Shown in pieces: positions 1 to 64,000 of a stretch of DNA of 64,000 nucleotides. The DNA is taken from NCBI RefSeq assembly GCF_907164915.1, contig NC_061870.1, forward strand, positions 1,533,501-1,597,500. The letters run 5' to 3'. Within the stretch, counting starts at the first letter, position 1. Every line of letters starts with the position of its first letter. Made by a program: the position numbers and the translations under genes. The stretch is from Impatiens glandulifera. Its lineage: Eukaryota; Streptophyta; Magnoliopsida; Ericales; Balsaminaceae. Under the pieces are notes generated by a model. It saw only the letters and a list, made by a program, of their open reading frames with translations. It made no database searches and was not told the DNA's origin.

Positions 1-2
1 AG

Positions 3-1493
3 GACATTGAACTGCGAGTTCAAGCGGTCGGCGAATTATACCGGGAATGACACGAGTACCGATTCAACAAACTTTATAAACACATGTTACCGGGCCTAAC
101 CGACGAAGAATGTTTCAGAAGGCTGAAGGAAATAGAGGAAACAGTCATGAGCCTCACAAACGCCGAAACCCTTCACGAAGCCTTGGACCGATGCACCATC
201 GTGAGGCCGCGAGCTCGGCTACAAAAGCTAACCGTACGAATCCAGAAGATTAAGGAAAGGTACGTCGAGGGAACACCGAAGGCTAACTTACAGCTCTTGG
301 TGTTAGAAAAACTTGAGAAAGTGAAAGGAGAATTCGCAGAACAAATTGATCGGCTTGAGGCGGTGGTCAGACAACGAGGAATACCGCACTCTCTAGCTTC
401 TGAGACCGATGACGGTCAGAATCATGGTGCAACACCTCCTCGGGCGGATCCGGTGATAAACGAAACCGATGAAAGGACGGAGACTCCTCTCACCGCGCAA
501 CTTCAAAATGAACAACCTGGGGTTTCAAAACCGGGCGTCACAGAAGAAAGGGTCAAGACCCATATTCAAGAGTTCGCAGACTCAACGGTTCACCCATTAG
601 AGGAGAAAATGAAGAAAACCGTGAGCCTGGCACTCCGGTTCGCCAACAAGACAAGGAATGATCTCGTCAAGGCACAGGACCAGATCACAGATATCGAGGC
701 TGATTACCGGGACGAAACGGTTTTGTGCAACAATCATCTTCGGCGAACCGAGGCCTTGGAAGATACGACCTCAGGGATAAAGGATGACTTGGATCAGCTT
801 GAAAGGGAAACCGAACAAGGATTCACGGAGGTAGATGAGGACCTGGGAAGGAGGGTCACCGATCTGGAAAACAAGAATGCGAGCCTTGAAGACCGCAACG
901 ACAAGCTCGAAGCCGACCTCAAGGCGCTCACCGCACAAGTAGATGAATTAATCAAGGCCAAGGTGAATGCGGATATTGCGGTTGTGGAGGCAAATGCCTG
1001 AGCGGCTAAGGAAGTCCAGGATGCGCTGGACGAAGAAGCAAGATTAGCAAATGAGCCACCGCAACTTACCGAAGAAGAAAGAGCCGAACGTGCACGAAAC
1101 ACAACGGCTAGATATCCTGGACTTGCAAAGTCCATAGCCGCTCAACAACGAGAAGATGCAGAGCGGCTAAATGCACAAAAACAAGGGCTCGAAGAATTTG
1201 CAACCGCTCACAAGAAGAAGAAAACGGCGGCCCTTTCCTCTTCGGTTCCGGCGAAACGGAAAAGGAAAACATCAAAGAAGGCTCAGGTAGTCGGGGTACT
1301 GGAAAGGATCACTAACACGGTTATTGAAAGTCAACCGGACCCGGCCACTCACACCGAAGATGAGGATGAAGAACATCTGGCAGGGCGTTCTACAAGACAA
1401 AGAGTCTCCGATACGGCCAGTCAACCGCAACCGGTTAAGAGAAAACGGACCAAGGATATGATGGCCGGCTTCAATTTCTCCGACTCAGAATAG
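3..1493 (+). pseudogene. Post-pol ORF C, C-terminal part (family B), broken
   Basis: One reading frame of 497 codons is open from the window edge to the TAG at 1491-1493, apart from TGA stops near 51 and at 999-1001. It aligns through its length with the uninterrupted 877-residue ORF C at 46502-49135: both share the block ELYxEWHEHRF (the first TGA replaces the Trp), a long charged coiled-coil region, a Lys-rich tail and an end like FNFSDSE / YDFTDSE. The N-terminal cargo domain lies outside the window. No enzyme motif or membrane segment is seen. The protein is of unknown function; the coiled coils suggest self-assembly and the basic tail a nuclear signal, both inference. The stops make it a pseudogene. 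Confidence 0.75.
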
Positions 1494-1559
1494 GGGCTCC
1501 CTTTTCCTTAACTATGTTTACTTTAGTGTTTATATAGTATTTTCCCTTTTTCGGTTTTT

Positions 1560-1824
1560 CCTTCATATATATATAAAGCTATTTTTGAAACCGGCCTATA
1601 CTTGCATTTCTACATTGTTTTGATAATTTTAAATAAAATAATCAAAAAGGTAGAAATTGATAAAAGATAAAATTTTTCCAAAATTTTTCTCAAAATTATT
1701 CAAAATTTTTCGAAAAATTCTCCCAAGTCAGTTTCAAAAATCCGGTCAAATAAAGAACCGGCCTACAATTGCAAACTTACATGGTTTCGATAATTTTAAA
1801 TAAAATAATCAAAAAGGGAGAAAT
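1560..1824 (+). repeat. Polypurine-tract copies before the 3' LTR
   Basis: Two PPT-like copies occur, ATCAAAAAGGTAGAAATTG at about 1645 and ATCAAAAAGGGAGAAATTG just before the LTR at 1825, each preceded by TTTTAAATAAAATA. Several PPT copies upstream of the 3' LTR are a known Sirevirus hallmark. The copy touching the LTR is the likely plus-strand primer. Confidence 0.75.
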
Positions 1825-3120
1825 TGTTAGATAAAATTAGACCGGTTCACAGAACTTAACTTAAATAAACCTTCCATGCAGGAACAAGGAACTGGACCGG
1901 TCAAATAAATGAACCGGCTAAGAAGACTAACCGGTCAAGATAGTAAACCGATACCAGGAACACTCGAAAAATAACCGCATAAGGAAAGGATCGGCCAAAG
2001 CTAAAAACCGGAAACACCAGACAACCGATCATCCACAAGGCAAAGGAATAATCGGAAGCTGTCCGGTTAAACCAATCAAACTGGAAGACATTCGGTTAAG
2101 TCAAATGACCGACCAATATAAGAAGACAATTCGGGTATCTGTTGAAGATGATACCAAAGGAACAGACTGAACACTTCCATATCCATACAAGTCTGAGGAA
2201 AGTCTGCAGGCTGCAGAAGACAGTCTGCAGATATTTCCACTTCAGGATAAGTCAGAAATGAAATCTTCCAAGTACAGACAATTGTCTAACCAACAGTTAC
2301 CACATTGAGTAAAAGACAAACCTAGAAGGTTTGTCTTACACACCGGAAGAACAGACTGCCAAGTCTGTGAAGTTGACCGCCAGGTCTGATAAGATGACCG
2401 CCAAGTCTGAATCACTGAATCATTGAACCTTTGCTCAGCCAATCAGATTCAAGGAAGTGAAATATGACCGTTGGCATATTTCACCTATAAAAGGAGCAGT
2501 TGAGAAGAGTAAATGTGGGACATATTGGGACACAAGCAATATAGCGAGCATTTAATTTACATGTGAAAACAGTGTGTTTTATCTCTAGAGAAAGCCTAAG
2601 TGCTAAAGTTGAAGTGTGTATTTTACAATTTCGGTGTAAATTGTAAGGGTGTTCTCGAGCAGAAAATAAGCCTCGATCGGATTGTATTTGTATTCCTTAG
2701 TGAATATCCTTCTCGCGGTTTTGAGAGGAAGGGGTGACGTAGGAGTTTTATCTCCGAACATCCATAAAATCTGTATTGTTATTTACTTTCTGACGGTTCC
2801 ACTTCCTAACCGACCTGTACTAACTTTACACCGTCCTAACCTCCTTGACCCTATTCAAACCGAATCCGCTAGGTTACAAAAACCGACCCATCAATCATCA
2901 AACCTTCATCATCCGAAACCAGTTCTACCTATCATATAAGTGTGCTGTTTCAACCTGAAACAAACCTCTTCTGCGCTTGAACCTAGTTCAAGGGTTTGTG
3001 ACAGTTTGTGTAGTATTGAAACCCCGGTGTTAATCTCTAACCGGATTAACCACCACCCTTTGAGTAAGACGCACTAACCGGCCCAACCCCGGTCCTCCAG
3101 CCGCGACCTAGATCCTAACA
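1825..3120 (+). repeat. 3' LTR, family B
   Basis: It is 1296 bp long, starting TGTTAG directly after a PPT and ending CTAACA. It contains a TATA box (TATAAAA, 2486-2492), the block GGTGACGTAGGAG (2733-2745) shared with LTRs of the other families, and the U5 hairpin CTTGAACCTAGTTCAAG (2976-2992). Copies of the motif CAGGTCTGA, or close variants, lie upstream of the TATA box. Confidence 0.88.
2486..2492 (+). promoter_or_regulatory. LTR TATA box (family B)
   Basis: TATAAAA lies in the context CACCTATAAAAGG, about halfway through the LTR and at the same place in all family-B LTRs. It is the likely core promoter for genomic RNA. Confidence 0.6.
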
Positions 3121-4396
3121 AAGACTTCCTCTGAGGAACGTCGTTTTGACATGTTTCATTTCGATGATCACTTACGACCATGCGATAAAGAGTAGACTCC
3201 TATTCTAAGGCAGGACTGGGACGTACTAGGGAAGCCTTGGCAGTAGATGAGCCGCCATCTGGTGAGTGAGTCTAAACAAGTGTTTCCTCCTCTAAATCTG
3301 AGGAAAGTAAGCAAGAAGATGAGCAAGATGAAGCTTGTTCGAAATCATTGTCTGTAACTGACAAGGGTCTCTCCTCCTCTCATCAAGTTAAAAAATCCCA
3401 ACCGATATTGAATTTCCTCCTCTAGAACAGGCAGTTATTGAAAAAGAGGCTGAGGTTCAGAACTCCAAGTAGTCGACCCCTGCTCATTCTACTTCGGGTA
3501 AGTCCACTAAAACTAAAGAAGTCTCGGATTGTACTCGTAAAATGAGAGAAAAAACTCTTGAAGAACCGGTCGATCAATAAAATGCTCAAACAAAACCAGA
3601 GATGTCTATTTAGGTTAGTTCCCGTCCTGTTGTACCTCTCCGAAATGTTCCTCTTCGCTCCCACATCTCCACTCAATCCAATTCCGAGGAGGAGACACCA
3701 AGACCAATGGATGTCCAACAAATTGTCATGGAGGCTATGGCTCCATGGAAAGAAGTTTTCTGATCCCTCAATTCACGATTGGACCGAATGGGGGACTTGC
3801 AAGCGTCCTCCTCAAATGCACATAATCAAGAGCTAAATAGGATGCGACAAGAGCTTAACACGGTAGAGCCTTTCTTCAACAAGAATTTCGATATTCAGAG
3901 CAAAACCAATTTTTCAATTGATGTCCTTACATCTCAAGTAACGAAGATGGTTAGGTCCTTTAGTGCTGCAGATGCGGAAAAACTGAACGGGATAGAGGCG
4001 CTTGCACAAAGATTTTAGGATAAAGAAAGTACAGTCGTTGATGTTGTTAAACAAAATGCTAAAGTTGATGAAGAGGACAATATGACCTTATCACAGATGG
4101 CAAGCCAACAAGAAAACTATGTCCCTCACAGATCTCGCTCCAAACGAAGGCTACATCGAAGTGATGGCTTTGCTCTTGTCTCTGTCCCTACTTCACCAAG
4201 AGGAAAGTCGACTCAAAATCAATTTAAGTTTCCTACGTCTCCTGAAAATTCTGTTTCCCAAGGTGGCAGGTCTCGAGCTTTAAGAGGAAGGGGTCGTGGA
4301 AGAAATTTTGGCGGTCGAACTAGTGGAAATATTATGAACCAGGTCATGGAGGACATTGACGAAAGACATAAAAGATACGCAAGGGAGGGACACTAA
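3121..4396 (+). pseudogene. Decayed post-pol ORF of element C, RGG-type tail
   Basis: Coding traces run through this stretch with several stops and at least one frame change. The clearest parts are a Ser/Glu/Lys-rich piece at 3270-3420, a piece with MDVQQIVMEAMAPWKEVF near 3710-3770, a coiled-coil-like piece at 3779-4016, and an open tail at 4082-4396 that ends in a Gly/Arg-rich box (GRGRGRNFGGR). Position, charged coiled-coil character and the following PPT copies suggest the ORF C equivalent of the element whose LTR starts at 6042. The left end is cut by the family-B insertion at 3120/3121. No enzymatic motif is visible; the Gly/Arg box could bind nucleic acid, which is inference. Confidence 0.55.
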
Positions 4397-5499
4397 ACTT
4401 ATCTACTTAAAGTCTTCTTTAATATAATCTCATTGAAGTAATTTTGTTGAACATTTTCTCTTGACTAATTGCATCTCTTGTTTTGATTATCAAACAAGGA
4501 AAATCAAATTATGCTTGTTTAAATTTTGAACAATTGTTGGTTTTGATTAACTTAGGATAAAAAAATCAAAAAGGGAGAAATTGATAAAAATATATACAGC
4601 ATTGACTTTGATAATTTATTTTAAACAATCAAAGAGGGAGAAGTTGTTAAATTAGAGTAGTTAATTAACTTAGGAAAATTAGTCAACGATTATAAAATTA
4701 CTAAGTTTTAAATATTTACTCTAAATAATCAAAAAGGGAGAAATTGTTAAATCAAAGTATTAATTATAAGTGTATAAATATAAAACTGAGTTGTGTTAAA
4801 TTAACTTTGTGCATATTGAAGAAAACTGGAAAGAATAGTTGTCCGGTAGATTGAGCAAATTCGGCATTTGATCTAACTTCGATTTTTTTAAAGAGGCGCT
4901 TCCGGTTTCTATCTCCAATTCGGTATTTCTCCAAATCGGTTTTATATAAGTTCAGTATTATGTAAAGGAGCACGTCCGGTATTTAATCAAGATCAGTTCT
5001 TATATGAGATCGGTATAATACCTAGTTCGGTACTCTATTAAGGAGCGTGTCCGGTATTATATGAGATCGGCTTAATATATATGCTCTTCCGGTTTTACAT
5101 AACTTAGGTATTTTATCAAGACACTTCCGGTAGTTTATCTAAATCGGTTTTTGGATAAACGTCTCCAGTTTTATATCTACTTCGGGTTATATAAAGGCGC
5201 GTCCGGTAGGTTATGAGCTTCCGATTTTATATCAAATCGGTATTTTACAGAAACATCTAGTAGTTTATCTAAATCGATTTCTAGATAAGCGCTTCCCGTT
5301 TTTTCTCTACTTCGGTTCAATATCCAAGCCTTCCAGTATTTTACCAGTTCAATATTTTATTAGGACGCTTCTGGTATTTTACAATTTCGGTACTATACAA
5401 AGCATTCTCGGTTCTTGATCAAATGTGGCATCTGATTTAGCATCCTTTATGGATGGAGTAAGTTTGATTTAAGGTTAAATGGTTGAGGTTCAAGGTCAT
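4397..5499 (+). repeat. Non-coding: PPT copies, then degenerate TCCGGT/TCGGT repeats
   Basis: PPT-like copies with the core AAAAAGGGAGAAAT or close variants occur near 4565, 4630 and 4732, each followed by TTGATAA or TTGTTAA like an LTR start. From about 4850 to 5430 there is a degenerate array of short units built on TCCGGT, TTTAT, AATCGGT and AAGxGC at roughly 30-40 bp spacing. No credible gene is seen. The PPT copies show this is 3' internal sequence of a Sirevirus-like element. Confidence 0.6.
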
Positions 5500-5823
5500 A
5501 TGAATAGAGCTGATGCTGAGCGAATGGAACAAGCTGATTCCTTTGCAAGATAAATTCAAGCCGTTGAAGATGCTGAAGTTGCTGCTAATAAAGAGAAGAA
5601 CCTCATTTCCCGTGACGATGATAATTTTAAAAAGTGGGAAGAAAGTTCGAGAGATGGTGATAGTAATAGAGGAGGTGTTTCGACCGGCACCAGATCCAAG
5701 AGAAAACCAACTGATGAAGGAAGTTGCATACCAACCAAAAGAGGTGGAGGTCGCAGTGGTGATCGTGGTGGTGGAAGCAGTGGAAGAGGTGGCCGTGGTG
5801 GCCGTTCTCTCCCTCCATTTTAA
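5500..5823 (+). pseudogene. Second short ORF remnant with RGG box
   Basis: The frame from ATG 5500 to TAA 5821-5823 has 108 codons and one internal TAA (in the context GCAAGATAAATT). The N-terminal half is acidic or helical (MNRADAERMEQADSFAR); the C-terminal third is a Gly/Arg/Ser box (RGGGRSGDRGGGSSGRGGRG) ending SLPPF. It looks like a second, diverged version of the Gly/Arg-tailed ORF ending at 4396, so the tail of this gene may be duplicated in element C. RGG boxes bind RNA in many proteins; here that is inference. It could be a fragment of a different gene. Confidence 0.45.
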
Positions 5824-6013
5824 AACCTTCTGAGCGATGAAGGATTCAATTATCCAATCGTGAAAAAGGAAGATCAATAATCTCTCTTCCTCTAAACTAT
5901 CTTTTGTTGGTGTTTAAACTTGGTTTTTGGAACCTATTTCTGTAGTTTGTGAACAAGTATCACTCTTTCTTTAATTTGATGGGTGCTTGTCTTATCTAAT
6001 TAATTATGCAAAG

Positions 6014-6396
6014 TTTTAACATCATCAAAAATGGGGAAATTGTTGGGTCAAATTATTTTGACTAACAGTATTTTGATGATGAACTTGTGTAAAACTTAAA
6101 TAAGAATGAAACTAAGCCGTCTAATTGTTTTTGTGCAGGTGCATCAAAACGTGCTACGTTAGACTTAACTTGAATTAGATTCATTAGACGTGTTGGTTAT
6201 TAGACGAACGTAGTTAGATGTAGTTAGACTTGTAGTCTAACAGACGTAGTTAGACGTGCAGTCCAACAAACGTAGTTAGAAGTGCAGTCTAACAGATACG
6301 TAGTTAGACGTGCAGTCTAACAGATACGTAGTTAGATGTGCAGTCTAATAGAGACGTAGTTAGATGTGCAGTCTAACAGACATAGTTAGACGTGTA
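6014..6396 (+). repeat. LTR of element C, first part, with preceding PPT
   Basis: A PPT-like run (AAAAATGGGGAAAT, about 6028-6041) is followed by TGTTGGG at 6042, the expected start of a copia LTR. The LTR is interrupted at 6396 by the minus-strand element 6397-11224 and resumes at 11230. From about 6185 it consists of a tandem array built on GTTAGACGTGCAGTCTAAC. Confidence 0.8.
6185..6396. repeat. Tandem hairpin array in LTR of element C, left part
   Basis: Units of about 25-29 bp, each containing the inverted repeat GTTAGAC / GTCTAAC (for example GTTAGACGTGCAGTCTAAC) separated by AGATACGTA or similar, are repeated about eight times. The array continues after the inserted element from 11230. 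Confidence 0.85.
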
Positions 6397-7053
6397 TGTT
6401 AGGATCGGGGACGCCCTTGGAGGACCGGGGGTGTTTTCCGGTTTTAGTAAGGGTGGCCGCTTACAACAACACACAACACTTTGGTGATAGTCCGGTTAGA
6501 GACTAAAACCGCTCTTAACACTACACAAACCGTTACAAACTTCTTGAACCGAGTTCAAGTGCGGAAGTAGTTTGTTTCGGCTTGAAGCAACACACAAGAC
6601 TTTGGATGATATTTGTAAGTGATCGGCTAGAGAAGATAGATGGACCGGTTTGGTTAAGGATTATGTTTAGGCTGGTAATAGTTCGGTTTTTAGAGTGAGT
6701 AAGCTGGAAATAAAGAAAATAACACGAGACAAGATTTTTTATGGATGTTCGGAGCAAACCCTCCTACGTCACCCCTTCTTCTCAGGTTATGAGAAGGATC
6801 TCCACTAACTCTTTAGAGTTACAATTACACTTCCGGTCGAGCCCAACTTCGCTACTCGCCGGTTACACCAAACTCACTCTTTGATGTAATACAACAACTC
6901 AACACAACAACACACAAAAAGCTTCCGGTTTTAGGCAAACCGGTTTTTGGAATATATGACTTTATCTCTCTAACTTAATGATTTTCTTAAAAAGATGTGA
7001 TTGATATTTTTCACTTGATTATTGCTGCATTAAATGAAGACGTCTCGTCTTCC

Positions 7054-7060
7054 TTTTATA
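7054..7060 (-). promoter_or_regulatory. LTR TATA box (family A)
   Basis: TATAAAA on the minus strand, at the position equivalent to the TATA box of other family-A LTRs. It exists only in this 3' LTR; the 5' LTR of the same element has lost the region. Confidence 0.55.
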
Positions 7061-7246
7061 GCTGAGAGGACACAACGGTCATATTTTCTCTCTCCTGGTA
7101 ATGATCAAGAGGCTTGCACGCCTTCCCTCTTGGACAGATCAATTTGGACACATGGCAGACATGCGCTTAGCCGGTTTGCATGTTGGACACATGGCAGACA
7201 TGCACTTAGCCGGTTTGCATTTTGGACACATGACAGCTCTTAGCCG

Positions 7247-7580
7247 GCCGCCTGACAGCTACCTGCTGCCTGGAGATTGCTTCTGGATTTGGACAAGCAT
7301 GCCTGACAGCTACCTGCTGCCTGGAGATTGCTTCTGGATTTGAACAAGCATGCCTGACAGCTACCTGCTGCCTGGAGATTGCTTCTGGATTTGGATTACT
7401 CATTTAATAACCGGAGTTTGATAGAATTTAATCAACCGGAACATTTATGACTAAGCGGCTGCAGTTAATCAACCGGAATATTTATGACTGAGCGGCTGCA
7501 GTTAATCAACCGGAGCATTTATGACTGGGCGGTTGCACTTAATCAACAGGAGCATTTATGACTGAGCGGTTGCATTAAGT
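7247..7580. repeat. Two tandem arrays within the LTR
   Basis: About three copies of a ~48-bp unit containing CTGACAGCTACCTGCTGCCT (7250-7396) are followed by about four copies of a ~43-bp unit containing AACCGGAxxATTTATGACTG (7415-7580). Both lie upstream of the TATA box in the element's own orientation, where enhancer repeats are common in LTRs. Confidence 0.8.
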
Positions 7581-7786
7581 GTCGGTTGACCAATCCGGTT
7601 TGACTGAACTTTACTGACCGGTTCCGGACTCCTTGACTGAACTCCGGTTGACTGAACTTCTTGGACAAACCGGTTGCGGTTGCTTTTACTTCAAACCGAA
7701 GTCTAACAACCGGAACGGTATATATATTTCCAACCGAATGGATTTTGCTCAATTTCCCTGAAACAGCAAAACTTTAAATATTATTT

Positions 7787-7858
7787 GCAGCCAGTGGGAT
7801 TTGATCCCTGGTCACCTGTGTGACAGGCAGAGGCATTTACCACTACGCTACAACAGCT
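7787..7858 (-). other. tRNA-Asp(GTC)-like sequence in LTR
   Basis: The 72-nt minus-strand segment matches the layout of a plant tRNA-Asp. The D-arm/A-box region reads GTAGCGTAGTGGTAAATG, the anticodon loop CTGTCAC with anticodon GTC, and the T-arm/B-box region GGGATCAAATCCC. The T stem pairs well and the acceptor stem nearly so with G-T pairs; the anticodon stem has one mismatch. The T loop lacks the usual TTC (ATCAAAT). A degenerate captured tRNA-like unit fits better than a working gene. Confidence 0.65.
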
Positions 7859-7981
7859 TCTTGTTATATTTAAACCAGTTAATATATTTGATATAACTTA
7901 GCGGTTTAACATCTATTTTTCATAAGTTATAACAATTATTTTCTAATCGGTTTAAAATTAATCTACTTAATTTTTCTATCA

Positions 7982-8214
7982 ATTTCTCCCTTTTTGATTA
8001 TTTAGAATAAATATTCAAAACTTGTAATGTGTGGCCGGTTTAAAATTAATCTACTTAATTTTTCTATCAATTTCTCCCTTTTTGATTATTTAGAATAAAT
8101 ATTCAAAACTTGTAATGTGTGGCCGGTTTTAAAATTAATCTACTTAATTTTTCTATCAATTTCTCCCTTTTTGATTATTTAGAATAAATATTCAAAACTT
8201 GTAATGTGTGGCCG
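7982..8214. repeat. Tandem 88-90 bp PPT/LTR-edge units
   Basis: The unit runs from CTATCA through ATTTCTCCCTTTTTGATTAT (the PPT read on the opposite strand), then GAATAAATATTCAAAACTTG and TGTGGCCGGTTT, and is repeated with junctions after 7981, 8069 and 8158. The same unit is tandem at 11047, 11134 and 11224 in the 5' LTR, and about 90 bp units of the same kind flank all LTRs of the element 19148-37172. Confidence 0.85.
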
Positions 8215-8215
8215 G

Positions 8216-8456
8216 TTTTTAAAAAATCTTATATTTGTTTGGCCGGTTTTAAAGAACTTACACTTGTTTGGCCGGTTTTTGAAGAACTTACACTTGTTTG
8301 GCCGGTTTTTGAAGAACTTACACTTGTTTGGCCGGTTTTTGAAAAACTTACACTTGTTTGGCCGGTTTTTGAAGAACTTACACTTGTTTGGCCGGTTTTT
8401 GAAGAACTTACACTTGTTTGGCCGGTTTTTGAAAAACTTACACTTGTTTGCCGTTT
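8216..8456. repeat. 30-bp minisatellite
   Basis: About eight head-to-tail copies of a 30-bp unit containing ACTTACACTTGTTTGGCCGG, differing only at a few positions (GAAGAA / GAAAAA / AAAGAA), followed by T-rich runs. Because 30 is a multiple of three, the array is open in several frames on both strands; those reading frames are not considered genes. Confidence 0.95.
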
Positions 8457-8517
8457 TTTTTTTTTTTTTGGAAAAACGGTTTCGTTTAAAGAATTTTTTT
8501 TTTTTAACAAATTTTCT

Positions 8518-8640
8518 TCAAATTTTGTAATCTAACAATTCTAAAATATTTCTAAGGGAAGAAAACTTAGACTCGAGAAGTGGCTTTGTGAGGATGTTAG
8601 CCACTTCATGCTTGTTCCCTTCAAATGATGTGTTCGTCAG
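8518..8640 (-). pseudogene. Remnant of pol C-terminus (RNase H tail)
   Basis: The end of the reading frame (HEVANILTKPLLESKF...) matches the last residues of copia RNase H, seen as [16 protein letters not shown] in the element at 20499-25599. Only about 35 residues remain, directly beside the end of gag, so pol was removed by an internal deletion. Confidence 0.8.
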
Positions 8641-9889
8641 CAGCCGGCTGTCCGGATGCCATGCTATCTCTTCCAAGCTTCTGTCTTGATTTACCTGCAT
8701 TTATAGACAATAAAGAATCTGGTCCCCATTTTTCTTTGGGTCCGTGGCTTATTAGTCCCTTGGGAATCCAGACTTTAATAAGTCGGATAACTTTCCCGGT
8801 TATGGTTCTAATTACTTTTCCGGTGCTTGGCTTGACATCTTTCTGTTGTCCTAAGAGTGCCTTATTTTGTGGGTGTGTATCGGTTTGTTTACCTGCTGGC
8901 CGGTTGGCTTTCCTTCTCTCAGGATGAAGCCATTTTTCCGAGTCAGTTGGACTTACATATTTTATTTCTTTTTCCGGTTTTAGATCACATTCTGCCTCGT
9001 TTTCAGTTGATGAACTCTTGACAAATCTTATGAAAGGAAGATTGTCTTTTGTGAGTTTCATCCCGTTGGAATGCTTGTGAGTGGCGGATTTGTTATAACC
9101 AATACCAAATTTACATTTGGGATGTCTTTGGTAATTAGACATCTGGCTTACCGCTTCACTAGATCTTTTCCAAGAAGCCGTGACATATTTGATTCTCTCA
9201 TTTTCTTCGGTTAACGATTGGACTGTCTCCTTGAGCTTCTCATTCTCTAAGGATAGTCCAACCGGTTCGTAAGTCTCGGTTCCGCTTGGCTCACCAGCGG
9301 TACCACTTGACTTTCCGGTTTCATATTTTGTTTGGGTCGGTATTAAAACAGCCAATTTTTTGAACTCATCGACCATGTCGTTGAGTGCAATAACTAAGTC
9401 TTCTTTAGTAAATTCTTCAGAAGAGAAATCAAATACCTCAGATTCTTTCTCAGCCGCGAAGCATGCATCAACTTTATCATCGCCGTCGCTGGATGATGAG
9501 TCGTCTGAATCGCTATCGGCCCATTTGCTATTGATTTCATAAGCTATCAGAGCCTTATGATCTTTCCGGTTCTCCTTTATTTGGTCGTTGCCCTCACACA
9601 GTTGGATCAACTTCTCCCAAATTTCTTTAGCAGAGGAGCAAAACTTGATTTTACTAAACATATTTTTGTCCAACGACTTGAACAAAATGTTTTTAGCAAC
9701 ATTATCCAGGTTGTTCATCTTCTTATCTTCCGTCGTCCATTTGTATCTTGGCTTATCAATCTTTATCGGACCATCGGTAATAACATACCACATGTCATCG
9801 TCTTGTGAGGACAAATGCACTTCCATCCGTATCTTCCAATCAACATATTCTTCGATGCAGAACATGGGGGGCTCGTTGATGAAAGACAT
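8621..9889 (-). pseudogene. Gag of the nested element, internally deleted
   Basis: The ORF is continuous from ATG 9889 to 8621 (about 420 residues); the frame is open further upstream into the LTR, but the ATG at 9889 fits the gag starts of relatives (SFINEPPMF versus SDKPPMLNS). The N-terminal 95 residues and the C-terminal half (FDFSSEEFTKEDLV, RHPKCKFGIGY, LPFIRFVKSS) align with gag at 20499-22346. About 250 residues between them, including the CCHC zinc knuckle, are missing without loss of frame. Such a Gag might still join particles but should not bind RNA through a knuckle; that is inference. The last ~45 residues come from sequence next to the pol deletion. Confidence 0.8.
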
Positions 9890-9923
9890 GATGGTATTCG
9901 GTTGCTTGAGTGTTAAGATCCTC

Positions 9924-9935
9924 GCTCTGATACCA
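9924..9935 (-). other. Primer binding site (tRNA-iMet)
   Basis: TGGTATCAGAGC on the minus strand, two bases after the LTR end CTAACA. It is complementary to the 3' end of plant initiator tRNA-Met, the usual copia primer. Confidence 0.9.
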
Positions 9936-9937
9936 CT

Positions 9938-11224
9938 TGTTAGGATCGGGGACGCCCTTGGAGGACCGGGGGTGTTTTCCGGTTTTAGTAAGGGTGGCCG
10001 CTTACAACACACACACTTTTTGGTGATAGTCCGGTTAGAGACTAAAACCGCTCTTAATACTACACAGATTGTCACAGACTCTTGAACCGAGTTCAAGTGC
10101 GGAAATGTCCGTTTCAATCTGAAGCAACGAATACGATTCGGATGAAGTTTATGAGGAGTCGGTTTAAGGATATGAGTGACCGGTTTAAGGCGTATGATTA
10201 GTTTGAGGTTAGGTAAAGTAAATAAAAGCAAAGGAAAGAACACGAGACAAGGATTTGTTTATGGATGTTCAGAGCAAACCCTCCTACGTCACCCGTTCTT
10301 CTCAGGTTATGAGAAGGATCTCCACTAACTCTTTAGAGTTACAACAATACTGCCGGTCGAGCCCAACTTCGCTACTCGCCGGTTACACCAAACTCACTCT
10401 TTGATGTAATACAACAACTCAACACAACAACACACAAAAAAGCTTGCGGTTGCTTTTACTTCAAACCGAAGTCTAACAACCGGAACGGTATATATATTTC
10501 CAACCGAATGGATTTTGCTCAATTTCCCTGAAACAGCAAAACTTTAAATATTATTTGTGGATGTTCGGAGCAAACCCTCCTACGTCACCCGTTCTTCTCA
10601 GGTTATGAGAAGGATCTCCACTAACTCTTTAGAGTTACAACAATACTGCCGGTCGAGCCCAACTTCGCTACTCGCCGGTTACACCAAACTCACTCTTTGA
10701 TGTAATACAACAACTCAACACAACAACACACAAAAAAGCTTGCGGTTGCTTTTACTTCAAACCGAAGTCTAACAACCGGAACGGTATATATATTTCCAAC
10801 CGAATGGATTTTGCTCAATTTCCCTGAAACAGCAAAACTTTAAATATTATTTGGAGCCAGTGGGATTTGATCCCTGGTCACCTGTGTGACAGGCAGAGGC
10901 ATTTACCACTACGCTACAACAGCTTCTTGTTATATTTAAACCAGTTAATATATTTGATATAACTTAGCGGTTTAACATATATTTTTCATAAGTTATAACA
11001 ATTATTTTCTAACCGGTTTAAAATTAATCTACTTAATTTTTCTATCAATTTCTCCCTTTTTGATTATTTAGAATAAATATTCAAAACTTGTAATGTGTGG
11101 CCGGTTTAAAATTAATCTACTTAATTTTTCTATCAATTTCTCCCTTTTTGATTATTTAGAATAAATATTCAAAACTTGTAATGTGTGGCCGGTTTTAAAA
11201 TTAATCTACTTAATTTTTCTATCA
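9938..11224 (-). repeat. 5' LTR of the nested element, promoter-deleted, with internal duplication
   Basis: It is 1287 bp. Compared with the 3' LTR it lacks about 750 bp (equivalent to 6922-7670, including the TATA box) at a junction AAAAGCTT|GCGGTTGC, and it carries a tandem duplication of about 297 bp (about 10260-10557 and 10559-10852). It includes a second tRNA-Asp-like segment (10853-10924) and three PPT/edge units. Confidence 0.85.
10853..10924 (-). other. tRNA-Asp-like sequence, second copy
   Basis: Nearly identical to 7787-7858 (CCTGTCACACAGG anticodon arm, GGGATCAAATCCC T arm), as expected from the two LTRs of one element. The final bases differ (GGAGCC instead of GCAGCC on the plus strand). 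Confidence 0.65.
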
Positions 11225-11229
11225 GTGTA

Positions 11230-11900
11230 GTCTAACAAATATATAGTTAGACGTGCACTCTAACATATACGTAGTTATACGTACAGTCTAACAGACCTAG
11301 TTAGACGTGTAGTCTAACAGACGTAGTTAGACATGTAGTCTAACAGATACGTAGTTAGACGTGTAGTCTAATAGAGACGTAGTTAGACGTGAAATCTAAT
11401 AGACATAGATAGACGTGCAGTCTAACAGACGTAGTTAGACATGCAGTCTAACAGATACGTAGTTAGACGTTTAGTCTAACAGACGCAGTTAGACGTGCCG
11501 TCTAACAGATGAAAGTTAGACGCAAGGAGTCTAACTCCTTCAGACTAGTCTGAAGGGACACATAGTTAGACTTATTGTCTAACAGATGAAAGTTAGACGC
11601 GGGGAGTCTAACTCCTTCAAACTAGTCTGAAGGGACACGTAGTTAGACGTGCCATCTAACAGATGAAAATTAGACGTAGGGAGTTTAACTCATTCAGACT
11701 AGTCTGAATGGACACGTAGTTAGACGTGCCGTCTAACAGATGAAAGTTAGATGCATGGAGTCTAACTCCTTCAGAATAGTTTGAAGGGACACGTGGTTAG
11801 ACGTGCCGTCTAACTCTATTAGACTTGTTGGTCTAATGGATCATGATATTAGACGGGCGAGTCTAACTTCATTAGACTTGGCAGTTTAATGGAGCACGTC
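11230..11900. repeat. Hairpin array in LTR of element C, right part
   Basis: Short units with GTTAGAC / GTCTAAC arms continue from the left part to about 11510. Then four longer units (about 75-80 bp) add GGAGTCTAACTCC and the perfect 20-bp palindrome CCTTCAGACTAGTCTGAAGG (11537-11556). Nearly every unit can fold on itself. Confidence 0.85.
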
Positions 11901-12652
11901 TAATGCCTCGCTTCAGTAGTTGTTTGAAGTTAGCATCTATTTACCCACGATCAACTAGCTGTACGCTACTCCTACTCTACTAATCCGTGCATATCAGTAC
12001 GATAGCCAGTTGCATCCAATGAATTAATGCCACGTAAGCAAATATTCTTCCCACTACTTATTTCTTGCAAGACAATTCTAGAAGAATATTCGGCGCACTA
12101 CCAGATTGGTACGGCCACGATCTTTGTGCACAGTGTCTGTTGTACCTGTGTACTATGGAGACTGTCCAATGGGTGCTTGTTACGTGTCAATGCAGAAGAT
12201 TCGACCGTTGGTACCTATTCTCTATTTAAAGATCGTCAAGGACAACGGACGAGCTGCCGGACTTACAATCAATCTTTCGAATTGCTCACTTATTTACATA
12301 CTAAGTTTGTACATCAAGAGAGAGAGAGAATCAAAACTCTGTCTAGCTGAGTTATATTCTTAAACCTTTTGTAAGTTGAACAGAGTTTATTCTGTTCAAC
12401 AGTTAGTTAGCACTGAAACTGTATTTGATTCTAAGAAAAGTATAGTGAATCCTTCCGGTGGTTGGAAGAAAGGGTGACGTAGGAGATTTTTGCTCCGAAC
12501 ATACATAAACAACTCTTTGTGTCTTTTACATTCTATCCTTCATTCTTTCATTTGTTCTTAGCTTCAAACCCAAGCAAACGTTTCCACATTTGAATCGCTT
12601 CAAGAGTTTGTAAAGGTTTGTGAAGAATAGAAAGTGATATTAATCCCTAACA
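11230..12652 (+). repeat. LTR of element C, second part
   Basis: It resumes the LTR cut at 6396 and ends CCCTAACA at 12652, matching the TGTTGGG start at 6042; rejoined it would be about 1.78 kb. It contains the hairpin array to about 11900, a TATA-like TATTTAAAG near 12220, a purine-rich GAGAGAGAGA tract near 12320, and the block GGTGACGTAGGAG (12473-12485) shared with families A and B. Confidence 0.82.
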
Positions 12653-15600
12653 TGATTTCTATCAAAACGTTTTCTAGAAGTTGTCATTAATAGTCAGACT
12701 CTTGTCTCTATTGGTGCCACCAATCCTTTCAGACTCCGACTGAGACTCCTCCATATAAACAGGCTCGGGATGAGAAGCCTAAGACTGAACAGCCCCCGAA
12801 TGACCAATATGAGAAGCCTAAGACTGAGCATCCTCTAAATGACAAAAATGAGAAACCTAAGACTAAGTAGCCTCTAAATGACCAAAATGTGATGCCTCAG
12901 ACTGAGCAGCCTCGGAATGAGCATTCTATGAGTGACTATAAATCCAATCTTGCCAATTGTTTGAGGAGGGTTGATGCCACTATAGAATAATTGACACGAG
13001 GTGTTAAATATCTAAATGAGATGCACCACATTAATGCAATTAAACTTGTCCAATCTGCTTTTGAGAATTTTTCCACGGTCATAAACTGTTAGGATCTAGA
13101 TCGTCGATAGTGGACCGGGGTCCGGCTAAAGGATAATCTCTAACTACACTCAACGGTTGGCGCTAATTCGGTTAAGAATTAACACCGGTTTCAATACTAC
13201 ACAAGTTATCACAAACCCTTGAACTGAGTTCAAGTGCGGAAGTGGTTTGTTTCAGATTGAGGCAACACACACAGGATGGATAGAGATGAGATTTGGAGAA
13301 AGTCGGTTTGAAGATTAGTGAGGCGGTTAGAATGATATGAGTCGGCTAGGATATAAAACCGGTAGGAGATAAAGTGCGAGACAAGTTTTATGGATGTTTG
13401 GAGATAAAACTCCTACGTCACCCCTTCTTCTCAAACACAATACACGATCGAGTCTTATTTACTGCTCGATAATCATTCTTACAATTCTCACAGAAACTGT
13501 AATACACTTCACAAATACACACTTAAGTTTTGAATCTTTTAGAGATATAAGGGATTTTGATTACTTTTTCTACGTGTGTTTTGTATGTCTTTTCAATTGT
13601 TGTATGTTCTTGCTTCTTCAGCTTCTCCTTTTATAAGTGAAATATGCCAATGGTCACATTTCTTCAACGGATACCTTTAGGGCAATCCTTGAATCTGATT
13701 GGTTGAGCAGAGGATCAGCATAGCATTAAATGCGTTTAAGGCATGAATCAGACCGACTTCATTTGTCTTTGCTTTATTATAGCAACTGTCGGTTGGACAG
13801 CTGCCTGCACCTGGGAAGTTGCTCCTTTGACTTATACCAAAATGGTAACTTTTCTTCAGGCAATCTTCTGCAGCCTGTAGCTTATCATCAGACTTGTATG
13901 GATATGGCAATGTTACAGTCTGATCCTTTGATGTAATCTTCTACATATACTCAAAGTATTTTTGTTTGCACCAATTTGTACACTGTTCTTAATTTGATAT
14001 CCTTGACTTCTTCTCTAAATAGTCTTCTCGTTGGATTTGGATTGTATACTTCACTTCAACTAATTATGTTTACAGGATGTTCAGTTCCACCGGATAGCTT
14101 CAGGTTTTGCTTCTTCTAGCCAGCTTGATTTCTTGACCGGTTGGAATTCTTGACCGTTCCTGCACAATAAGTTTGTTTTGTTAAGTTCTTATTGACCGGT
14201 CAATTTTATCTAACATAAACTATCATTCATTCCTTAGGGAAGGCTTATCAAGAAGCTTATACCAGAATAAACATCATCAACCAAGAGAAAAACAACATCC
14301 TCCCACAACCGAAGCCAACGAAAACATAATTCCTTCCATAACCGAAGCCAACAAGAACATCATTCCTCCCACAACCAAAGCCAACAAGAACATAATTCCT
14401 CCCACAACAGAAGCCAACAAGAATAAAATTTCTCCTATAATTTTTTTTTCAAGAAGTACCTCCTAGACCATAAGAGCCCATAAAATTTGCGCACAAAATA
14501 CCCCAAAAAATTTGAAAAATGATTTGTTAATCGATGCAATAACTACCGAAACTAACAACAACTTTCCTCCCATGTCGGTAGTAAAAACCGAAGAACAATG
14601 CCTTTCTATTCTACCACCACCACTTAAACCTACACTACCTTATCTACCATATAATGATGAACGAAAAATGAACGAATGGCTTGGCAGCTTAAAAATTCCC
14701 CTAAAATTGAAAACCCCCTATTACGATAAATTTTTTATGGATGTCGATGAATTGTCAACCAATTTGAAGTTAATTCTAGGGTTAGTATTTGATAAAGGAC
14801 AAAAACCATGGTAATGTTTCCTCTACATTCTAATTTATACTAAAAAAATGTACGTTCTACCTCATTCTGAAAGATGATTTGTTGTCTTATGAAGTGGCAT
14901 ATTATTTTATAGTGATAAACTCAGCCTCCTCCCGATGAACACAGACATGCTTAACTTGGTTGTTGATTAGTGGGTAGACAGTTTGGTTATTGATGTTTGG
15001 TCGTATATGTTGAACGTACTTTCTAGAAGAAATTCAAAATCTCCACTCAAAAAGATTTACTTCACAACTGTGACTACTGTAAGCTATACTAACACTATTA
15101 TTTATCAATTATCTTATTAGTTTTATAATACAAAATCTGTTTGAAACAGTCTTATGCTCAATATTGGATTGATTCGAAAGAAAAATTCGATTCGAGGCTC
15201 TATTTAGAAACGAAGAATTTTGAAATTTCGAAAGTAGACCTCATCAATGCTTACCTTGTAAGTAAATTTATCGTTGTGAATGATTCACATTTTTTGAAAG
15301 CGGACATCATGTAATATCATGTACACCTTTATGCAATCTTATCTTTTTTGGCATATTTTTTTCCAGCAATTCATGAAGGTCATTTTACGTGGTTTGCTAT
15401 AAATTCAAAGAAAAGGAAATTCAAGTAATTGATAATAAGGAGGTTAAAAAAACAACCTTCGAAAAAATATATTAGAGGGTCCTAAATTTGGTAATACACT
15501 AATCTTCTCTTTTCTCTTTTTATTTGCAAATATTTTTTTGTTATTTGACATAACATCATGTTGTTCATTCTATACTAGGAGGAGTTCTTTAAACAATATC

Positions 15601-15750
15601 CAAACGACATACACCCCCATCTTGATTCTAAGGTCTCCAAATTGGGAATGAAATGTTTAAAATTTTCATGGCAGGATACCCAGAATTTTAATGATTGCGG
15701 GGTTTACTGCATGAGACACATGGAGTTGGAGATGTGGCCTTAACATAAAA
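12653..15750 (+). pseudogene. Ulp1-type cysteine protease gene of a MULE, decayed
   Basis: Coding pieces on one strand look like exons of a Ulp1-like (C48) SUMO protease gene of the sort carried by Kaonashi-type Mutator elements. The 5' pieces (12653-13081, continuing at 14221-14440) encode degenerate repeats EKPKTEQPxND and NKNIIPPTTEA. A piece at 14512-14814 ends at a possible splice donor. Further pieces lie near 14925-15076, 15149-15258 and 15366-15480. The protease core is visible as the His motif HFTWFAINSKK, an Asp a few residues on (one base lost nearby) and the Cys motif NDCGVYCMRHME (about 15685-15730). Stops, frameshifts and a solo LTR inside one exon make it non-functional. Its 5' end is cut by the LTR ending at 12652. 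Confidence 0.72.
13087..14215 (-). mobile_element. Solo LTR, family-B-like
   Basis: The 1129-bp LTR starts TGTTAGGATCTAGATC and ends TTTTATCTAACA on the plus strand, with the perfect 5-bp target duplication TAAAC (13082-13086 and 14216-14220). It contains the hairpin CTTGAACTGAGTTCAAG (13218-13234) and, on the minus strand, a TATA box at 13629-13635. It splits an exon of the Ulp1-like gene. A single LTR with an intact duplication points to LTR-LTR recombination that removed the internal part. Confidence 0.9.
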
Positions 15751-16485
15751 AATAGTTCTCAAACAAATAAAGACATTAAGGAGGGTTTATATTTGGGGTA
15801 TCATCGAGTCAGATCTAAATAGTTGAAGGATCAATGTGATGCAGCACTGCATGAAATGGATCAATCGATCAATTTAAACATGTATACAGATTGTGAAATT
15901 GAAAATTTTAAAAATATTTAGTTGACAAATTGACATTATAAATCGTATTTCATATTTATATCTCCTTTTATTATCATGTAAAACTACAACTTATTGTAAA
16001 TGGGGTTTCAAATCAAATTTATATACAAATATATTTCAGTTTTCACATGAAACTGAAAGTTGAGAGTTGAGATGACAAAAGAACTGTGAATGGAGTATCG
16101 GAGTCCATGCTCAAACTTTCGTCCCATTGTTGTGGAGTTGAGAATTGAGTAGTTTTTGTTGTTGGCATTGAATTTTAAGGCTGGAACGATGTAACCATTT
16201 AAGAGTTCTTAGTAAATGAAGAATAACATAATTATTAAGGTAGTTAAGAGAGCAATGACATCGAATTTAGTGGTGATTCGTTTGTTTTTCTTGTTGATTT
16301 TCTTTTATTTGAATTCTTCTCTAATACACGTTTAATTATCTTACTAGACTTTGTTTTATTCTTAGTTTCATTCCTTTCGCTCGAACAGAGGCACCCTCAA
16401 TAGAACCTGATACAACTGGTGGTGTTTACGTATTTATATCTTATTGTAACATTTTATCCACAAACTTACATTGTCTAAGCATAAT
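15751..16485. other. Region between convergent MULE genes
   Basis: AT-rich DNA between the end of the Ulp1-like remnant and the end of the transposase remnant. It probably holds 3' untranslated remains of both. No gene, RNA or clear repeat is seen. Confidence 0.5.
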
Positions 16486-18380
16486 TTATTTCAAATACCT
16501 ATATGTGTCATCTCTTTCTACTGCCTTTATAAATAAATGCATGGACAAGAAACACAAATCTTTGTATCTTATATTTTGAAGCTCACTTGGATCAACATTA
16601 TTGTTGTCCACTAGTGGATCTATTCCAAAATATCCAACTTTTGTTGTTCTAGTCCACCTCTTTAATATCATCACAGGAGGAATCTTTAACACGTCAATCG
16701 TCGTGAAAATCTTGAGAATATGAGCACACAAAATCCCTCCAAAATCAAATTGACGATAGCTACACTCAATATTATCACCATCCTTATGAATTGTAATTGT
16801 ATTAGGGTATCTCCTATTGTGTGGAGTTACTTTATATTTTGTGTGTGTATCAACATACTCAAACATTTCTACACTGTAATCATGCGACATAAACCATTGA
16901 TGTTCAAAGAACTTAAATAGTGTAAACCCTACTTGCATCATTTAAGATCATAACGGGGTAGGACAAACATGGTTTTCTAGTAATTAATTTGAAATCAGCA
17001 TTTAACACATAATATCTACGTTCGTCGATTAGTCTTTCGAAGTATTTGAAAAATTCCAAGAACTTGTGTTTGTAGGATACATACCTTTTCAACACAATAT
17101 TCATGCTCTCACTTCTTTTTGTTGTAGTCATATGAGCATAAAACATATATCGTTCATACGCTAAAGCCCATTTTCGCCTAATGCAAAACATACGCTTCAA
17201 CTATCTTCAAGCCCATAGTTTGTTAACATTTGATTCTAGGCTTCAAGAAACTCTCCCTCTTCATCAAAATCATATATACATGAAAAAATCCTTCAAAAAT
17301 TCTCTGAAATGATGAAACACAGAGCTTAAATGTATGGCTCCATTTTGAAAAATGTGCCAAATATAGAGACGATGATTTGTTTCAGGCCATGTAGATGCTA
17401 AGACCTTAGACATTGACGCGTCTTGATTTATAAGAATGGTTTCGGTTTTTTCCCACGCATAGCTGTGGTGAAAGTCTTAAACAACCATTAAAAAGTCATA
17501 GCAGTTTCATCGTATAATAGAGTTGTACAAAAAATAATAGTTTGTTTGTGATGATTCACACATACAAAAAGCGCAATTGGACGACCTTCCTTATTCTTCT
17601 TGTAGGTCGTGTCGAAACTAACATCATCTCCGATGTATGAAAAATCAGATCGCATATTGTAATCACACCAAAAAATATTCGTTATAAAATCTTCTACATC
17701 AAGTTGAAAAGCATTATAAAAATCTGGATCGTCAGATTGCTTTCTCTACAAATACTCTAATACGCCCCATGTATCCCCAAAATTATAGTCTCTGGTTCTT
17801 TTCGATCACAAGTAATTTTTGTAATCATTAGGAAGAAAACCTAAATTGTCCCTGCCACCGAATTGTTTGGTCATAAGAGCATGCGATGCCTTTGGAGAGA
17901 TTCCCACATCAGATGTCATCTCAATTTGTAAGCTTGTAGTTGCATAAATATTCATATGGCATCTATAGAGGTGATTTTTCTTTGGACTTGCAAGAGGATG
18001 AAAATTCTCAATCATAAAAGTGACCACTTGAAACATTCCATTTGTTGCCCTTTTTATCCTCAATTTTGCTTCACAACCGAATCTCGTTTTAGAATGGCTG
18101 TGTTTCACATAAACATCTCGTTTGTCTTTTCTTTGTTGACCTTGTGCACTATAACAAAAACTCTGTCTAGTAATAAACCATCTTTATCATCATGTTTTGA
18201 ACTGCGCCTTATACGGAATCCTCTTATTTTAGCGTATGCTAAATAGAATTCATAGGCATCTTCTTCACTCTCAAATTCCCTACCTAGATGTGGAATAAAT
18301 TCTAATGGAATGTCCTCCAATGGTTGACTGTTTTGATCGAAATTTAATTGACGCCGACAACTCGCAGATTTGCTGGTCAA
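16486..18380 (-). pseudogene. FAR1/mudrA-type MULE transposase, decayed
   Basis: Minus-strand pieces follow the order of a FAR1/FHY3-MULE protein. The FAR1 DNA-binding region is at 18380-18105 (FESEEDAYEFYLAYAK, GFRIRRSSKHDDKDG) and continues at 18108-17806 (TRFGCEAKLRI, KNHLYRCH). The MULE transposase core is at about 17750-17230 (DDVSFDTTYKKNKEGRP, VNHHKQTI, a degraded second Asp, FMYIYDFDEEGEF). The downstream part is at 17200-16913. A SWIM zinc finger follows at 16941-16486 (CSYRQFDFGGILCAH, where the second Cys of the usual CxC is Tyr). Frames change at least four times, so it is non-functional. The convergent Ulp1-like gene supports a Kaonashi-type MULE rather than a host FAR1 gene. Confidence 0.8.
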
Positions 18381-19142
18381 TTATAGATCATGGAATAAAT
18401 AAATATTGATCTACACATCATTAAAAAAGAAAAATATGCTTGTAAAATGAAGCAAATGAAGGTTGTGCAAGTCATGAAGATCAAATGCAGATTATCTTAT
18501 TATTGATCAATACAAGTGAAGAACATGTATTGTTACTTCACTAGTATATACAACACAATAGAAGTGAAGAGTGCTTCACTTCACTATAAATAGAAACCAC
18601 TTAGAGTATTCTACAAACACATAAGTATACCTCAAATCATCATTATCGTTGATGTTGATTCTTCCTGAAAATTAACAATAACAGAACATTTCTAGTCAAG
18701 TAGTCAAAAAACAAACAAAACATAACAGAACTTGAACTTCAAGATGACATAAGTTTTGAAAAATGTACCGTTATAAGTTCCGGAGAATCCTGAAGGAAAA
18801 AATGGATTTCTGTTTGTCGCGATGAATCGTGAAATATTTATTTTCCTGCGAAGATAAGTCAAGCTCTGCTTCACCGGAAAAATTGGTAAATAGAGAGAGA
18901 GATTATATCGTACAACAACTCTGCTTCACCGGAAAAATTGGTAAATAGAGAGAGAGAGATTATATCGTACAACAACTAGCATGGATGCATGACATTGATA
19001 ATGATGATGAAGATAGATGAGGTGAGGTGACTTAACATAAATTATTTTTATTATAATTAAATTAATAACATAATTAAAAATTACTATTAATGTAAAGCGC
19101 TTTATAGTGAAGACTTCCTCATCAGTGTATATACATGTAAAG
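18381..19142. repeat. Upstream region of the MULE transposase with GTGAAG repeats
   Basis: No gene is seen. Motifs of the type AGTGAAGxxxxxTTCACT occur at about 18515-18585 and 19105-19130 and resemble those at 37178-37330 and 40395-40770. A 55-bp unit containing CTCTGCTTCACCGGAAAAAT is tandemly duplicated at about 18872-18980. This may be the terminal region of the MULE. Confidence 0.5.
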
Positions 19143-19147
19143 AGTTT

Positions 19148-20453
19148 TGATAAGAAAAATTAAGTAAGTTAATTTTCAAACCGGCCATACATTACAAGTT
19201 TTGAATATTTATTCTAAATAATCAAAAAGGGAGAAATTGATAAGAAAAATTAAGTTAAGTTAATTTTTGGAACCGGCTAGAAAAACTAAACAATTGTTAA
19301 CTTCTATGTGCAGGAGCAGACCAAATCGTGTAAACCGGCTGGAGCCTCATAAACCGGTTGCTGAAATACTTCAAAGAAAATCAGTTCTAAGTGATCAAGT
19401 CAAGATCAGAGGAACCGATTTTTACCATCTCAAGTGACCGGCCAGCAAAGACAAAGTTCACTTGCCAGCTGGACTATATTATGTAAGAGACAAAACCGGC
19501 CACTTCAATCTGCAGAGATGACGTATGATGACGAAATAGACGTGTCTCGAAGAGATAAAAGAAGATCAGATCCGATCGGAAGCATGCGAGGAAAGCAATG
19601 ATGATTTACTGATCCGATGTTGACAACCTGAAGGTGCATGCCCGACACGTATCCGAATCTGCAAACCGGCAACGTCACATTTTCCTGAGGAATCCTTGCA
19701 TGCTTGCCAAGTGTTGAGGAAGGTGAAACGTGCAAGTAACCTTCCTGCACCGGCGTGATGCTGATCAACCAATTCCACGGTGAGAGAAGAATGTGACCGT
19801 TGGGATCTCATCTACTATAAAAGGAAGACGAAGCGACCTCATTAATGACAGATACAGCAGCAAGCATCTGAGAAAAACAAACTTATACGAAATCTTAGAG
19901 AGATAAACTCTTACGATCCAAAACCGGTGTGTTATAAACTGGAAACTTTGTGTGTGTATTTGTGTTGTGTCATTGTATTACATCAAGAGTAAGTTGGTGT
20001 AACCGGCGAGTAGCGAGTTGGGCTCGACCGACATTGTAATTATTGTAACTTTGAAAATTAGTGGTGATCCTTCTCATAACCTGAGAAGAAGGGGTGACGT
20101 AGGAGGATTTGCTCCGAAAATACATAAAAAATCTTGTCTCGTGTCATTTCCTTCATTTTGTTGCTTACTCTCTTAACCTAACCAAAATCAATCTTACTCC
20201 GTAAACCGGTCCACTCATATCTCTAAAACAAACTCCTTCTAAAACATCATCTAAGTCGCATACGTTGCTTCAGGCTGAAACAGACATTTCCGCCCTTGAA
20301 CCCGGTTCAAGAGTCTGTGACAGTTTGTGTAGTGCTGAGAACGGTTATAGTCTCTAACCGGACTATCACCAAAGTGTTGTGTGTGTTGTAAGCGGCCACC
20401 CTTCCTGAAACCGGAAACACCCCGGTCCTCCAAGGGCGTCCCCGATCCTAACA
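19148..20453 (+). repeat. LTR1 (5' LTR), family A
   Basis: It is 1306 bp, starts TGATAAG, ends CTAACA, and is preceded by AGTTT. The first ~90 bp form a PPT-containing unit repeated in tandem (second TGATAAG at 19238). TGACGTATGATGACG lies near 19518, a TATA box at 19816-19822, and the U5 hairpin CTTGAACCCGGTTCAAG at 20295-20311. Confidence 0.9.
19816..19822 (+). promoter_or_regulatory. LTR1 TATA box
   Basis: TATAAAA in the context TCTACTATAAAAGGAAG, matching 32574-32580 in LTR2 and 36535-36541 in LTR3. Transcription would start in the following ~30 bp. Confidence 0.6.
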
Positions 20454-20455
20454 AG

Positions 20456-20467
20456 TGGTATCAGAGC
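20456..20467 (+). other. Primer binding site (tRNA-iMet)
   Basis: TGGTATCAGAGC two bases after the LTR end, complementary to initiator tRNA-Met. Confidence 0.92.
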
Positions 20468-20498
20468 GAGGTTCTTAGCACTCAAGCAACCAAAGAAG

Positions 20499-22346
20499 AT
20501 GGGAAGCATGACCCACAGCGACAAGCCACCAATGCTAAACAGTGAAGCGTTTAGCAGTTGGAAGAAACAGATGTATTTACATCTGATCACGTTAGATGAT
20601 GAAATTAGCCGAGTCCTGAAAGAGGGACCGATCAAGATCAACAAGGAGTTAGACCAATGGACAAATGAAGATCGAAGACGGAGTAACCTGGACAACCATT
20701 GCATGAGGCACATCTATAAGGCTATAGATGATAACACCTTGAACAAGATCTCAGACTGCGATAGTGCAAAGGAAGCCTGGGAAACGATCATTCAGATCCA
20801 TAAAGGAAACAAAAGAACAAAGGTGAACAAAATCTTGGTGGCTACACAGAAATATGAAAACATCAGGATGAAACCGGGGGAAAACATGAAGGAATTTAGT
20901 AACCGGTTCACCAGTGTGGTCAACGAGTTTCAAACACTCGGAAAGAAGTATGACAACCGAGAAGTAATCATCAAAGCCTTAAGATCACTACCGAGCACTT
21001 GGGATATCAAGACCATGGTGATGAGGGAATCAAGCACCCTCGGGCAAATGAAGTTGCATGATGTGTTTGAGGATCTAAAAGCCTACGAGTTCGAGATTAA
21101 GTCTCGGATCGAAGATGAAGCATCCACATCAACCGCAACCAGAGCTTTGGTTACCGCGGTGGAACCGGCGATCCAAGTATCAACCGTTCTGGCTCCAGTC
21201 AAAAGCGCTGATCAGATCAGTGAAGATGTGATGGCGATGCTAGCTCAGAAATTTGGGAGATTCATGAAGAAAAGTCAGCCACCATCTATCAACGATTTTA
21301 ATTATAATTATGTAGATAAATCAAATAAAAGATGCTATAACTGTGACGGTTTTGGACATTTCAGGTCAGAATGCAGAAAACCAAGGAGAGACGACAGAAA
21401 ACCGGAAGGAAACTATCAAGGCAACAACTATCAAGGCAACCGGTACCAGGGTAACAACTACCAAGGGAACAACTACCGGAGAAATGATAACCAACAGAAC
21501 GACTACCGGAGAAACGATGATCAGCATGCCGACGAAGGGAAGGAGATTCAGAAAGCACTCATCGCATCCGACGGTGGAAGCGAGTGGGCGTACTCCGACA
21601 ACGAAGACAGTGAAGAAAGAGTAACATGTTTCATGGCAAACGACAAAGAGGTATTTGATTTCTCTTCTGACGAGTTTACTAAAGAAGATTTGATTTCTGC
21701 ACTCAACGAAATGGTCGCTGAGTTCAGAAACATATCTGCGTACATACCGACTCCGGTAGAATCTAAAAACGTAGAGTCAAATAGTATCATTGTTAAAACA
21801 CGTGAAACTGAAATGTATGAACCGGATGAACTATTCTTAGATAATGAGAAGACAGTTCAATCGATAACTGAAACCGATGAACGGGCACTGTATGTTACGG
21901 CTGCGTGGGAGAGATCTCGTCAAGCCGTAAAACAAATGTGTAATTATAAAAGACACCCTAAATGTAGGTTTGGTATCGGTTACGAAACAAATAAACAAAA
22001 AGAATCAAAACAATCTAACGGGATGAAACTCACAAAAGATAATCTTCCATTCATAAGATTTGTCAAGAGTTCAACAACCGAAAATGACTTAAAATCGGAA
22101 GAAGAACTTAAGTATGTAAGTCCGACTGAATCGGAAAACTGGCTTCATCCTGAGAGAAGGAAAGCCAACCGGAAACCAAACAAAACAAACAAAACTCGGC
22201 TTCAAAGAGATTCATCACAACATAAGGCATTCTTAAGCAACGATCAAAAAGTTAAGCTAAACATTATAAGAAGAAATACCGGGAAAGTGATTCGACTCAT
22301 TCAAGTCTGGATCCCAAAGGGACTAATCAACCATGGACCCAACTGA
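20499..22346 (+). CDS. Gag polyprotein, 615 aa, Sirevirus type
   Basis: The ORF is uninterrupted; the ATG at 20499 is the first after the primer site. Residues 1-200 form the copia Gag capsid region (WKKQMYLHLITLDDE, LRSLPSTWDI). A CCHC zinc knuckle CYNCDGFGHFRSEC lies at 279-292. Asn/Tyr/Gln/Gly repeats (NNYQGNRYQGNN) follow, then about 270 residues typical of long Sirevirus Gags (FDFSSDEFTKEDLI, RHPKCRFGIGY, LPFIRFVKSS). Gag would form the virus-like particle and bind genomic RNA in the cytoplasm. The stop overlaps the next ORF by 14 nt; pol lies in the +1 frame, and the same overlap occurs in the element at 44870-58641. This is the best preserved gene of the composite element. Confidence 0.9.
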   Translation: MGSMTHSDKPPMLNSEAFSSWKKQMYLHLITLDDEISRVLKEGPIKINKELDQWTNEDRRRSNLDNHCMRHIYKAIDDNTLNKISDCDSAKEAWETIIQIHKGNKRTKVNKILVATQKYENIRMKPGENMKEFSNRFTSVVNEFQTLGKKYDNREVIIKALRSLPSTWDIKTMVMRESSTLGQMKLHDVFEDLKAYEFEIKSRIEDEASTSTATRALVTAVEPAIQVSTVLAPVKSADQISEDVMAMLAQKFGRFMKKSQPPSINDFNYNYVDKSNKRCYNCDGFGHFRSECRKPRRDDRKPEGNYQGNNYQGNRYQGNNYQGNNYRRNDNQQNDYRRNDDQHADEGKEIQKALIASDGGSEWAYSDNEDSEERVTCFMANDKEVFDFSSDEFTKEDLISALNEMVAEFRNISAYIPTPVESKNVESNSIIVKTRETEMYEPDELFLDNEKTVQSITETDERALYVTAAWERSRQAVKQMCNYKRHPKCRFGIGYETNKQKESKQSNGMKLTKDNLPFIRFVKSSTTENDLKSEEELKYVSPTESENWLHPERRKANRKPNKTNKTRLQRDSSQHKAFLSNDQKVKLNIIRRNTGKVIRLIQVWIPKGLINHGPN

Positions 22347-25300
22347 ATGTGGGTACCAAAAAGGTGTAAATAATTTTCTTTTGCAGGTTAGGAGAAGCAA
22401 CCGGCTAAAGAACTCGGAATGGTATCTGGACAGCGGATGTTCAAGACATATGACCGGCAACGAAGAGCTACTAACCGACATCAAATATGAAACCGGAGCA
22501 ATCATAACATTCAGTGACAACTCGAAAGGTAAAACCGTGGGCAAGGGTAAGATTGTCCATGGTAATCTATCCATAAATAATGTATTGCTGGTAGAAGAAC
22601 TGCGTTTTAATTTGTTAAGTATAAGTCAAATGTGTGATGTGGGATACAAAGTTGAATTTCATAAAAACGCATGTTTAGTTTAAAATCAAGAAAATGATAT
22701 CCTTTTAACTAGTAACCGAATGAGAAATATTTACAAAGTTAATTGGAAAACTGATTTTGAAAAACCCGTGTGAATGATAGCCGGAAATGATCCAAACTGG
22801 CTTTGGCATAAACGGCTAAACCACTTGAATTTAAAGACAATTAACTTCATATGTTCCAAAGAACTAGTTCACGGTTTTCCAAGTGTTAAGTTTTCAAAAG
22901 ACAAAGTATGTGCTGCATGTCAAATGGGCAAACAAATAAAGTCATCTTTCAAAAGTAAAGGAAACTATCAATCTGAACGGTGTTTAGAACTTCTGCATAT
23001 GGATTTGTTTGGTCCGGTTAAAGTAACTAGTTTAGGAGGCATGCATTATACTATGGTAGTTATTGATGACTATTCTAAATTTACTTCGGTAACATTTCTA
23101 GCTTCTAAAAATCAAGCAACTCCAAACCTGATCAAACTGATTTTAAGAATACAAAATGAAAAATCTATTCGAGTAAACAAAATCAGAAGTGATAGAGGAA
23201 CTGAGTTTATAAACAACAATTTAACAACTTTTCTTGATGATTCCGGTATTAGACACGAGTTGTGTAGTGCCAGAACTCCTCAACAAAACGGCCTGGCTGA
23301 GAGAAGAAACCGAACTCTCAAGGAAGTCCCAAGGTCAATGATAGCTGATTCGGGCATTGCTCAAAAGTTTTGGGCTGAAGCTATCAACACTGCATGCTAT
23401 ACACAAAACCGATCTTTAGTAACTAAACGATTTTCCAAAACCCCTTTTGAAATATACTATGATCGAATTTCAAGCATACGGTATTTCCGAATTTTTGGTA
23501 GCAAATGTTTTGTTCACAACAACGACAAGAATTACTTGACCGCTTTTGATGCTAAATCCGATGAGGGAATAATGTTGGGATATTTAGCTGTAAGTAAAGC
23601 CTACATGATATATATTACTAGGACTTTAATAGTTGAAGAAACCGCACACGTTGTTTTCGATGAATCGGTTGAACGAAACACTGCATTACCCTTCGACCTT
23701 CACAACAGAATGAAAAATTTTAATATCTATTCTGATGATGAAGACGAGGTTCCGGTTTTTAGACGATTTGTCAAGGACCAAGCGGTTGATGCTGAACCTC
23801 AGCCTGATCAAGTTGCCTTACCGTAGAAAGTTGACTCTTCAGTTTCTACTGAAGAAATCGGTCGGTCTGACTCTGTTCAACCTACCGATCAGTCTAACCT
23901 TGATCAGCCAACCGAAAGCTTGATAGACACGTCTCGGATAAACATCAGAAAGAACAAAAATCATCCTCTTGAACTAGTAATAGGTAACATATCCTCACCC
24001 GTCCGAACTAGGCAACAAAATTTGGAACACTATGAAAACTCAGCTTTCATATCACAAATTGAGCCGGAAAAGGTGGATGAAGCATTATCAGATCCCGATT
24101 GGATACTAGCAATGCAAGAGGAATTAAACGAGTTTGAGAGAAATAAAGTCTGGTACCTAGTTCCTAGACCGAAAAATAAACCGGTTATAGGAACAAGATG
24201 GGTATTCAGAAATAAACTCAATAAAGACGGTTTAGTTACGAGGAACAAAGCCCAGTTAGTGGCTCAAGGCTATAAACATGAAGAAGGCATTGATTTTGAA
24301 GAATCATTTGACCCTGTAGCTAGACTTGAGGCCATTCGAATATTTTTAGCATATGCAGCTTTTAAAAATTTCAAAGTCTTTCAAATGAATGTTAAAAGTG
24401 CTTTTTTAAATGGTAAAGTAAATGAAGAGGTATATGTTAATCAACCTCCAGGTTTCAAAAATCCAGAACACGAAAATCATGTTTACCGGCTGAATAAAGC
24501 CCTTTACGGTTTGAAACAAGCTCCAAGAGCTTGGTATGACACTTTGACACAATTTTTATTTGATCACAAATTTACAATAGGTTCGGTAGACAAAACACTT
24601 TTCAAATTTGAAAGGAAGGAACAAATCTTACTTGTTCAGATTTATGTTGATGATATCATATTCGGATCAACCGATCCAAAATTATGTGACAAGTTTTCGA
24701 AAATGATGACTGATAGATTTCAAATGAGTATGATGGGAGAATTGACTTTCTTTCTAGGACTTCAGGTTAAGCAGATTGAAGCCGGAACCTTCATAAGTCA
24801 AACGAAGTACACAGCCGAATTGTTGAAGAAATTTGGGATGGATACATGTGCCGAAGCGGCTACGCCAATGAGTCCTTCAGTAAAGCTAGACAAAGATGAT
24901 GATGGTCAAGTAGTTGACATCACAGCCTATCGAGGAATGATCGGATCACTGCTATATCTCACAGCCAGCCGACCTGACATTCTGTTTGCGGTCGGAGTGT
25001 GCGGAAGGTTCCAAGCAAATCCAAAGCAATCTCACTATACGGCGGCCAAAAGAATTCTAAAATATCTAAAGGGAACTCAAGAAGTGGGACTTTGGTACCC
25101 AAAAGACTCAAGTTTCAATCTTATAAGCTACTCAGATGCCGATTACGTAGGATGCAAAATCGATAGAAAAAGCACAAGTGGAACCTGTCAGTTTCTGGGT
25201 GACCGGTTAGTCACTTGGAGCAGCAAGAAACAAACATCTGTTGCAACATCAACCGCAGAGACAGAGTACATAGCGGCTGGAAGCTGCTGTGCACAACTTC

Positions 25301-25599
25301 TCTGGATCCAACAGCAACTAAGGGACTTCGGGATAGAAGCCAAGGAATCTCCAATCTTCTGTGACAACACCAGCGCCATAGCGATTACATACAATCCGGT
25401 GTTGCACTCAAGAACAAAGCATATTGATATTCGACACCATTTCATTCGGGAGCACGTTCAAGAGAAACACATCCGGCTGGAATATGTCTCAACCGAGCAA
25501 CAAGTAGCGGATATATTTACAAAACCGCTACAGGAAGCTAAGTTTTCTCACTTTCGAAATATTTTGGGACTTACTAATCTTAATCAATTGATATCATGA
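22333..25599 (+). pseudogene. Pol polyprotein: protease, integrase, RT, RNase H (3 stops)
   Basis: A single frame of about 1089 codons in copia order, interrupted by TAA (22681), TGA (22771) and TAG (23824). Protease: WYLDSGCSRHMTG. Integrase: HHCC finger (HKRLNHLN, CAACQMGK), catalytic Asp residues in MDLFGP and VIDDYS, Glu in NGLAERRNRTLKE. Reverse transcriptase: [14 protein letters not shown] region and YVDDIIFG. RNase [29 protein letters not shown], ending near [14 protein letters not shown]. Integrase before RT makes it Ty1/copia. The start ATGGACCCA overlaps the end of gag by 14 nt in the +1 frame. The scattered stops mean no full-length Pol, though the RT/RNase H segment (23920-25599) is open. 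Confidence 0.92.
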
Positions 25600-26300
25600 T
25601 TATGCATGCATGTATAAAACCGGGATATGTGTTCAGGGAGAAGCTCTCACTTCTCAAACCATATTCAAATAGGCCATTGATAAATCAAAAATGCTAACCG
25701 GGAGGAAGTTTCCGGTTATGCCCGATTATTTCATAATTTCAAATCACATGTATATTTATTATACGGTTGAAATAACCAGGTTGAAGTAGATATAATAAAT
25801 CCAAAGTTGAACAAAGGTTGACATAAATCAACCTTTCTTCACAATCGGAACAAAATATCCTACTAAAACCAGTCATGGAAAACCGCTTAGTACAAATGCA
25901 TTCTGGTCTGATAGAATGAACCTCTCCGGCTAACCTGGGATGACTGACTGAGTTTTTATGCATATTTTGAAAAATGAAGCCTGTAATAAATAAAAATAAG
26001 TCTACCACAATCGAGATGACGACATGTGTCCATCATCAAGAGAGGAAGACTCACATCTTGTCAATAGATATTTGTCATCATTATTATCTTGGTAATAATT
26101 AGATTTCATCTTGGAAATAAACTTTAGTTACTTCAACAAGTTAAAGTCTATTAAATGACTGATGACATCATCAAGCATGCTTAAAACTCATTAATCTAGC
26201 TGAACCCATGGCTATATAAACCACCCTTAAAACTCTCACAAAACTTCACAAGATCACTATTCACAAGTATCACTCTTGAGATAAACTCTCTCTCAAGAAC
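25600..26300 (+). promoter_or_regulatory. Spacer after pol with putative promoter of ORF A
   Basis: There is no coding signal. Near the end, TATATAAA (26213-26220) in the context GGCTATATAAACCACCC is followed by a C/A- and CT-rich leader (CTCTCTCAAG) and the ATG of ORF A at 26301, about 80 bp downstream. This looks like a normal plant core promoter. Confidence 0.5.
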
Positions 26301-27038
26301 ATGAACACCAACTCCTTAGCAAAGAAGATTCTATTGGAAGATTTTAACTCAATCTACCAATATGAAGATCATGAAGTCAAAGAAATGTTCTTAGCCGTAG
26401 AAAGAAGCGGACTAAGAAGCTTCCTCGAAAACAGATTCATTCTTGACTACCTAGTAGTCGAAGAATTCTTTCAAACCGGAAAAGAAGTGCATCGAGATAT
26501 CATCGTTGCACAAGTCTACGGTCAGAAGTTCTTATTCAGCGAGACGGATTTCGCTGTATACTGCGGTTTGCCCAATGAAGGGGTAACCGACTTAACATAC
26601 TCCCCGGTGACCATGGAAGAGATGTGTCGCCGGTTCTCAGGATCTGACATCCCGGTTAAACCCTGGGGTGCTAAAAGTCAACTTTCTCATAAGTACCAGC
26701 TTCTCTGTGAGATTCTGGGAAAGTCCGTTTTGGGCAGAGAGAAAAATTACTATTACACTCAAAGGCTCTTCGAGATGATGATCGCTGTAACGGTTGGGAC
26801 ACCGGTTAACTGGTCCTAGATCATCTTCAGCAACCTGAAGAAGATGCTCCTCTCCAACAAAACCGGCTACGCTCCTCAGCTAAGCGGTTTCTGTGCAAGT
26901 CTGGACATCTACTCCGGACCTTTCGTAACCCTCCATCCAAGGCATGTGCTCACCAAGGAAAGAGTACAAGAGATGATCGACCGGTGGGAAGCAGTCAAAG
27001 CTAGAAGAAATCAAGCGGCTGAGTCATCCAACGTCTAG
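26301..27038 (+). pseudogene. Post-pol ORF A, cargo-domain protein (one TAG)
   Basis: The frame has 246 codons with one in-frame TAG (26817-26819, after VNWS). It aligns with ORF A of the other family (50906-51661) and with the N-terminal ~200 residues of ORFs B and C. Shared features are a start DFNSIYQYEDHE, an EFF motif, FSETDFAVYCGLPNEGVTDL (about 78-97), a mid-protein LSHKYQLL helix and VNWS (about 169). The last ~70 residues are basic and charged. No signal peptide, membrane helix or known catalytic motif is seen, so it is unlike an envelope protein. Function unknown; distant similarity to the putative plant transposon protein domain is possible but was not tested. Confidence 0.7.
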
Positions 27039-27479
27039 TCTATCTTTTCCTCTATCCAATTTTATTTTCTTTCCAAAACCGGTAATTTTGCTGTACTACC
27101 AGTTTTGCACCTCAATTATGAATCACATTTCCCTTCCTCTTTTATCCAAAATCTAAAGTCATAAATGTCCAAAATATTCAATGTGCCGTATCAAAATAAA
27201 ATCAGACCACTCTTGGAAACACAAATATTCATTCTCAATAAGCATGCCTGACTTGATTAGACAAGACATGCCTTTATTCTCTTGGAAAATCACAAAGACA
27301 TTAATGACTAGACATAAACGGCTAGATTTTTTCAAATACTCTCATTAAATGCTCTCAACCATTTCAAGCTATAAAATGGGACTCATTCCTCCATTTTCAA
27401 AACACACCTCCTGCATTCCTTCTCTCTAAAACTTGAAAGTTCAGAAAATCTTTCTAAACATCCCACACTACTCATCATC
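27039..27479 (+). promoter_or_regulatory. Spacer A-B with putative promoter of ORF B
   Basis: Non-coding. TATAAAA (27370-27376) in CAAGCTATAAAATGGG lies about 105 bp before the ORF B ATG, followed by a leader with CTCCTGCATTCCTTCTCTCT. The layout is the same as for ORFs A and C. Confidence 0.5.
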
Positions 27480-28260
27480 ATGTCTGCTGAACTCAGAAAT
27501 ACCCTTATCGTCGACTTTGAAGACATCAAAGATAGTGCATACTATGAATGTATTTTTCAGCATATCATAGATTCAGGACTCCAAGGCTTTCTTAAAGGTT
27601 CAGACACTATCCTCGTGGAGGAGGTGTGTGAATTCTTCAACAACGGTCATATCCTAGATGATGGTAGCATCCGCACCATCGTCGACGGTCAATTCCTTCA
27701 GTTCACCGAAGAGGAATTCGCTAACTTCTTTCACCTTCCAACCGAAGGCTTTTCGGACATCCCAACGCCATGGTCTTCTCCTAGGGTTTCTCCTACCGGC
27801 TAAGGAAGACTTCTTCCAGATCTTCTCTTCTTCCTACGCTCCGATCAAGGACTTTGGAAAGAAAGAAACCCTCGCTCCTCACTACCAAGTCCAGCATGAC
27901 TTGGTTCACAGGTCTATCATGGGCCAAATGCCTAATCAGAACTACAACCGGGAGGCATTTGACATCATGATAGCCATCATTCGAAACTCGTCGATCAACT
28001 GGGCAACCTACCTCTTCAACAAACTGAAGCGGCTCATGACCGCTGCAAGGGGAAGGACCAGCTTCGCTCCTCAAATCACCCGGTTCCTGATGTCTAAACG
28101 TCGCAACCTTGGAACCGGTGTTCCGGTTGGACCATCCAACACTATCACCATACTTATGATCCACCGGTGGATAACAAGAATTGAGGAACGATCACCTGAA
28201 AACACCATGGAAAAGTGGTACGAAAGGAGGATGGAAGGGGGATGGTTCACAGAAGACTAA
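27480..28260 (+). pseudogene. Post-pol ORF B, cargo-domain protein (frameshift)
   Basis: Two overlapping frames form one gene: 27480 to about 27770 and then the next frame to 28260. Residues run from IVDFEDIKDSAYYECIFQHI through VEEVCEFFNNG, FTEEEFANFFHLPTEGFSD and, after the frameshift, a QHDLVHRSIMGQMPNQNYN block, SSINWATYLFNKL and a basic C-terminus. The intact counterpart is 49680-50384 on the minus strand. The gene consists of little more than the cargo domain, with no coiled-coil tail. The frameshift lies soon after FSDIP. Function unknown. Confidence 0.68.
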
Positions 28261-28772
28261 ATGTTTTTTTCTTTTTCCGGTTTTTGGTCATTTTGTTGTA
28301 CGACCAAAACCGATCAATGTTCACCATTTCCTTTATTTATGAAATATTTAAATCCTCAAAGTCTCCGGTTTTCATTCATATCTATCCTTCCGGTTTCACA
28401 AGCTTATACACAAAAAAACTTAAAGTTAACTTAAACAATTCATGTTAACAAGTCTTCAAGTAAAACCGGAACCTCGAGCAAAAGTGAAAAGTTTGAAAAA
28501 CTTAACCGCCCACGGTTTTACCTCCCAAAATTTACCACCCATGGGTTTTCCGCATTTACCGCCGAAAGTTACTGCAGTAACTTTTGGAGGGAAAGTTGGC
28601 GCCAAAAACATCAAATGACGGTTCGTCTTCCAACCGTTCCGAACCGCCATCTATATAAGATCATATCATCTCATTTGACACTTGTGCTTTCTCTCTCTAC
28701 AAATCTTTAGATCTTCAAAGCTTTCTTCTCTCGAATCTTCATCGTTCTTTATCCTCTCTTCTCAAAATTATC
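28261..28772 (+). promoter_or_regulatory. Spacer B-C with putative promoter of ORF C
   Basis: Non-coding. TATATAA (28652-28658) in CATCTATATAAGATC lies about 115 bp before the ATG of ORF C and is followed by a CT-rich leader (GCTTTCTCTCTCTACA). GGTTTTACC and similar GC-richer boxes occur near 28500-28620. Confidence 0.5.
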
Positions 28773-31657
28773 ATGGATCTAAGCAAAGCTCCTTTCCAAT
28801 GGATGTTGCAAGTGGATTTCGCGGATATTGATGAACATGCCGACGACAAAAACAAGACTGTTCTTCAACTTCTGAGAGATTTTGGGTTGGAGAAATTTCT
28901 ATCGGGTCCGTTCACCATTTATCCGGCGGCGGTGACGGAGTTCCTGGCGACGGCGACGCTCGCGAAGAGGAAGGTCTCCGCCACAGTCAACGGGAAGGCT
29001 ATTCTAATCACCGAAGAGTTATTTGCTGAAGCTCTCGGTCTGCCCAACACCGGTCTGGACCTAAAGATTGACCTAACCGCTGCAGAATCAAACGCTTCCC
29101 GGTTAGTGGTTTCTTTCTCAGATCAGGACCTGGTGATCCACTCTAGCCGGAGGAATAAGCTAAAACCGGAATACAGATGGTTGCTGACTGTCATCGCCCG
29201 CTCAATCCAGGGAAGAGGAGGCAACTTTGACAATCTGACTAAACTTAAACTCAGAATGTTGTTGGCCATTGTCCGCAGTGACAATGTGGACTGGGGATAC
29301 GCTATTTTCGAAGAATTTTGCCAGATGGTGATCAAGAAGGATGGCCGGGTTCAGGCCTTTGCAATGCAGATCGTCAAAATCCTTGAGTTCCTTAATGTGG
29401 AATTGGGTGAAGGTAAACCGCTTCCAATCACCAATATCCTCGACTCAGAGTCAATGATCGAGAAACCGGAGAAGGCGATCAAACCCAAATCCTCAAGAAC
29501 AAAGTCGTCCAAAGGGACCAGTTCCTCGGCTCCGCTGAAGAAGAAATCAAGCAGAAGAAACCGGCAAGAAAAGCGGTTGAAACCGAACCCCCACAAGAAC
29601 CCAAGAGGAGGAAGAAGGTGGCTGCAAGAAAGAGTTCCAACATACCGGCGGACTCCGAGAAAACTCTTTCCTCGGATAATCCACCAGAAAGAACCGCAGA
29701 CGTCTTTCAACCCATTCCCATCAACACCGTCGTTCCTACCCCCTTTCCGTCTAATTCTCCAAGGCAAACCGAATCCTCGGGGAGCCAAGAAAACAAGTCA
29801 GTCTCCAAGGAGGAAGCAGAGGTAAGCGTTCACTCTGAAACCTCCAAGTCACCTAGCAAACAAATTGACGAGGTAATAGCCAACGTGGGTTTAAACACCT
29901 CTGAAGCAATTGAGGATGCTATCCAAGATATCGCAAAGGAAACCGAAGAGGACGACGTGTCAAGTCGTCGCAAGCCAGTTGATCAGGTTGAGATACTTGA
30001 TCAGAGTGAAGCACAACTGGTCGAAGAAACGGCCAAAACAGCAGACATTACACCTCCGGTTCTAGAGGGTAATCTTGAAGAACAGAAACCATCCGGTTCT
30101 GCAGGAGGCAAGACAGCTCCAGAAAACCAATCGGCTCAAGATGGGCCATCTGACTCAGCCACAATACCTGAAGGTTCTGTTCAGGTCAACAAAGGCAAAG
30201 GGGTTCTTATCGAAGATTCAACGGTATCAGGTAAAGATACACCGCAAACCGGTCCTCAACCAGAAGTCATAACCGGGGACGAGGTTACTTTTACCGCAGA
30301 GCAAGAAGATAAAGTATTCGATGAACTTCTCAAGGACATGAACAAGGGTGCAAGTGACGCATTAGCTCCATACTTCATGTGGGTGAAGCTCAGGTGTGAG
30401 ACAAAGTTATCCGACATGGTTCCAGGTCTAGGTGGCAACAAACATTGGGACAGGCTCGTCAGGCTGGAAGAGAGGGCCCTCCAATTAGCTCACATCGATC
30501 TCATCCAACCAGCGTTCAGTAAAACCGCAGTACTTCTTGAAAATGCTCGGTTACAAGTAGTGGAGAATGCCTTTCAAGAAACTAAAGGAGCGACGCTAAA
30601 TCCGATTAAAATGAGAATGGCCGAACGGTTCATTGCGGTGCGAGAAAAGATCATACAAAATCTCGATCTTTTTGACATGCAGTGGAGGCAAGGTTGTCGA
30701 AGCCAACTCAACAATGCTGACCTATATCAAAGTAAGCCATACTATGCGGTTGGTGAGACATCCGGAACGACGGAAAACCAGGAACAAAACACTTCTCAAA
30801 CCGCTAAAGCTTCGGAAATCGATCAAATTAAGCAAGCGGTGGTTGATACAGTTGATTCATGCCTTGGAGGATATAAAACCGCAACCGATGAGAGGATTGC
30901 AACGGCTGAAGTTAATTTGTCAAACTCTATCAGGTCCATGATAGATACGGCTATGCAGACCTCAGTCAAAACCTTGATCGCCGAGTCCATCCAAACCGCA
31001 ACCGCTCCATTATTAGACATGCTGCAGGCAATGGCCATTCAAATTGGGGAGATGTCCAAAGTTCAAGTCAGCAAAACTCAAACGCAAATCGAATCGGATG
31101 CTAAAACCGCTAAAAGGCTGCAAGAGGAAGAAATGGAAAGGATACGGTTGCAGAAGGAGATTGAAGACAAAGACTATGAGTTTGCCCAGAAGTGCAACGA
31201 GGAGGAACAGGCCAACATCCAGAAACTCCCACCGGTTCAACCGTCCCATTCAATGAACACAAGGAATAAGAAGAAACGAAGCGCGGTTGTAAACGTAATT
31301 AAGCGGGCCGAACAAAGAGCTGTTGTACCAATCGCGTTAAATGTGCAACCGCTTGATGAAGAAGAAGAAGAAGATGCTGAGGAACTTAGCCAGCGGAAGA
31401 GAAGGGCAACTGAAGGCTCAACCGCAACTCCAAGCTTCAGACCAACTATTGCTCCACTGCGTCCTCCACTAAAACCGGTCTGTGCCAATTTTGGGTTCAG
31501 CAAAAAGACTCCAAGCCACTCAAGTGTATGGACCGGAATGCTGATTGACGCTGCAAGACGCGACAGGGAGTGGAAGGCAAGAGAAGAGGAAGAAAGAAGG
31601 CAGCGTGAGAAAGAACTTGAAAAAGAGCTTCACAAGGGGGGACCATCCAAGCCTTAA
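28773..31657 (+). pseudogene. Post-pol ORF C, long cargo-domain/coiled-coil protein (frameshift)
   Basis: About 960 codons in two frames. The first frame (28773 to about 29540) holds the cargo domain: DFADIDEHADDKNK, TEELFAEALGLPNTG (about 88-102), DNVDWGYAIFEEF. After about 29540 the second frame continues to TAA 31655-31657. Comparison with the second copy at 33206-35623 shows one missing base in the context GCTCCG|CTGAAG. The remainder is Ser/Lys-rich, then acidic, then a predicted coiled coil with ESIQTATAPLLDMLQAM, a Glu/Arg-rich helix and a tail ending HKGGPSKP. No transmembrane segment is seen. Function unknown. Its C-terminal half is quite unlike ORF C of the other family, although the N-terminal domains match. 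Confidence 0.72.
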
Positions 31658-31881
31658 TCTCTCTTTATTTCTGTCAAAACAATTTATGTTTAATTATGAC
31701 TCGGAACTTTGTTATTTTATTTTTCTGGTAGTTTCAACATACATTTTTGAAAAATCAAACACATGCTTTTAAAACATTTTCTTCCAACAGAAAACAATTA
31801 AAACGCTAAACAAGCTTTTCAAAACCGGCCACTCATTACAAGTTTTGAATATTTATTCTAAATAATCAAAAAGGGAGAAAT
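31658..31881 (+). repeat. PPT region before LTR2
   Basis: ATCAAAAAGGGAGAAAT ends at 31881, directly before TGATAG. A second copy (AAAAAGAGAGAAAT) sits 90 bp further on, inside LTR2, within a tandem unit containing AAGTTTTGAATATTTATTC. Confidence 0.8.
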
Positions 31882-33204
31882 TGATAGAAAAATTAAGTAA
31901 GTTAATTTTCAAAACCGGCCACTCATTACAAGTTTTGAATATTTATTCTAAATAATCAAAAAGAGAGAAATTGATAGAAAAATTAAGTAAGTTAATTTTT
32001 GGAACCGGCCAGACGGAATTTTTGGAACCGGCCAGACGGACTAAACAGTTGTTAACTTTCATGTGCAGATACAGATCAAAACCGTATGAACCGGTTGGGG
32101 GCATCAAAACCGGTTGCTGCTATACTTCAAAGAAACCAGCTCCAAGTGATCAAGATAAAGATCAGAGGAACCGGTTTTCTCTCTCTCAAGCAACCGGTCA
32201 GCAGAGACAAAAGCTTTTCACACCAGCCGGATCATACTACACAAGACACAAAACCGGAAAATTCAAACTTCAAGAGTGACGTACTATGATGAAAGAAACG
32301 TGTCTTGAAAGAATAAAAGAAGATCGGATCCGATCGGAAGCATGCGAGGAAAGAAATGATGCTTTATTGATCCGAAGTTGACAACCTGAGGTGCATGTCC
32401 AACACGTGTCCAAATCTGAAAACCGGCTATGTCATCTTCTGCTCAGAGTTGCCTGCATGACTGCCAGGTGGTGAGGAAAGTGAAGCGTGCAAGCAACCTT
32501 TCTGCACCAAGCGTGATAACGAGCAACCAATCCCAAGGAGAGAGAAGAAAAACGACCGTTAGCTCTTCTCAGCTATAAAAGGGAGACGAAACGTCTTTAT
32601 TTAAGGCAGTTGTTGAAATCAAGCATTACGAAAATCTAATCATAAAAGCATTAAGTTCTAGAGAGATAAACTGATATATTCCAAAATCGGTGTGTCTAAA
32701 ACCGGAAGCTTTCTGTGTGTGTTTGTGTTGAGTTATTGTATTACATCAAAGAGTGAGTTTGGTGTAACCGGCGAGTAGCGAAGTTGGGCTCGACCGGAGG
32801 TGTTATTGTAACTACAAAAGTTAGTGGAGATCCTTCTCATAACCTGAGAAGAAGGGGTGACGTAGGAGAGTTTGCTCCGAACATCCATAAAAATCCTTGT
32901 CTCGTGTTCTTTCGTTGCTTTCATTATCTAACCTCAAACTAATCGTACTCCATAAACCGGTCACTCATATCCATTAAACCGACTCCTTCTAAAACATCAT
33001 CTAAAGTCGCATACGTTGCTTCAACCTGAAACAGACATTTCCGCCCTTGAACCCGGTTCAAGAGTCTGTGACAGTTTGTGCAGTGCTGAGAACGGTTATA
33101 GTCTCTAACCGGACTATCACCAAAGTGTTGTGTGTGTTGTAAGCGGCCACCCTTCCTGAAACCGGAAACACCCCGGTCCTCCAAGGGCGTCCCCAATCCT
33201 AACA
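31882..33204 (+). repeat. LTR2 (internal LTR of the composite)
   Basis: It is 1323 bp, TGATAG to CTAACA, with a TATA box at 32574-32580 and the hairpin CTTGAACCCGGTTCAAG at 33046-33062. It differs from LTR1/LTR3 in many places (for example a duplicated TTTTTGGAACCGGCCAGACGG segment near 32000) while those two are alike. It is followed directly by the truncated ORF C, without a PPT or primer site. Confidence 0.85.
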
Positions 33205-33205
33205 G

Positions 33206-35623
33206 ATGATGATGGCTATTGTCCGCGGTGACAAGATAGACTGGGGAGCCGTAATCTTCGAAGAATTCTGTGAAATGGTGATTCAGAAGGATGGCCGGTT
33301 TCAGGCCTTCGCAATGTAGATCGTCAAAATTCTCAAGTTCCTTAAGTTGGAACTTGGTGAAGGTGAACCGCTCCCACCAAACAACATTCTCAACTCCGAG
33401 TCAATGAGTGAGAAGACCGACAAAGCGGTTAAGCCGAAGTCTTCCAGAACGAAGTCCTCAAAAGGGACCAGTTCTTCCGCTCCGGCTGAAGAGTACTCCA
33501 AGAAAGAAAAACCGAAGAAGAAGGCGGTTGAAGCCGAAGCCTCACAAGAAAAGAATGGAAGAAAGAAGTCTTCCGCAAAGAAGATCTCCAGCAAACCGGC
33601 TGACTCTGAGAAAACCCTTTCCTCGGACAAATCACCGAAGAGAACCGGGGACGTCTTTCAGCCCATTCTCATCAACACCGTTCGCCCCATCTCTGTTGAC
33701 TCTCAATCACCAAGGCAAACCGAACCCTCGGGGAGCCACAAAACCGAGTCAGCATCAAAGGAGGAAGCAGATGTAAATATTAACTCTGAAAACTCCAAAT
33801 CACCAAGCAAGAAGATCGACGAGGTAATAGCCGACGTAGGCTTAAATACCTCGGAAATCATTGTGGACGTAGTCCAAAATATTGCTAGGGAAACCGAAGA
33901 CGATGTGTCAAGTCGTCTTAAGTCAGCTGATCAGGGTGAGATACCTGATCAAAGTGAAATTCAATCGGTCGAAGAAACGACCAAAACCGCGAACAACACC
34001 CCTCCGGCTCAGGAGGGTAATACTGAAGAATAGGAACCATCCGGTTCCGCAGGAAACAAGTCTGCCCCAAAAGATACAACGACCCAATCGGCCCAAGATG
34101 GGCCAGCTGCTTCAACAATCCCACCTGAAGGGCTAGTTCAGGTTAACAAGGGAAAAGGTGTTCTGCAAACCGGCTCCCAACCCGAGATCACAACCGAAGG
34201 CAAGGTCACTTTCTCCGCAGAAGAAGAGGAGGATATGTTCGATAGACTCGTTTGGGACATGAACAGAGATGCTAGTGATCTGATATCACCATACCTTCTA
34301 TGGGTGCAGCTTCGTTGTGAGACAAAGCTGTCAGATATGATCCCAGGGATGAGCGGTAACAAAGAATGGGAGAAACTTGTAAAATTGGAAGAAACGGCCC
34401 TAAAGATGGCAAACACCAACCTTGTCCAACCCGCATTCAGCAAAACCGAGGTGATTCTCGAATACGCTCGGTTACAAGCAGTAGAAGACGCATTGAAGGA
34501 AGCACAAGGAGCAGCATTAACTCCGATTGAAGTAAGAATGACTGAACGGTTTCATCCAGTACGGGAAAAGATCCTTAAAAATCTTGACTGGCTCGATGCA
34601 CAATGGAGAAGCAACTGCAGACACCAATTAATCAATGCCGACTTATATCAAAGAAAACATTTCTTTGTCGGCGGGGAGACATCCAGGACAGTAGAACACT
34701 GGGGACAAGATCCGCCTCAAAATGATAAGGCTCCGGAACTTGAGCAAGTAAAGCTGGCGGTGATCGAAACACTTGAGTCGTGTCTTGGGAACTACAGCAC
34801 CGCAACCGACGAGAAGATTGCAAAAGCTGAAACCAACCTGTCGAATACTATACGGGGAACCGTTCAATCCGAAATGACCAACACCGTTCAAACCTCGATC
34901 AGATCCATGATAGATGAAGCTGTGCAAACCTCCGTCAAATCTTTGATCACAGAGTCCATTCAAACCGCAACCGCTCCCTTAGTCGATATGCTGCAGGCCA
35001 TGACTGTTCAAATTGGGGAGTTGTCCAAACTCCATGTAAGTAAAACTCAAGAACATATCAATTCTGACGCCGAAACCGCAAAGAAACTACAAGATGAAGA
35101 AAGGGAAAGGGAACGGTCAAGGAAAGAACTTGAGGAGAAAGATCATGAGCTCGCCCAGAAGTGCAATGAGGAAGAACATGCAACTATCCATGAACCCATA
35201 CCGGCTCAACCCTCACACGCCATGAAGACAAGAAACAAGGGCAAGAGGAAAGCGGTTGCAAAGGTGTTGAAGCGGGCAGAACAAAACAGTCAACGAGTGA
35301 CCGAACCAGTCGGGCTGAACGTGCAAACTCTTGATGAAGAAGAAGAAGAGGACATCGAAGAACTTAACCGGCGTAAGAAGAGGGAAATGGAAAGTTCAAC
35401 CGCAACTCCAAGCTCCAGACCGATTGTTGCTCAAACGTCTCGACCACCAAAACTAGTCTGTACCGGTTTTAGATTCGGCAAAAGAACTCCCGGCATCTCA
35501 AGTGTGTGGGTCGGACTGCAAATTGACGCTGCAAGAAGAGCCAGGGAATGGAAGGAAAGGGAAGAGGAAGAACTAAGGAGACTGGAAAAAGAACTTAAAA
35601 AGGGGGGACCATCCAAGCCTTAG
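33206..35623 (+). pseudogene. Second ORF C, N-terminally truncated (two TAG stops)
   Basis: The frame is open for 806 codons from 33206 to the TAG at 35621-35623, apart from TAG at 33317-33319 and 34031-34033. It begins in the middle of the cargo domain (MAIVRGDKIDWGAVIFEEF) at the point equal to about codon 168 of ORF C at 28773, so the LTR2 end marks a break inside this gene. The rest matches ORF C collinearly (Ser/Lys-rich linker, coiled coil with ESIQTATAPLVDMLQAM, KKGGPSKP end). Both stops align with CAG codons of the other copy. It shows what the undeleted frame looks like at the frameshift of its partner. Confidence 0.8.
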
Positions 35624-35866
35624 TCTACTTCTATTTCCTTAAGAACAATTTATGTTTTACTTGGTTTCAGAACTCAGTTATTTTATCATGTTTTGAATTA
35701 ATCAGTATTTACATATCTTTTGGAAAACTCAAACACATGTTTTTGAAAATTTTCTTAAAAACAGAAAATACTCAAAAAGGGAGATATTGCTAAAACAAAA
35801 CGTTTCAAACCAGCCATACATTACTAGTTTTGAATATTTATTCTAAATAATCAAAAAGGGAGAAAT
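35624..35866 (+). repeat. PPT copies before LTR3
   Basis: Two PPT-like copies occur: a decayed one near 35775 (AAAAAGGGAGATATTG) and one ending at 35866 that abuts TGATAAG of LTR3. The sequence between them resembles the LTR edge unit. Confidence 0.75.
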
Positions 35867-37172
35867 TGATAAGAAAAATTAAGTAAGTTAATTTTCAAAC
35901 CGGCCATACATTACAAGTTTTGAATATTTATTCTAAATAATCAAAAGGGGAGAAATTGATAAGAAAAATTAAGTAAAGTTAATTTTTGGAACCGGCTAGA
36001 AAAACTAAACAATTGTTAACTTCTATGTGCAGGAGCAGATCAAATCGTGTAAACCGGCTGGAGCCTCATAAAGCGGTTGCTGCAATACTTCAAAGAAAAT
36101 CAGTTCCAAGTGATCAAGTCAAGATCAGAGGAACCGGTTTTTACTATCTCAAGTGACCGGCCAGCAAAGACAAAGTTCACTTTCCAGCCGGACTATACTA
36201 TGTAAGAGACAAAACCGGCCACTTCAATCTGCAGAGATGACGTATGATGACGAAATAGACGTGTCTCGAAGAGATAAAAGAAGATCAGATCCGATCGGAA
36301 GCATGCGAGGAAAGCAATGATGATTTACTGATCCGATGTTGACAACCGGAAGGTGCATGCCTGACACGTGTCCGAATCTGCAAACCGGCAACGTCACATT
36401 TTCCTGAGGAATCCTTGCATGCTTGCCAAGTGTTGAGGAAGGTGAAACGTGCAAGTAACATTCCTGCATCGGCGTGATGTTGATCAACCAATCCCACGGT
36501 GAAAGAAGAATGTGACCGTTGGGATCTCATCTACTATAAAAGGAAGACGAAGCGACCTCATTAATGACAGATACAGCAGCAAGCATCTAAGAAAAACGAA
36601 CATATACGAAATCTTAGAGAGATAAACTTTTACGATCCAAAATCGGTGTGTTATAAACCGGAAGCTTTGTGTGTGTATTTGTGTTGTGTCATTGTATTAC
36701 ATCAAGAGTGAGTTGGTGTAACCGGCGAGTAGCGAGTTGGGCTCGACCGGCATTGTAATTGTTGTAACTTTGAAAGTTAGTGGAGATCCTTCTCATAACC
36801 TGAGAATAAGGGGTGACGTAGGAGGATTTGCTTCGAACATCCATAAAAAATCTTGTCTCGTGTCATTTCCTTCATTTTGTTGCTTACTCTCTTAACCTAA
36901 CCAAAATCAATCTTACTCCGTAAACCGGTCCACTCATATCTCTAAAACAAACTCCTTCTAAAACATCATCTAAGTCGCATACGTTGCTTCAGGCTAAAAC
37001 AGACATTTCCGCCCTTGAACCCGGTTCAAGACTCTGTGACAGTTTGTGTAGTGCTGAGAACGGTTATAGTCTCTAACCGGACTATCACCAAAGTGTTGTG
37101 TGTCCTATAAGCGGCCACCCTTCCTGAAACCGGAAACACCCCGGTCCTCCAAGGGCGTCCCCGATCCTAACA
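35867..37172 (+). repeat. LTR3 (3' LTR), family A
   Basis: 1306 bp, exactly the length of LTR1 and nearly identical by eye, ending CTAACA and followed by target duplication AGTTT (37173-37177). TATA box 36535-36541; hairpin 37014-37030. Confidence 0.9.
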
Positions 37173-37177
37173 AGTTT

Positions 37178-37330
37178 GATAGTGAAGATTGCTTCACAAA
37201 TACTGACAGTTCAAAAAATGTATAACACTTGATAGTGAAGATTGCTTCACATTTTATTCACACTATATATATAGCTAAAGCGCTGCATAGTGAAGATTGA
37301 TTCACATGTTATTCACATGTTATGCAAGTT
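37178..37330. repeat. GTGAAG...CTTCAC repeats left of the BRCT remnant
   Basis: Three copies of a motif like GATAGTGAAGATTGCTTCAC, each a partial inverted repeat, with AAAGCGCTGCATAGTGAAG near 37275. The phrase AAAGCGCTTTATAGTGAAG occurs at about 19093 on the other side of the composite retrotransposon, so this was one locus before that insertion. Confidence 0.7.
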
Positions 37331-37639
37331 TTTACATAATATAGTAGAAATGATTTTAGTTGTATGTATATACGACTTTACTTGATTCTTTAAGGCATAT
37401 AATTCAATTTTCAAGAATTTTAGGTTGTCAAAACTCTACTATTTCCAAATTTGGTAAAGATTTTTATATTAAAAACTCATTCTATTGTTCATATATTTAC
37501 ACGAATACTATGAAACAAACAAACTACAATACTAAGAACAAAAAAAAATAAATATGAAATCACCAATTTATGAATAAAAATATTCAGTATTGTCAATAAA
37601 ACAAGTCTCCACAAAGAGAAACGAAATTAAGTAAACATA

Positions 37640-39876
37640 GGCTGCAAATCACAAGCAGTAATAGATTCAAGGAACCTTGTGAGAGAAACAACATGTTCAT
37701 CAAATATTGATGACACAACAGTCATTGTCTCAAATAGTCAATTGTCGGGAAAAACATCAAAAACATTTTTCAAAGTCATCGGTCAATTCTTGATATCTAT
37801 CTTTAGGTATACTGTTAGATAAAATCAGACCGGTTCAAATAAACCTAACTTAAATAAACTTTCCATGCAGGAACAAGGAACCGGACCGGACAAACAAAAG
37901 AATCGACTAAAGAAAACTAACCGGTCAAGTTAGTAAACCGACCAAGAATACTTGGAACGTGACCGCACAAAGAAAGGATCGGCCAAAGCTTAAAACCGGA
38001 ATCATCAAACAGCCGATCAACCACAAGGCAGAGGAATAACCGGAAGAAGTCCGGTTATATCACCCATACCGGAAGCCACCCGGTTAAGTCAAATGGCCGA
38101 CCAGTACAAGAAGACAATTCGGGTATCTGTTGAGAATGATACCAAAGGAACAGACTGAACACTTCCATATCCATACAAGTCTGAGGAAAGTCTGCAGGCT
38201 GCAGAAGACAGTACTACCGGATCTTTCCACTTCAGGATAAGTCAGAAAGAAGATCTTCCAAGTACAGACAACTTTTCAACAGACAGTGCCTACATTGAGT
38301 AAAAGACAAACCTAGCAGGCCTGTCTTACATACTGGAAGAACAGACCGCCAGGTCTGAGACAGAATGCCAAGTCTAAGGTTGACCATCAGGTCTGAGGAA
38401 ACGACCGCAGGTCTGAATCTCTGAAACACTGAATCACTGCACCTCTGCTCAGCCAATCAGATTCAAGGCAGTGAAATATGACCGTTGGCATATTTCACCT
38501 ATAAAAGGGGCAGTTGAAGAAGAGTAAATGCGCGACACAGTGGGACAAGTGAGAAACTCTAAGAGCATTTATTCTACAAGTGATAAGACTGTTGTTCTAA
38601 GAAAGCCTAAGTGCTAAAGTTAAAGTGTGTTTTACAATTTCGGTGTAAATTGTAAGAGTGTTATCGAGTAGGAAATAAGTCTCGATCGGATTGTACTTGT
38701 ATTCCTTAGTGAATATCCTTCTCGCGGTTTTGAGAGGAAGGGGTGACGTAGGAGTTTTATCTCCGAACATCCATAAAATCTGTCTTGTTATTTGTTGTCT
38801 ACCGGTTTCACTATCTAACCGATCTGTACCGCTCCAACCTACCTAATCCCATCTAAGCCGAATTTCCAGATTACCGAAACGGACCCATCAAATCTCAAAT
38901 CTCCATCATCTAAAACCGATTCTGCATATCATATAAGTGTGCCGCTTCAACCTGAAAGCAAACCTCTTCCGCGCTTGAACCTAGTTCAAGGGTTTGTGAC
39001 AGGTTGTGTAGTATTGAAACCCCGGTGTTAATCTCTAACCGGATTAACCACCACCCTTCGAGTGAGAACCGCTAACCGGTCCAATCCCCGGTCCTCCAGC
39101 GGCTACCTAGATCCTAACATATACTATTATAGTTTTGTCGTCCCTTGGCTCAACAAATGGTTTATCAATTTCTTTTGTGCTACCTCCTCTAGTAATTACC
39201 AACTCTATGAGATCATGTTTGTAAGTTGGGATGAATTCCCCTAGAAAAATAAAAGTTTAATTATCGAACTGTTTCGACAGCTGAAAAAAAAAACAAAACA
39301 ATTTCAGTTATCAACTCAGATAATGAAGGTATATAGAAGAAGAATCAGACCAAACTTACATTGTTCAAATACCAAAGTCTGTCAACTTTAAGACCACCTT
39401 AGGGCCCCATGATTATCTTGCTTAACCTCATAGGTTCCTCATCAACATAATTGTTTTTCTTTCATTGATGATTTTATCCTTGTACAAAAACAATTTTATT
39501 TAGTACCCTATATGTGAAAATAAAATAAATCAATCGTGTTAAGAGAGTCTAACATTCAATTGTAATGACCCATCTCCCGTTCAATATTTCCTTCAGCACT
39601 TTGGGATTTCGGTCGCAACTATAACATGATTAACATCATCTCTCCACCTCATAGACACCGTTGCACCACAAGTGCGAGCAAATTGCACCATCAATAGTTA
39701 TGTCGAAACAATAATATTATCTCTTAGAAAAGCATGGTCATGACATTGAAAACTTACATAATATGGACAAAATGGACATGGGTCAGTAATAGTACATTAT
39801 CTTCACTAAATAATTTATTGGGACAAAAAATCCATTCTTTACCTACAGTGTTTGGGACTATTTCGTTGTTTGTTGC
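37640..39876 (-). pseudogene. BRCA1/BARD1-type tandem BRCT gene fragment, split by a solo LTR
   Basis: Minus-strand pieces line up with the C-terminal BRCT repeats of plant BRCA1/BARD1 proteins. 39876-39758: GKEWIFCPNKLFSEDN, between a TGCAG acceptor and a GTAAGT donor. About 39690-39548: FARTCGATVSMRWRDDVNHV, then after a one-base shift KVLKEILNGRWVITIEC. About 39460-39370: VDEEPYEV-like text and KQDNHGALR in two frames. 39244-39120: GEFIPTYKHDLIELVITRGG. Beyond the solo LTR, 37812 to about 37640: FLESITACDLQPM and a stop. Exon-like spacing suggests a genomic copy with introns, not a retrocopy. The upstream RING and linker parts are not seen. It is a decayed fragment; BARD1 versus BRCA1 cannot be decided by eye. 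Confidence 0.62.
37813..39119 (+). mobile_element. Solo LTR, family B
   Basis: 1307 bp, TGTTAG to CTAACA, with perfect target duplication TATAC (37808-37812 and 39120-39124). TATA box 38500-38506 and hairpin CTTGAACCTAGTTCAAG 38974-38990. It interrupts the BRCT remnant. It matches the LTR at 1825-3120 and, inverted, those of the element at 44870-58641. Confidence 0.93.
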
Positions 39877-40394
39877 CTGCACATTCAAAAAAGATGCTTT
39901 GTTATTAAAAAAAATAACTTTTTCTTACATCAGTAAATAGGCTTTCGTGGAAATAATATACAAAATCCTAAGTAGGGTTTCCTAAATACGAACAATTTCA
40001 TTGAACGTAACATATTCGGAGTAGAGTTTCCTAAATATAAACGAAATAACGACCTCATTGTGCATATGTAATCCTAGGGTTTAAGGTTTAGGGTATGTGG
40101 TTTCATACATATAAAGAAAAATTAACGATTTTGTTATACATACCATTTTCGAGACTAAACTAAAGACCTTGAAGGCAAATATTTTTCCGGTAAACGGGGC
40201 GCGGATTCGAATCGCCGTGAAAGGAGGCAGAAGCTTGAAGAGAGAGAGAGAGAGATGAATAAGAAAGAAGTAGAAAATTGTAATGATATTATCATTTATA
40301 TTATTATAAATTAGGATCGTAGCGCAACATGGTGAAGTAGTCGTACGTACATGAGTGAGGCTATTAAAGTTGTTAATATAAATGAAGTAAGAAC
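39877..40394. other. Region upstream of the BRCT remnant
   Basis: AT-rich. CCTAGGGTTTAAGGTTTAGGG at about 40072-40092 holds two telo-box-like motifs (AAACCCTA on the minus strand). A GC-richer stretch with GGATTCGAATCGCC is near 40200 and a GAGAGAGAGA tract near 40240. No gene was recognised. Confidence 0.4.
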
Positions 40395-40790
40395 CGCTAA
40401 GTAGATCTTACTTAACTTGTATCCGCTCTGTACATGTTGAGTGAAGAAATCTTCCCTTTATAGCTCTTGCTTCACTTCTATCCGCACTGCAATAGTAGTA
40501 AAGTAATCTTCCCTATGTGGCATTTACTTCACTTCTATCTGCGCTGTACATAGTAGTGAAGCACTCTTTCCTATGTGGCGCTTACTTCACTAGTATCCAC
40601 ATTGTACATACTTAGTGAAGCAATCTTCTCTAATTAGCGATATAATCACTAATATAAGCGCTATAAATAAATACCCAGAGAAGAAATCTTCACTACTTAC
40701 CGCTTTGTTTCACTGATGTAAACGCTGTAAATAACTAATGAAGGAATCTTTACTCGTTAGTGCTTGGTCACCCTTTTTAATATTGCGGTA
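40395..40790. repeat. ~60-bp tandem array with GTGAAG/TTCACT motifs
   Basis: About six degenerate units combine AGTGAAGxAATCTTC, TATGTGGCGCTTACTTCACT and TATCCGCxCTGTACAT. The motifs are of the same kind as at 37178-37330 and 18515-19130, so this array and the one at 37178 flank the BRCT remnant. Confidence 0.7.
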
Positions 40791-41146
40791 TGATTTATAT
40801 GATGATATAAATGTTATTACATGAACTAACAATATTTTTTACATTAGTGAGGTACTTGATTTACATTAACGTTTATATATATAATATATAATAATATAAA
40901 TATATAAACCTTGATTTGCGCTTGTTCACCCTTTTTAATACTCTAGTATGGTTTACATGATGATATAAATGTTATTAAATGAACGAATAAAGATTTTTAC
41001 ATTAGTGTGTTATTTGATCTACATTAACTTATATATATAATATATAATAATATAAAATAATTTAAACAAATTAATTTAAATATCTTTCACAAATAATTAA
41101 TATATTGTTATATATATATATAATATAATTATATAATAATATAAAA
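40791..41146. other. AT-rich sequence, no feature
   Basis: Very AT-rich with runs of ATATAT and a partial duplication (TTCACCCTTTTTAATA at about 40773 and 40925). No gene seen. Confidence 0.5.
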
Positions 41147-41458
41147 TCTATATATATATATATATAATGATGCTTAATTTTTAAAGTCTAGATTGCCGGG
41201 TCAAGAGCTGTGGTTAATTTGGATATATATGTGAGAGTAAATGGATACTTGGGTCGGATTATGAGTTTACCCGCCCATAAACTTAAAACGGTTAAAAATA
41301 AAATTAAAAATGTTATTTGTATGTTTCGAACTTACAACCTAACAAAACAAGTACAACCCTTTAACCAACTAGGCTAAAAACAACTTATATTTAAGATTCA
41401 ACACCAAATTTCATGAACGCGAGACATTTTAACAATAAAAGTTCAAATTTTTAACTAA

Positions 41459-41494
<36 letters not shown>

Positions 41495-42333
41495 GATGCT
41501 TCATTTTTAAAGTGTCCAGATTGTCGGGTCGTGAGTTGTGGTTAATTTGGATATATATGTGAGAGTAAATGGATACTTGGGTCGGATTGTGGGTTGACTC
41601 GCCCATAAACTTAAAACGGTTAAAAATAAAATTAAAAATGATATTCGTATGTTTCAAACTTGCAACCTAACAAAACAAATACAATCATTTAACCAACTAA
41701 GCTAACAACACTTTATATTTAAGATTCAACATCAAACTTGATTAACGCGAGACATTTTAACAATAATACTTCAAATTTTTAAATAACTAATATATATATA
41801 TAATGATGCTTAATTTTTAAAGTGATCGGATTGTCGGGTTGTGAGATTTGGTTAATTTGGATATATATGTGAGAGTAATGGATACTTGAGTCGTATTGTG
41901 GGTTGACCCGCCCATAAACTTAAAACGGTTAAAAATAAAATAAAAAATGCTATTTGTATTTTTCGAACTTGCAACATAACAAAACAAGTACAACCTTTAC
42001 CAAGTGTGATTGAGATGTCGTTTGCCGATGGATAATAGGCTGGTATCATTTGAAAGTGGTTAAACAAATATGAATCAAATATTTGATTGACAAAGTGAAA
42101 GTGTAAAGTCACGAGATTAGAGATTCATTCGAAAAAATATGTGATGAAACATGTGAGAAAATAAGTTGTTTTACCGAAGTGAATAAAATGTGGAATGAGA
42201 GCGTTCTGTTTTTTATTTTAATATATTATTCGTGATTTATTAAGAAATTTAAACATTGAATACATTTTATTATAATTTTTAATTTATTTTGTTTTTATTC
42301 TTATACGTGTGCATCGCACAAAATTTTTTCTAG
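41147..42333 (+). mobile_element. Probable non-autonomous Helitron
   Basis: It starts TCTATATATA after an A (41146) and ends CTAG (42330-42333) before a T, as Helitrons insert between A and T. A short hairpin GTGTGCATCGCAC (42307-42319) lies 10 nt before CTAG, the classic Helitron 3' end. No Rep/helicase is encoded. The inside holds about 2.7 tandem copies of a 310-326 bp unit that begin at 41166, 41492 and 41802. There is no target duplication, as expected. Confidence 0.6.
41166..42005 (-). repeat. Tandem ~320-bp units with tRNA-like A and B boxes
   Basis: Read on the minus strand each unit contains TTAGCCTAGTTGGTTAAAGG (A-box-like) and, about 40 bp on, TTGTAAGTTCGAAAC (B-box-like), the arrangement of a Pol III promoter in a tRNA-derived SINE. 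In copy 1 these lie at about 41363-41376 and 41323-41337. The third unit is truncated. Confidence 0.55.
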
Positions 42334-44699
42334 TTTTAAATAATTTGTGCAAATATATTTCAATACATAACACCAAAATTTATGCATATTGAATATATAA
42401 ATATATACATTATGAAATAATTTGTACAAATTCATTTAAATATATCTCAAATAGAAATTATAATCATTCATAAAAGTTAATTTAAATATCTCAAATCACA
42501 AAGTTATGATTATTATTTTTCAAATATCATAAATAAAATTATATTAATTCATAATTATTATTTTATATATATAAAAAAACTAAATGAATTATTAATTTAT
42601 TCATTTAAATAGATCACAAATAAAATTATAAATATAATTTATAAATCGGTTTTAAAATAGAGTTAAATGAATCTTGCTCCACTGAACAATGCATATATTT
42701 CAAACATTTTACATGGAAAACTCATGTAAAACAGTATAGGTCGTCTCTTCATTGGGACATGTAAAACGGAGTGAAGCGAAGGAAGTTTTACTCCTTTCCG
42801 TTTCTGCTGAACCCGTAATGAAATTCGGGTTCCGGGTTCTCTTTTTCTTTCAACCTAACTTTGATTTATTAATATAATAATGTTGCTGAAATCCAATCGG
42901 TCCGCAACAGGGAACACCCATTCAGTAGCAGAAACGGGTTGCATTTATTCTCTATAAAAACAATAGTTATGCATAGACATTTTTATTCTTATAAAAGGTC
43001 ATTTGTGCTGTCCCCTCTCTTTAGAAAAAAAATAAAAAAAATAAAAAATAAATCATCCTGTATAATCAACTTTATTTTATTATTATATAAAAAATTATAG
43101 AAGTATCATCCAGGGCTTTATACGCTTGGCTTGGCTTGGCTTCGTGGTCAAATATAAAATCAATTATCAAACTCTCCAAATATCTAATATACTCACTCTA
43201 TTGAATATAAGAATTGGATATAAAATCTTATTATAAGATTGTTTTTAAATATCATAAAATAAAAATATATGATTATATCTAAACTAATTATTAAATAAAA
43301 AACGGTTGGAGTTAAGTTAATTCCATTAATGAATGGAAATAAGTTTGTGAATAAATAAAATCAAATAAAATTCACACAAATTCAAACGTGAATTAACGGT
43401 GAATTTAATCCAAATTATAATTAAATATTAATTATTTAATTAATATTCAATGCCTAATTAGAAAATTAAAGTATAATGTATGTTATAATAAACATTTAAC
43501 TTTAATTGCCTATCAATTGGCTAATGTTTAGACTCTTCAATTTACTAGCATTGAATGTCTAACATTGTATTTCAACAAATTAACGTACATACATGTTAAT
43601 TTGTTACGAACTAATTGACAAATTAATAAGCAATATTCATTGCTAATAAACGTTTTGGATGGTTTTATTTGAAGGTTTAATTTTCAGCAATATATACTCA
43701 TTCATTATTTATTTCACATCACTACATCATCTTATATTTTCTCACTCTAGAATTCCAAAAGTCCTCTTCTTGTTTTGTGAGTGTTCTTCGAGTTCTTTGC
43801 TCGATATGTCTGTTGAAACCCAGTGATAGTTCAGGTACAGTAATCAAGTTCGACGAGTAGTGATTTCAATGCAGAATCACTACTGGATTCGTTGTACCCT
43901 GGGAGACAGTCATATATGATAAGCTCTAGCACAAACGGGAGATGATGAAACTGTTTTTAAGGGAAATGTGTCTAACACATGCCTCAAATCAACATCTCAA
44001 TCGGTGATTTTATTCATCGTATATTTAATTTTACTTAATTTATTTGTAACAACATATGTATATATATTTTCTAATTTATTTCAAAACAAGATATTTCTAA
44101 CAATCTTAAAACAGTCTCTTTGTGCTAAACTATTTAGTAGTTTATGCTATCGAAATTTGTTGTCTTTGATGTTTCAGAAATACGAGATGTGGTGTTACAA
44201 AAGAGATGAAGAACGTTGCTTGAAGGATGAAGCCGAATCTAAATCCTTTAAAAGAGTTGACAATGGTTTTGTTTAATAACACTAAACTTAAAAAGGGCAG
44301 TATCTTCTCTTTTATTTTATATATAATGCTAAAATAATATTATATATGTTGAAGATGAAATGGAAAAAAAAAAGTTTTAATTAATAATAGTAATTAATGG
44401 TGTTATTTAAAATTAATTATAATTGAAACATATGGTTTCAGTTGTAAAATAATTAATTATAAATATATACATTCTTAAATTAATTAAACGTGATAATTAA
44501 TAAGAATATGATAACTAAGAAGAGATAATATATTTATTTATATAAGTATATATATTGTCTTATATATTACATTTTGATTATGATGTTAAGTTATCATTTT
44601 AAATGTATATATATATTCACTTGTTGATAGAATCTAGTCAAATGTGAAGTATAAGTTGTCTCCGGAAAGAAGACAAAAGGCCATAAAAGCGGTACAACG
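42334..44699. other. AT-rich intergenic DNA, no gene recognised
   Basis: There are long AT-rich stretches. A GC-richer part near 42690-42960 contains GTTTCTGCTGAACCCG and, 160 bp on, AGTAGCAGAAACGGG, a partial inverted repeat that may mark a small element. At 43700-44000 the sequence (GAGTGTTCTTCGAGTTC, CGTTGTACCCTGGGAGAC) has the look of the R-U5 part of a Tork-like copia LTR, but no boundaries were found. A small frame at 43968-44276 has no recognised similarity. Confidence 0.4.
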
Positions 44700-44790
44700 A
44701 TGAAAAGGCGCATTAGCGCAGTGGTTCAAAGTTCAAACACAATGGTGTGTGGAGGAAGGGAGGTCCCGTGTTCGAATCAAGCAGAAATTA
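44700..44790 (+). repeat. tRNA-derived SINE head (candidate)
   Basis: An A-box-like TTAGCGCAGTGGTTCA (44713-44728) and a B-box-like CCCGTGTTCGAATC (44768-44781) are separated by about 50 bp. The tail would have been cut by the retrotransposon at 44870. Family not recognised. Confidence 0.5.
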
Positions 44791-44869
44791 TGATATGGTC
44801 ATTGATGTTAAAAACCATTCCAATTTCTTGTGTAGAAATTGTGACTTTAGTTGTCATTGATATTGAAAC

Positions 44870-46176
44870 TGTTAGGATCTAGATCGCCGCTGATGGACCG
44901 GGGGTTGGACCGGTTAGCGGTTCTCACTCGTAGGGTGGTGGTTAATCCGGTTAGAGATTAACACCGGGGTTTCAATACTACACAACCTGTCGCAAACCCT
45001 TGAACTAGGTTCAAGCGCGGAAGAGGTTTGCTTTCAGGTTGAAGCTGTACGCTTGTATGATAGGCACAGTCGGTTTCGGATGATGGAGATTTGGAAATGG
45101 TGGGTCGGTTTCGGTAATCTGGATATTCGGTATGGTTAGTATAAAGTCGGTTTGGAGCGGTGTGGTTAAGTTAGTCGGTTAGATAATGAAGCCGGCAGAA
45201 AGTAAATAACAAGACAGATTTTATGGATGTTCGGAGATAAAACTCCTACGTCACCCTTTCCTCTCGAAGCCGCGAGAAGGATATTCACTAAGGAATACAA
45301 GTACAATCCGATCGAGACTTATTTCCTGCTCGATAATACTCTTACAATTCACACCGAAATTGTAACACACACTTAGAATTTAGCACTTAGGCTTTCTTAG
45401 AATAACACAGTTTTATCACTTGTAGTAAATGCTCTCAACGCTTCACTTGTCTAGCTTGATGTCCCGCTTAAGTCACTGCATTTACTCTTCTTCAGCTACC
45501 CCTTTTATAGGTGAAATATGCCAACGGTCATATTTCACTGCCTTGAATCTGATTGGCTGATCAGAAGTGCAGTGATTCAGTGATTCAGTGTTTCAGACCT
45601 GCGGTCGTTTCCTCAGACCTGATGGTCAAGCTCAGACCTGGCATTATGTCTCAGACCTGCCGGTCTGTTCTTCCGTTTTGTAAGACAAACCTGTTGGGTT
45701 TGTCTTTTACTCAATGTAGGCACTGTCTGTACTTTGAAGATTTCTTTTCTGGCTTATCCCGAAGTAGAAGGATCCGGTAGTACTGTTTTCTGCAGCCTAC
45801 AGTCTTTCCTCAGACTTGCATGGATATGGAAGTATTCAGTCTGCTCCTTTGGTATCATTCTCAACAGATACCCAAATTGTCTTCTTGTACTGGTCGGTCA
45901 TTTGACTTGGCCGAATGTCTTTTGGTAGTGATGTAACCGGACTTCTTCGGTTATTCTTGTCTTGTGGATGATCGGCTGTTTGATGATTCCGGTTTTGAAC
46001 TTTGGCCGATCCTTTCTTTGTGCGGTCACGTTCCGAATACTCTTGATCGGTTTGGTAGCTTTGACCGGTTAGTTTTCTTTAGTCGGTTCTCTTGTTCATC
46101 CGGTCCGGTTCCTTGTTCCTGCATGGAAGGTTTATTTAAGTTAGGTTTATTTGAACCGGTCTTATTTTATCTAACA
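44870..46176 (-). repeat. 3' LTR of the family-B element
   Basis: 1307 bp. On the plus strand it starts TGTTAGGATCTAGATCGC and ends CTAACA, followed by the inverted PPT (ATTTCTCCCTTTTTGATT). TATA box 45503-45509 (minus), hairpin 44999-45015, and a run of CAGACCTG motifs at 45590-45670. Confidence 0.93.
45590..45670. promoter_or_regulatory. CAGACCTG repeat cluster upstream of the LTR TATA box
   Basis: TCAGACCTG occurs about five times at 18-25 bp intervals, 85-160 bp upstream of the TATA box in element orientation. The same cluster is in the other family-B LTRs (58045-58115; near 2340-2420 and 38340-38420 inverted). Regularly spaced repeats here look like factor-binding sites; no factor can be named. 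Confidence 0.5.
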
Positions 46177-46501
46177 ATTTCTCCCTTTTTGATTATTTTA
46201 TTTAAAATTATCAAAATCATGTAAGTTTGCAACCGTAGGCCGGTTGTTTTGTTTGTCCGGTTTTTGAAAAAGACTTAGAGGATTTTTCGAAAAATTTTGA
46301 GAGAGAATTTTGAGAAAAGTTTTGGAAGAGTCTTTATCTTTTATCTAACAATTTCTCCCTTTTTGATTATTTTATTTAAAATTATCAAAACTAAGTAGAA
46401 ATGCAAAATAAGGCCGGATTCAAAAATAACTTTATATATTTATATATAGATGACCGGAAAAGACAAAATACTAAGGCCAATAAGAAAAAGAAGGATAGTC
46501 C
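46177..46501 (-). repeat. Two PPT copies before the 3' LTR
   Basis: ATTTCTCCCTTTTTGATT occurs at 46177 and again at about 46350, each followed by ATTTTATTTAAAATTATC. The sequence in between repeats the LTR edge (TTTTATCTAACA near 46340). Confidence 0.8.
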
Positions 46502-49135
46502 CTATTCAGAATCCGTGAAGTCATAGGCGCTCTTCTTTTTCTTCTTCGGTTGCTGTTGCCCGGTCTGTTCGGAAGATCGTCGCCTTTTAGATCGGGACCG
46601 CAGTTGTTCTTCAACTTCATCCTCGACTTGGTCGGCTGGCTGCGATGTACTCGGGATGACCGGTTCAGAGATCTCTTTGAGCATCTCGGCTATCTGAACT
46701 TTCTTAGGAGCCTCCCTTTGTCTCTTTTTCGGTGCTGAAACAGAGGCGGCCGCCTTCTTCTTCTTGTTTTCCTTTGCATAGCCTTTCAGCCTCCGTGCTT
46801 CCCTTTCCAACCGCGCGGCATCCTCCGCAGCTCGGTTGGCCACTTTCTCAGCAAACCCTGGGAATATGGCCTCAGCATTTTTAAGTCGTGCGGCTTCCAC
46901 TTCCGCTTCGGTCAGTTGAGTTGTGCGCGGTGCCTCTTTATCTTTGCTAACTTCGGCGTCCAGCGCATCCTGGACCCTCTTAGCTACTTGAGCATCAGCC
47001 GCTATAGCCGCGGCCTCCGCGTCCACCTTAGCCCTTAGAACTTCGGCCATTTGTTCGGAGAGCGCCTTCACTTCGGCCACGAGACTCTCGTTTGTCTTCT
47101 CGAGTTCGGAGACCCGGTTAAGTGTCGTGTCGACCCGTTCGAGGTCTTTCTTTAAATCGGAGGTCACAGTCTCCAGAGTTGCGGTTCGCTGAGCCCATTT
47201 ATCGCGCTCACCGGCCTCTTCCCACAGTCCGGTGCCGAGTTCTGAGAGTCGTTCTTGATGTTTTTCCAGAAGCAGCTTTGTCACGTCGGTGAACTTCAGG
47301 GCTGAATCAACTATGCTCTTGGATCTATCCTTGAATGGTTGAAGCTTGGACACGTCGTGTTCTTGTATGCGGTCATCGATCCGTTCCGATATGGATGCTT
47401 CAAGATTTTGAAGACGGTCCTCAACCCATTCTTTAGCAGCCCATTCTTTAGGAGGGTCTGAAGTGGTGACTTCCGGTGGTGGGGGAGGTGATTGCTCGGT
47501 GGGATCTGGATCGGCTCTGTCATTGGATTCTATCGGTTTCGCAAGCTCTTTTGGAAGTTCTAATGTTGCCGCAATATCCAAGATCTGTGCCGCATCTTCC
47601 AAGATCGGTTCCGCATCCTCCAATATCGGTGCCACATCCTCCATTGGAGGTGTTGGACAGTTAACTGGAAACTTATCGATTACGGGAGCAGTATAGACCG
47701 GTATTTTCATTCGGCTGCATATCGTTTCCAGCCGCTCAATTTCTTGAAGTATTTCCCTTTTGCCTTTTTCAAGCCTTGTTAACACCCGCGGCGCTACGGT
47801 GTCTACCGATCCCGTCTCGTTGTGCTCTTCCTTAATTCTCCGGATGCGCTTTCTTAGTTTCCGAAGTTGGATCATCGGTAACAGGAGACAGGTTCGGCTT
47901 TGTACTTCTTGAATTGTGTTGGATTTTGTGAGGCTCAACATCATGTCCTCTACTTCATCCAACCTGTCGATGCATTCCTTTTCCGTGTAGCCTGGTAGGG
48001 TATTTCTATATGTTGTACCGAACCGGTGCTCATGCCACTCCAAGTATAACTCTTCAACGTCTTCTGCTCGCTTGTTGACGCCCTGAAGGATTTTCTGGGT
48101 TAATCTATCGGCCTCTGCTTCTTCGGCCTCCTCCCTCTCCATGTTGTAGCCTTCATCATTGGCTTCTTTATCAACCCCTTCTTCACCCTCGGTGGTCTCA
48201 GGGTTGGTGTTTTGTTCGGCATCGTTTGGACTCCGAGCCGAATGATCGTTGTCATTGACCGTTCTATCATCGGTCCTCTCCGTGTCGGTTTCCGCAGAGA
48301 CCCACTCCTCATCTTCTGTTTGTTGAGGTGGGTCGGAGAAGATTATCTTTTCTTTGCCTTTTCCTCCGGTCTTTGCTTCGGCCGGGGCATCTTTCTTCGC
48401 GACTTTCTTCTTTCGGCCACCTGTGGAGCTGGGGGCCGGCTGTTTCCTTTTAAGGAATTGCTTTGATCTGATGAGGCAGCGTTTTGCTACCGCAACGCCG
48501 GGACCGATGTTGAGATTCAAGTGGAGGAAGATCTTACCGAGGGGCACGGCGTATCCCCACGACCGGGTTGAGTCCGGTTTCACCATATCCATGAGGTTGC
48601 TGAACACCGATCTTGCCCAGTTGACCTCTTTACCCTCCATCAGACCGATTAGCATCTTGATTTTGTCCCGTGTGAGGTTGTTGAGGTTTCCTCCCCTTGC
48701 CAGGATCGCCCTTGTGAAGATGTCACATATCGGGATATACTCCGGCCTTAGCATTTGTTTGCTCCCGGATGTTTTGATCGGCGCATTGGATGCCGATAGA
48801 ATGTAGCAAGCCGATTCAAAGGTGTCCTGGTCTATTTCTGCCGTTGCATCCTGGCCGGAAGTTGGAAGACGCAGGCTTTCGGCCACCAATTCTTCTGTGA
48901 GCTCTATTCGGGAACCGCATACAGTCGCGGTAATTTTTTCGTAGGCGATAGTTGCGGTGTTGAAGAATTCTTCGACCGCATCTTTGTAAATGACGTGAGG
49001 ACCGCCTAGGAAATATTCCAGACCGGTTTTAATCAGCCGGTCAATAACTGCTTTCGCCTCGGTCGTACCATTCAACCGGATTTCCTCGAAATCCACCTGA
49101 GAGTAGAGTTTGAACAGAGCCGAATCACGCCCCAT
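46502..49135 (-). CDS. Post-pol ORF C, uninterrupted, 877 aa
   Basis: Start at ATG 49135, about 110 bp after a TATA box. Residues 1-220 are the cargo domain: VDFEEIRLNGTTEAK, EEFFNTATI (about 55-63), ELTEELVAESLRLPTSG (78-94), RPEYIPICDIF, VNWARSVFSNLMDMV (171-185). Then come a Lys-rich linker (about 230-270), a strongly acidic stretch (280-350), two long coiled-coil regions (about 350-500 and 590-760) separated by a Pro-rich part, and a basic tail with KENKKKKAAA, RSKRRRSS and KKKKKSAYDFTDSE. No signal peptide, membrane helix or enzyme motif is seen. The tail suggests nuclear entry and the coiled coils oligomerisation (inference). The C-terminal two thirds match the remnant at 3-1493 but hardly ORF C of family A. 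Function unknown; being open while gag and pol are not may reflect chance or constraint. Confidence 0.85.
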   Translation of the reverse strand: MGRDSALFKLYSQVDFEEIRLNGTTEAKAVIDRLIKTGLEYFLGGPHVIYKDAVEEFFNTATIAYEKITATVCGSRIELTEELVAESLRLPTSGQDATAEIDQDTFESACYILSASNAPIKTSGSKQMLRPEYIPICDIFTRAILARGGNLNNLTRDKIKMLIGLMEGKEVNWARSVFSNLMDMVKPDSTRSWGYAVPLGKIFLHLNLNIGPGVAVAKRCLIRSKQFLKRKQPAPSSTGGRKKKVAKKDAPAEAKTGGKGKEKIIFSDPPQQTEDEEWVSAETDTERTDDRTVNDNDHSARSPNDAEQNTNPETTEGEEGVDKEANDEGYNMEREEAEEAEADRLTQKILQGVNKRAEDVEELYLEWHEHRFGTTYRNTLPGYTEKECIDRLDEVEDMMLSLTKSNTIQEVQSRTCLLLPMIQLRKLRKRIRRIKEEHNETGSVDTVAPRVLTRLEKGKREILQEIERLETICSRMKIPVYTAPVIDKFPVNCPTPPMEDVAPILEDAEPILEDAAQILDIAATLELPKELAKPIESNDRADPDPTEQSPPPPPEVTTSDPPKEWAAKEWVEDRLQNLEASISERIDDRIQEHDVSKLQPFKDRSKSIVDSALKFTDVTKLLLEKHQERLSELGTGLWEEAGERDKWAQRTATLETVTSDLKKDLERVDTTLNRVSELEKTNESLVAEVKALSEQMAEVLRAKVDAEAAAIAADAQVAKRVQDALDAEVSKDKEAPRTTQLTEAEVEAARLKNAEAIFPGFAEKVANRAAEDAARLEREARRLKGYAKENKKKKAAASVSAPKKRQREAPKKVQIAEMLKEISEPVIPSTSQPADQVEDEVEEQLRSRSKRRRSSEQTGQQQPKKKKKSAYDFTDSE

Positions 49136-49679
49136 GTTAAAGAGTTTGAGAAAGTGAGAAAGAGAGCCGCTTCAAAAGAGTTAGAAAGCTTAGAGAGAGA
49201 AAGTAGATTCGCGTGAGAATGAAATAAAATGACCGAATGTCCCTTTTATAGATGCGGTTTGGAAGCCCAACCGTCCCATCAATAATGGGCGGGAATTTTC
49301 CCTCCAAAATGAAAAGGCGCCAAACTATGGGCGGTAAAACAAAAGGAGGTGGGCGGCAAATTTGAGCGGGAGATTTCCCTCCAAAATCCTTTGCTTATGT
49401 CATTGATGACGCACTCTTCTTCTAGAAACCGATTGATTGAACGGTTTCTAAGTTCAATTGATTATTTAGAGTGTTAACAAATTAGGCAGATTTCATGTGA
49501 CCGGAAAAGAACGCGGTTATAGATTAAAGAAGTGAACCGGTTACTTAGATAAATGTTCAAAGAATTGAGAAGACACGGTCATTTAAACTGAAATGATATT
49601 AAAATTCAAGAGATAGCAGAGAAAGGCAACCGATTATAAGATTCGGTACAGAGATAGGCATACAGAAACAATGTATAGC
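49136..49679 (-). promoter_or_regulatory. Spacer B-C with putative promoter of ORF C
   Basis: On the minus strand TATAAAA (49244-49250, context CATCTATAAAAGGGAC) precedes the ORF C ATG by about 110 bp, with a leader rich in CTTTCTCTCTCT. The remainder holds GC-richer repeats similar to the spacer before ORF C of family A. Confidence 0.55.
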
Positions 49680-50384
49680 CTATTCAAAAGACATTCTCCA
49701 GAGTCGTTCTCTTGCCGAATCACTGTCGAGGATGTTTGAAGAGAAAGTCGGTGTGCCCGGTCCGAACTCTGGTCGGTACCCAAGAATCAGCTTGCTGATA
49801 TGCGGTGCATACCCGAGACCTTTCTTGGTCAGCACCATATTCTTTAAGTTTTCCCATATGACCGATGACCAGTTGATGGCCGATTTGCAAAGAATGTGGG
49901 TCATGATGTTGTAGGTATTCCTAGAATACCGTTGATTCGGTGATTGACACAGAATTGACCGGGTCACGATTTCGAGCAGTAGCTGACCGTGACTAGCAAG
50001 TTGGGTTTTTGGCCCAAAGTGTTCCACCGGAGAGGGGGTGGCCGACAGATATTGCGCGGTTTCAAATCCCGCAAGGTCCTGAATAGTCGGAAAGTCAGAG
50101 AAGCCTTCAGTGGGTAGACCGAATAGTGAGGCAAATTCATCCTCGTCGATCCAGAACGTGTGGTCTCTGACAGTAGAGACGATATACTTCTCCCTGATGC
50201 AGGCGCTTCGAAACAAGGCCTTGACATCGTCTAGAAGAATAGGACCGGCCTCTTCAAGAAACGGTTGAAGACCGGTTTCAGCAAGAGAGTCATACATGAA
50301 TTTCTCCTTAGTAGTGCAATCCCTTATGTCCATGCAAGAGTTGAAATCGATGCAAAGAAAGTTTCCCAGAGTTCTGCTCGGCAT
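49680..50384 (-). CDS. Post-pol ORF B, uninterrupted, 234 aa
   Basis: The ATG at 50384 was chosen because it follows a TATA box and CT-rich leader and the protein then starts MPSRTLGNFLCIDF, like the other cargo genes; the frame is open 61 codons further up without homology. It is almost only the cargo domain: GLQPFLEEAGPILLDDV, FRSACIREKYIVSTV, IDEDEFASLFGLPTEGFSDF (about 83-102), a QLLLEIVTRSILCQSPNQRY block, AINWSSVIWENLKNMV (about 175) and a short tail with YAPHISKLIL. Function unknown. It is the intact partner of 27480-28260 and the best minimal version of the domain. Confidence 0.82.
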   Translation of the reverse strand: MPSRTLGNFLCIDFNSCMDIRDCTTKEKFMYDSLAETGLQPFLEEAGPILLDDVKALFRSACIREKYIVSTVRDHTFWIDEDEFASLFGLPTEGFSDFPTIQDLAGFETAQYLSATPSPVEHFGPKTQLASHGQLLLEIVTRSILCQSPNQRYSRNTYNIMTHILCKSAINWSSVIWENLKNMVLTKKGLGYAPHISKLILGYRPEFGPGTPTFSSNILDSDSARERLWRMSFE

Positions 50385-50905
50385 GATTTCGGTATTTGAG
50401 AGAGAGACGGGATTCAAGAGTATCAGATGTGATCTTGTGCTTTCGGATGTGATGAAATGAGTAGAGTATGGCTCCTTATATAGGATCGGTTTTGGAGGGA
50501 AAATCTGAACATTGATGGTCAGTTTTGTTTTATTAAGGAAAGGAATCTTTACCTTTTCAAGGCGCATGGGGAAGGGGCAAATTGCAAAGCCCTAGGTAAA
50601 TGTTAGTTGGGAAGTAACCATATTAGTTTGATTTTAAATGTGCGGGTGGTTGGGGGTTATTTCATTGATTGGGATTATCTCATTAAATGCACTCAACACA
50701 TAATCGATATTAATTAGATAGAAACCGAAAATAGTAGAGGCAATGCCGAAAAATGGCATACAGGAATGATGAAGAAAACATGAAATCAAGAAAGACACAA
50801 ATAAAGCCGAAAGAGACATGGATGAAGCCGATATGATCAAACTTGAGTTGGTTAAGAATACATCCGGTACATACTGCAAAACGACCGGATGCAGGAAGGA
50901 GTAAC
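50385..50905 (-). other. Spacer between ORF A and ORF B
   Basis: Apart from the promoter of ORF B this stretch shows no coding similarity. Frames crossing it overlap ORF B or ORF A and lack homology between copies. Confidence 0.5.
50476..50482 (-). promoter_or_regulatory. TATA box of ORF B
   Basis: TATATAA on the minus strand (context ATCCTATATAAGGAGCC), about 92 bp before the ORF B ATG and followed by a leader with CCGTCTCTCTCTCAAA. Confidence 0.55.
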
Positions 50906-51661
50906 TTAGCGGGCGCGGGGATTGAATTCTTGAGGGAGGTTGAAGTTCCTCCTCCTCCATTCTCTCTCAAACCGATCATAGAATGAATCGGTTGCTTCTC
51001 TTGTGAGCACCTGAGCATGGTTTAGACCTTCGCCAGGACAGGTCGGAACGCCAAGCTCCTCAAGAAGGCGACTTACTTGGGGGATGAAGCCAACTGACCG
51101 GGAGCCGATCATCCAAATGAGGACGTCGAATAGCACCCGGGACCAGTTGACCGGTGTGCTGGTGACAATGGCCGCCATCACGTTGAAAGCCGCGACGCAA
51201 TAGGTGTTGGTGACATCTCTTCCAAAGATGCCCCTTCCTATTACATCGTTGAGGAGCTGATACTCAGCCCTCAAGAGAGACTTAGAGCCATGATCATCAA
51301 CAGGCTCATCCAACCGGGCAAGGGAGAGGGAGACCTCAGCCTTAATATCGGCCGGAGGGTTAAGGTCTGTGATCCCTTGCTTAGGCAGACCGAAGCACCG
51401 AGCGAAGTCCTGCTCGGTGAAATCGAAGGTTATACCCCCAACCTTTGATTGGATATGGGTATCAAAGTGGGGTGTGCCCCGGAATACCCTGGCATAATAG
51501 TAAAATTCCAAGACGGATTCAGGGTAGATAGTTTGCTTGTCATCCAGAAAATACTAGAGGCCAGTATCTTCCAGTTTCTTGATCATCCGATACACCTCAT
51601 AGTGTTCGGTACTAGAGTAGGATTCAAAATCGACTTGGAGTATGTTTGGGAAGTGAGACAT
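50906..51661 (-). pseudogene. Post-pol ORF A (one TAG)
   Basis: The frame from ATG 51661 to 50906 has 252 codons with one TAG near 51555 (in GL*YFLDD, where paralogues have Gln or Glu). Features are SHFPNILQVDFESY at the start, ESVLEFYYYARVFRG, FTEQDFARCFGLPKQGITDL, LRAEYQLLNDVIGRGIFG, TPVNWSRVLFDVL and a basic, Arg/Asn-rich end. It matches 26301-27038 in order and length. A weaker TATA-like TATTTAAG (51728-51735) lies about 70 bp before the ATG. Function unknown; no membrane segment. Confidence 0.78.
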
Positions 51662-52179
51662 GATTGGTTTGCCTTAGTGAGAGGATGTTCTTGTGACTTG
51701 TGAGTGTTGTGGTGAACGTTTTCTTCACTTAAATACTAGATTAAGGACTATCCTATTGTCCAGGCATTAAATTGGATGACATGTACTAACTGCAGGATAA
51801 GAGATTTTGCATGAAATAGGCAAGTTTGCAGTCTAGGTGTCGGTCATAGGCCTGAACCGTGAAAGATATCAAAAGATCTTCACGTCTTTTTAGGTGCGAC
51901 CTGTTTTACTTTGAAAGGGTAATGTTGTAGAGCAGATATCCTTAACCTCTGATAACTATTCCTCTTCTGTTTGAAATTCAAATAATCTAGGGTAGCCTGC
52001 TTCCGAACCGGTCAGGTATCAGTTGTTCATCCCGATGCGGTTATTTGGTGCATGCACCAAGTAGCCGGTCGGTTTACTCTATCTGATGAACTGGGCGGTT
52101 CTTCCACAGACACCCCGAAGATTCGAAGTTCGACAGCTTAGGAAGAGTTACCGGTTTGTCTGTCTGAACCGGTTTCCCT
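51662..52179 (-). promoter_or_regulatory. Spacer pol-A with putative promoter of ORF A
   Basis: Non-coding. TATTTAAG (51728-51735, minus) is the only TATA-like candidate near the ATG of ORF A, weaker than those of ORFs B and C. The leader contains CACAAGTCACAAG, resembling the leader of ORF A in family A (CACAAGTATCACTC). Confidence 0.4.
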
Positions 52180-55100
52180 TTAAGCATCCTTAGGAAGGAT
52201 TTGGCTAATGTCGGTTAAGCCGAGAGTAAGCCTGAATTGAGAAAACTTAGCTTCCTGCAGCGGCTTCGTGAAGATATCAGCTACTTGTTGATCGGTCGAT
52301 ACGTATTCCAGCCGGATATGCTTCAGCGTGACATGCTCCCGGATGAAGTGATGCCTGATGTCGATGTGCTTGGTTCTGGAGTGGAGAATCGGGTTGTAGG
52401 TGATTGCGATGGCACTCGTGTTGTCACAAAAGATCGGTGACTCTTCGGCTATGACATCGAAGTCCTTCAGCTGCTGTTGGATCCAGAGAAGTTGAGAACA
52501 GCAACTTCCGGCCGCCAAGTATTCAGCCTCTGCAGTGGATGTGGCCACAGATGTCTGCTTCTTGCTATGCCATGACACCAGTCGGTCACCTAGGAACTGA
52601 CATGTTCCACTGGTGCTTTTCCTGTCGATCTTGCACCCTGCATAATCTGCGTCTGAGTAGCTTGTTAGATTAAAGGATGAGTCCTATGGGTACCACAGAT
52701 CGACATCAGGAGTGCCTTTCAGATACTTCAGTATCCTTTTTGCGGCTGTGTAGTGGGATTGCTTTGGATTTTCTTGGAATCTCCCACACACACCAACTGC
52801 AAACAGGATGTCCGGTCTACTCGCTGTCAGGTACAGTAGGGAACCAATCATGCCTCGGTATGCAATTTGGTCTACCGATTGACCCTCATCGTCCATGTCC
52901 AGTTTAATTGATGAGCTCATTGGAGTAGCCGCCGAGGAGCAGGTGTCCATACCGAATTTCTTTAGCAGCTCCTTGGTATATTTAGGTTGACTGATGAATG
53001 TTCCTTCCTTGAGTTGTTTAACCTGAAGACCTAGGAAGAAACTTAATTCTCCCATCATACTCATTTCAAACTTGTCAGTCATCATTTTTGAGAACTTATC
53101 ACATAATTTAGGATCGGTTGAGCCAAAAATGATATCATCTACATAGATTTGAACAAGTAGGATATGTTCCTTCTTTTCAAACTTAAACAACGTTTTATCC
53201 ACCGAACCGATGGTGAAATCATGTTCTAGTAGAAATGCGGTTAGTGTATCATACCAGGCTCTAGGTGCTTGCTTTAGACCGTATAAAGCTTTGTTCAGCC
53301 GGTATACATGGTTTGGAAATGCAGCATTTTTGAAACCGGGTGGTTGTTCAACGTACACTTCTTCACGTAGATCACCGTTCAGAAATGCACTTTTAACATC
53401 CATTTGAAAAACCTTAAAGTTTTTGAAAGCTGCAAAAGCTAGAAAAATCCTAATGGCTTCTATCCTGGCTACAGGAGCAAATGATTCTTCAAAATCAATG
53501 CCTTCTTCCTGTTTGTAACCTTGAGCCACTAATCTGGCTTTGTTCCTCGTGACCAAACCGTCCTCATTGAGTTTGTTTCTGAATACCCATCTTGTTCCTA
53601 TGACCGATTGATCTTTCGGTCTGGGGACTAGGTACCAGACTTTACTACTCTCGAACTGGTTTAGCTCTTCTTGCATTCCCAAGATCCAATCGGATCTGAC
53701 AATGCTTCATCTATTCTTTTCGGTTCAATCTGGGATATGAAAGCAGAGTTAAAATATCCTTCCAGAAGTTGACTCCTAGTTCGAACAGGTTCTGAAGGGT
53801 CACCTATAATTTGCTCAGGAGGATGTTTACTGTTTCTTCTGAGATTCAGTTCAGGAGTGTCTACCAAATTACCGTTAACTTGACCTAGGCTAGACATGTC
53901 GGTAGGCTGAACGAGATTGTCAGACCGACCGACTCCCTCGGATTGGACCGAAGTGTCAGCTTCTTGTTGTGGAACAGCTTGATCCGGCTGGGTATCAATA
54001 TTACCCATTTGGTCATGGACAAACCGCTTGAAGACCGGAGTCTCATCTTCACTATCAGAATGAATATCATTATTTTCCAATCTGTTGTGTAGATCAAAGC
54101 ATGAAGCAGTGTTGCTTTCAACCGATTCATCGAAAACAACGTGAATTGTTTCCTCCATGGTTGCAGTTCTATTATTATATACTCTATATGCTTTACTTAC
54201 TGCCGAGTACCCAAGCATGATGCCGGTATCGGTTTTTGCATCAAAAGCGGTGAGTTGGGTTTTACCATTTATATGAATATAACATTTACAACCGAAAATC
54301 CTGAGGTACTTGAGTTTAGGAACTCTGTTAAAATAAACCTCATTCGGTGTTTTGTTGTGAAATCTGTTTATTAAAGACCGGTTTTGTGTATAGCATGCAG
54401 TGTTGATAGCCTCAGCCCAGAATTTCTGAGCAATGCCGGAGTCGGCTATCATGGACCGTGCGGCTTCCTTGAGAGTCCGGTTTCTTCTCTCGGCCAGGCC
54501 ATTTTGTTGAGGAGTCCTAGCACTAGACAACTCGTGTCTAATGCCGGATTCATCAAGAAATGCAGTTAATGTACTATTGGTAAATTCGGTACCTCGATCA
54601 CTTCGAATGCTATTAATACGAGTTGATTTTTCATTTTGCAAACGCTTAAGGAGTGTGATCAGGTTTGATACAGTTTCACGTTTAGATGGTAGAAATATTA
54701 CCCATGTATATCTAGAATAATCATCAATAACTACCATGGTGTAGAGCATACCTCCTAGGCTGATGACCTGAATTGGTCCAAATAAATCCATATGCAGAAG
54801 GTCTAAGCATTGGCTAGATTGAATGTTTCCTTTACTTTTAAAAGATGACCTAGTTTGTTTACCCATTTGGCATGCTGAACAGACCTTATCCTAGTTAAAT
54901 ACTATATCAGGAATACCTTCAACTAGCTTTTTACCGCGAATGTAGTTTAAGGTTTTCATGTTTAGATGGTTGAGTCTCTTATGCCACAGCCAGGTTTGAT
55001 CAGTCTTAGCTATCATGCATATAGGATATTCTACTCTAGTTTTCCAGTCTACCTTGTAAATGTTACCAATCATATTTCCGGTTAGTAGTACGATGCCTTG

Positions 55101-55454
55101 AGAATTCTTAACTAAGCATGCATGTTTAAGGAATTCTACCGTGTATCCAGCATCACACATCTGACTAATGCTAAGTAGATTAAAACGTAGGTTTTCAACT
55201 AGAAGTACATTGTCAATGGTTAGGTTACCATGGACAATCTTACCCTTGCCCACAGTTTTACCTTTTGAGTTGTCACCGAAGGTAATTAGAGCACCGGTTA
55301 CTGATCTGATGTCGGTTAGCAAATTGCTATTTCCGGTCATGTGCCTGGAGCAACCGCTGTCCAAGAACCATTCGGAGTTTCCTAGCCGTTTCTTTGGGTC
55401 CTGCAAAATGTACATATTTACAACTGTTTGGTACCCACATTTACTTGGGTCCAC
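52180..55454 (-). pseudogene. Pol polyprotein of the family-B element (2 TAG, 1 frameshift)
   Basis: Copia order on the minus strand. Protease WFLDSGCSRHMTG and the integrase finger (HKRLNHLN, CSACQMGK) lie on either side of a TAG at 54891-54893. The integrase core (MDLFGPI, VIDDYSRY, NGLAERRNRTLKEA) follows to about 53680, where one base is lost in DPDWIL-like sequence. RT ([26 protein letters not shown]) follows to a TAG at 52684-52686, then RNase H ([32 protein letters not shown]) to 52180. The ATG at 55454 overlaps the gag stop by 14 nt in the +1 frame, exactly as in the element at 19148. Stops make it non-functional, but each domain is well kept. Confidence 0.92.
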
Positions 55455-57279
55455 ATGCGATTAGTCCCTTAGGTACCCAAACTTTGATAAACCGGACGGT
55501 CTTCTTTGCTAGGGTTTTAACTGTCTTTTTGACACTTGGTCTCGTGTATTTCGGTTTTCCTTCAAATGTCCTAAATGGTGATGGTCTTTGGTTCGGTAAT
55601 CTATGGTTTGACCTACGCGGTTCAGGGAAGTTTTTCTTATATCTGAGGATTTCGGCTTTTCTTTTCTCATGGTCAAGCCATGAATCGGTTGGGCCAACAT
55701 AATCGTATTTTAGCTTTTCTTCCCTATAATATGCGGTCTCCTCTTCTTCAGCTGTCCAGGTGCTCTTGAGAAATTTTATAAAGGGAAGGTTTCCTTTTAC
55801 AAGCCTTGCTTTCTCTATGGGTTTTCGGTCTTTAGAGCTATTTTCGTATCCTAGGCCAAACTTGCAACGAGGATGCCTATAGTGTTTATTCATATTCTTT
55901 ACTATATCGCTAGATCTCTTATAGGCGGCCATCTTATATTGAAGTCGGGCATTTTCTTCCTTGGTTAGTTCCCTAGTAGGTTCACTAGACTGTTCGGTCT
56001 TAGGATCTAACTCGGTTTCTAGAGTAGGAGTATCATCAGGTTGTATGGCTTCCGGTTCGGTTATGATAAGTACCTCTGGTTCTGTCGGAGTGGGTATTAT
56101 GGGATCAGTTCTAATGTTGAGGTGCTTAGGTAGCATGGTCAGTAGGTTCTTATATTCTTCTACCATGTCGTTCAATGCATTGTATAACTCATCTTTAGTA
56201 AATTCGTCGCAAGGAGAGTCAAATACATGTTCCTCATTTGCCATGAGGCAAGTGAGTTCATCATCACTATCACTGCGAGCCCATAGACTTCCTCCATCGT
56301 CGACTATCAGTGCTTTCGGTACCTCACTTCCTTCACCGGCTTGTTGATAATTGTTTCTGTCATTTTGATATTCCGGTTTCTGGGTATCCCTCCTTGGTTT
56401 CCTGCATTCCCACTTAAAGTGTCCCAAACAGTTACAGTTGTAGCATCTTATATTGGATTTGTCACCATAGTAGTTGTTTGTTGGTTGGCTTCTTTTCATG
56501 AACCTCCCAAATTTCTGTGCGAGCATAGCCATGGCGTCCTCTGTGAACTGTTCGGCGGTTTTGATCGGTACGGGTGCAGGAACCGGTGTCGGTGTCGGTG
56601 CAGGTACAGGAGCAGGTACAGCCGGTTCTGTAGATGTGATTAGTGCTCTAGTTGATGTTGAGGCCGAGACTTCCTCTTCGGTTCTAGATTTCATTTCGAA
56701 CTCATATGCCTTGAGATCTTCGAATACATCGTATAGTTTCATCTTACGTAGGCTCTTTGACTCCCTCATTACCATTGTATTTATATCCCAGGCACTTGGA
56801 AGAGATCTCAAAGCCTTCATAACTACCTCTTTGTTCTCATACTTCTTGCCCAGAGTTGCTAGTTCATCTAACACACCAGTGAACCGGTCACTCTATTCCT
56901 TCATAGTTTCTCCTGGTTTCATTTTGATGCTTTCAAATTTCTGTGTGGCCATCATTATTTTGTTCTCCCTTGTTCTTTCATTTCCTTCAAAGATCTGGAT
57001 AACCGTGTTCCATGTCTCCTTCGCGGTTTTGCAATCTCTGATCTTGCAGTATGTGTTTCTGTCCACGCTGTTGGAGATCCGGTTTCTTGCATGGTTGTCC
57101 AGGTTGTTCCTTCTCCTATCTTTAGCCGTCCATTCTTTTCTATCATTATCAATGAATATCGGTCCTTCGGTCAGAATGGATTCCATTTCATCATCCAAGG
57201 TGACTAGGTGCAGGTGCATGCGTGCCTTCCAGTTGGCAAAGTCATCACCTTCTAGCATTGGAGGCCTATCCTGATACAT
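55441..57279 (-). pseudogene. Gag of the family-B element (one TAG)
   Basis: One frame of about 612 codons from ATG 57279, about 30 bp after the primer site, to TAA at 55441-55443, with one TAG at 56893-56895 (MKE*SDRF, where family A has MKEFSNRF). The capsid-like region comes first (WKARMHLHLVTLDDE, LRSLPSAWDI), then a Pro/Ala/Val/Thr repeat stretch (PAPTPTPVPAPVP) and the zinc knuckle CYNCNCLGHFKWEC. The long Sirevirus C-terminal part follows (FDSPCDEFTKDELY, RHPRCKFGLGY, LPFIKFLKST). Role: particle assembly and RNA binding. The single stop may be the main block to full-length Gag. Confidence 0.88.
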
Positions 57280-57305
57280 GTTTGCTTGAGTATTGAAACT
57301 AACTA

Positions 57306-57316
57306 CTCTGATACCA
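57306..57316 (-). other. Primer binding site (tRNA-iMet)
   Basis: TGGTATCAGAG on the minus strand, two bases after the LTR end, complementary to initiator tRNA-Met. Confidence 0.92.
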
Positions 57317-57318
57317 AT

Positions 57319-58641
57319 TGTTAGGATCTAGATCGCCGCTGATGGACCGGGGGTTGGACAGGTTAGCGGTTCTCACTCGTAGGGTGGTGGTTAATCCGGT
57401 TAGAGATTAACATCGGGGTTTCAATACTACACAACCTGTCGCAAACCCTTGAACTAGGTTCAAGCGCGGAAGAGGTTTGCTTTCAGGTTGAAGTCGCACG
57501 CTTGTATGATAGGCACGGTCGGTTTCGGATGATGGAGATTTGGAAATGGTGGGTCGGTTTCGGTAATCTGGATATTCGGTATGGTTAGTATAAAGTCAGT
57601 TTGGAGCGGTGTGGTTAAGTTAGTCGGTTAGATAATGAAGCCGGCAGAAAGTAAATAACAAGACAGATTTTATGGATGTTCGGAGATAAAACTCCTACGT
57701 CACCCCTTCCTCTCGAAGCCGCGAGAAGGATATTCACTAAGGAATACAAGTACAATCCGATCGAGACTTATTTCCTGCTCGATAATACTCTTACAATTCA
57801 CACCGAAATTGTAACACACACTTAGAATTTAGCACTTAGACTTTCTTAGAATAACACAGTTTTATCACTTGTAGTAAATGCTCTCAACGCTTCACTTGTC
57901 TAGCTTGATGTCCCGCTTAAGTCACTGCATTTACTCTTCTTCAGCTACCCCTTTTATAGGTGAAATATGCCAACGGTCATATTTCACTGCCTTGAATCTG
58001 ATTGGCTGATCAGAAGTGCAGTGATTCAGTGATTCAGTGTTTCAGACCTGCGGTCGTTTCCTCAGACCTGATGGTCAAGCTCAGACCTGGCATTATGTCT
58101 CAGACCTGCCGGTCTGTTCTTCCGGTTTGTAAGACAAACCTGCTGGGTTTGTCTTTTACTCAATGTAGGCACTGTCTGTTTGACAGTTGTCTGTACTTTG
58201 AAGATTTCCTTTCTGGCTTATCCCGAAGTAGAAGGATCCGGTAGTACTGTTTTCTGCAGCCTACAGTCTTTCCTCAGACTTGCATGGATATGGAAGTATT
58301 CAGTCTGCTCCTTTGGTATCATTCTCAACAGATACCCAAATTGTCTTCTTGTACTGGTCGGTCATTTGACTTGGCCGAATGTCTTTTGGTAGTGATGTAA
58401 CCGGACTTCTTCCGGTTATTCTTGTCTTGTGGATGATCGGCTGTTTGATGATTCCGGTTTTGAACTTTGGCCGATCCTTTCTTTGTGCCGTCACGTTCCG
58501 AATACTCTTGATCGGTTTGGTAGCTTTGACCGGTTAGTTTTCTTTAGTCGGTTCTCTTGTTCATCCGGTCCGGTTCCTTGTTCCTGCATGGAAGGTTTAT
58601 TTAAGTTAGGTTTATTTGAACCGGTCTTATTTTATCTAACA
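57319..58641 (-). repeat. 5' LTR of the family-B element
   Basis: 1323 bp. It differs from the 3' LTR mainly by a 15-bp tandem duplication (CTGTTTGACAGTTGT near 58178). TATA box 57952-57958 (minus). Flanked on the right by GAAAC. Confidence 0.93.
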
Positions 58642-58646
58642 GAAAC

Positions 58647-61081
58647 CTTTCAAATTTGTTGTGTAGAAATTATGAGATGAATGGGATAGTCAATGATTTC
58701 TTTATAAAAATCATATCTGAGTCTTGATGTGAAAATTATTATAATTTTATTGTGTAAAAATTATGAGATTAATGGGTTGATAATGATTTTTATAAAATAT
58801 ATATATAAAAATATATAATATGATTTGTCTATATGACATTAATCATGAATGTTGAAATCATTATAATTTCTTATATTGAAATTATGAAATGAATTGGGCA
58901 TCCTAACGATTTCTTATGTAGAAATTTAATTTGTCAAAATAATGTTTTCATTAATATTTTGAGATATTTTAATTTTTGAGATTAAATAACTTGTTTGTGT
59001 TAGAACTTATTCTAATCATGCATTTAAGTAGACACGACTATGGAAATTAGTCTCGGTGAGAATAATCTACTCATTTTGTTTTGAGAGTACATACTCGCTT
59101 CACGTCGATTATTGTTCAAAACATGACAATGTAAGTGCTTCGATTAAGACATAAAATATATTTGTAGTTATATTTAATTTGATTGTATAACTAAGTGATT
59201 ATTAATATAAATCATGTATATTAGCTAATAATAGGATGATTCATGTTCATTCATAATAAGTATTCATAATAAGTATGATCATCTAGAAATTTATATACAT
59301 ATATAAATAAAGATTTATTTTTTATCTAATTTATTTTAATAGATAATTTTGAAATTTGTTATAAATTATGTGTTTTTGATTGACAAAGATTTATTATAGA
59401 ATGTTAAAGGTCATCTAATTAATTAAGAAATGAATAATTGATGACATGAATACTTATTTATATAATTAGTTAGTTTTCCATTTGATTAAAGATAAATGGT
59501 CAATATTCTAATAACATTCTAATTAAGTATAATAATTAATATTTTAATTAATTATCATGTATTTTTTAAACGTATTTTTAATGATAAATAAAATTGTATA
59601 TATATTTGCTTAATAATATATGACATATTATTTATTTGATTACGTTTCTATGTTATTGACTATAAATGTTATAGTTGTTTTGTCGTGGTGACTAAAATTA
59701 AAGAAACAATAATATACAATATCATATATATGGATATATTAATTTTGGTTTAGTATAATATATTTGATATATATTGTTCAATGCATCATTAAGACTTACT
59801 TAATATTATAATTTTGAAATCAAATAATTACAAGGAAAGTTTTGTTTGATTTGAGAATAATGTGGCAAACGTGCCGATATTACGGGATGCAAACGTGCAA
59901 CCGAAAATAAATGTTTAAGCGGTTTCGGTCAAAGATGTTTAAACATTATGATTTCTTTTGTAGAAATAATGTGACATAGTGAATATTTATTTGATTAAAT
60001 ATTCTAATTTCTTTTATAGAAATAATGTGATGAAATAAATATTTTAATTGATTAAATATTATAATTTCTTATGAGAGATTATGTAAAGAATGATTTATAT
60101 ATGAATGAACATTCTAATCTCTTTTGTAGAAATTATGTTTTGTTCAATTAAATATTTATAATATAGTTATCTTATTCATTGTATGATAGGTATAACAAAA
60201 TAAATTTGTAAAAGAATTGTATGACAATTTCTTGATTAGAAAATCATTAATTTAGATCATATAAATGTGTGTGATTTAAATAAGGGTACCAACACGAATG
60301 TGGGGGAAAATATTTTTATTAATAATAACACAAAAATAATTGTGTATATTATGATAAGTAAAAGATAATTTGTTTGTAGAGAAATATGTTCTCTATAAAA
60401 GATAAAGTTGCGCAACTTTACAAAAAGAAATAAAATGATAAGAAAATGTCTTGTTTATATTTGCTGAGTTGGTGCTCAAATCGATATTTAAAATTTGAGA
60501 ATTTTGAGATCAATAAACGTGTCATTTCTTTGACATTATTTTAATAAAAAATTTAAGAACCAATGACTTCATAATGATTTTATGAAATAGATGAAAAAGA
60601 AAAGTTTATAAAGTCTTTTTATGACTTGTAAATTTTTTTATAATAATGATATGAAAATTTGATCATACTTTTATTAAAAGGTGGATGTGACAATTATATA
60701 TATCATGAAGACAATGAAAATTATTTAATTACGTCTCTTTTGTACGATATTTTTATTGTTTACGATAAAAATGATTAAATCCATTAAGAAAGTGAATTGC
60801 ACTACACGAAATATCATGTTGTTATCAAATTATATATTGGTATTATTAAATGAAAGACTTTACGTCTATAAGTGAATATGTATACACTTGAAAGTGCAAT
60901 CTGCGTATGCAAATCTTCTAAGAAAATTATGATTGATAGATTAAACGTTATAATCTATAATTTTGACTTCTGTCGAAAAATAAAATATTTTTATGCAAAA
61001 TATAATCATTTACACGAAGACAGAATAGTTCAAAGAAATTTTGTCTACATGTAAACAATGTTTTCATAAAAAAAAGTTTAA
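58647..61081. repeat. AT-rich DNA with dispersed AATTTCTT...AGAAATT hairpins
   Basis: No gene recognised. A short inverted repeat of the type ATAATTTCTTxTGTAGAAAT recurs about nine times (near 58654, 58739, 58863, 58909, 59948, 60005, 60060, 60116, 60224) and once before the inserted retrotransposon (44821-44841). This part may be old internal sequence of the decayed copia element whose pol end is at 61082, but no gag or pol text was found here. Confidence 0.5.
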
Positions 61082-61375
61082 ATGATAAGCATGTACGAAC
61101 GATTATGCTTCTTATTAGAAGATATTCCAAGATTATCTAAGCATGTACCAACGAAAATTTCTAATTACTTTGATAGTAATTTGAAATTGGACAAGCTTAG
61201 AGTTAATGACAACTCTAGACGTACACGTCTTAGACATGTTGTCATTAGACTATACTCTCTAATAGAGTTATCAAATTTGACTATGTAAGTCAAAGATAAC
61301 ATTGTGGATCCACTAATCGGATTATTGAATAAAGAGATAGTTTGAAGTCTTTTGAGAGATTAGCCTACTATAAGT
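61082..61375 (+). pseudogene. Decayed copia pol C-terminus (RNase H, Tork-like)
   Basis: The frame from 61082 (CFLLEDIPRLSKHVPTKIS, YFDSNLKLDKLRV) followed, after a frame change, by VKDNIVDPLI and LLNKEIV resembles the end of Tork-type copia RNase H. There a Pro-rich segment, an xHCDSQ motif, arginine-rich text and VKSKDNxADPLTKGL follow in that order. Only the last ~95 residues are visible and key residues are lost. The family differs from the Sirevirus-like elements in this window. Confidence 0.6.
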
Positions 61376-62540
61376 TGGTATGAAGGAAAATCCAACCTAT
61401 GTAGACTAGAGATCCCAAGAACTAGGTTCAATGGGACAACCTAATTGTACTGATTTGGAAAGTTATTATTGATGATTAATCCTATAACGAAACAATATAT
61501 ATTTTGACGAGGATAAGAATATCACTTTTAATGATTCTTTGTGAGCAAAGAGATCACCTATGTGAGGGAGAAGTGGGGCCACTTCGAAAGAATTGCACGG
61601 CTCAATTATAGACCCTCTCAAAGAATCGGGCGCGTGTTCCATGACCAAAACGGACACATCCATGAGAGTTTGTAATGTATCAGAGAGAATTTTATGTGAA
61701 AGTGTGTAATTTGCTAGAAGCCAACTACGATTAATGGGGTTAAACCTATAACTATTATAATCGGGTCCTATGAGGTCACACACTTAGAGTTGACCGACTA
61801 GATAAACGAGAAAGATGGTTAATTATTAATACATATTAGATATTATTAATAATAAGAAATATTATTTATTTGTGAAATAAAATAATATATAATTAATACA
61901 TATTAGATATTATTAATAATAAGAAATGTTATTTATTTGAGAAATAAAATAATATATAATTAATGGTTAATTATGGAGTTAAGATTGTGAAATAAAATAA
62001 TATATAATTAATGGTTAATTATGGAGTTAAGATTGTGAAATAAAATAATATATAATTAATACATATTATATATTATTAATAATAAGAAATATTATTTATT
62101 TGTGAAATAAAATAATATATAATTAATGGTTAATTATGGAATTTTATTTAATACAAAAAGAATTCACTTATTTGCAAAAAAAACGGAAGTGGAAAGAAAG
62201 AATTGTTCCTCTTTTAAAAACGGTTTTTGCTATATTACGGTGAGAACTCCAAGAGGAAGAAATCATCTTTTAATCTAGCAATTGGATTGCTTCCCCTTTG
62301 TCTTTTTCGTCCTAGCAGTCGAAAGTAAAGAGATCTAGTCGGGCTCGTGTGGACCAAGTAGAGGAGCAACACGTGGGGCTCTCGACTATTCATTACTACC
62401 AGATCTGATCTGGTTCACGCATCAAAGGTATATTTCTATAAACTATATATCATGATTCTATCAATTATGCATGATCATATGATTAGATGTTTAGATTAGA
62501 TCTATAAATTATTCCGCTGCGAACATCTAATTAACCAACA
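61376..62540 (+). repeat. Post-pol region and LTR (start unresolved), Tork-like
   Basis: After the pol remnant comes sequence typical of the untranslated tail of Tork-like elements (GAGATCCCAAGAACTAGGTTC near 61410, GAAGTGGGGCCACTTCGAAAG near 61570). From about 61826 to 62150 there are four to five AT-rich tandem units (GAAATAAAATAATATATAAT). The LTR end is AACCAACA at 62540, directly before a primer site; its start could not be located, so the boundary inside this interval is open. Confidence 0.55.
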
Positions 62541-62541
62541 G

Positions 62542-62553
62542 TGGTATCAGAGC
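62542..62553 (+). other. Primer binding site (tRNA-iMet), rightmost copia element
   Basis: TGGTATCAGAGC follows AACCAACAG. It marks the start of the internal region of a copia element that extends beyond the window. Confidence 0.85.
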
Positions 62554-63548
62554 ACAAGGTTGCATATATTGAAAGAATCAATAAATTAACTGTTAATTTT
62601 GATGCGGATCTATATCGATGATATAATTTTACATAGATTAAGATGTAAAACTATCTTTAAGAAAATAAAAGAAATATTTATTTTAGTTGGATTATATAAA
62701 TATTTGGATCAAATAAATATGATATATTTGTTTTCTAAAAGTTAGGAAATCACACTTATTAAAGATTAATATTTTTCTAGTATGGCCCAGAAATACGATA
62801 TGAGCATCGTTATGTTTTCTTATAACACGATCTACGTATCGTTATGTATTTTGTAATTTATTTTGATAATTAGATTATTATAAATAATTATGTAATACAA
62901 ATAAGAACCATGAAGTTCAAGGATGGAGATCCATGAAGGGTGCAAGCATGGAGACCAAAGAAGTTTAGTTCTTTATATATTTTTTTTTGCATCTTAGGGG
63001 CCATACTAGGATCACAATTTTCATTGCATTGTTTTTATTTATAATAATTTTCACTAATAAATAAAAGACAATCAAAACTTAAGTTCCTAAAGAAAATTGG
63101 GGCAATGCCTTTCCGTGTCATGACCCATGAAGTTTATGGTTTTGGTTGGATAGGTTTCGCAAAAGCGAGGGTGTCTTTCCTCAACCTTAGGCTCCTGAGG
63201 ATGAATCTATATGGGGATTCATAAACCTTGATACGGTTGTACCCAACAAGAGACCAAAAGGAAAAGTTTTGGATCTTGAGGCATGGGGATGAATCCTACA
63301 TTGGATGTGGATCATCAACCAAGAATTATAAGAAGTTATAATTAGTAATTGTTACTTACCTTGAACACACAAGACCTAAGGTAGTGCAAAAGTACGTTGG
63401 GGATTGTCTGTAATGGGATCTTGGAATCATTTTATTCATAAGGGACTATAAAAACTTGAATAAAATGTGCATTCACTTATTTTAAATTGTTCAATTATAA
63501 GTATTTTTCAAATTTCAAAACATAAACTGATTTTACATTCTGTAGAAT
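62554..63548 (+). other. Long leader between primer site and gag
   Basis: About 1 kb with no recognised coding text. GAAATACGATATGAGCATCG near 62789 and CACGATCTACGTATCGTTATG near 62825 repeat parts of each other. A leader of this length is long for a copia element. Confidence 0.5.
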
Positions 63549-64000
63549 ATGTCGAACGATAATTTGAAATTCTCTCTGTGCTCAATTGTTGAGAAAAAAC
63601 TGCTCAATGAAACGAATTTCCTTGATTGGGAAATGAATCTGAGAATTATTCTCAGGTCTGAGGGACGTGAGGACGTCCTAACTACCCTTATCCCTACTGT
63701 GACCGGAACCTCATCAGATGAGGAGAAGGCAACATCAACTCGGGTGAAAACCGAAGCATTACCTGTTACTTGCCTCATGCTAGCTGCAATGGAGCCTGAA
63801 TTGCAAAAGAGGTTTTTGCATTCTGATGATTATACTATCATAACTGAACTGAAAATGCTGTTTAAGAATCAGGCAAGGATAGAGCGATATGAGACTCACA
63901 CGGCTATACTTGATAGCAAGCTTGTGAAGGGAAAACCAGTGAGTCCTCATGTGATTAGCCTGACTGGGCTTTTCAAGAGGATGGAAAATCTAGGGACCCC
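63549..64000 (+). CDS. Gag of a Tork-like copia element, partial at window end
   Basis: Open from ATG 63549 to the window end (150 codons) without a stop. The text SIVEKKLLNETNFLDWEMNLRI, LRSEGREDVL, CLMLAAMEPELQKRF, MLFKNQARIERYETH and SPHVISLTGLFKRMENLG follows the capsid region of copia Gag (UBN2-like). The zinc knuckle and pol would lie beyond the edge. The reading frame looks intact here, in contrast to the decayed pol end upstream, so this may be a separate, younger element or the second half of a tandem. Confidence 0.8.
   Translation, partial: MSNDNLKFSLCSIVEKKLLNETNFLDWEMNLRIILRSEGREDVLTTLIPTVTGTSSDEEKATSTRVKTEALPVTCLMLAAMEPELQKRFLHSDDYTIITELKMLFKNQARIERYETHTAILDSKLVKGKPVSPHVISLTGLFKRMENLGT

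Follow-up and report, generated by a model that had tools for sequence, protein, structure and literature searches.

It has been reported that a sense ORF follows pol in 74% of SIRE elements and that these ORFs make up 19 groups, between which there is hardly any similarity or none (Neumann et al., 2019; PMC6317226). Env-like genes with transmembrane and coiled-coil domains have been described in Sireviruses (PMC3414828). In the available parts of both sources, the role of the post-pol ORFs is left open and the envelope idea is disputed (PMC3414828, PMC6317226). Ahead of the 3' LTR, Sireviruses also show several identical copies of the polypurine tract (PPT); they further carry RM boxes, which are CGG-CCG dyads (PMC2829016).

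Other transposon-borne genes are relevant here, as far as the accessible portions of the accounts go. The PF20167 domain has already been reported in the aORF of sunflower Athila, a Gypsy element with one such ORF (PMC11728184). Retand, also Gypsy, carries conserved accessory ORFs with TRP28 between pol and the 3' LTR; these are antisense, predicted to bind DNA and assigned to Pfam PF04195 (PMC11963269). The VANDAL elements, Mu-like DNA transposons, encode VANA, VANB and one VANC, and VANCs such as VANC21 and VANC6 vary in regions between families (PMC5735166, PMC10398659; PDB 9lnj). Plant mobile domain (PMD) proteins are encoded by Gypsy and MULE elements, and silencing involves the host's own PMD proteins MAIL1 and MAIN (PMC5418596).

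Layout of the Elements

The window analysed, a stretch of 64,000 nucleotides from Impatiens glandulifera, contains in its right part an element with three ORFs (A, B, and C) between pol and the 3' LTR (Table 1). A 5-bp target duplication, GAAAC, was seen in the flanks of its TG...CA ends. The Pfam domains lie in Copia order on the minus strand, with rve and SH3_retrovirus in 53661-54866 and RVT_2 in 52684-53682; the element is a Copia retrotransposon. Pfam rows were absent for 55441-56874 and 52180-52578; gag was assigned through DNA similarity to the gag of the left element, and RNase H from position only. The apparent Sirevirus-like character rests on the motif behind the 5' LTR, which we take to be a Met-type primer binding site, and on the PPT, which stands in two identical copies next to the 3' LTR.

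Table 1. Features of the right and left elements and of the window edge.
Feature	Position	Strand	Remarks
Further C gene, window edge	51..1490	+	tail only; E 4e-30 and 2e-25; precedes LTR 1825-3126
Left-family A	26301..27038	+	broken; one stop after 172 codons
Left-family B	27480..28260	+	two pieces in different frames, 27480-27803 and 27802-28260
Left-family C	28773..31657	+	two frames; domain ORF 28773-29825, tail ORF 29618-31657
Right 3' LTR	44867..46176	-	97.7% identity with 57316-58641; TG...CA ends
Spacer with PPTs	46177..46501	-	two identical PPT copies; AAAAAGGGAGAAAT stretch present twice
ORF C	46502..49135	-	877 aa; PF20167-like domain at about residues 1-230; remainder a charged tail (basic clusters, likely coiled coil)
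B-C spacer	49136..49679	-	found in 30/30 fetched copies (best 30 of 150 listed)
ORF B	49680..50384	-	234 aa; domain alone; ORF and predicted model
A-B spacer	50385..50905	-	
ORF A	50906..51661	-	252 codons, one in-frame stop here; domain and short tail; swapped cassette
pol-A spacer	51662..52179	-	
gag-pol remnants	52180..56874	-	several frames; Pfam: Pol_BBD, pre-integrase, integrase, RVT_2
Right 5' LTR	57316..58641	-	followed by presumed Met-type primer binding site

An earlier reading of the sequence alone had given the same coordinates and lengths for B and C; it had also taken ORF A as open, and in fact one in-frame stop follows after 35 codons. The related genes that it had placed at 26301, 27480, and 28773 were found again: A, B, and C follow one another in the left element as they do in the right one, but they are fragmented there, with A and B broken.

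Paralogy of the Three Genes

An N-terminal domain of about 200-230 residues is common to A, B, and C, as the sequence-only reading had claimed. When the window was searched in six frames with phmmer, the part of A that is open matched B (E 1e-17) and C (E 3e-07), and B matched C (E 8e-18). Copy-enriched profiles aligned by hhalign over 204-219 columns gave 99.86% for A-B (E 4e-31), 99.79% for A-C (E 2e-28), and 99.65% for B-C (E 4e-25). A, B, and C are true paralogues.

A tree was built from 25 domain sequences that represent three gene groups. In it, all C sequences formed one clade (100/100), which takes in L002, L005, and L007 of the third group, and all B sequences another (100/99). The grouping of each gene with its own kind, proposed earlier as a sign of old triplication, was recovered for B and C only: A_left was placed beside B at 87/73, with a long-branch warning from the tool, and a single A clade was not rejected (AU p 0.229). 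A B-type gene followed by a C-type gene was present in all eight third-group loci fetched, and L005 matched the C profile at E 1e-85. An old duplication behind the three tandem paralogues is supported by these sequence comparisons.

The usual transmembrane level for a 19-residue hydropathy mean is 1.6. The highest such means were 0.82 for B, 1.16 for C, and 1.38-1.51 for three stop-free A alleles, so that no transmembrane segment was reached by hydropathy in any of these proteins, in agreement with the earlier reading. B is acidic (pI 5.4). The coiled coils and nuclear-type tail previously ascribed to C held up in part. Basic clusters were located at residues 229-244, 791, 850, and 864, and a coiled coil is likely, judging from matches to PF21924 XRCC4_CC in 4 of the 25 C members scanned (best E 7e-05). 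From these architectures, a division of roles among A, B, and C is plausible.

Domain Identity and Predicted Fold

The Pfam gathering cut-off of PF20167 (Transposase_32) is 45 bits. A relation to this family, for which a Pfam comparison had been suggested by the earlier reading, was found, with the window proteins all under the cut-off: left C scored 33.1 bits (E 6.3e-08), the right C domain alone 21.5, and the A piece 15.5, and B gave no row. Two third-group C-type genes without internal stops pass it (L002, 53.2 bits; L005, 53.0 bits). The best reading of these scores is that A, B, and C are probably distant PF20167 relatives. They thereby resemble the sunflower Athila aORF, which differs in its Gypsy context and, in the part of that account available, in being one such ORF (PMC11728184).

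AlphaFold models were obtained for B (pLDDT 89, pTM 0.88) and for residues 1-232 of C (pLDDT 77, pTM 0.79). Among solved structures, VANC21 gave both models their best fold match, and a fold resembling the DNA-bound portion of VANC21 is predicted for the domain that A, B, and C have in common. The DUF1985 family (PF09331) gave no row for the eight proteins of one Pfam scan, nor did it appear among the 25 families listed in another; in local-mode hhalign, A/B/C scored below 1% against DUF1985, and 2 of 40 shuffles were as high. Sequence searches of the PDB with A4 and B returned chance-level rows only. A motif pattern was drawn up with the sequences already in view, and its counts carry no weight as evidence (A 11/20, B 29/31, C 31/33, DUF1985 30/34, PMD 5/10).

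A protein search with an A+B alignment yielded 2103 candidates, none at E 0.001, and when A, B, and C were mixed in one alignment and E 10 was allowed, only one of 4084 candidates was retained, an I. glandulifera fragment. Relatives of A and B outside the I. glandulifera genome were therefore not found in these searches, which required shared 5-residue words and leave absence unproven.

The three ORFs resemble the SIRE eORF-3'F and the Sirevirus env-like ORF in lying in sense orientation behind pol and ahead of the 3' LTR, in a Copia element whose PPTs are Sirevirus-like (MASiVEdb, PMC3414828; PMC6317226). In the available parts of these sources an eORF or env-like gene is described, very heterogeneous between elements, whereas the present element has three paralogues in tandem with a single domain in common, none of which has transmembrane-level hydropathy. 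The contrast with known Sireviruses drawn by the sequence-only reading is less sharp than stated, given how common post-pol ORFs are in SIRE (PMC6317226). The likeness to VANC21 and VANC6 lies in the match of the predicted models, in variation between families, and in being encoded by a transposable element, but significant DUF1985 sequence similarity is lacking here and no target-motif array was found (PMC5735166, PMC10398659). Retand ORFs share the position and the predicted DNA binding, but differ in orientation, superfamily, and Pfam family. No tandem paralogous set with such a fold, and no VANC-like Sirevirus protein, was found in the literature searched, which lay largely outside subscription journals. 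SIRE post-pol ORFs as such are known.

Copies, Selection, and Exchange of ORF A

The element family is abundant in I. glandulifera. Of 150 B copies listed, the best 30 were fetched, the window's own included; these loci over-represent relatives of the window's B because they were chosen as the best-scoring B copies. A preceded B and C followed it in 30 of these 30. Frames were stop-free in 19/30 loci for A and 24/30 for B, and stops were present in A in 11/30, in B in 6/30, and in C5' in 7/30. Mean dN/dS values for A, B, and C were 0.06-0.35, the mean for A leaving out 32 of 120 class I-III pairs with saturated synonymous sites. All three ORFs are under purifying selection.

Classes I-III of ORF A were defined by A identity, and each forms a clade on a quick A tree (SH-aLRT only), partly by construction, since the classes were set from that identity. 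One locus (L021) with an intermediate A and eight stops was kept outside the dN/dS class means and counted as class I in another class comparison. ORF A shows very high synonymous divergence and is exchanged within a young backbone: pol upstream of A is nearly homogeneous across classes, and the pol end and B that flank A are nearly identical. ORF A has been swapped repeatedly between element copies. Because upstream pol is nearly homogeneous, the classes were not taken as whole-family differences, and the between-class dN/dS of 0.06-0.09 led us to set positive selection aside as the source of A divergence. Recombination between LTR family members in transposition bursts offers a likely route for the A alleles; unlike the case described in the available part of that report (PMC5668417), a single, highly diverged ORF is exchanged here.

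Neither the predicted likeness to VANC21 nor the swapping of ORF A was visible to the sequence-only reading. In class II, identity seemed to fall within the C linker, but this proved to be an artefact of gaps scored as mismatches, with locus L022 reaching the contig edge, and disappeared when gaps were ignored. For class III, pol identity showed a final step to 0.76 at the edge of the fetched pieces, where BLAST over the last 400 bases gave 88-89%.

Possible Functions of the Post-pol Genes

It is quite possible, if short of probable, that the three paralogous, selected genes encode nuclear, DNA-binding proteins that act in a VANC-like manner against silencing of their own family. Given a predicted fold like that of VANC21, it is likely that the proteins would go into the nucleus, where they would bind the DNA of the element family that encodes them and counteract its silencing by the host. 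C may enter the nucleus by means of its basic clusters and form oligomers through its likely coiled coil. B and C would stay constant, and A would vary and so determine the elements or sequences recognized. Alleles of A may be transferred when reverse transcription switches templates between RNAs packaged together, a step that the nearly identical sequences flanking A would favour.

A role at the level of RNA, in the nucleus or the particle, with C binding element RNA for export, packaging, or assembly and A and B as cofactors, is unlikely; it accords with the basic clusters and likely coiled coil of C, and the Cer1 retrotransposon is reported to need its CERV protein to export genomic RNA from the nucleus (PMC10309623), but among solved structures both models are best matched by a protein that binds DNA, and B is an acidic domain with nothing added. 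Distinctly unlikely is a reading of the proteins as decoys, distant PMD relatives that compete with the host MAIN/MAIL1-PP7L silencing pathway. PMD proteins are likewise borne by plant transposable elements and linked to silencing (PMC5418596), and an interaction with PP7L has been reported (PMC7156037). The A/B/C profile aligned with ten mixed PMD-search hits over 109 columns (E 0.0018, probability 14.9%) and, with three DUF1985-like hits removed, with the remaining seven at 4.6%, none of 40 shuffles being as high in either case. However, the five core PMD proteins alone gave no signal (36/40 shuffles as high), and global-mode alignments of the mixed set stayed at about 1% or less. No PMD row occurred among the structure-search matches listed for both models, which excludes nothing.

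That the genes encode envelope-like or movement proteins, as suggested for other Sirevirus post-pol ORFs, is quite improbable. Their sense orientation after pol, and the transmembrane and coiled-coil domains described in Sirevirus env-like genes (PMC3414828), would fit such a role, but A, B, and C stay below transmembrane-level hydropathy, B matched no predicted viral structure at E 0.001 (best 0.54), and the best solved match is again VANC21. Most improbable, and already disfavoured, is that passenger genes are being copied along with no role for the element: protein divergence between families is strong and many copies are broken, but mean dN/dS is far below 1 for all three genes and their order is kept throughout the fetched copies.

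The VANC-like reading can be extended, rather doubtfully, to make Sirevirus post-pol genes the retrotransposon counterpart of VANC, with three proteins forming a sequence-specific system against silencing. B and C would then be constant, A would be an exchangeable specificity cassette, and swapping of A would allow a target switch or escape from silencing. If so, the Sirevirus env-like ORF would be an anti-silencing gene, at least in this lineage. With its anciently diverged alleles on a young backbone, ORF A has the look of a module for specificity or escape; it would exemplify modular arms-race evolution within a single retrotransposon family. A selected, ordered gene set whose models match a DNA-bound anti-silencing protein makes the question of role directly testable.

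Candidate Target Motifs and Promoters

In the right element no k-mer rose above the highest value in shuffles; in the left element two 8-mers did so slightly (8 vs. 7), and tandem repeats were few. A bacterial-type promoter scan, uninformative for plant promoters, gave 2 promoter-like sites against 4.8 in shuffles. RM boxes (CGG-N0-6-CCG) were not enriched in the 5' LTRs (1 vs. 0.7 expected and 0 vs. 0.5). CCGG was enriched in the 5' LTRs (13 vs. 3.0 expected and 15 vs. 2.2), and was dropped as a target motif because gag-pol is enriched alike (24 vs. 8.6 and 25 vs. 7.0). ORF C contains 14 CGG-N-CCG motifs vs. 5.2.

The right element and its post-pol genes

Copies were sought in the 653.9-Mb I. 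glandulifera assembly, in which the window lies inside contig C9. The right element is flanked by a GAAAC target duplication (flanks read), and its 3' LTR is preceded by two identical polypurine tracts. Pfam places the integrase upstream of the reverse transcriptase, the Copia order; the primer binding site is of the Met type. Of the three post-pol ORFs proposed in the sequence-only reading, B and C stood as open frames, whereas A is interrupted in the window copy.

Right element features
Feature	Position	Strand	Remarks
5' LTR	57316-58641	minus	97.7% identical to 3' LTR
3' LTR	44867-46176	minus	97.7% identical to 5' LTR
ORF A	50906-51661	minus	one in-frame stop
ORF B	49680-50384	minus	234 aa
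ORF C	46502-49135	minus	877 aa

Six-frame phmmer searches and profile comparison clearly identified A, B and C as paralogues, as had been proposed. A protein search with the N-terminal domain of C gave 24 matches (1401 candidates), all of them I. glandulifera models, several under misleading names (e.g., myosin heavy chain, titin-like). One, P0013, read by eye, has a B-like end followed by C, as if neighbouring genes had been joined by the gene predictor. Matches of the window's own proteins to PF20167 (Transposase_32) fell under the cut-off; the genome also has a third gene group, whose C-type members scored above it. In all eight third-group loci fetched (at least 150 PF20167 matches were listed), a B-type gene directly precedes the C-type gene.

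In a domain tree of 25 sequences from the three gene groups, C formed one clade (100/100) and so did B (100/99), which indicates that these two genes were already separate before the groups split. The A gene of the left element adjoined B with weak support, and a single A clade was not rejected (p 0.229), long branches being flagged; A was likely separate by then as well. The B and C clades support the old duplication suggested in the sequence-only reading.

Selection and exchange of ORF A

A genome search with B yielded at least 150 copies from 17690 first-look candidates, those listed being near full length and at least 88% identical. The best 30, including the window's own, were analyzed. 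All 30 showed the order A, B, C, and frames without internal stops were found for B in 24, for A in 19 and for the 5' part of C in 23. Mean Nei-Gojobori dN/dS per class comparison was 0.16-0.21 for B, 0.20-0.29 for the 5' part of C, and for A 0.16-0.35 inside and 0.06-0.09 between its allele classes. These values point to purifying selection on all three in the lineages ancestral to the copies.

Identity of A to the window defined class I (the window's own locus plus 14 others at 90-98%, 15 in all), class II (six, 81-82%) and class III (eight, 73-74%), with one locus intermediate (87%); B was 94-99% identical in the other 29 loci, across all A classes. Mean dS between classes was 1.1-2.4 in A vs. 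0.11-0.13 in B. In class III the loss of identity spans ORF A plus a few tens of bases of flank on each side (60-base resolution); in class II it begins inside the pol-A spacer and stops some 75 bases short of the end of A. Upstream, in six loci (two of class III, three of II, one of I), most 120-base steps of pol matched the window at 0.88-1.00 identity, with the minimum in the step adjoining the spacer. Class III was 88-89% identical to the window over the final 400 bases of pol, and the others 94-98%.

Each class is one supported clade on the A tree. On the B-C tree the classes require seven changes (minimum possible, two), and well-supported branches alone force five for class II and six for class I; even so, the labels cluster more than they do after shuffling (0/200 shuffles as low). 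By these comparisons ORF A is a cassette swapped between copies. Recombination between family members is known in plant LTR elements (PMC5668417). The unusual point is that, within the stretch examined, A is the sole gene with anciently diverged alleles. We found no report of exchange of an accessory ORF in the literature searched.

Possible function

VANC21, an anti-silencing protein of VANDAL transposons, is described as binding a short motif in its own family's non-coding DNA, where it causes methylation to be lost (PMC5735166). Working in an analogous way, A, B and C would be nuclear proteins that bind the element's DNA and counter host silencing. The selection on them is compatible with a job for the element, and the exchange of A with a variable module for specificity or escape. 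No convincing target-motif array was found in element DNA, making the cis side the weak point of a VANC-like reading. AACCGG/CCGGTT greatly exceeds its frequency in dinucleotide-shuffled sequence, both in the LTRs and in gag-pol of the two elements. Alternatively, the proteins might act on RNA or in the particle, or as decoys resembling the plant mobile domain (PMD). An envelope or movement role is opposed by the lack of transmembrane-level segments in all three, in agreement with the sequence-only reading, and of viral fold matches for B.

Post-pol sense ORFs are common in SIRE, being reported for 74% of elements (PMC6317226), and sunflower Athila carries a PF20167-like aORF (PMC11728184). 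A 2026 paper cites the VANC example beside its own Tekay aORF, and leaves to future work the question of whether Tork and Athila have similar ORFs that influence their methylation (PMC12844716). The literature searched gave no report of a tandem paralogous post-pol set or of a VANC-like fold in a retrotransposon.

Neighboring repeats and domain loci

PMD (PF10536) and DUF1985 (PF09331) matches overlap at G000:C1:21486506-21486949 and G000:C2:15443476-15443898, a hint that the two families are related. Full or partial PMD matches cluster at G000:C1:149.5-150.9 Mb and C6:42.4-43.0 Mb.

Within 29256-37175 the left element has, besides a third LTR at 31881-33204, the C tail and LTR a second time (33206-37172, about 75% identical to 29256-33204); it is a compound element of three LTRs. 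The edge of a further element (51-3126) comprises a C tail, then an LTR about 81% identical to that of the right element. The LTRs at 1825-3126 and 37813-39125 share 84% identity. Short stretches of some 300 nt are duplicated in tandem at 10255-10846 (99% identity) and 41126-42003 (87-91%).
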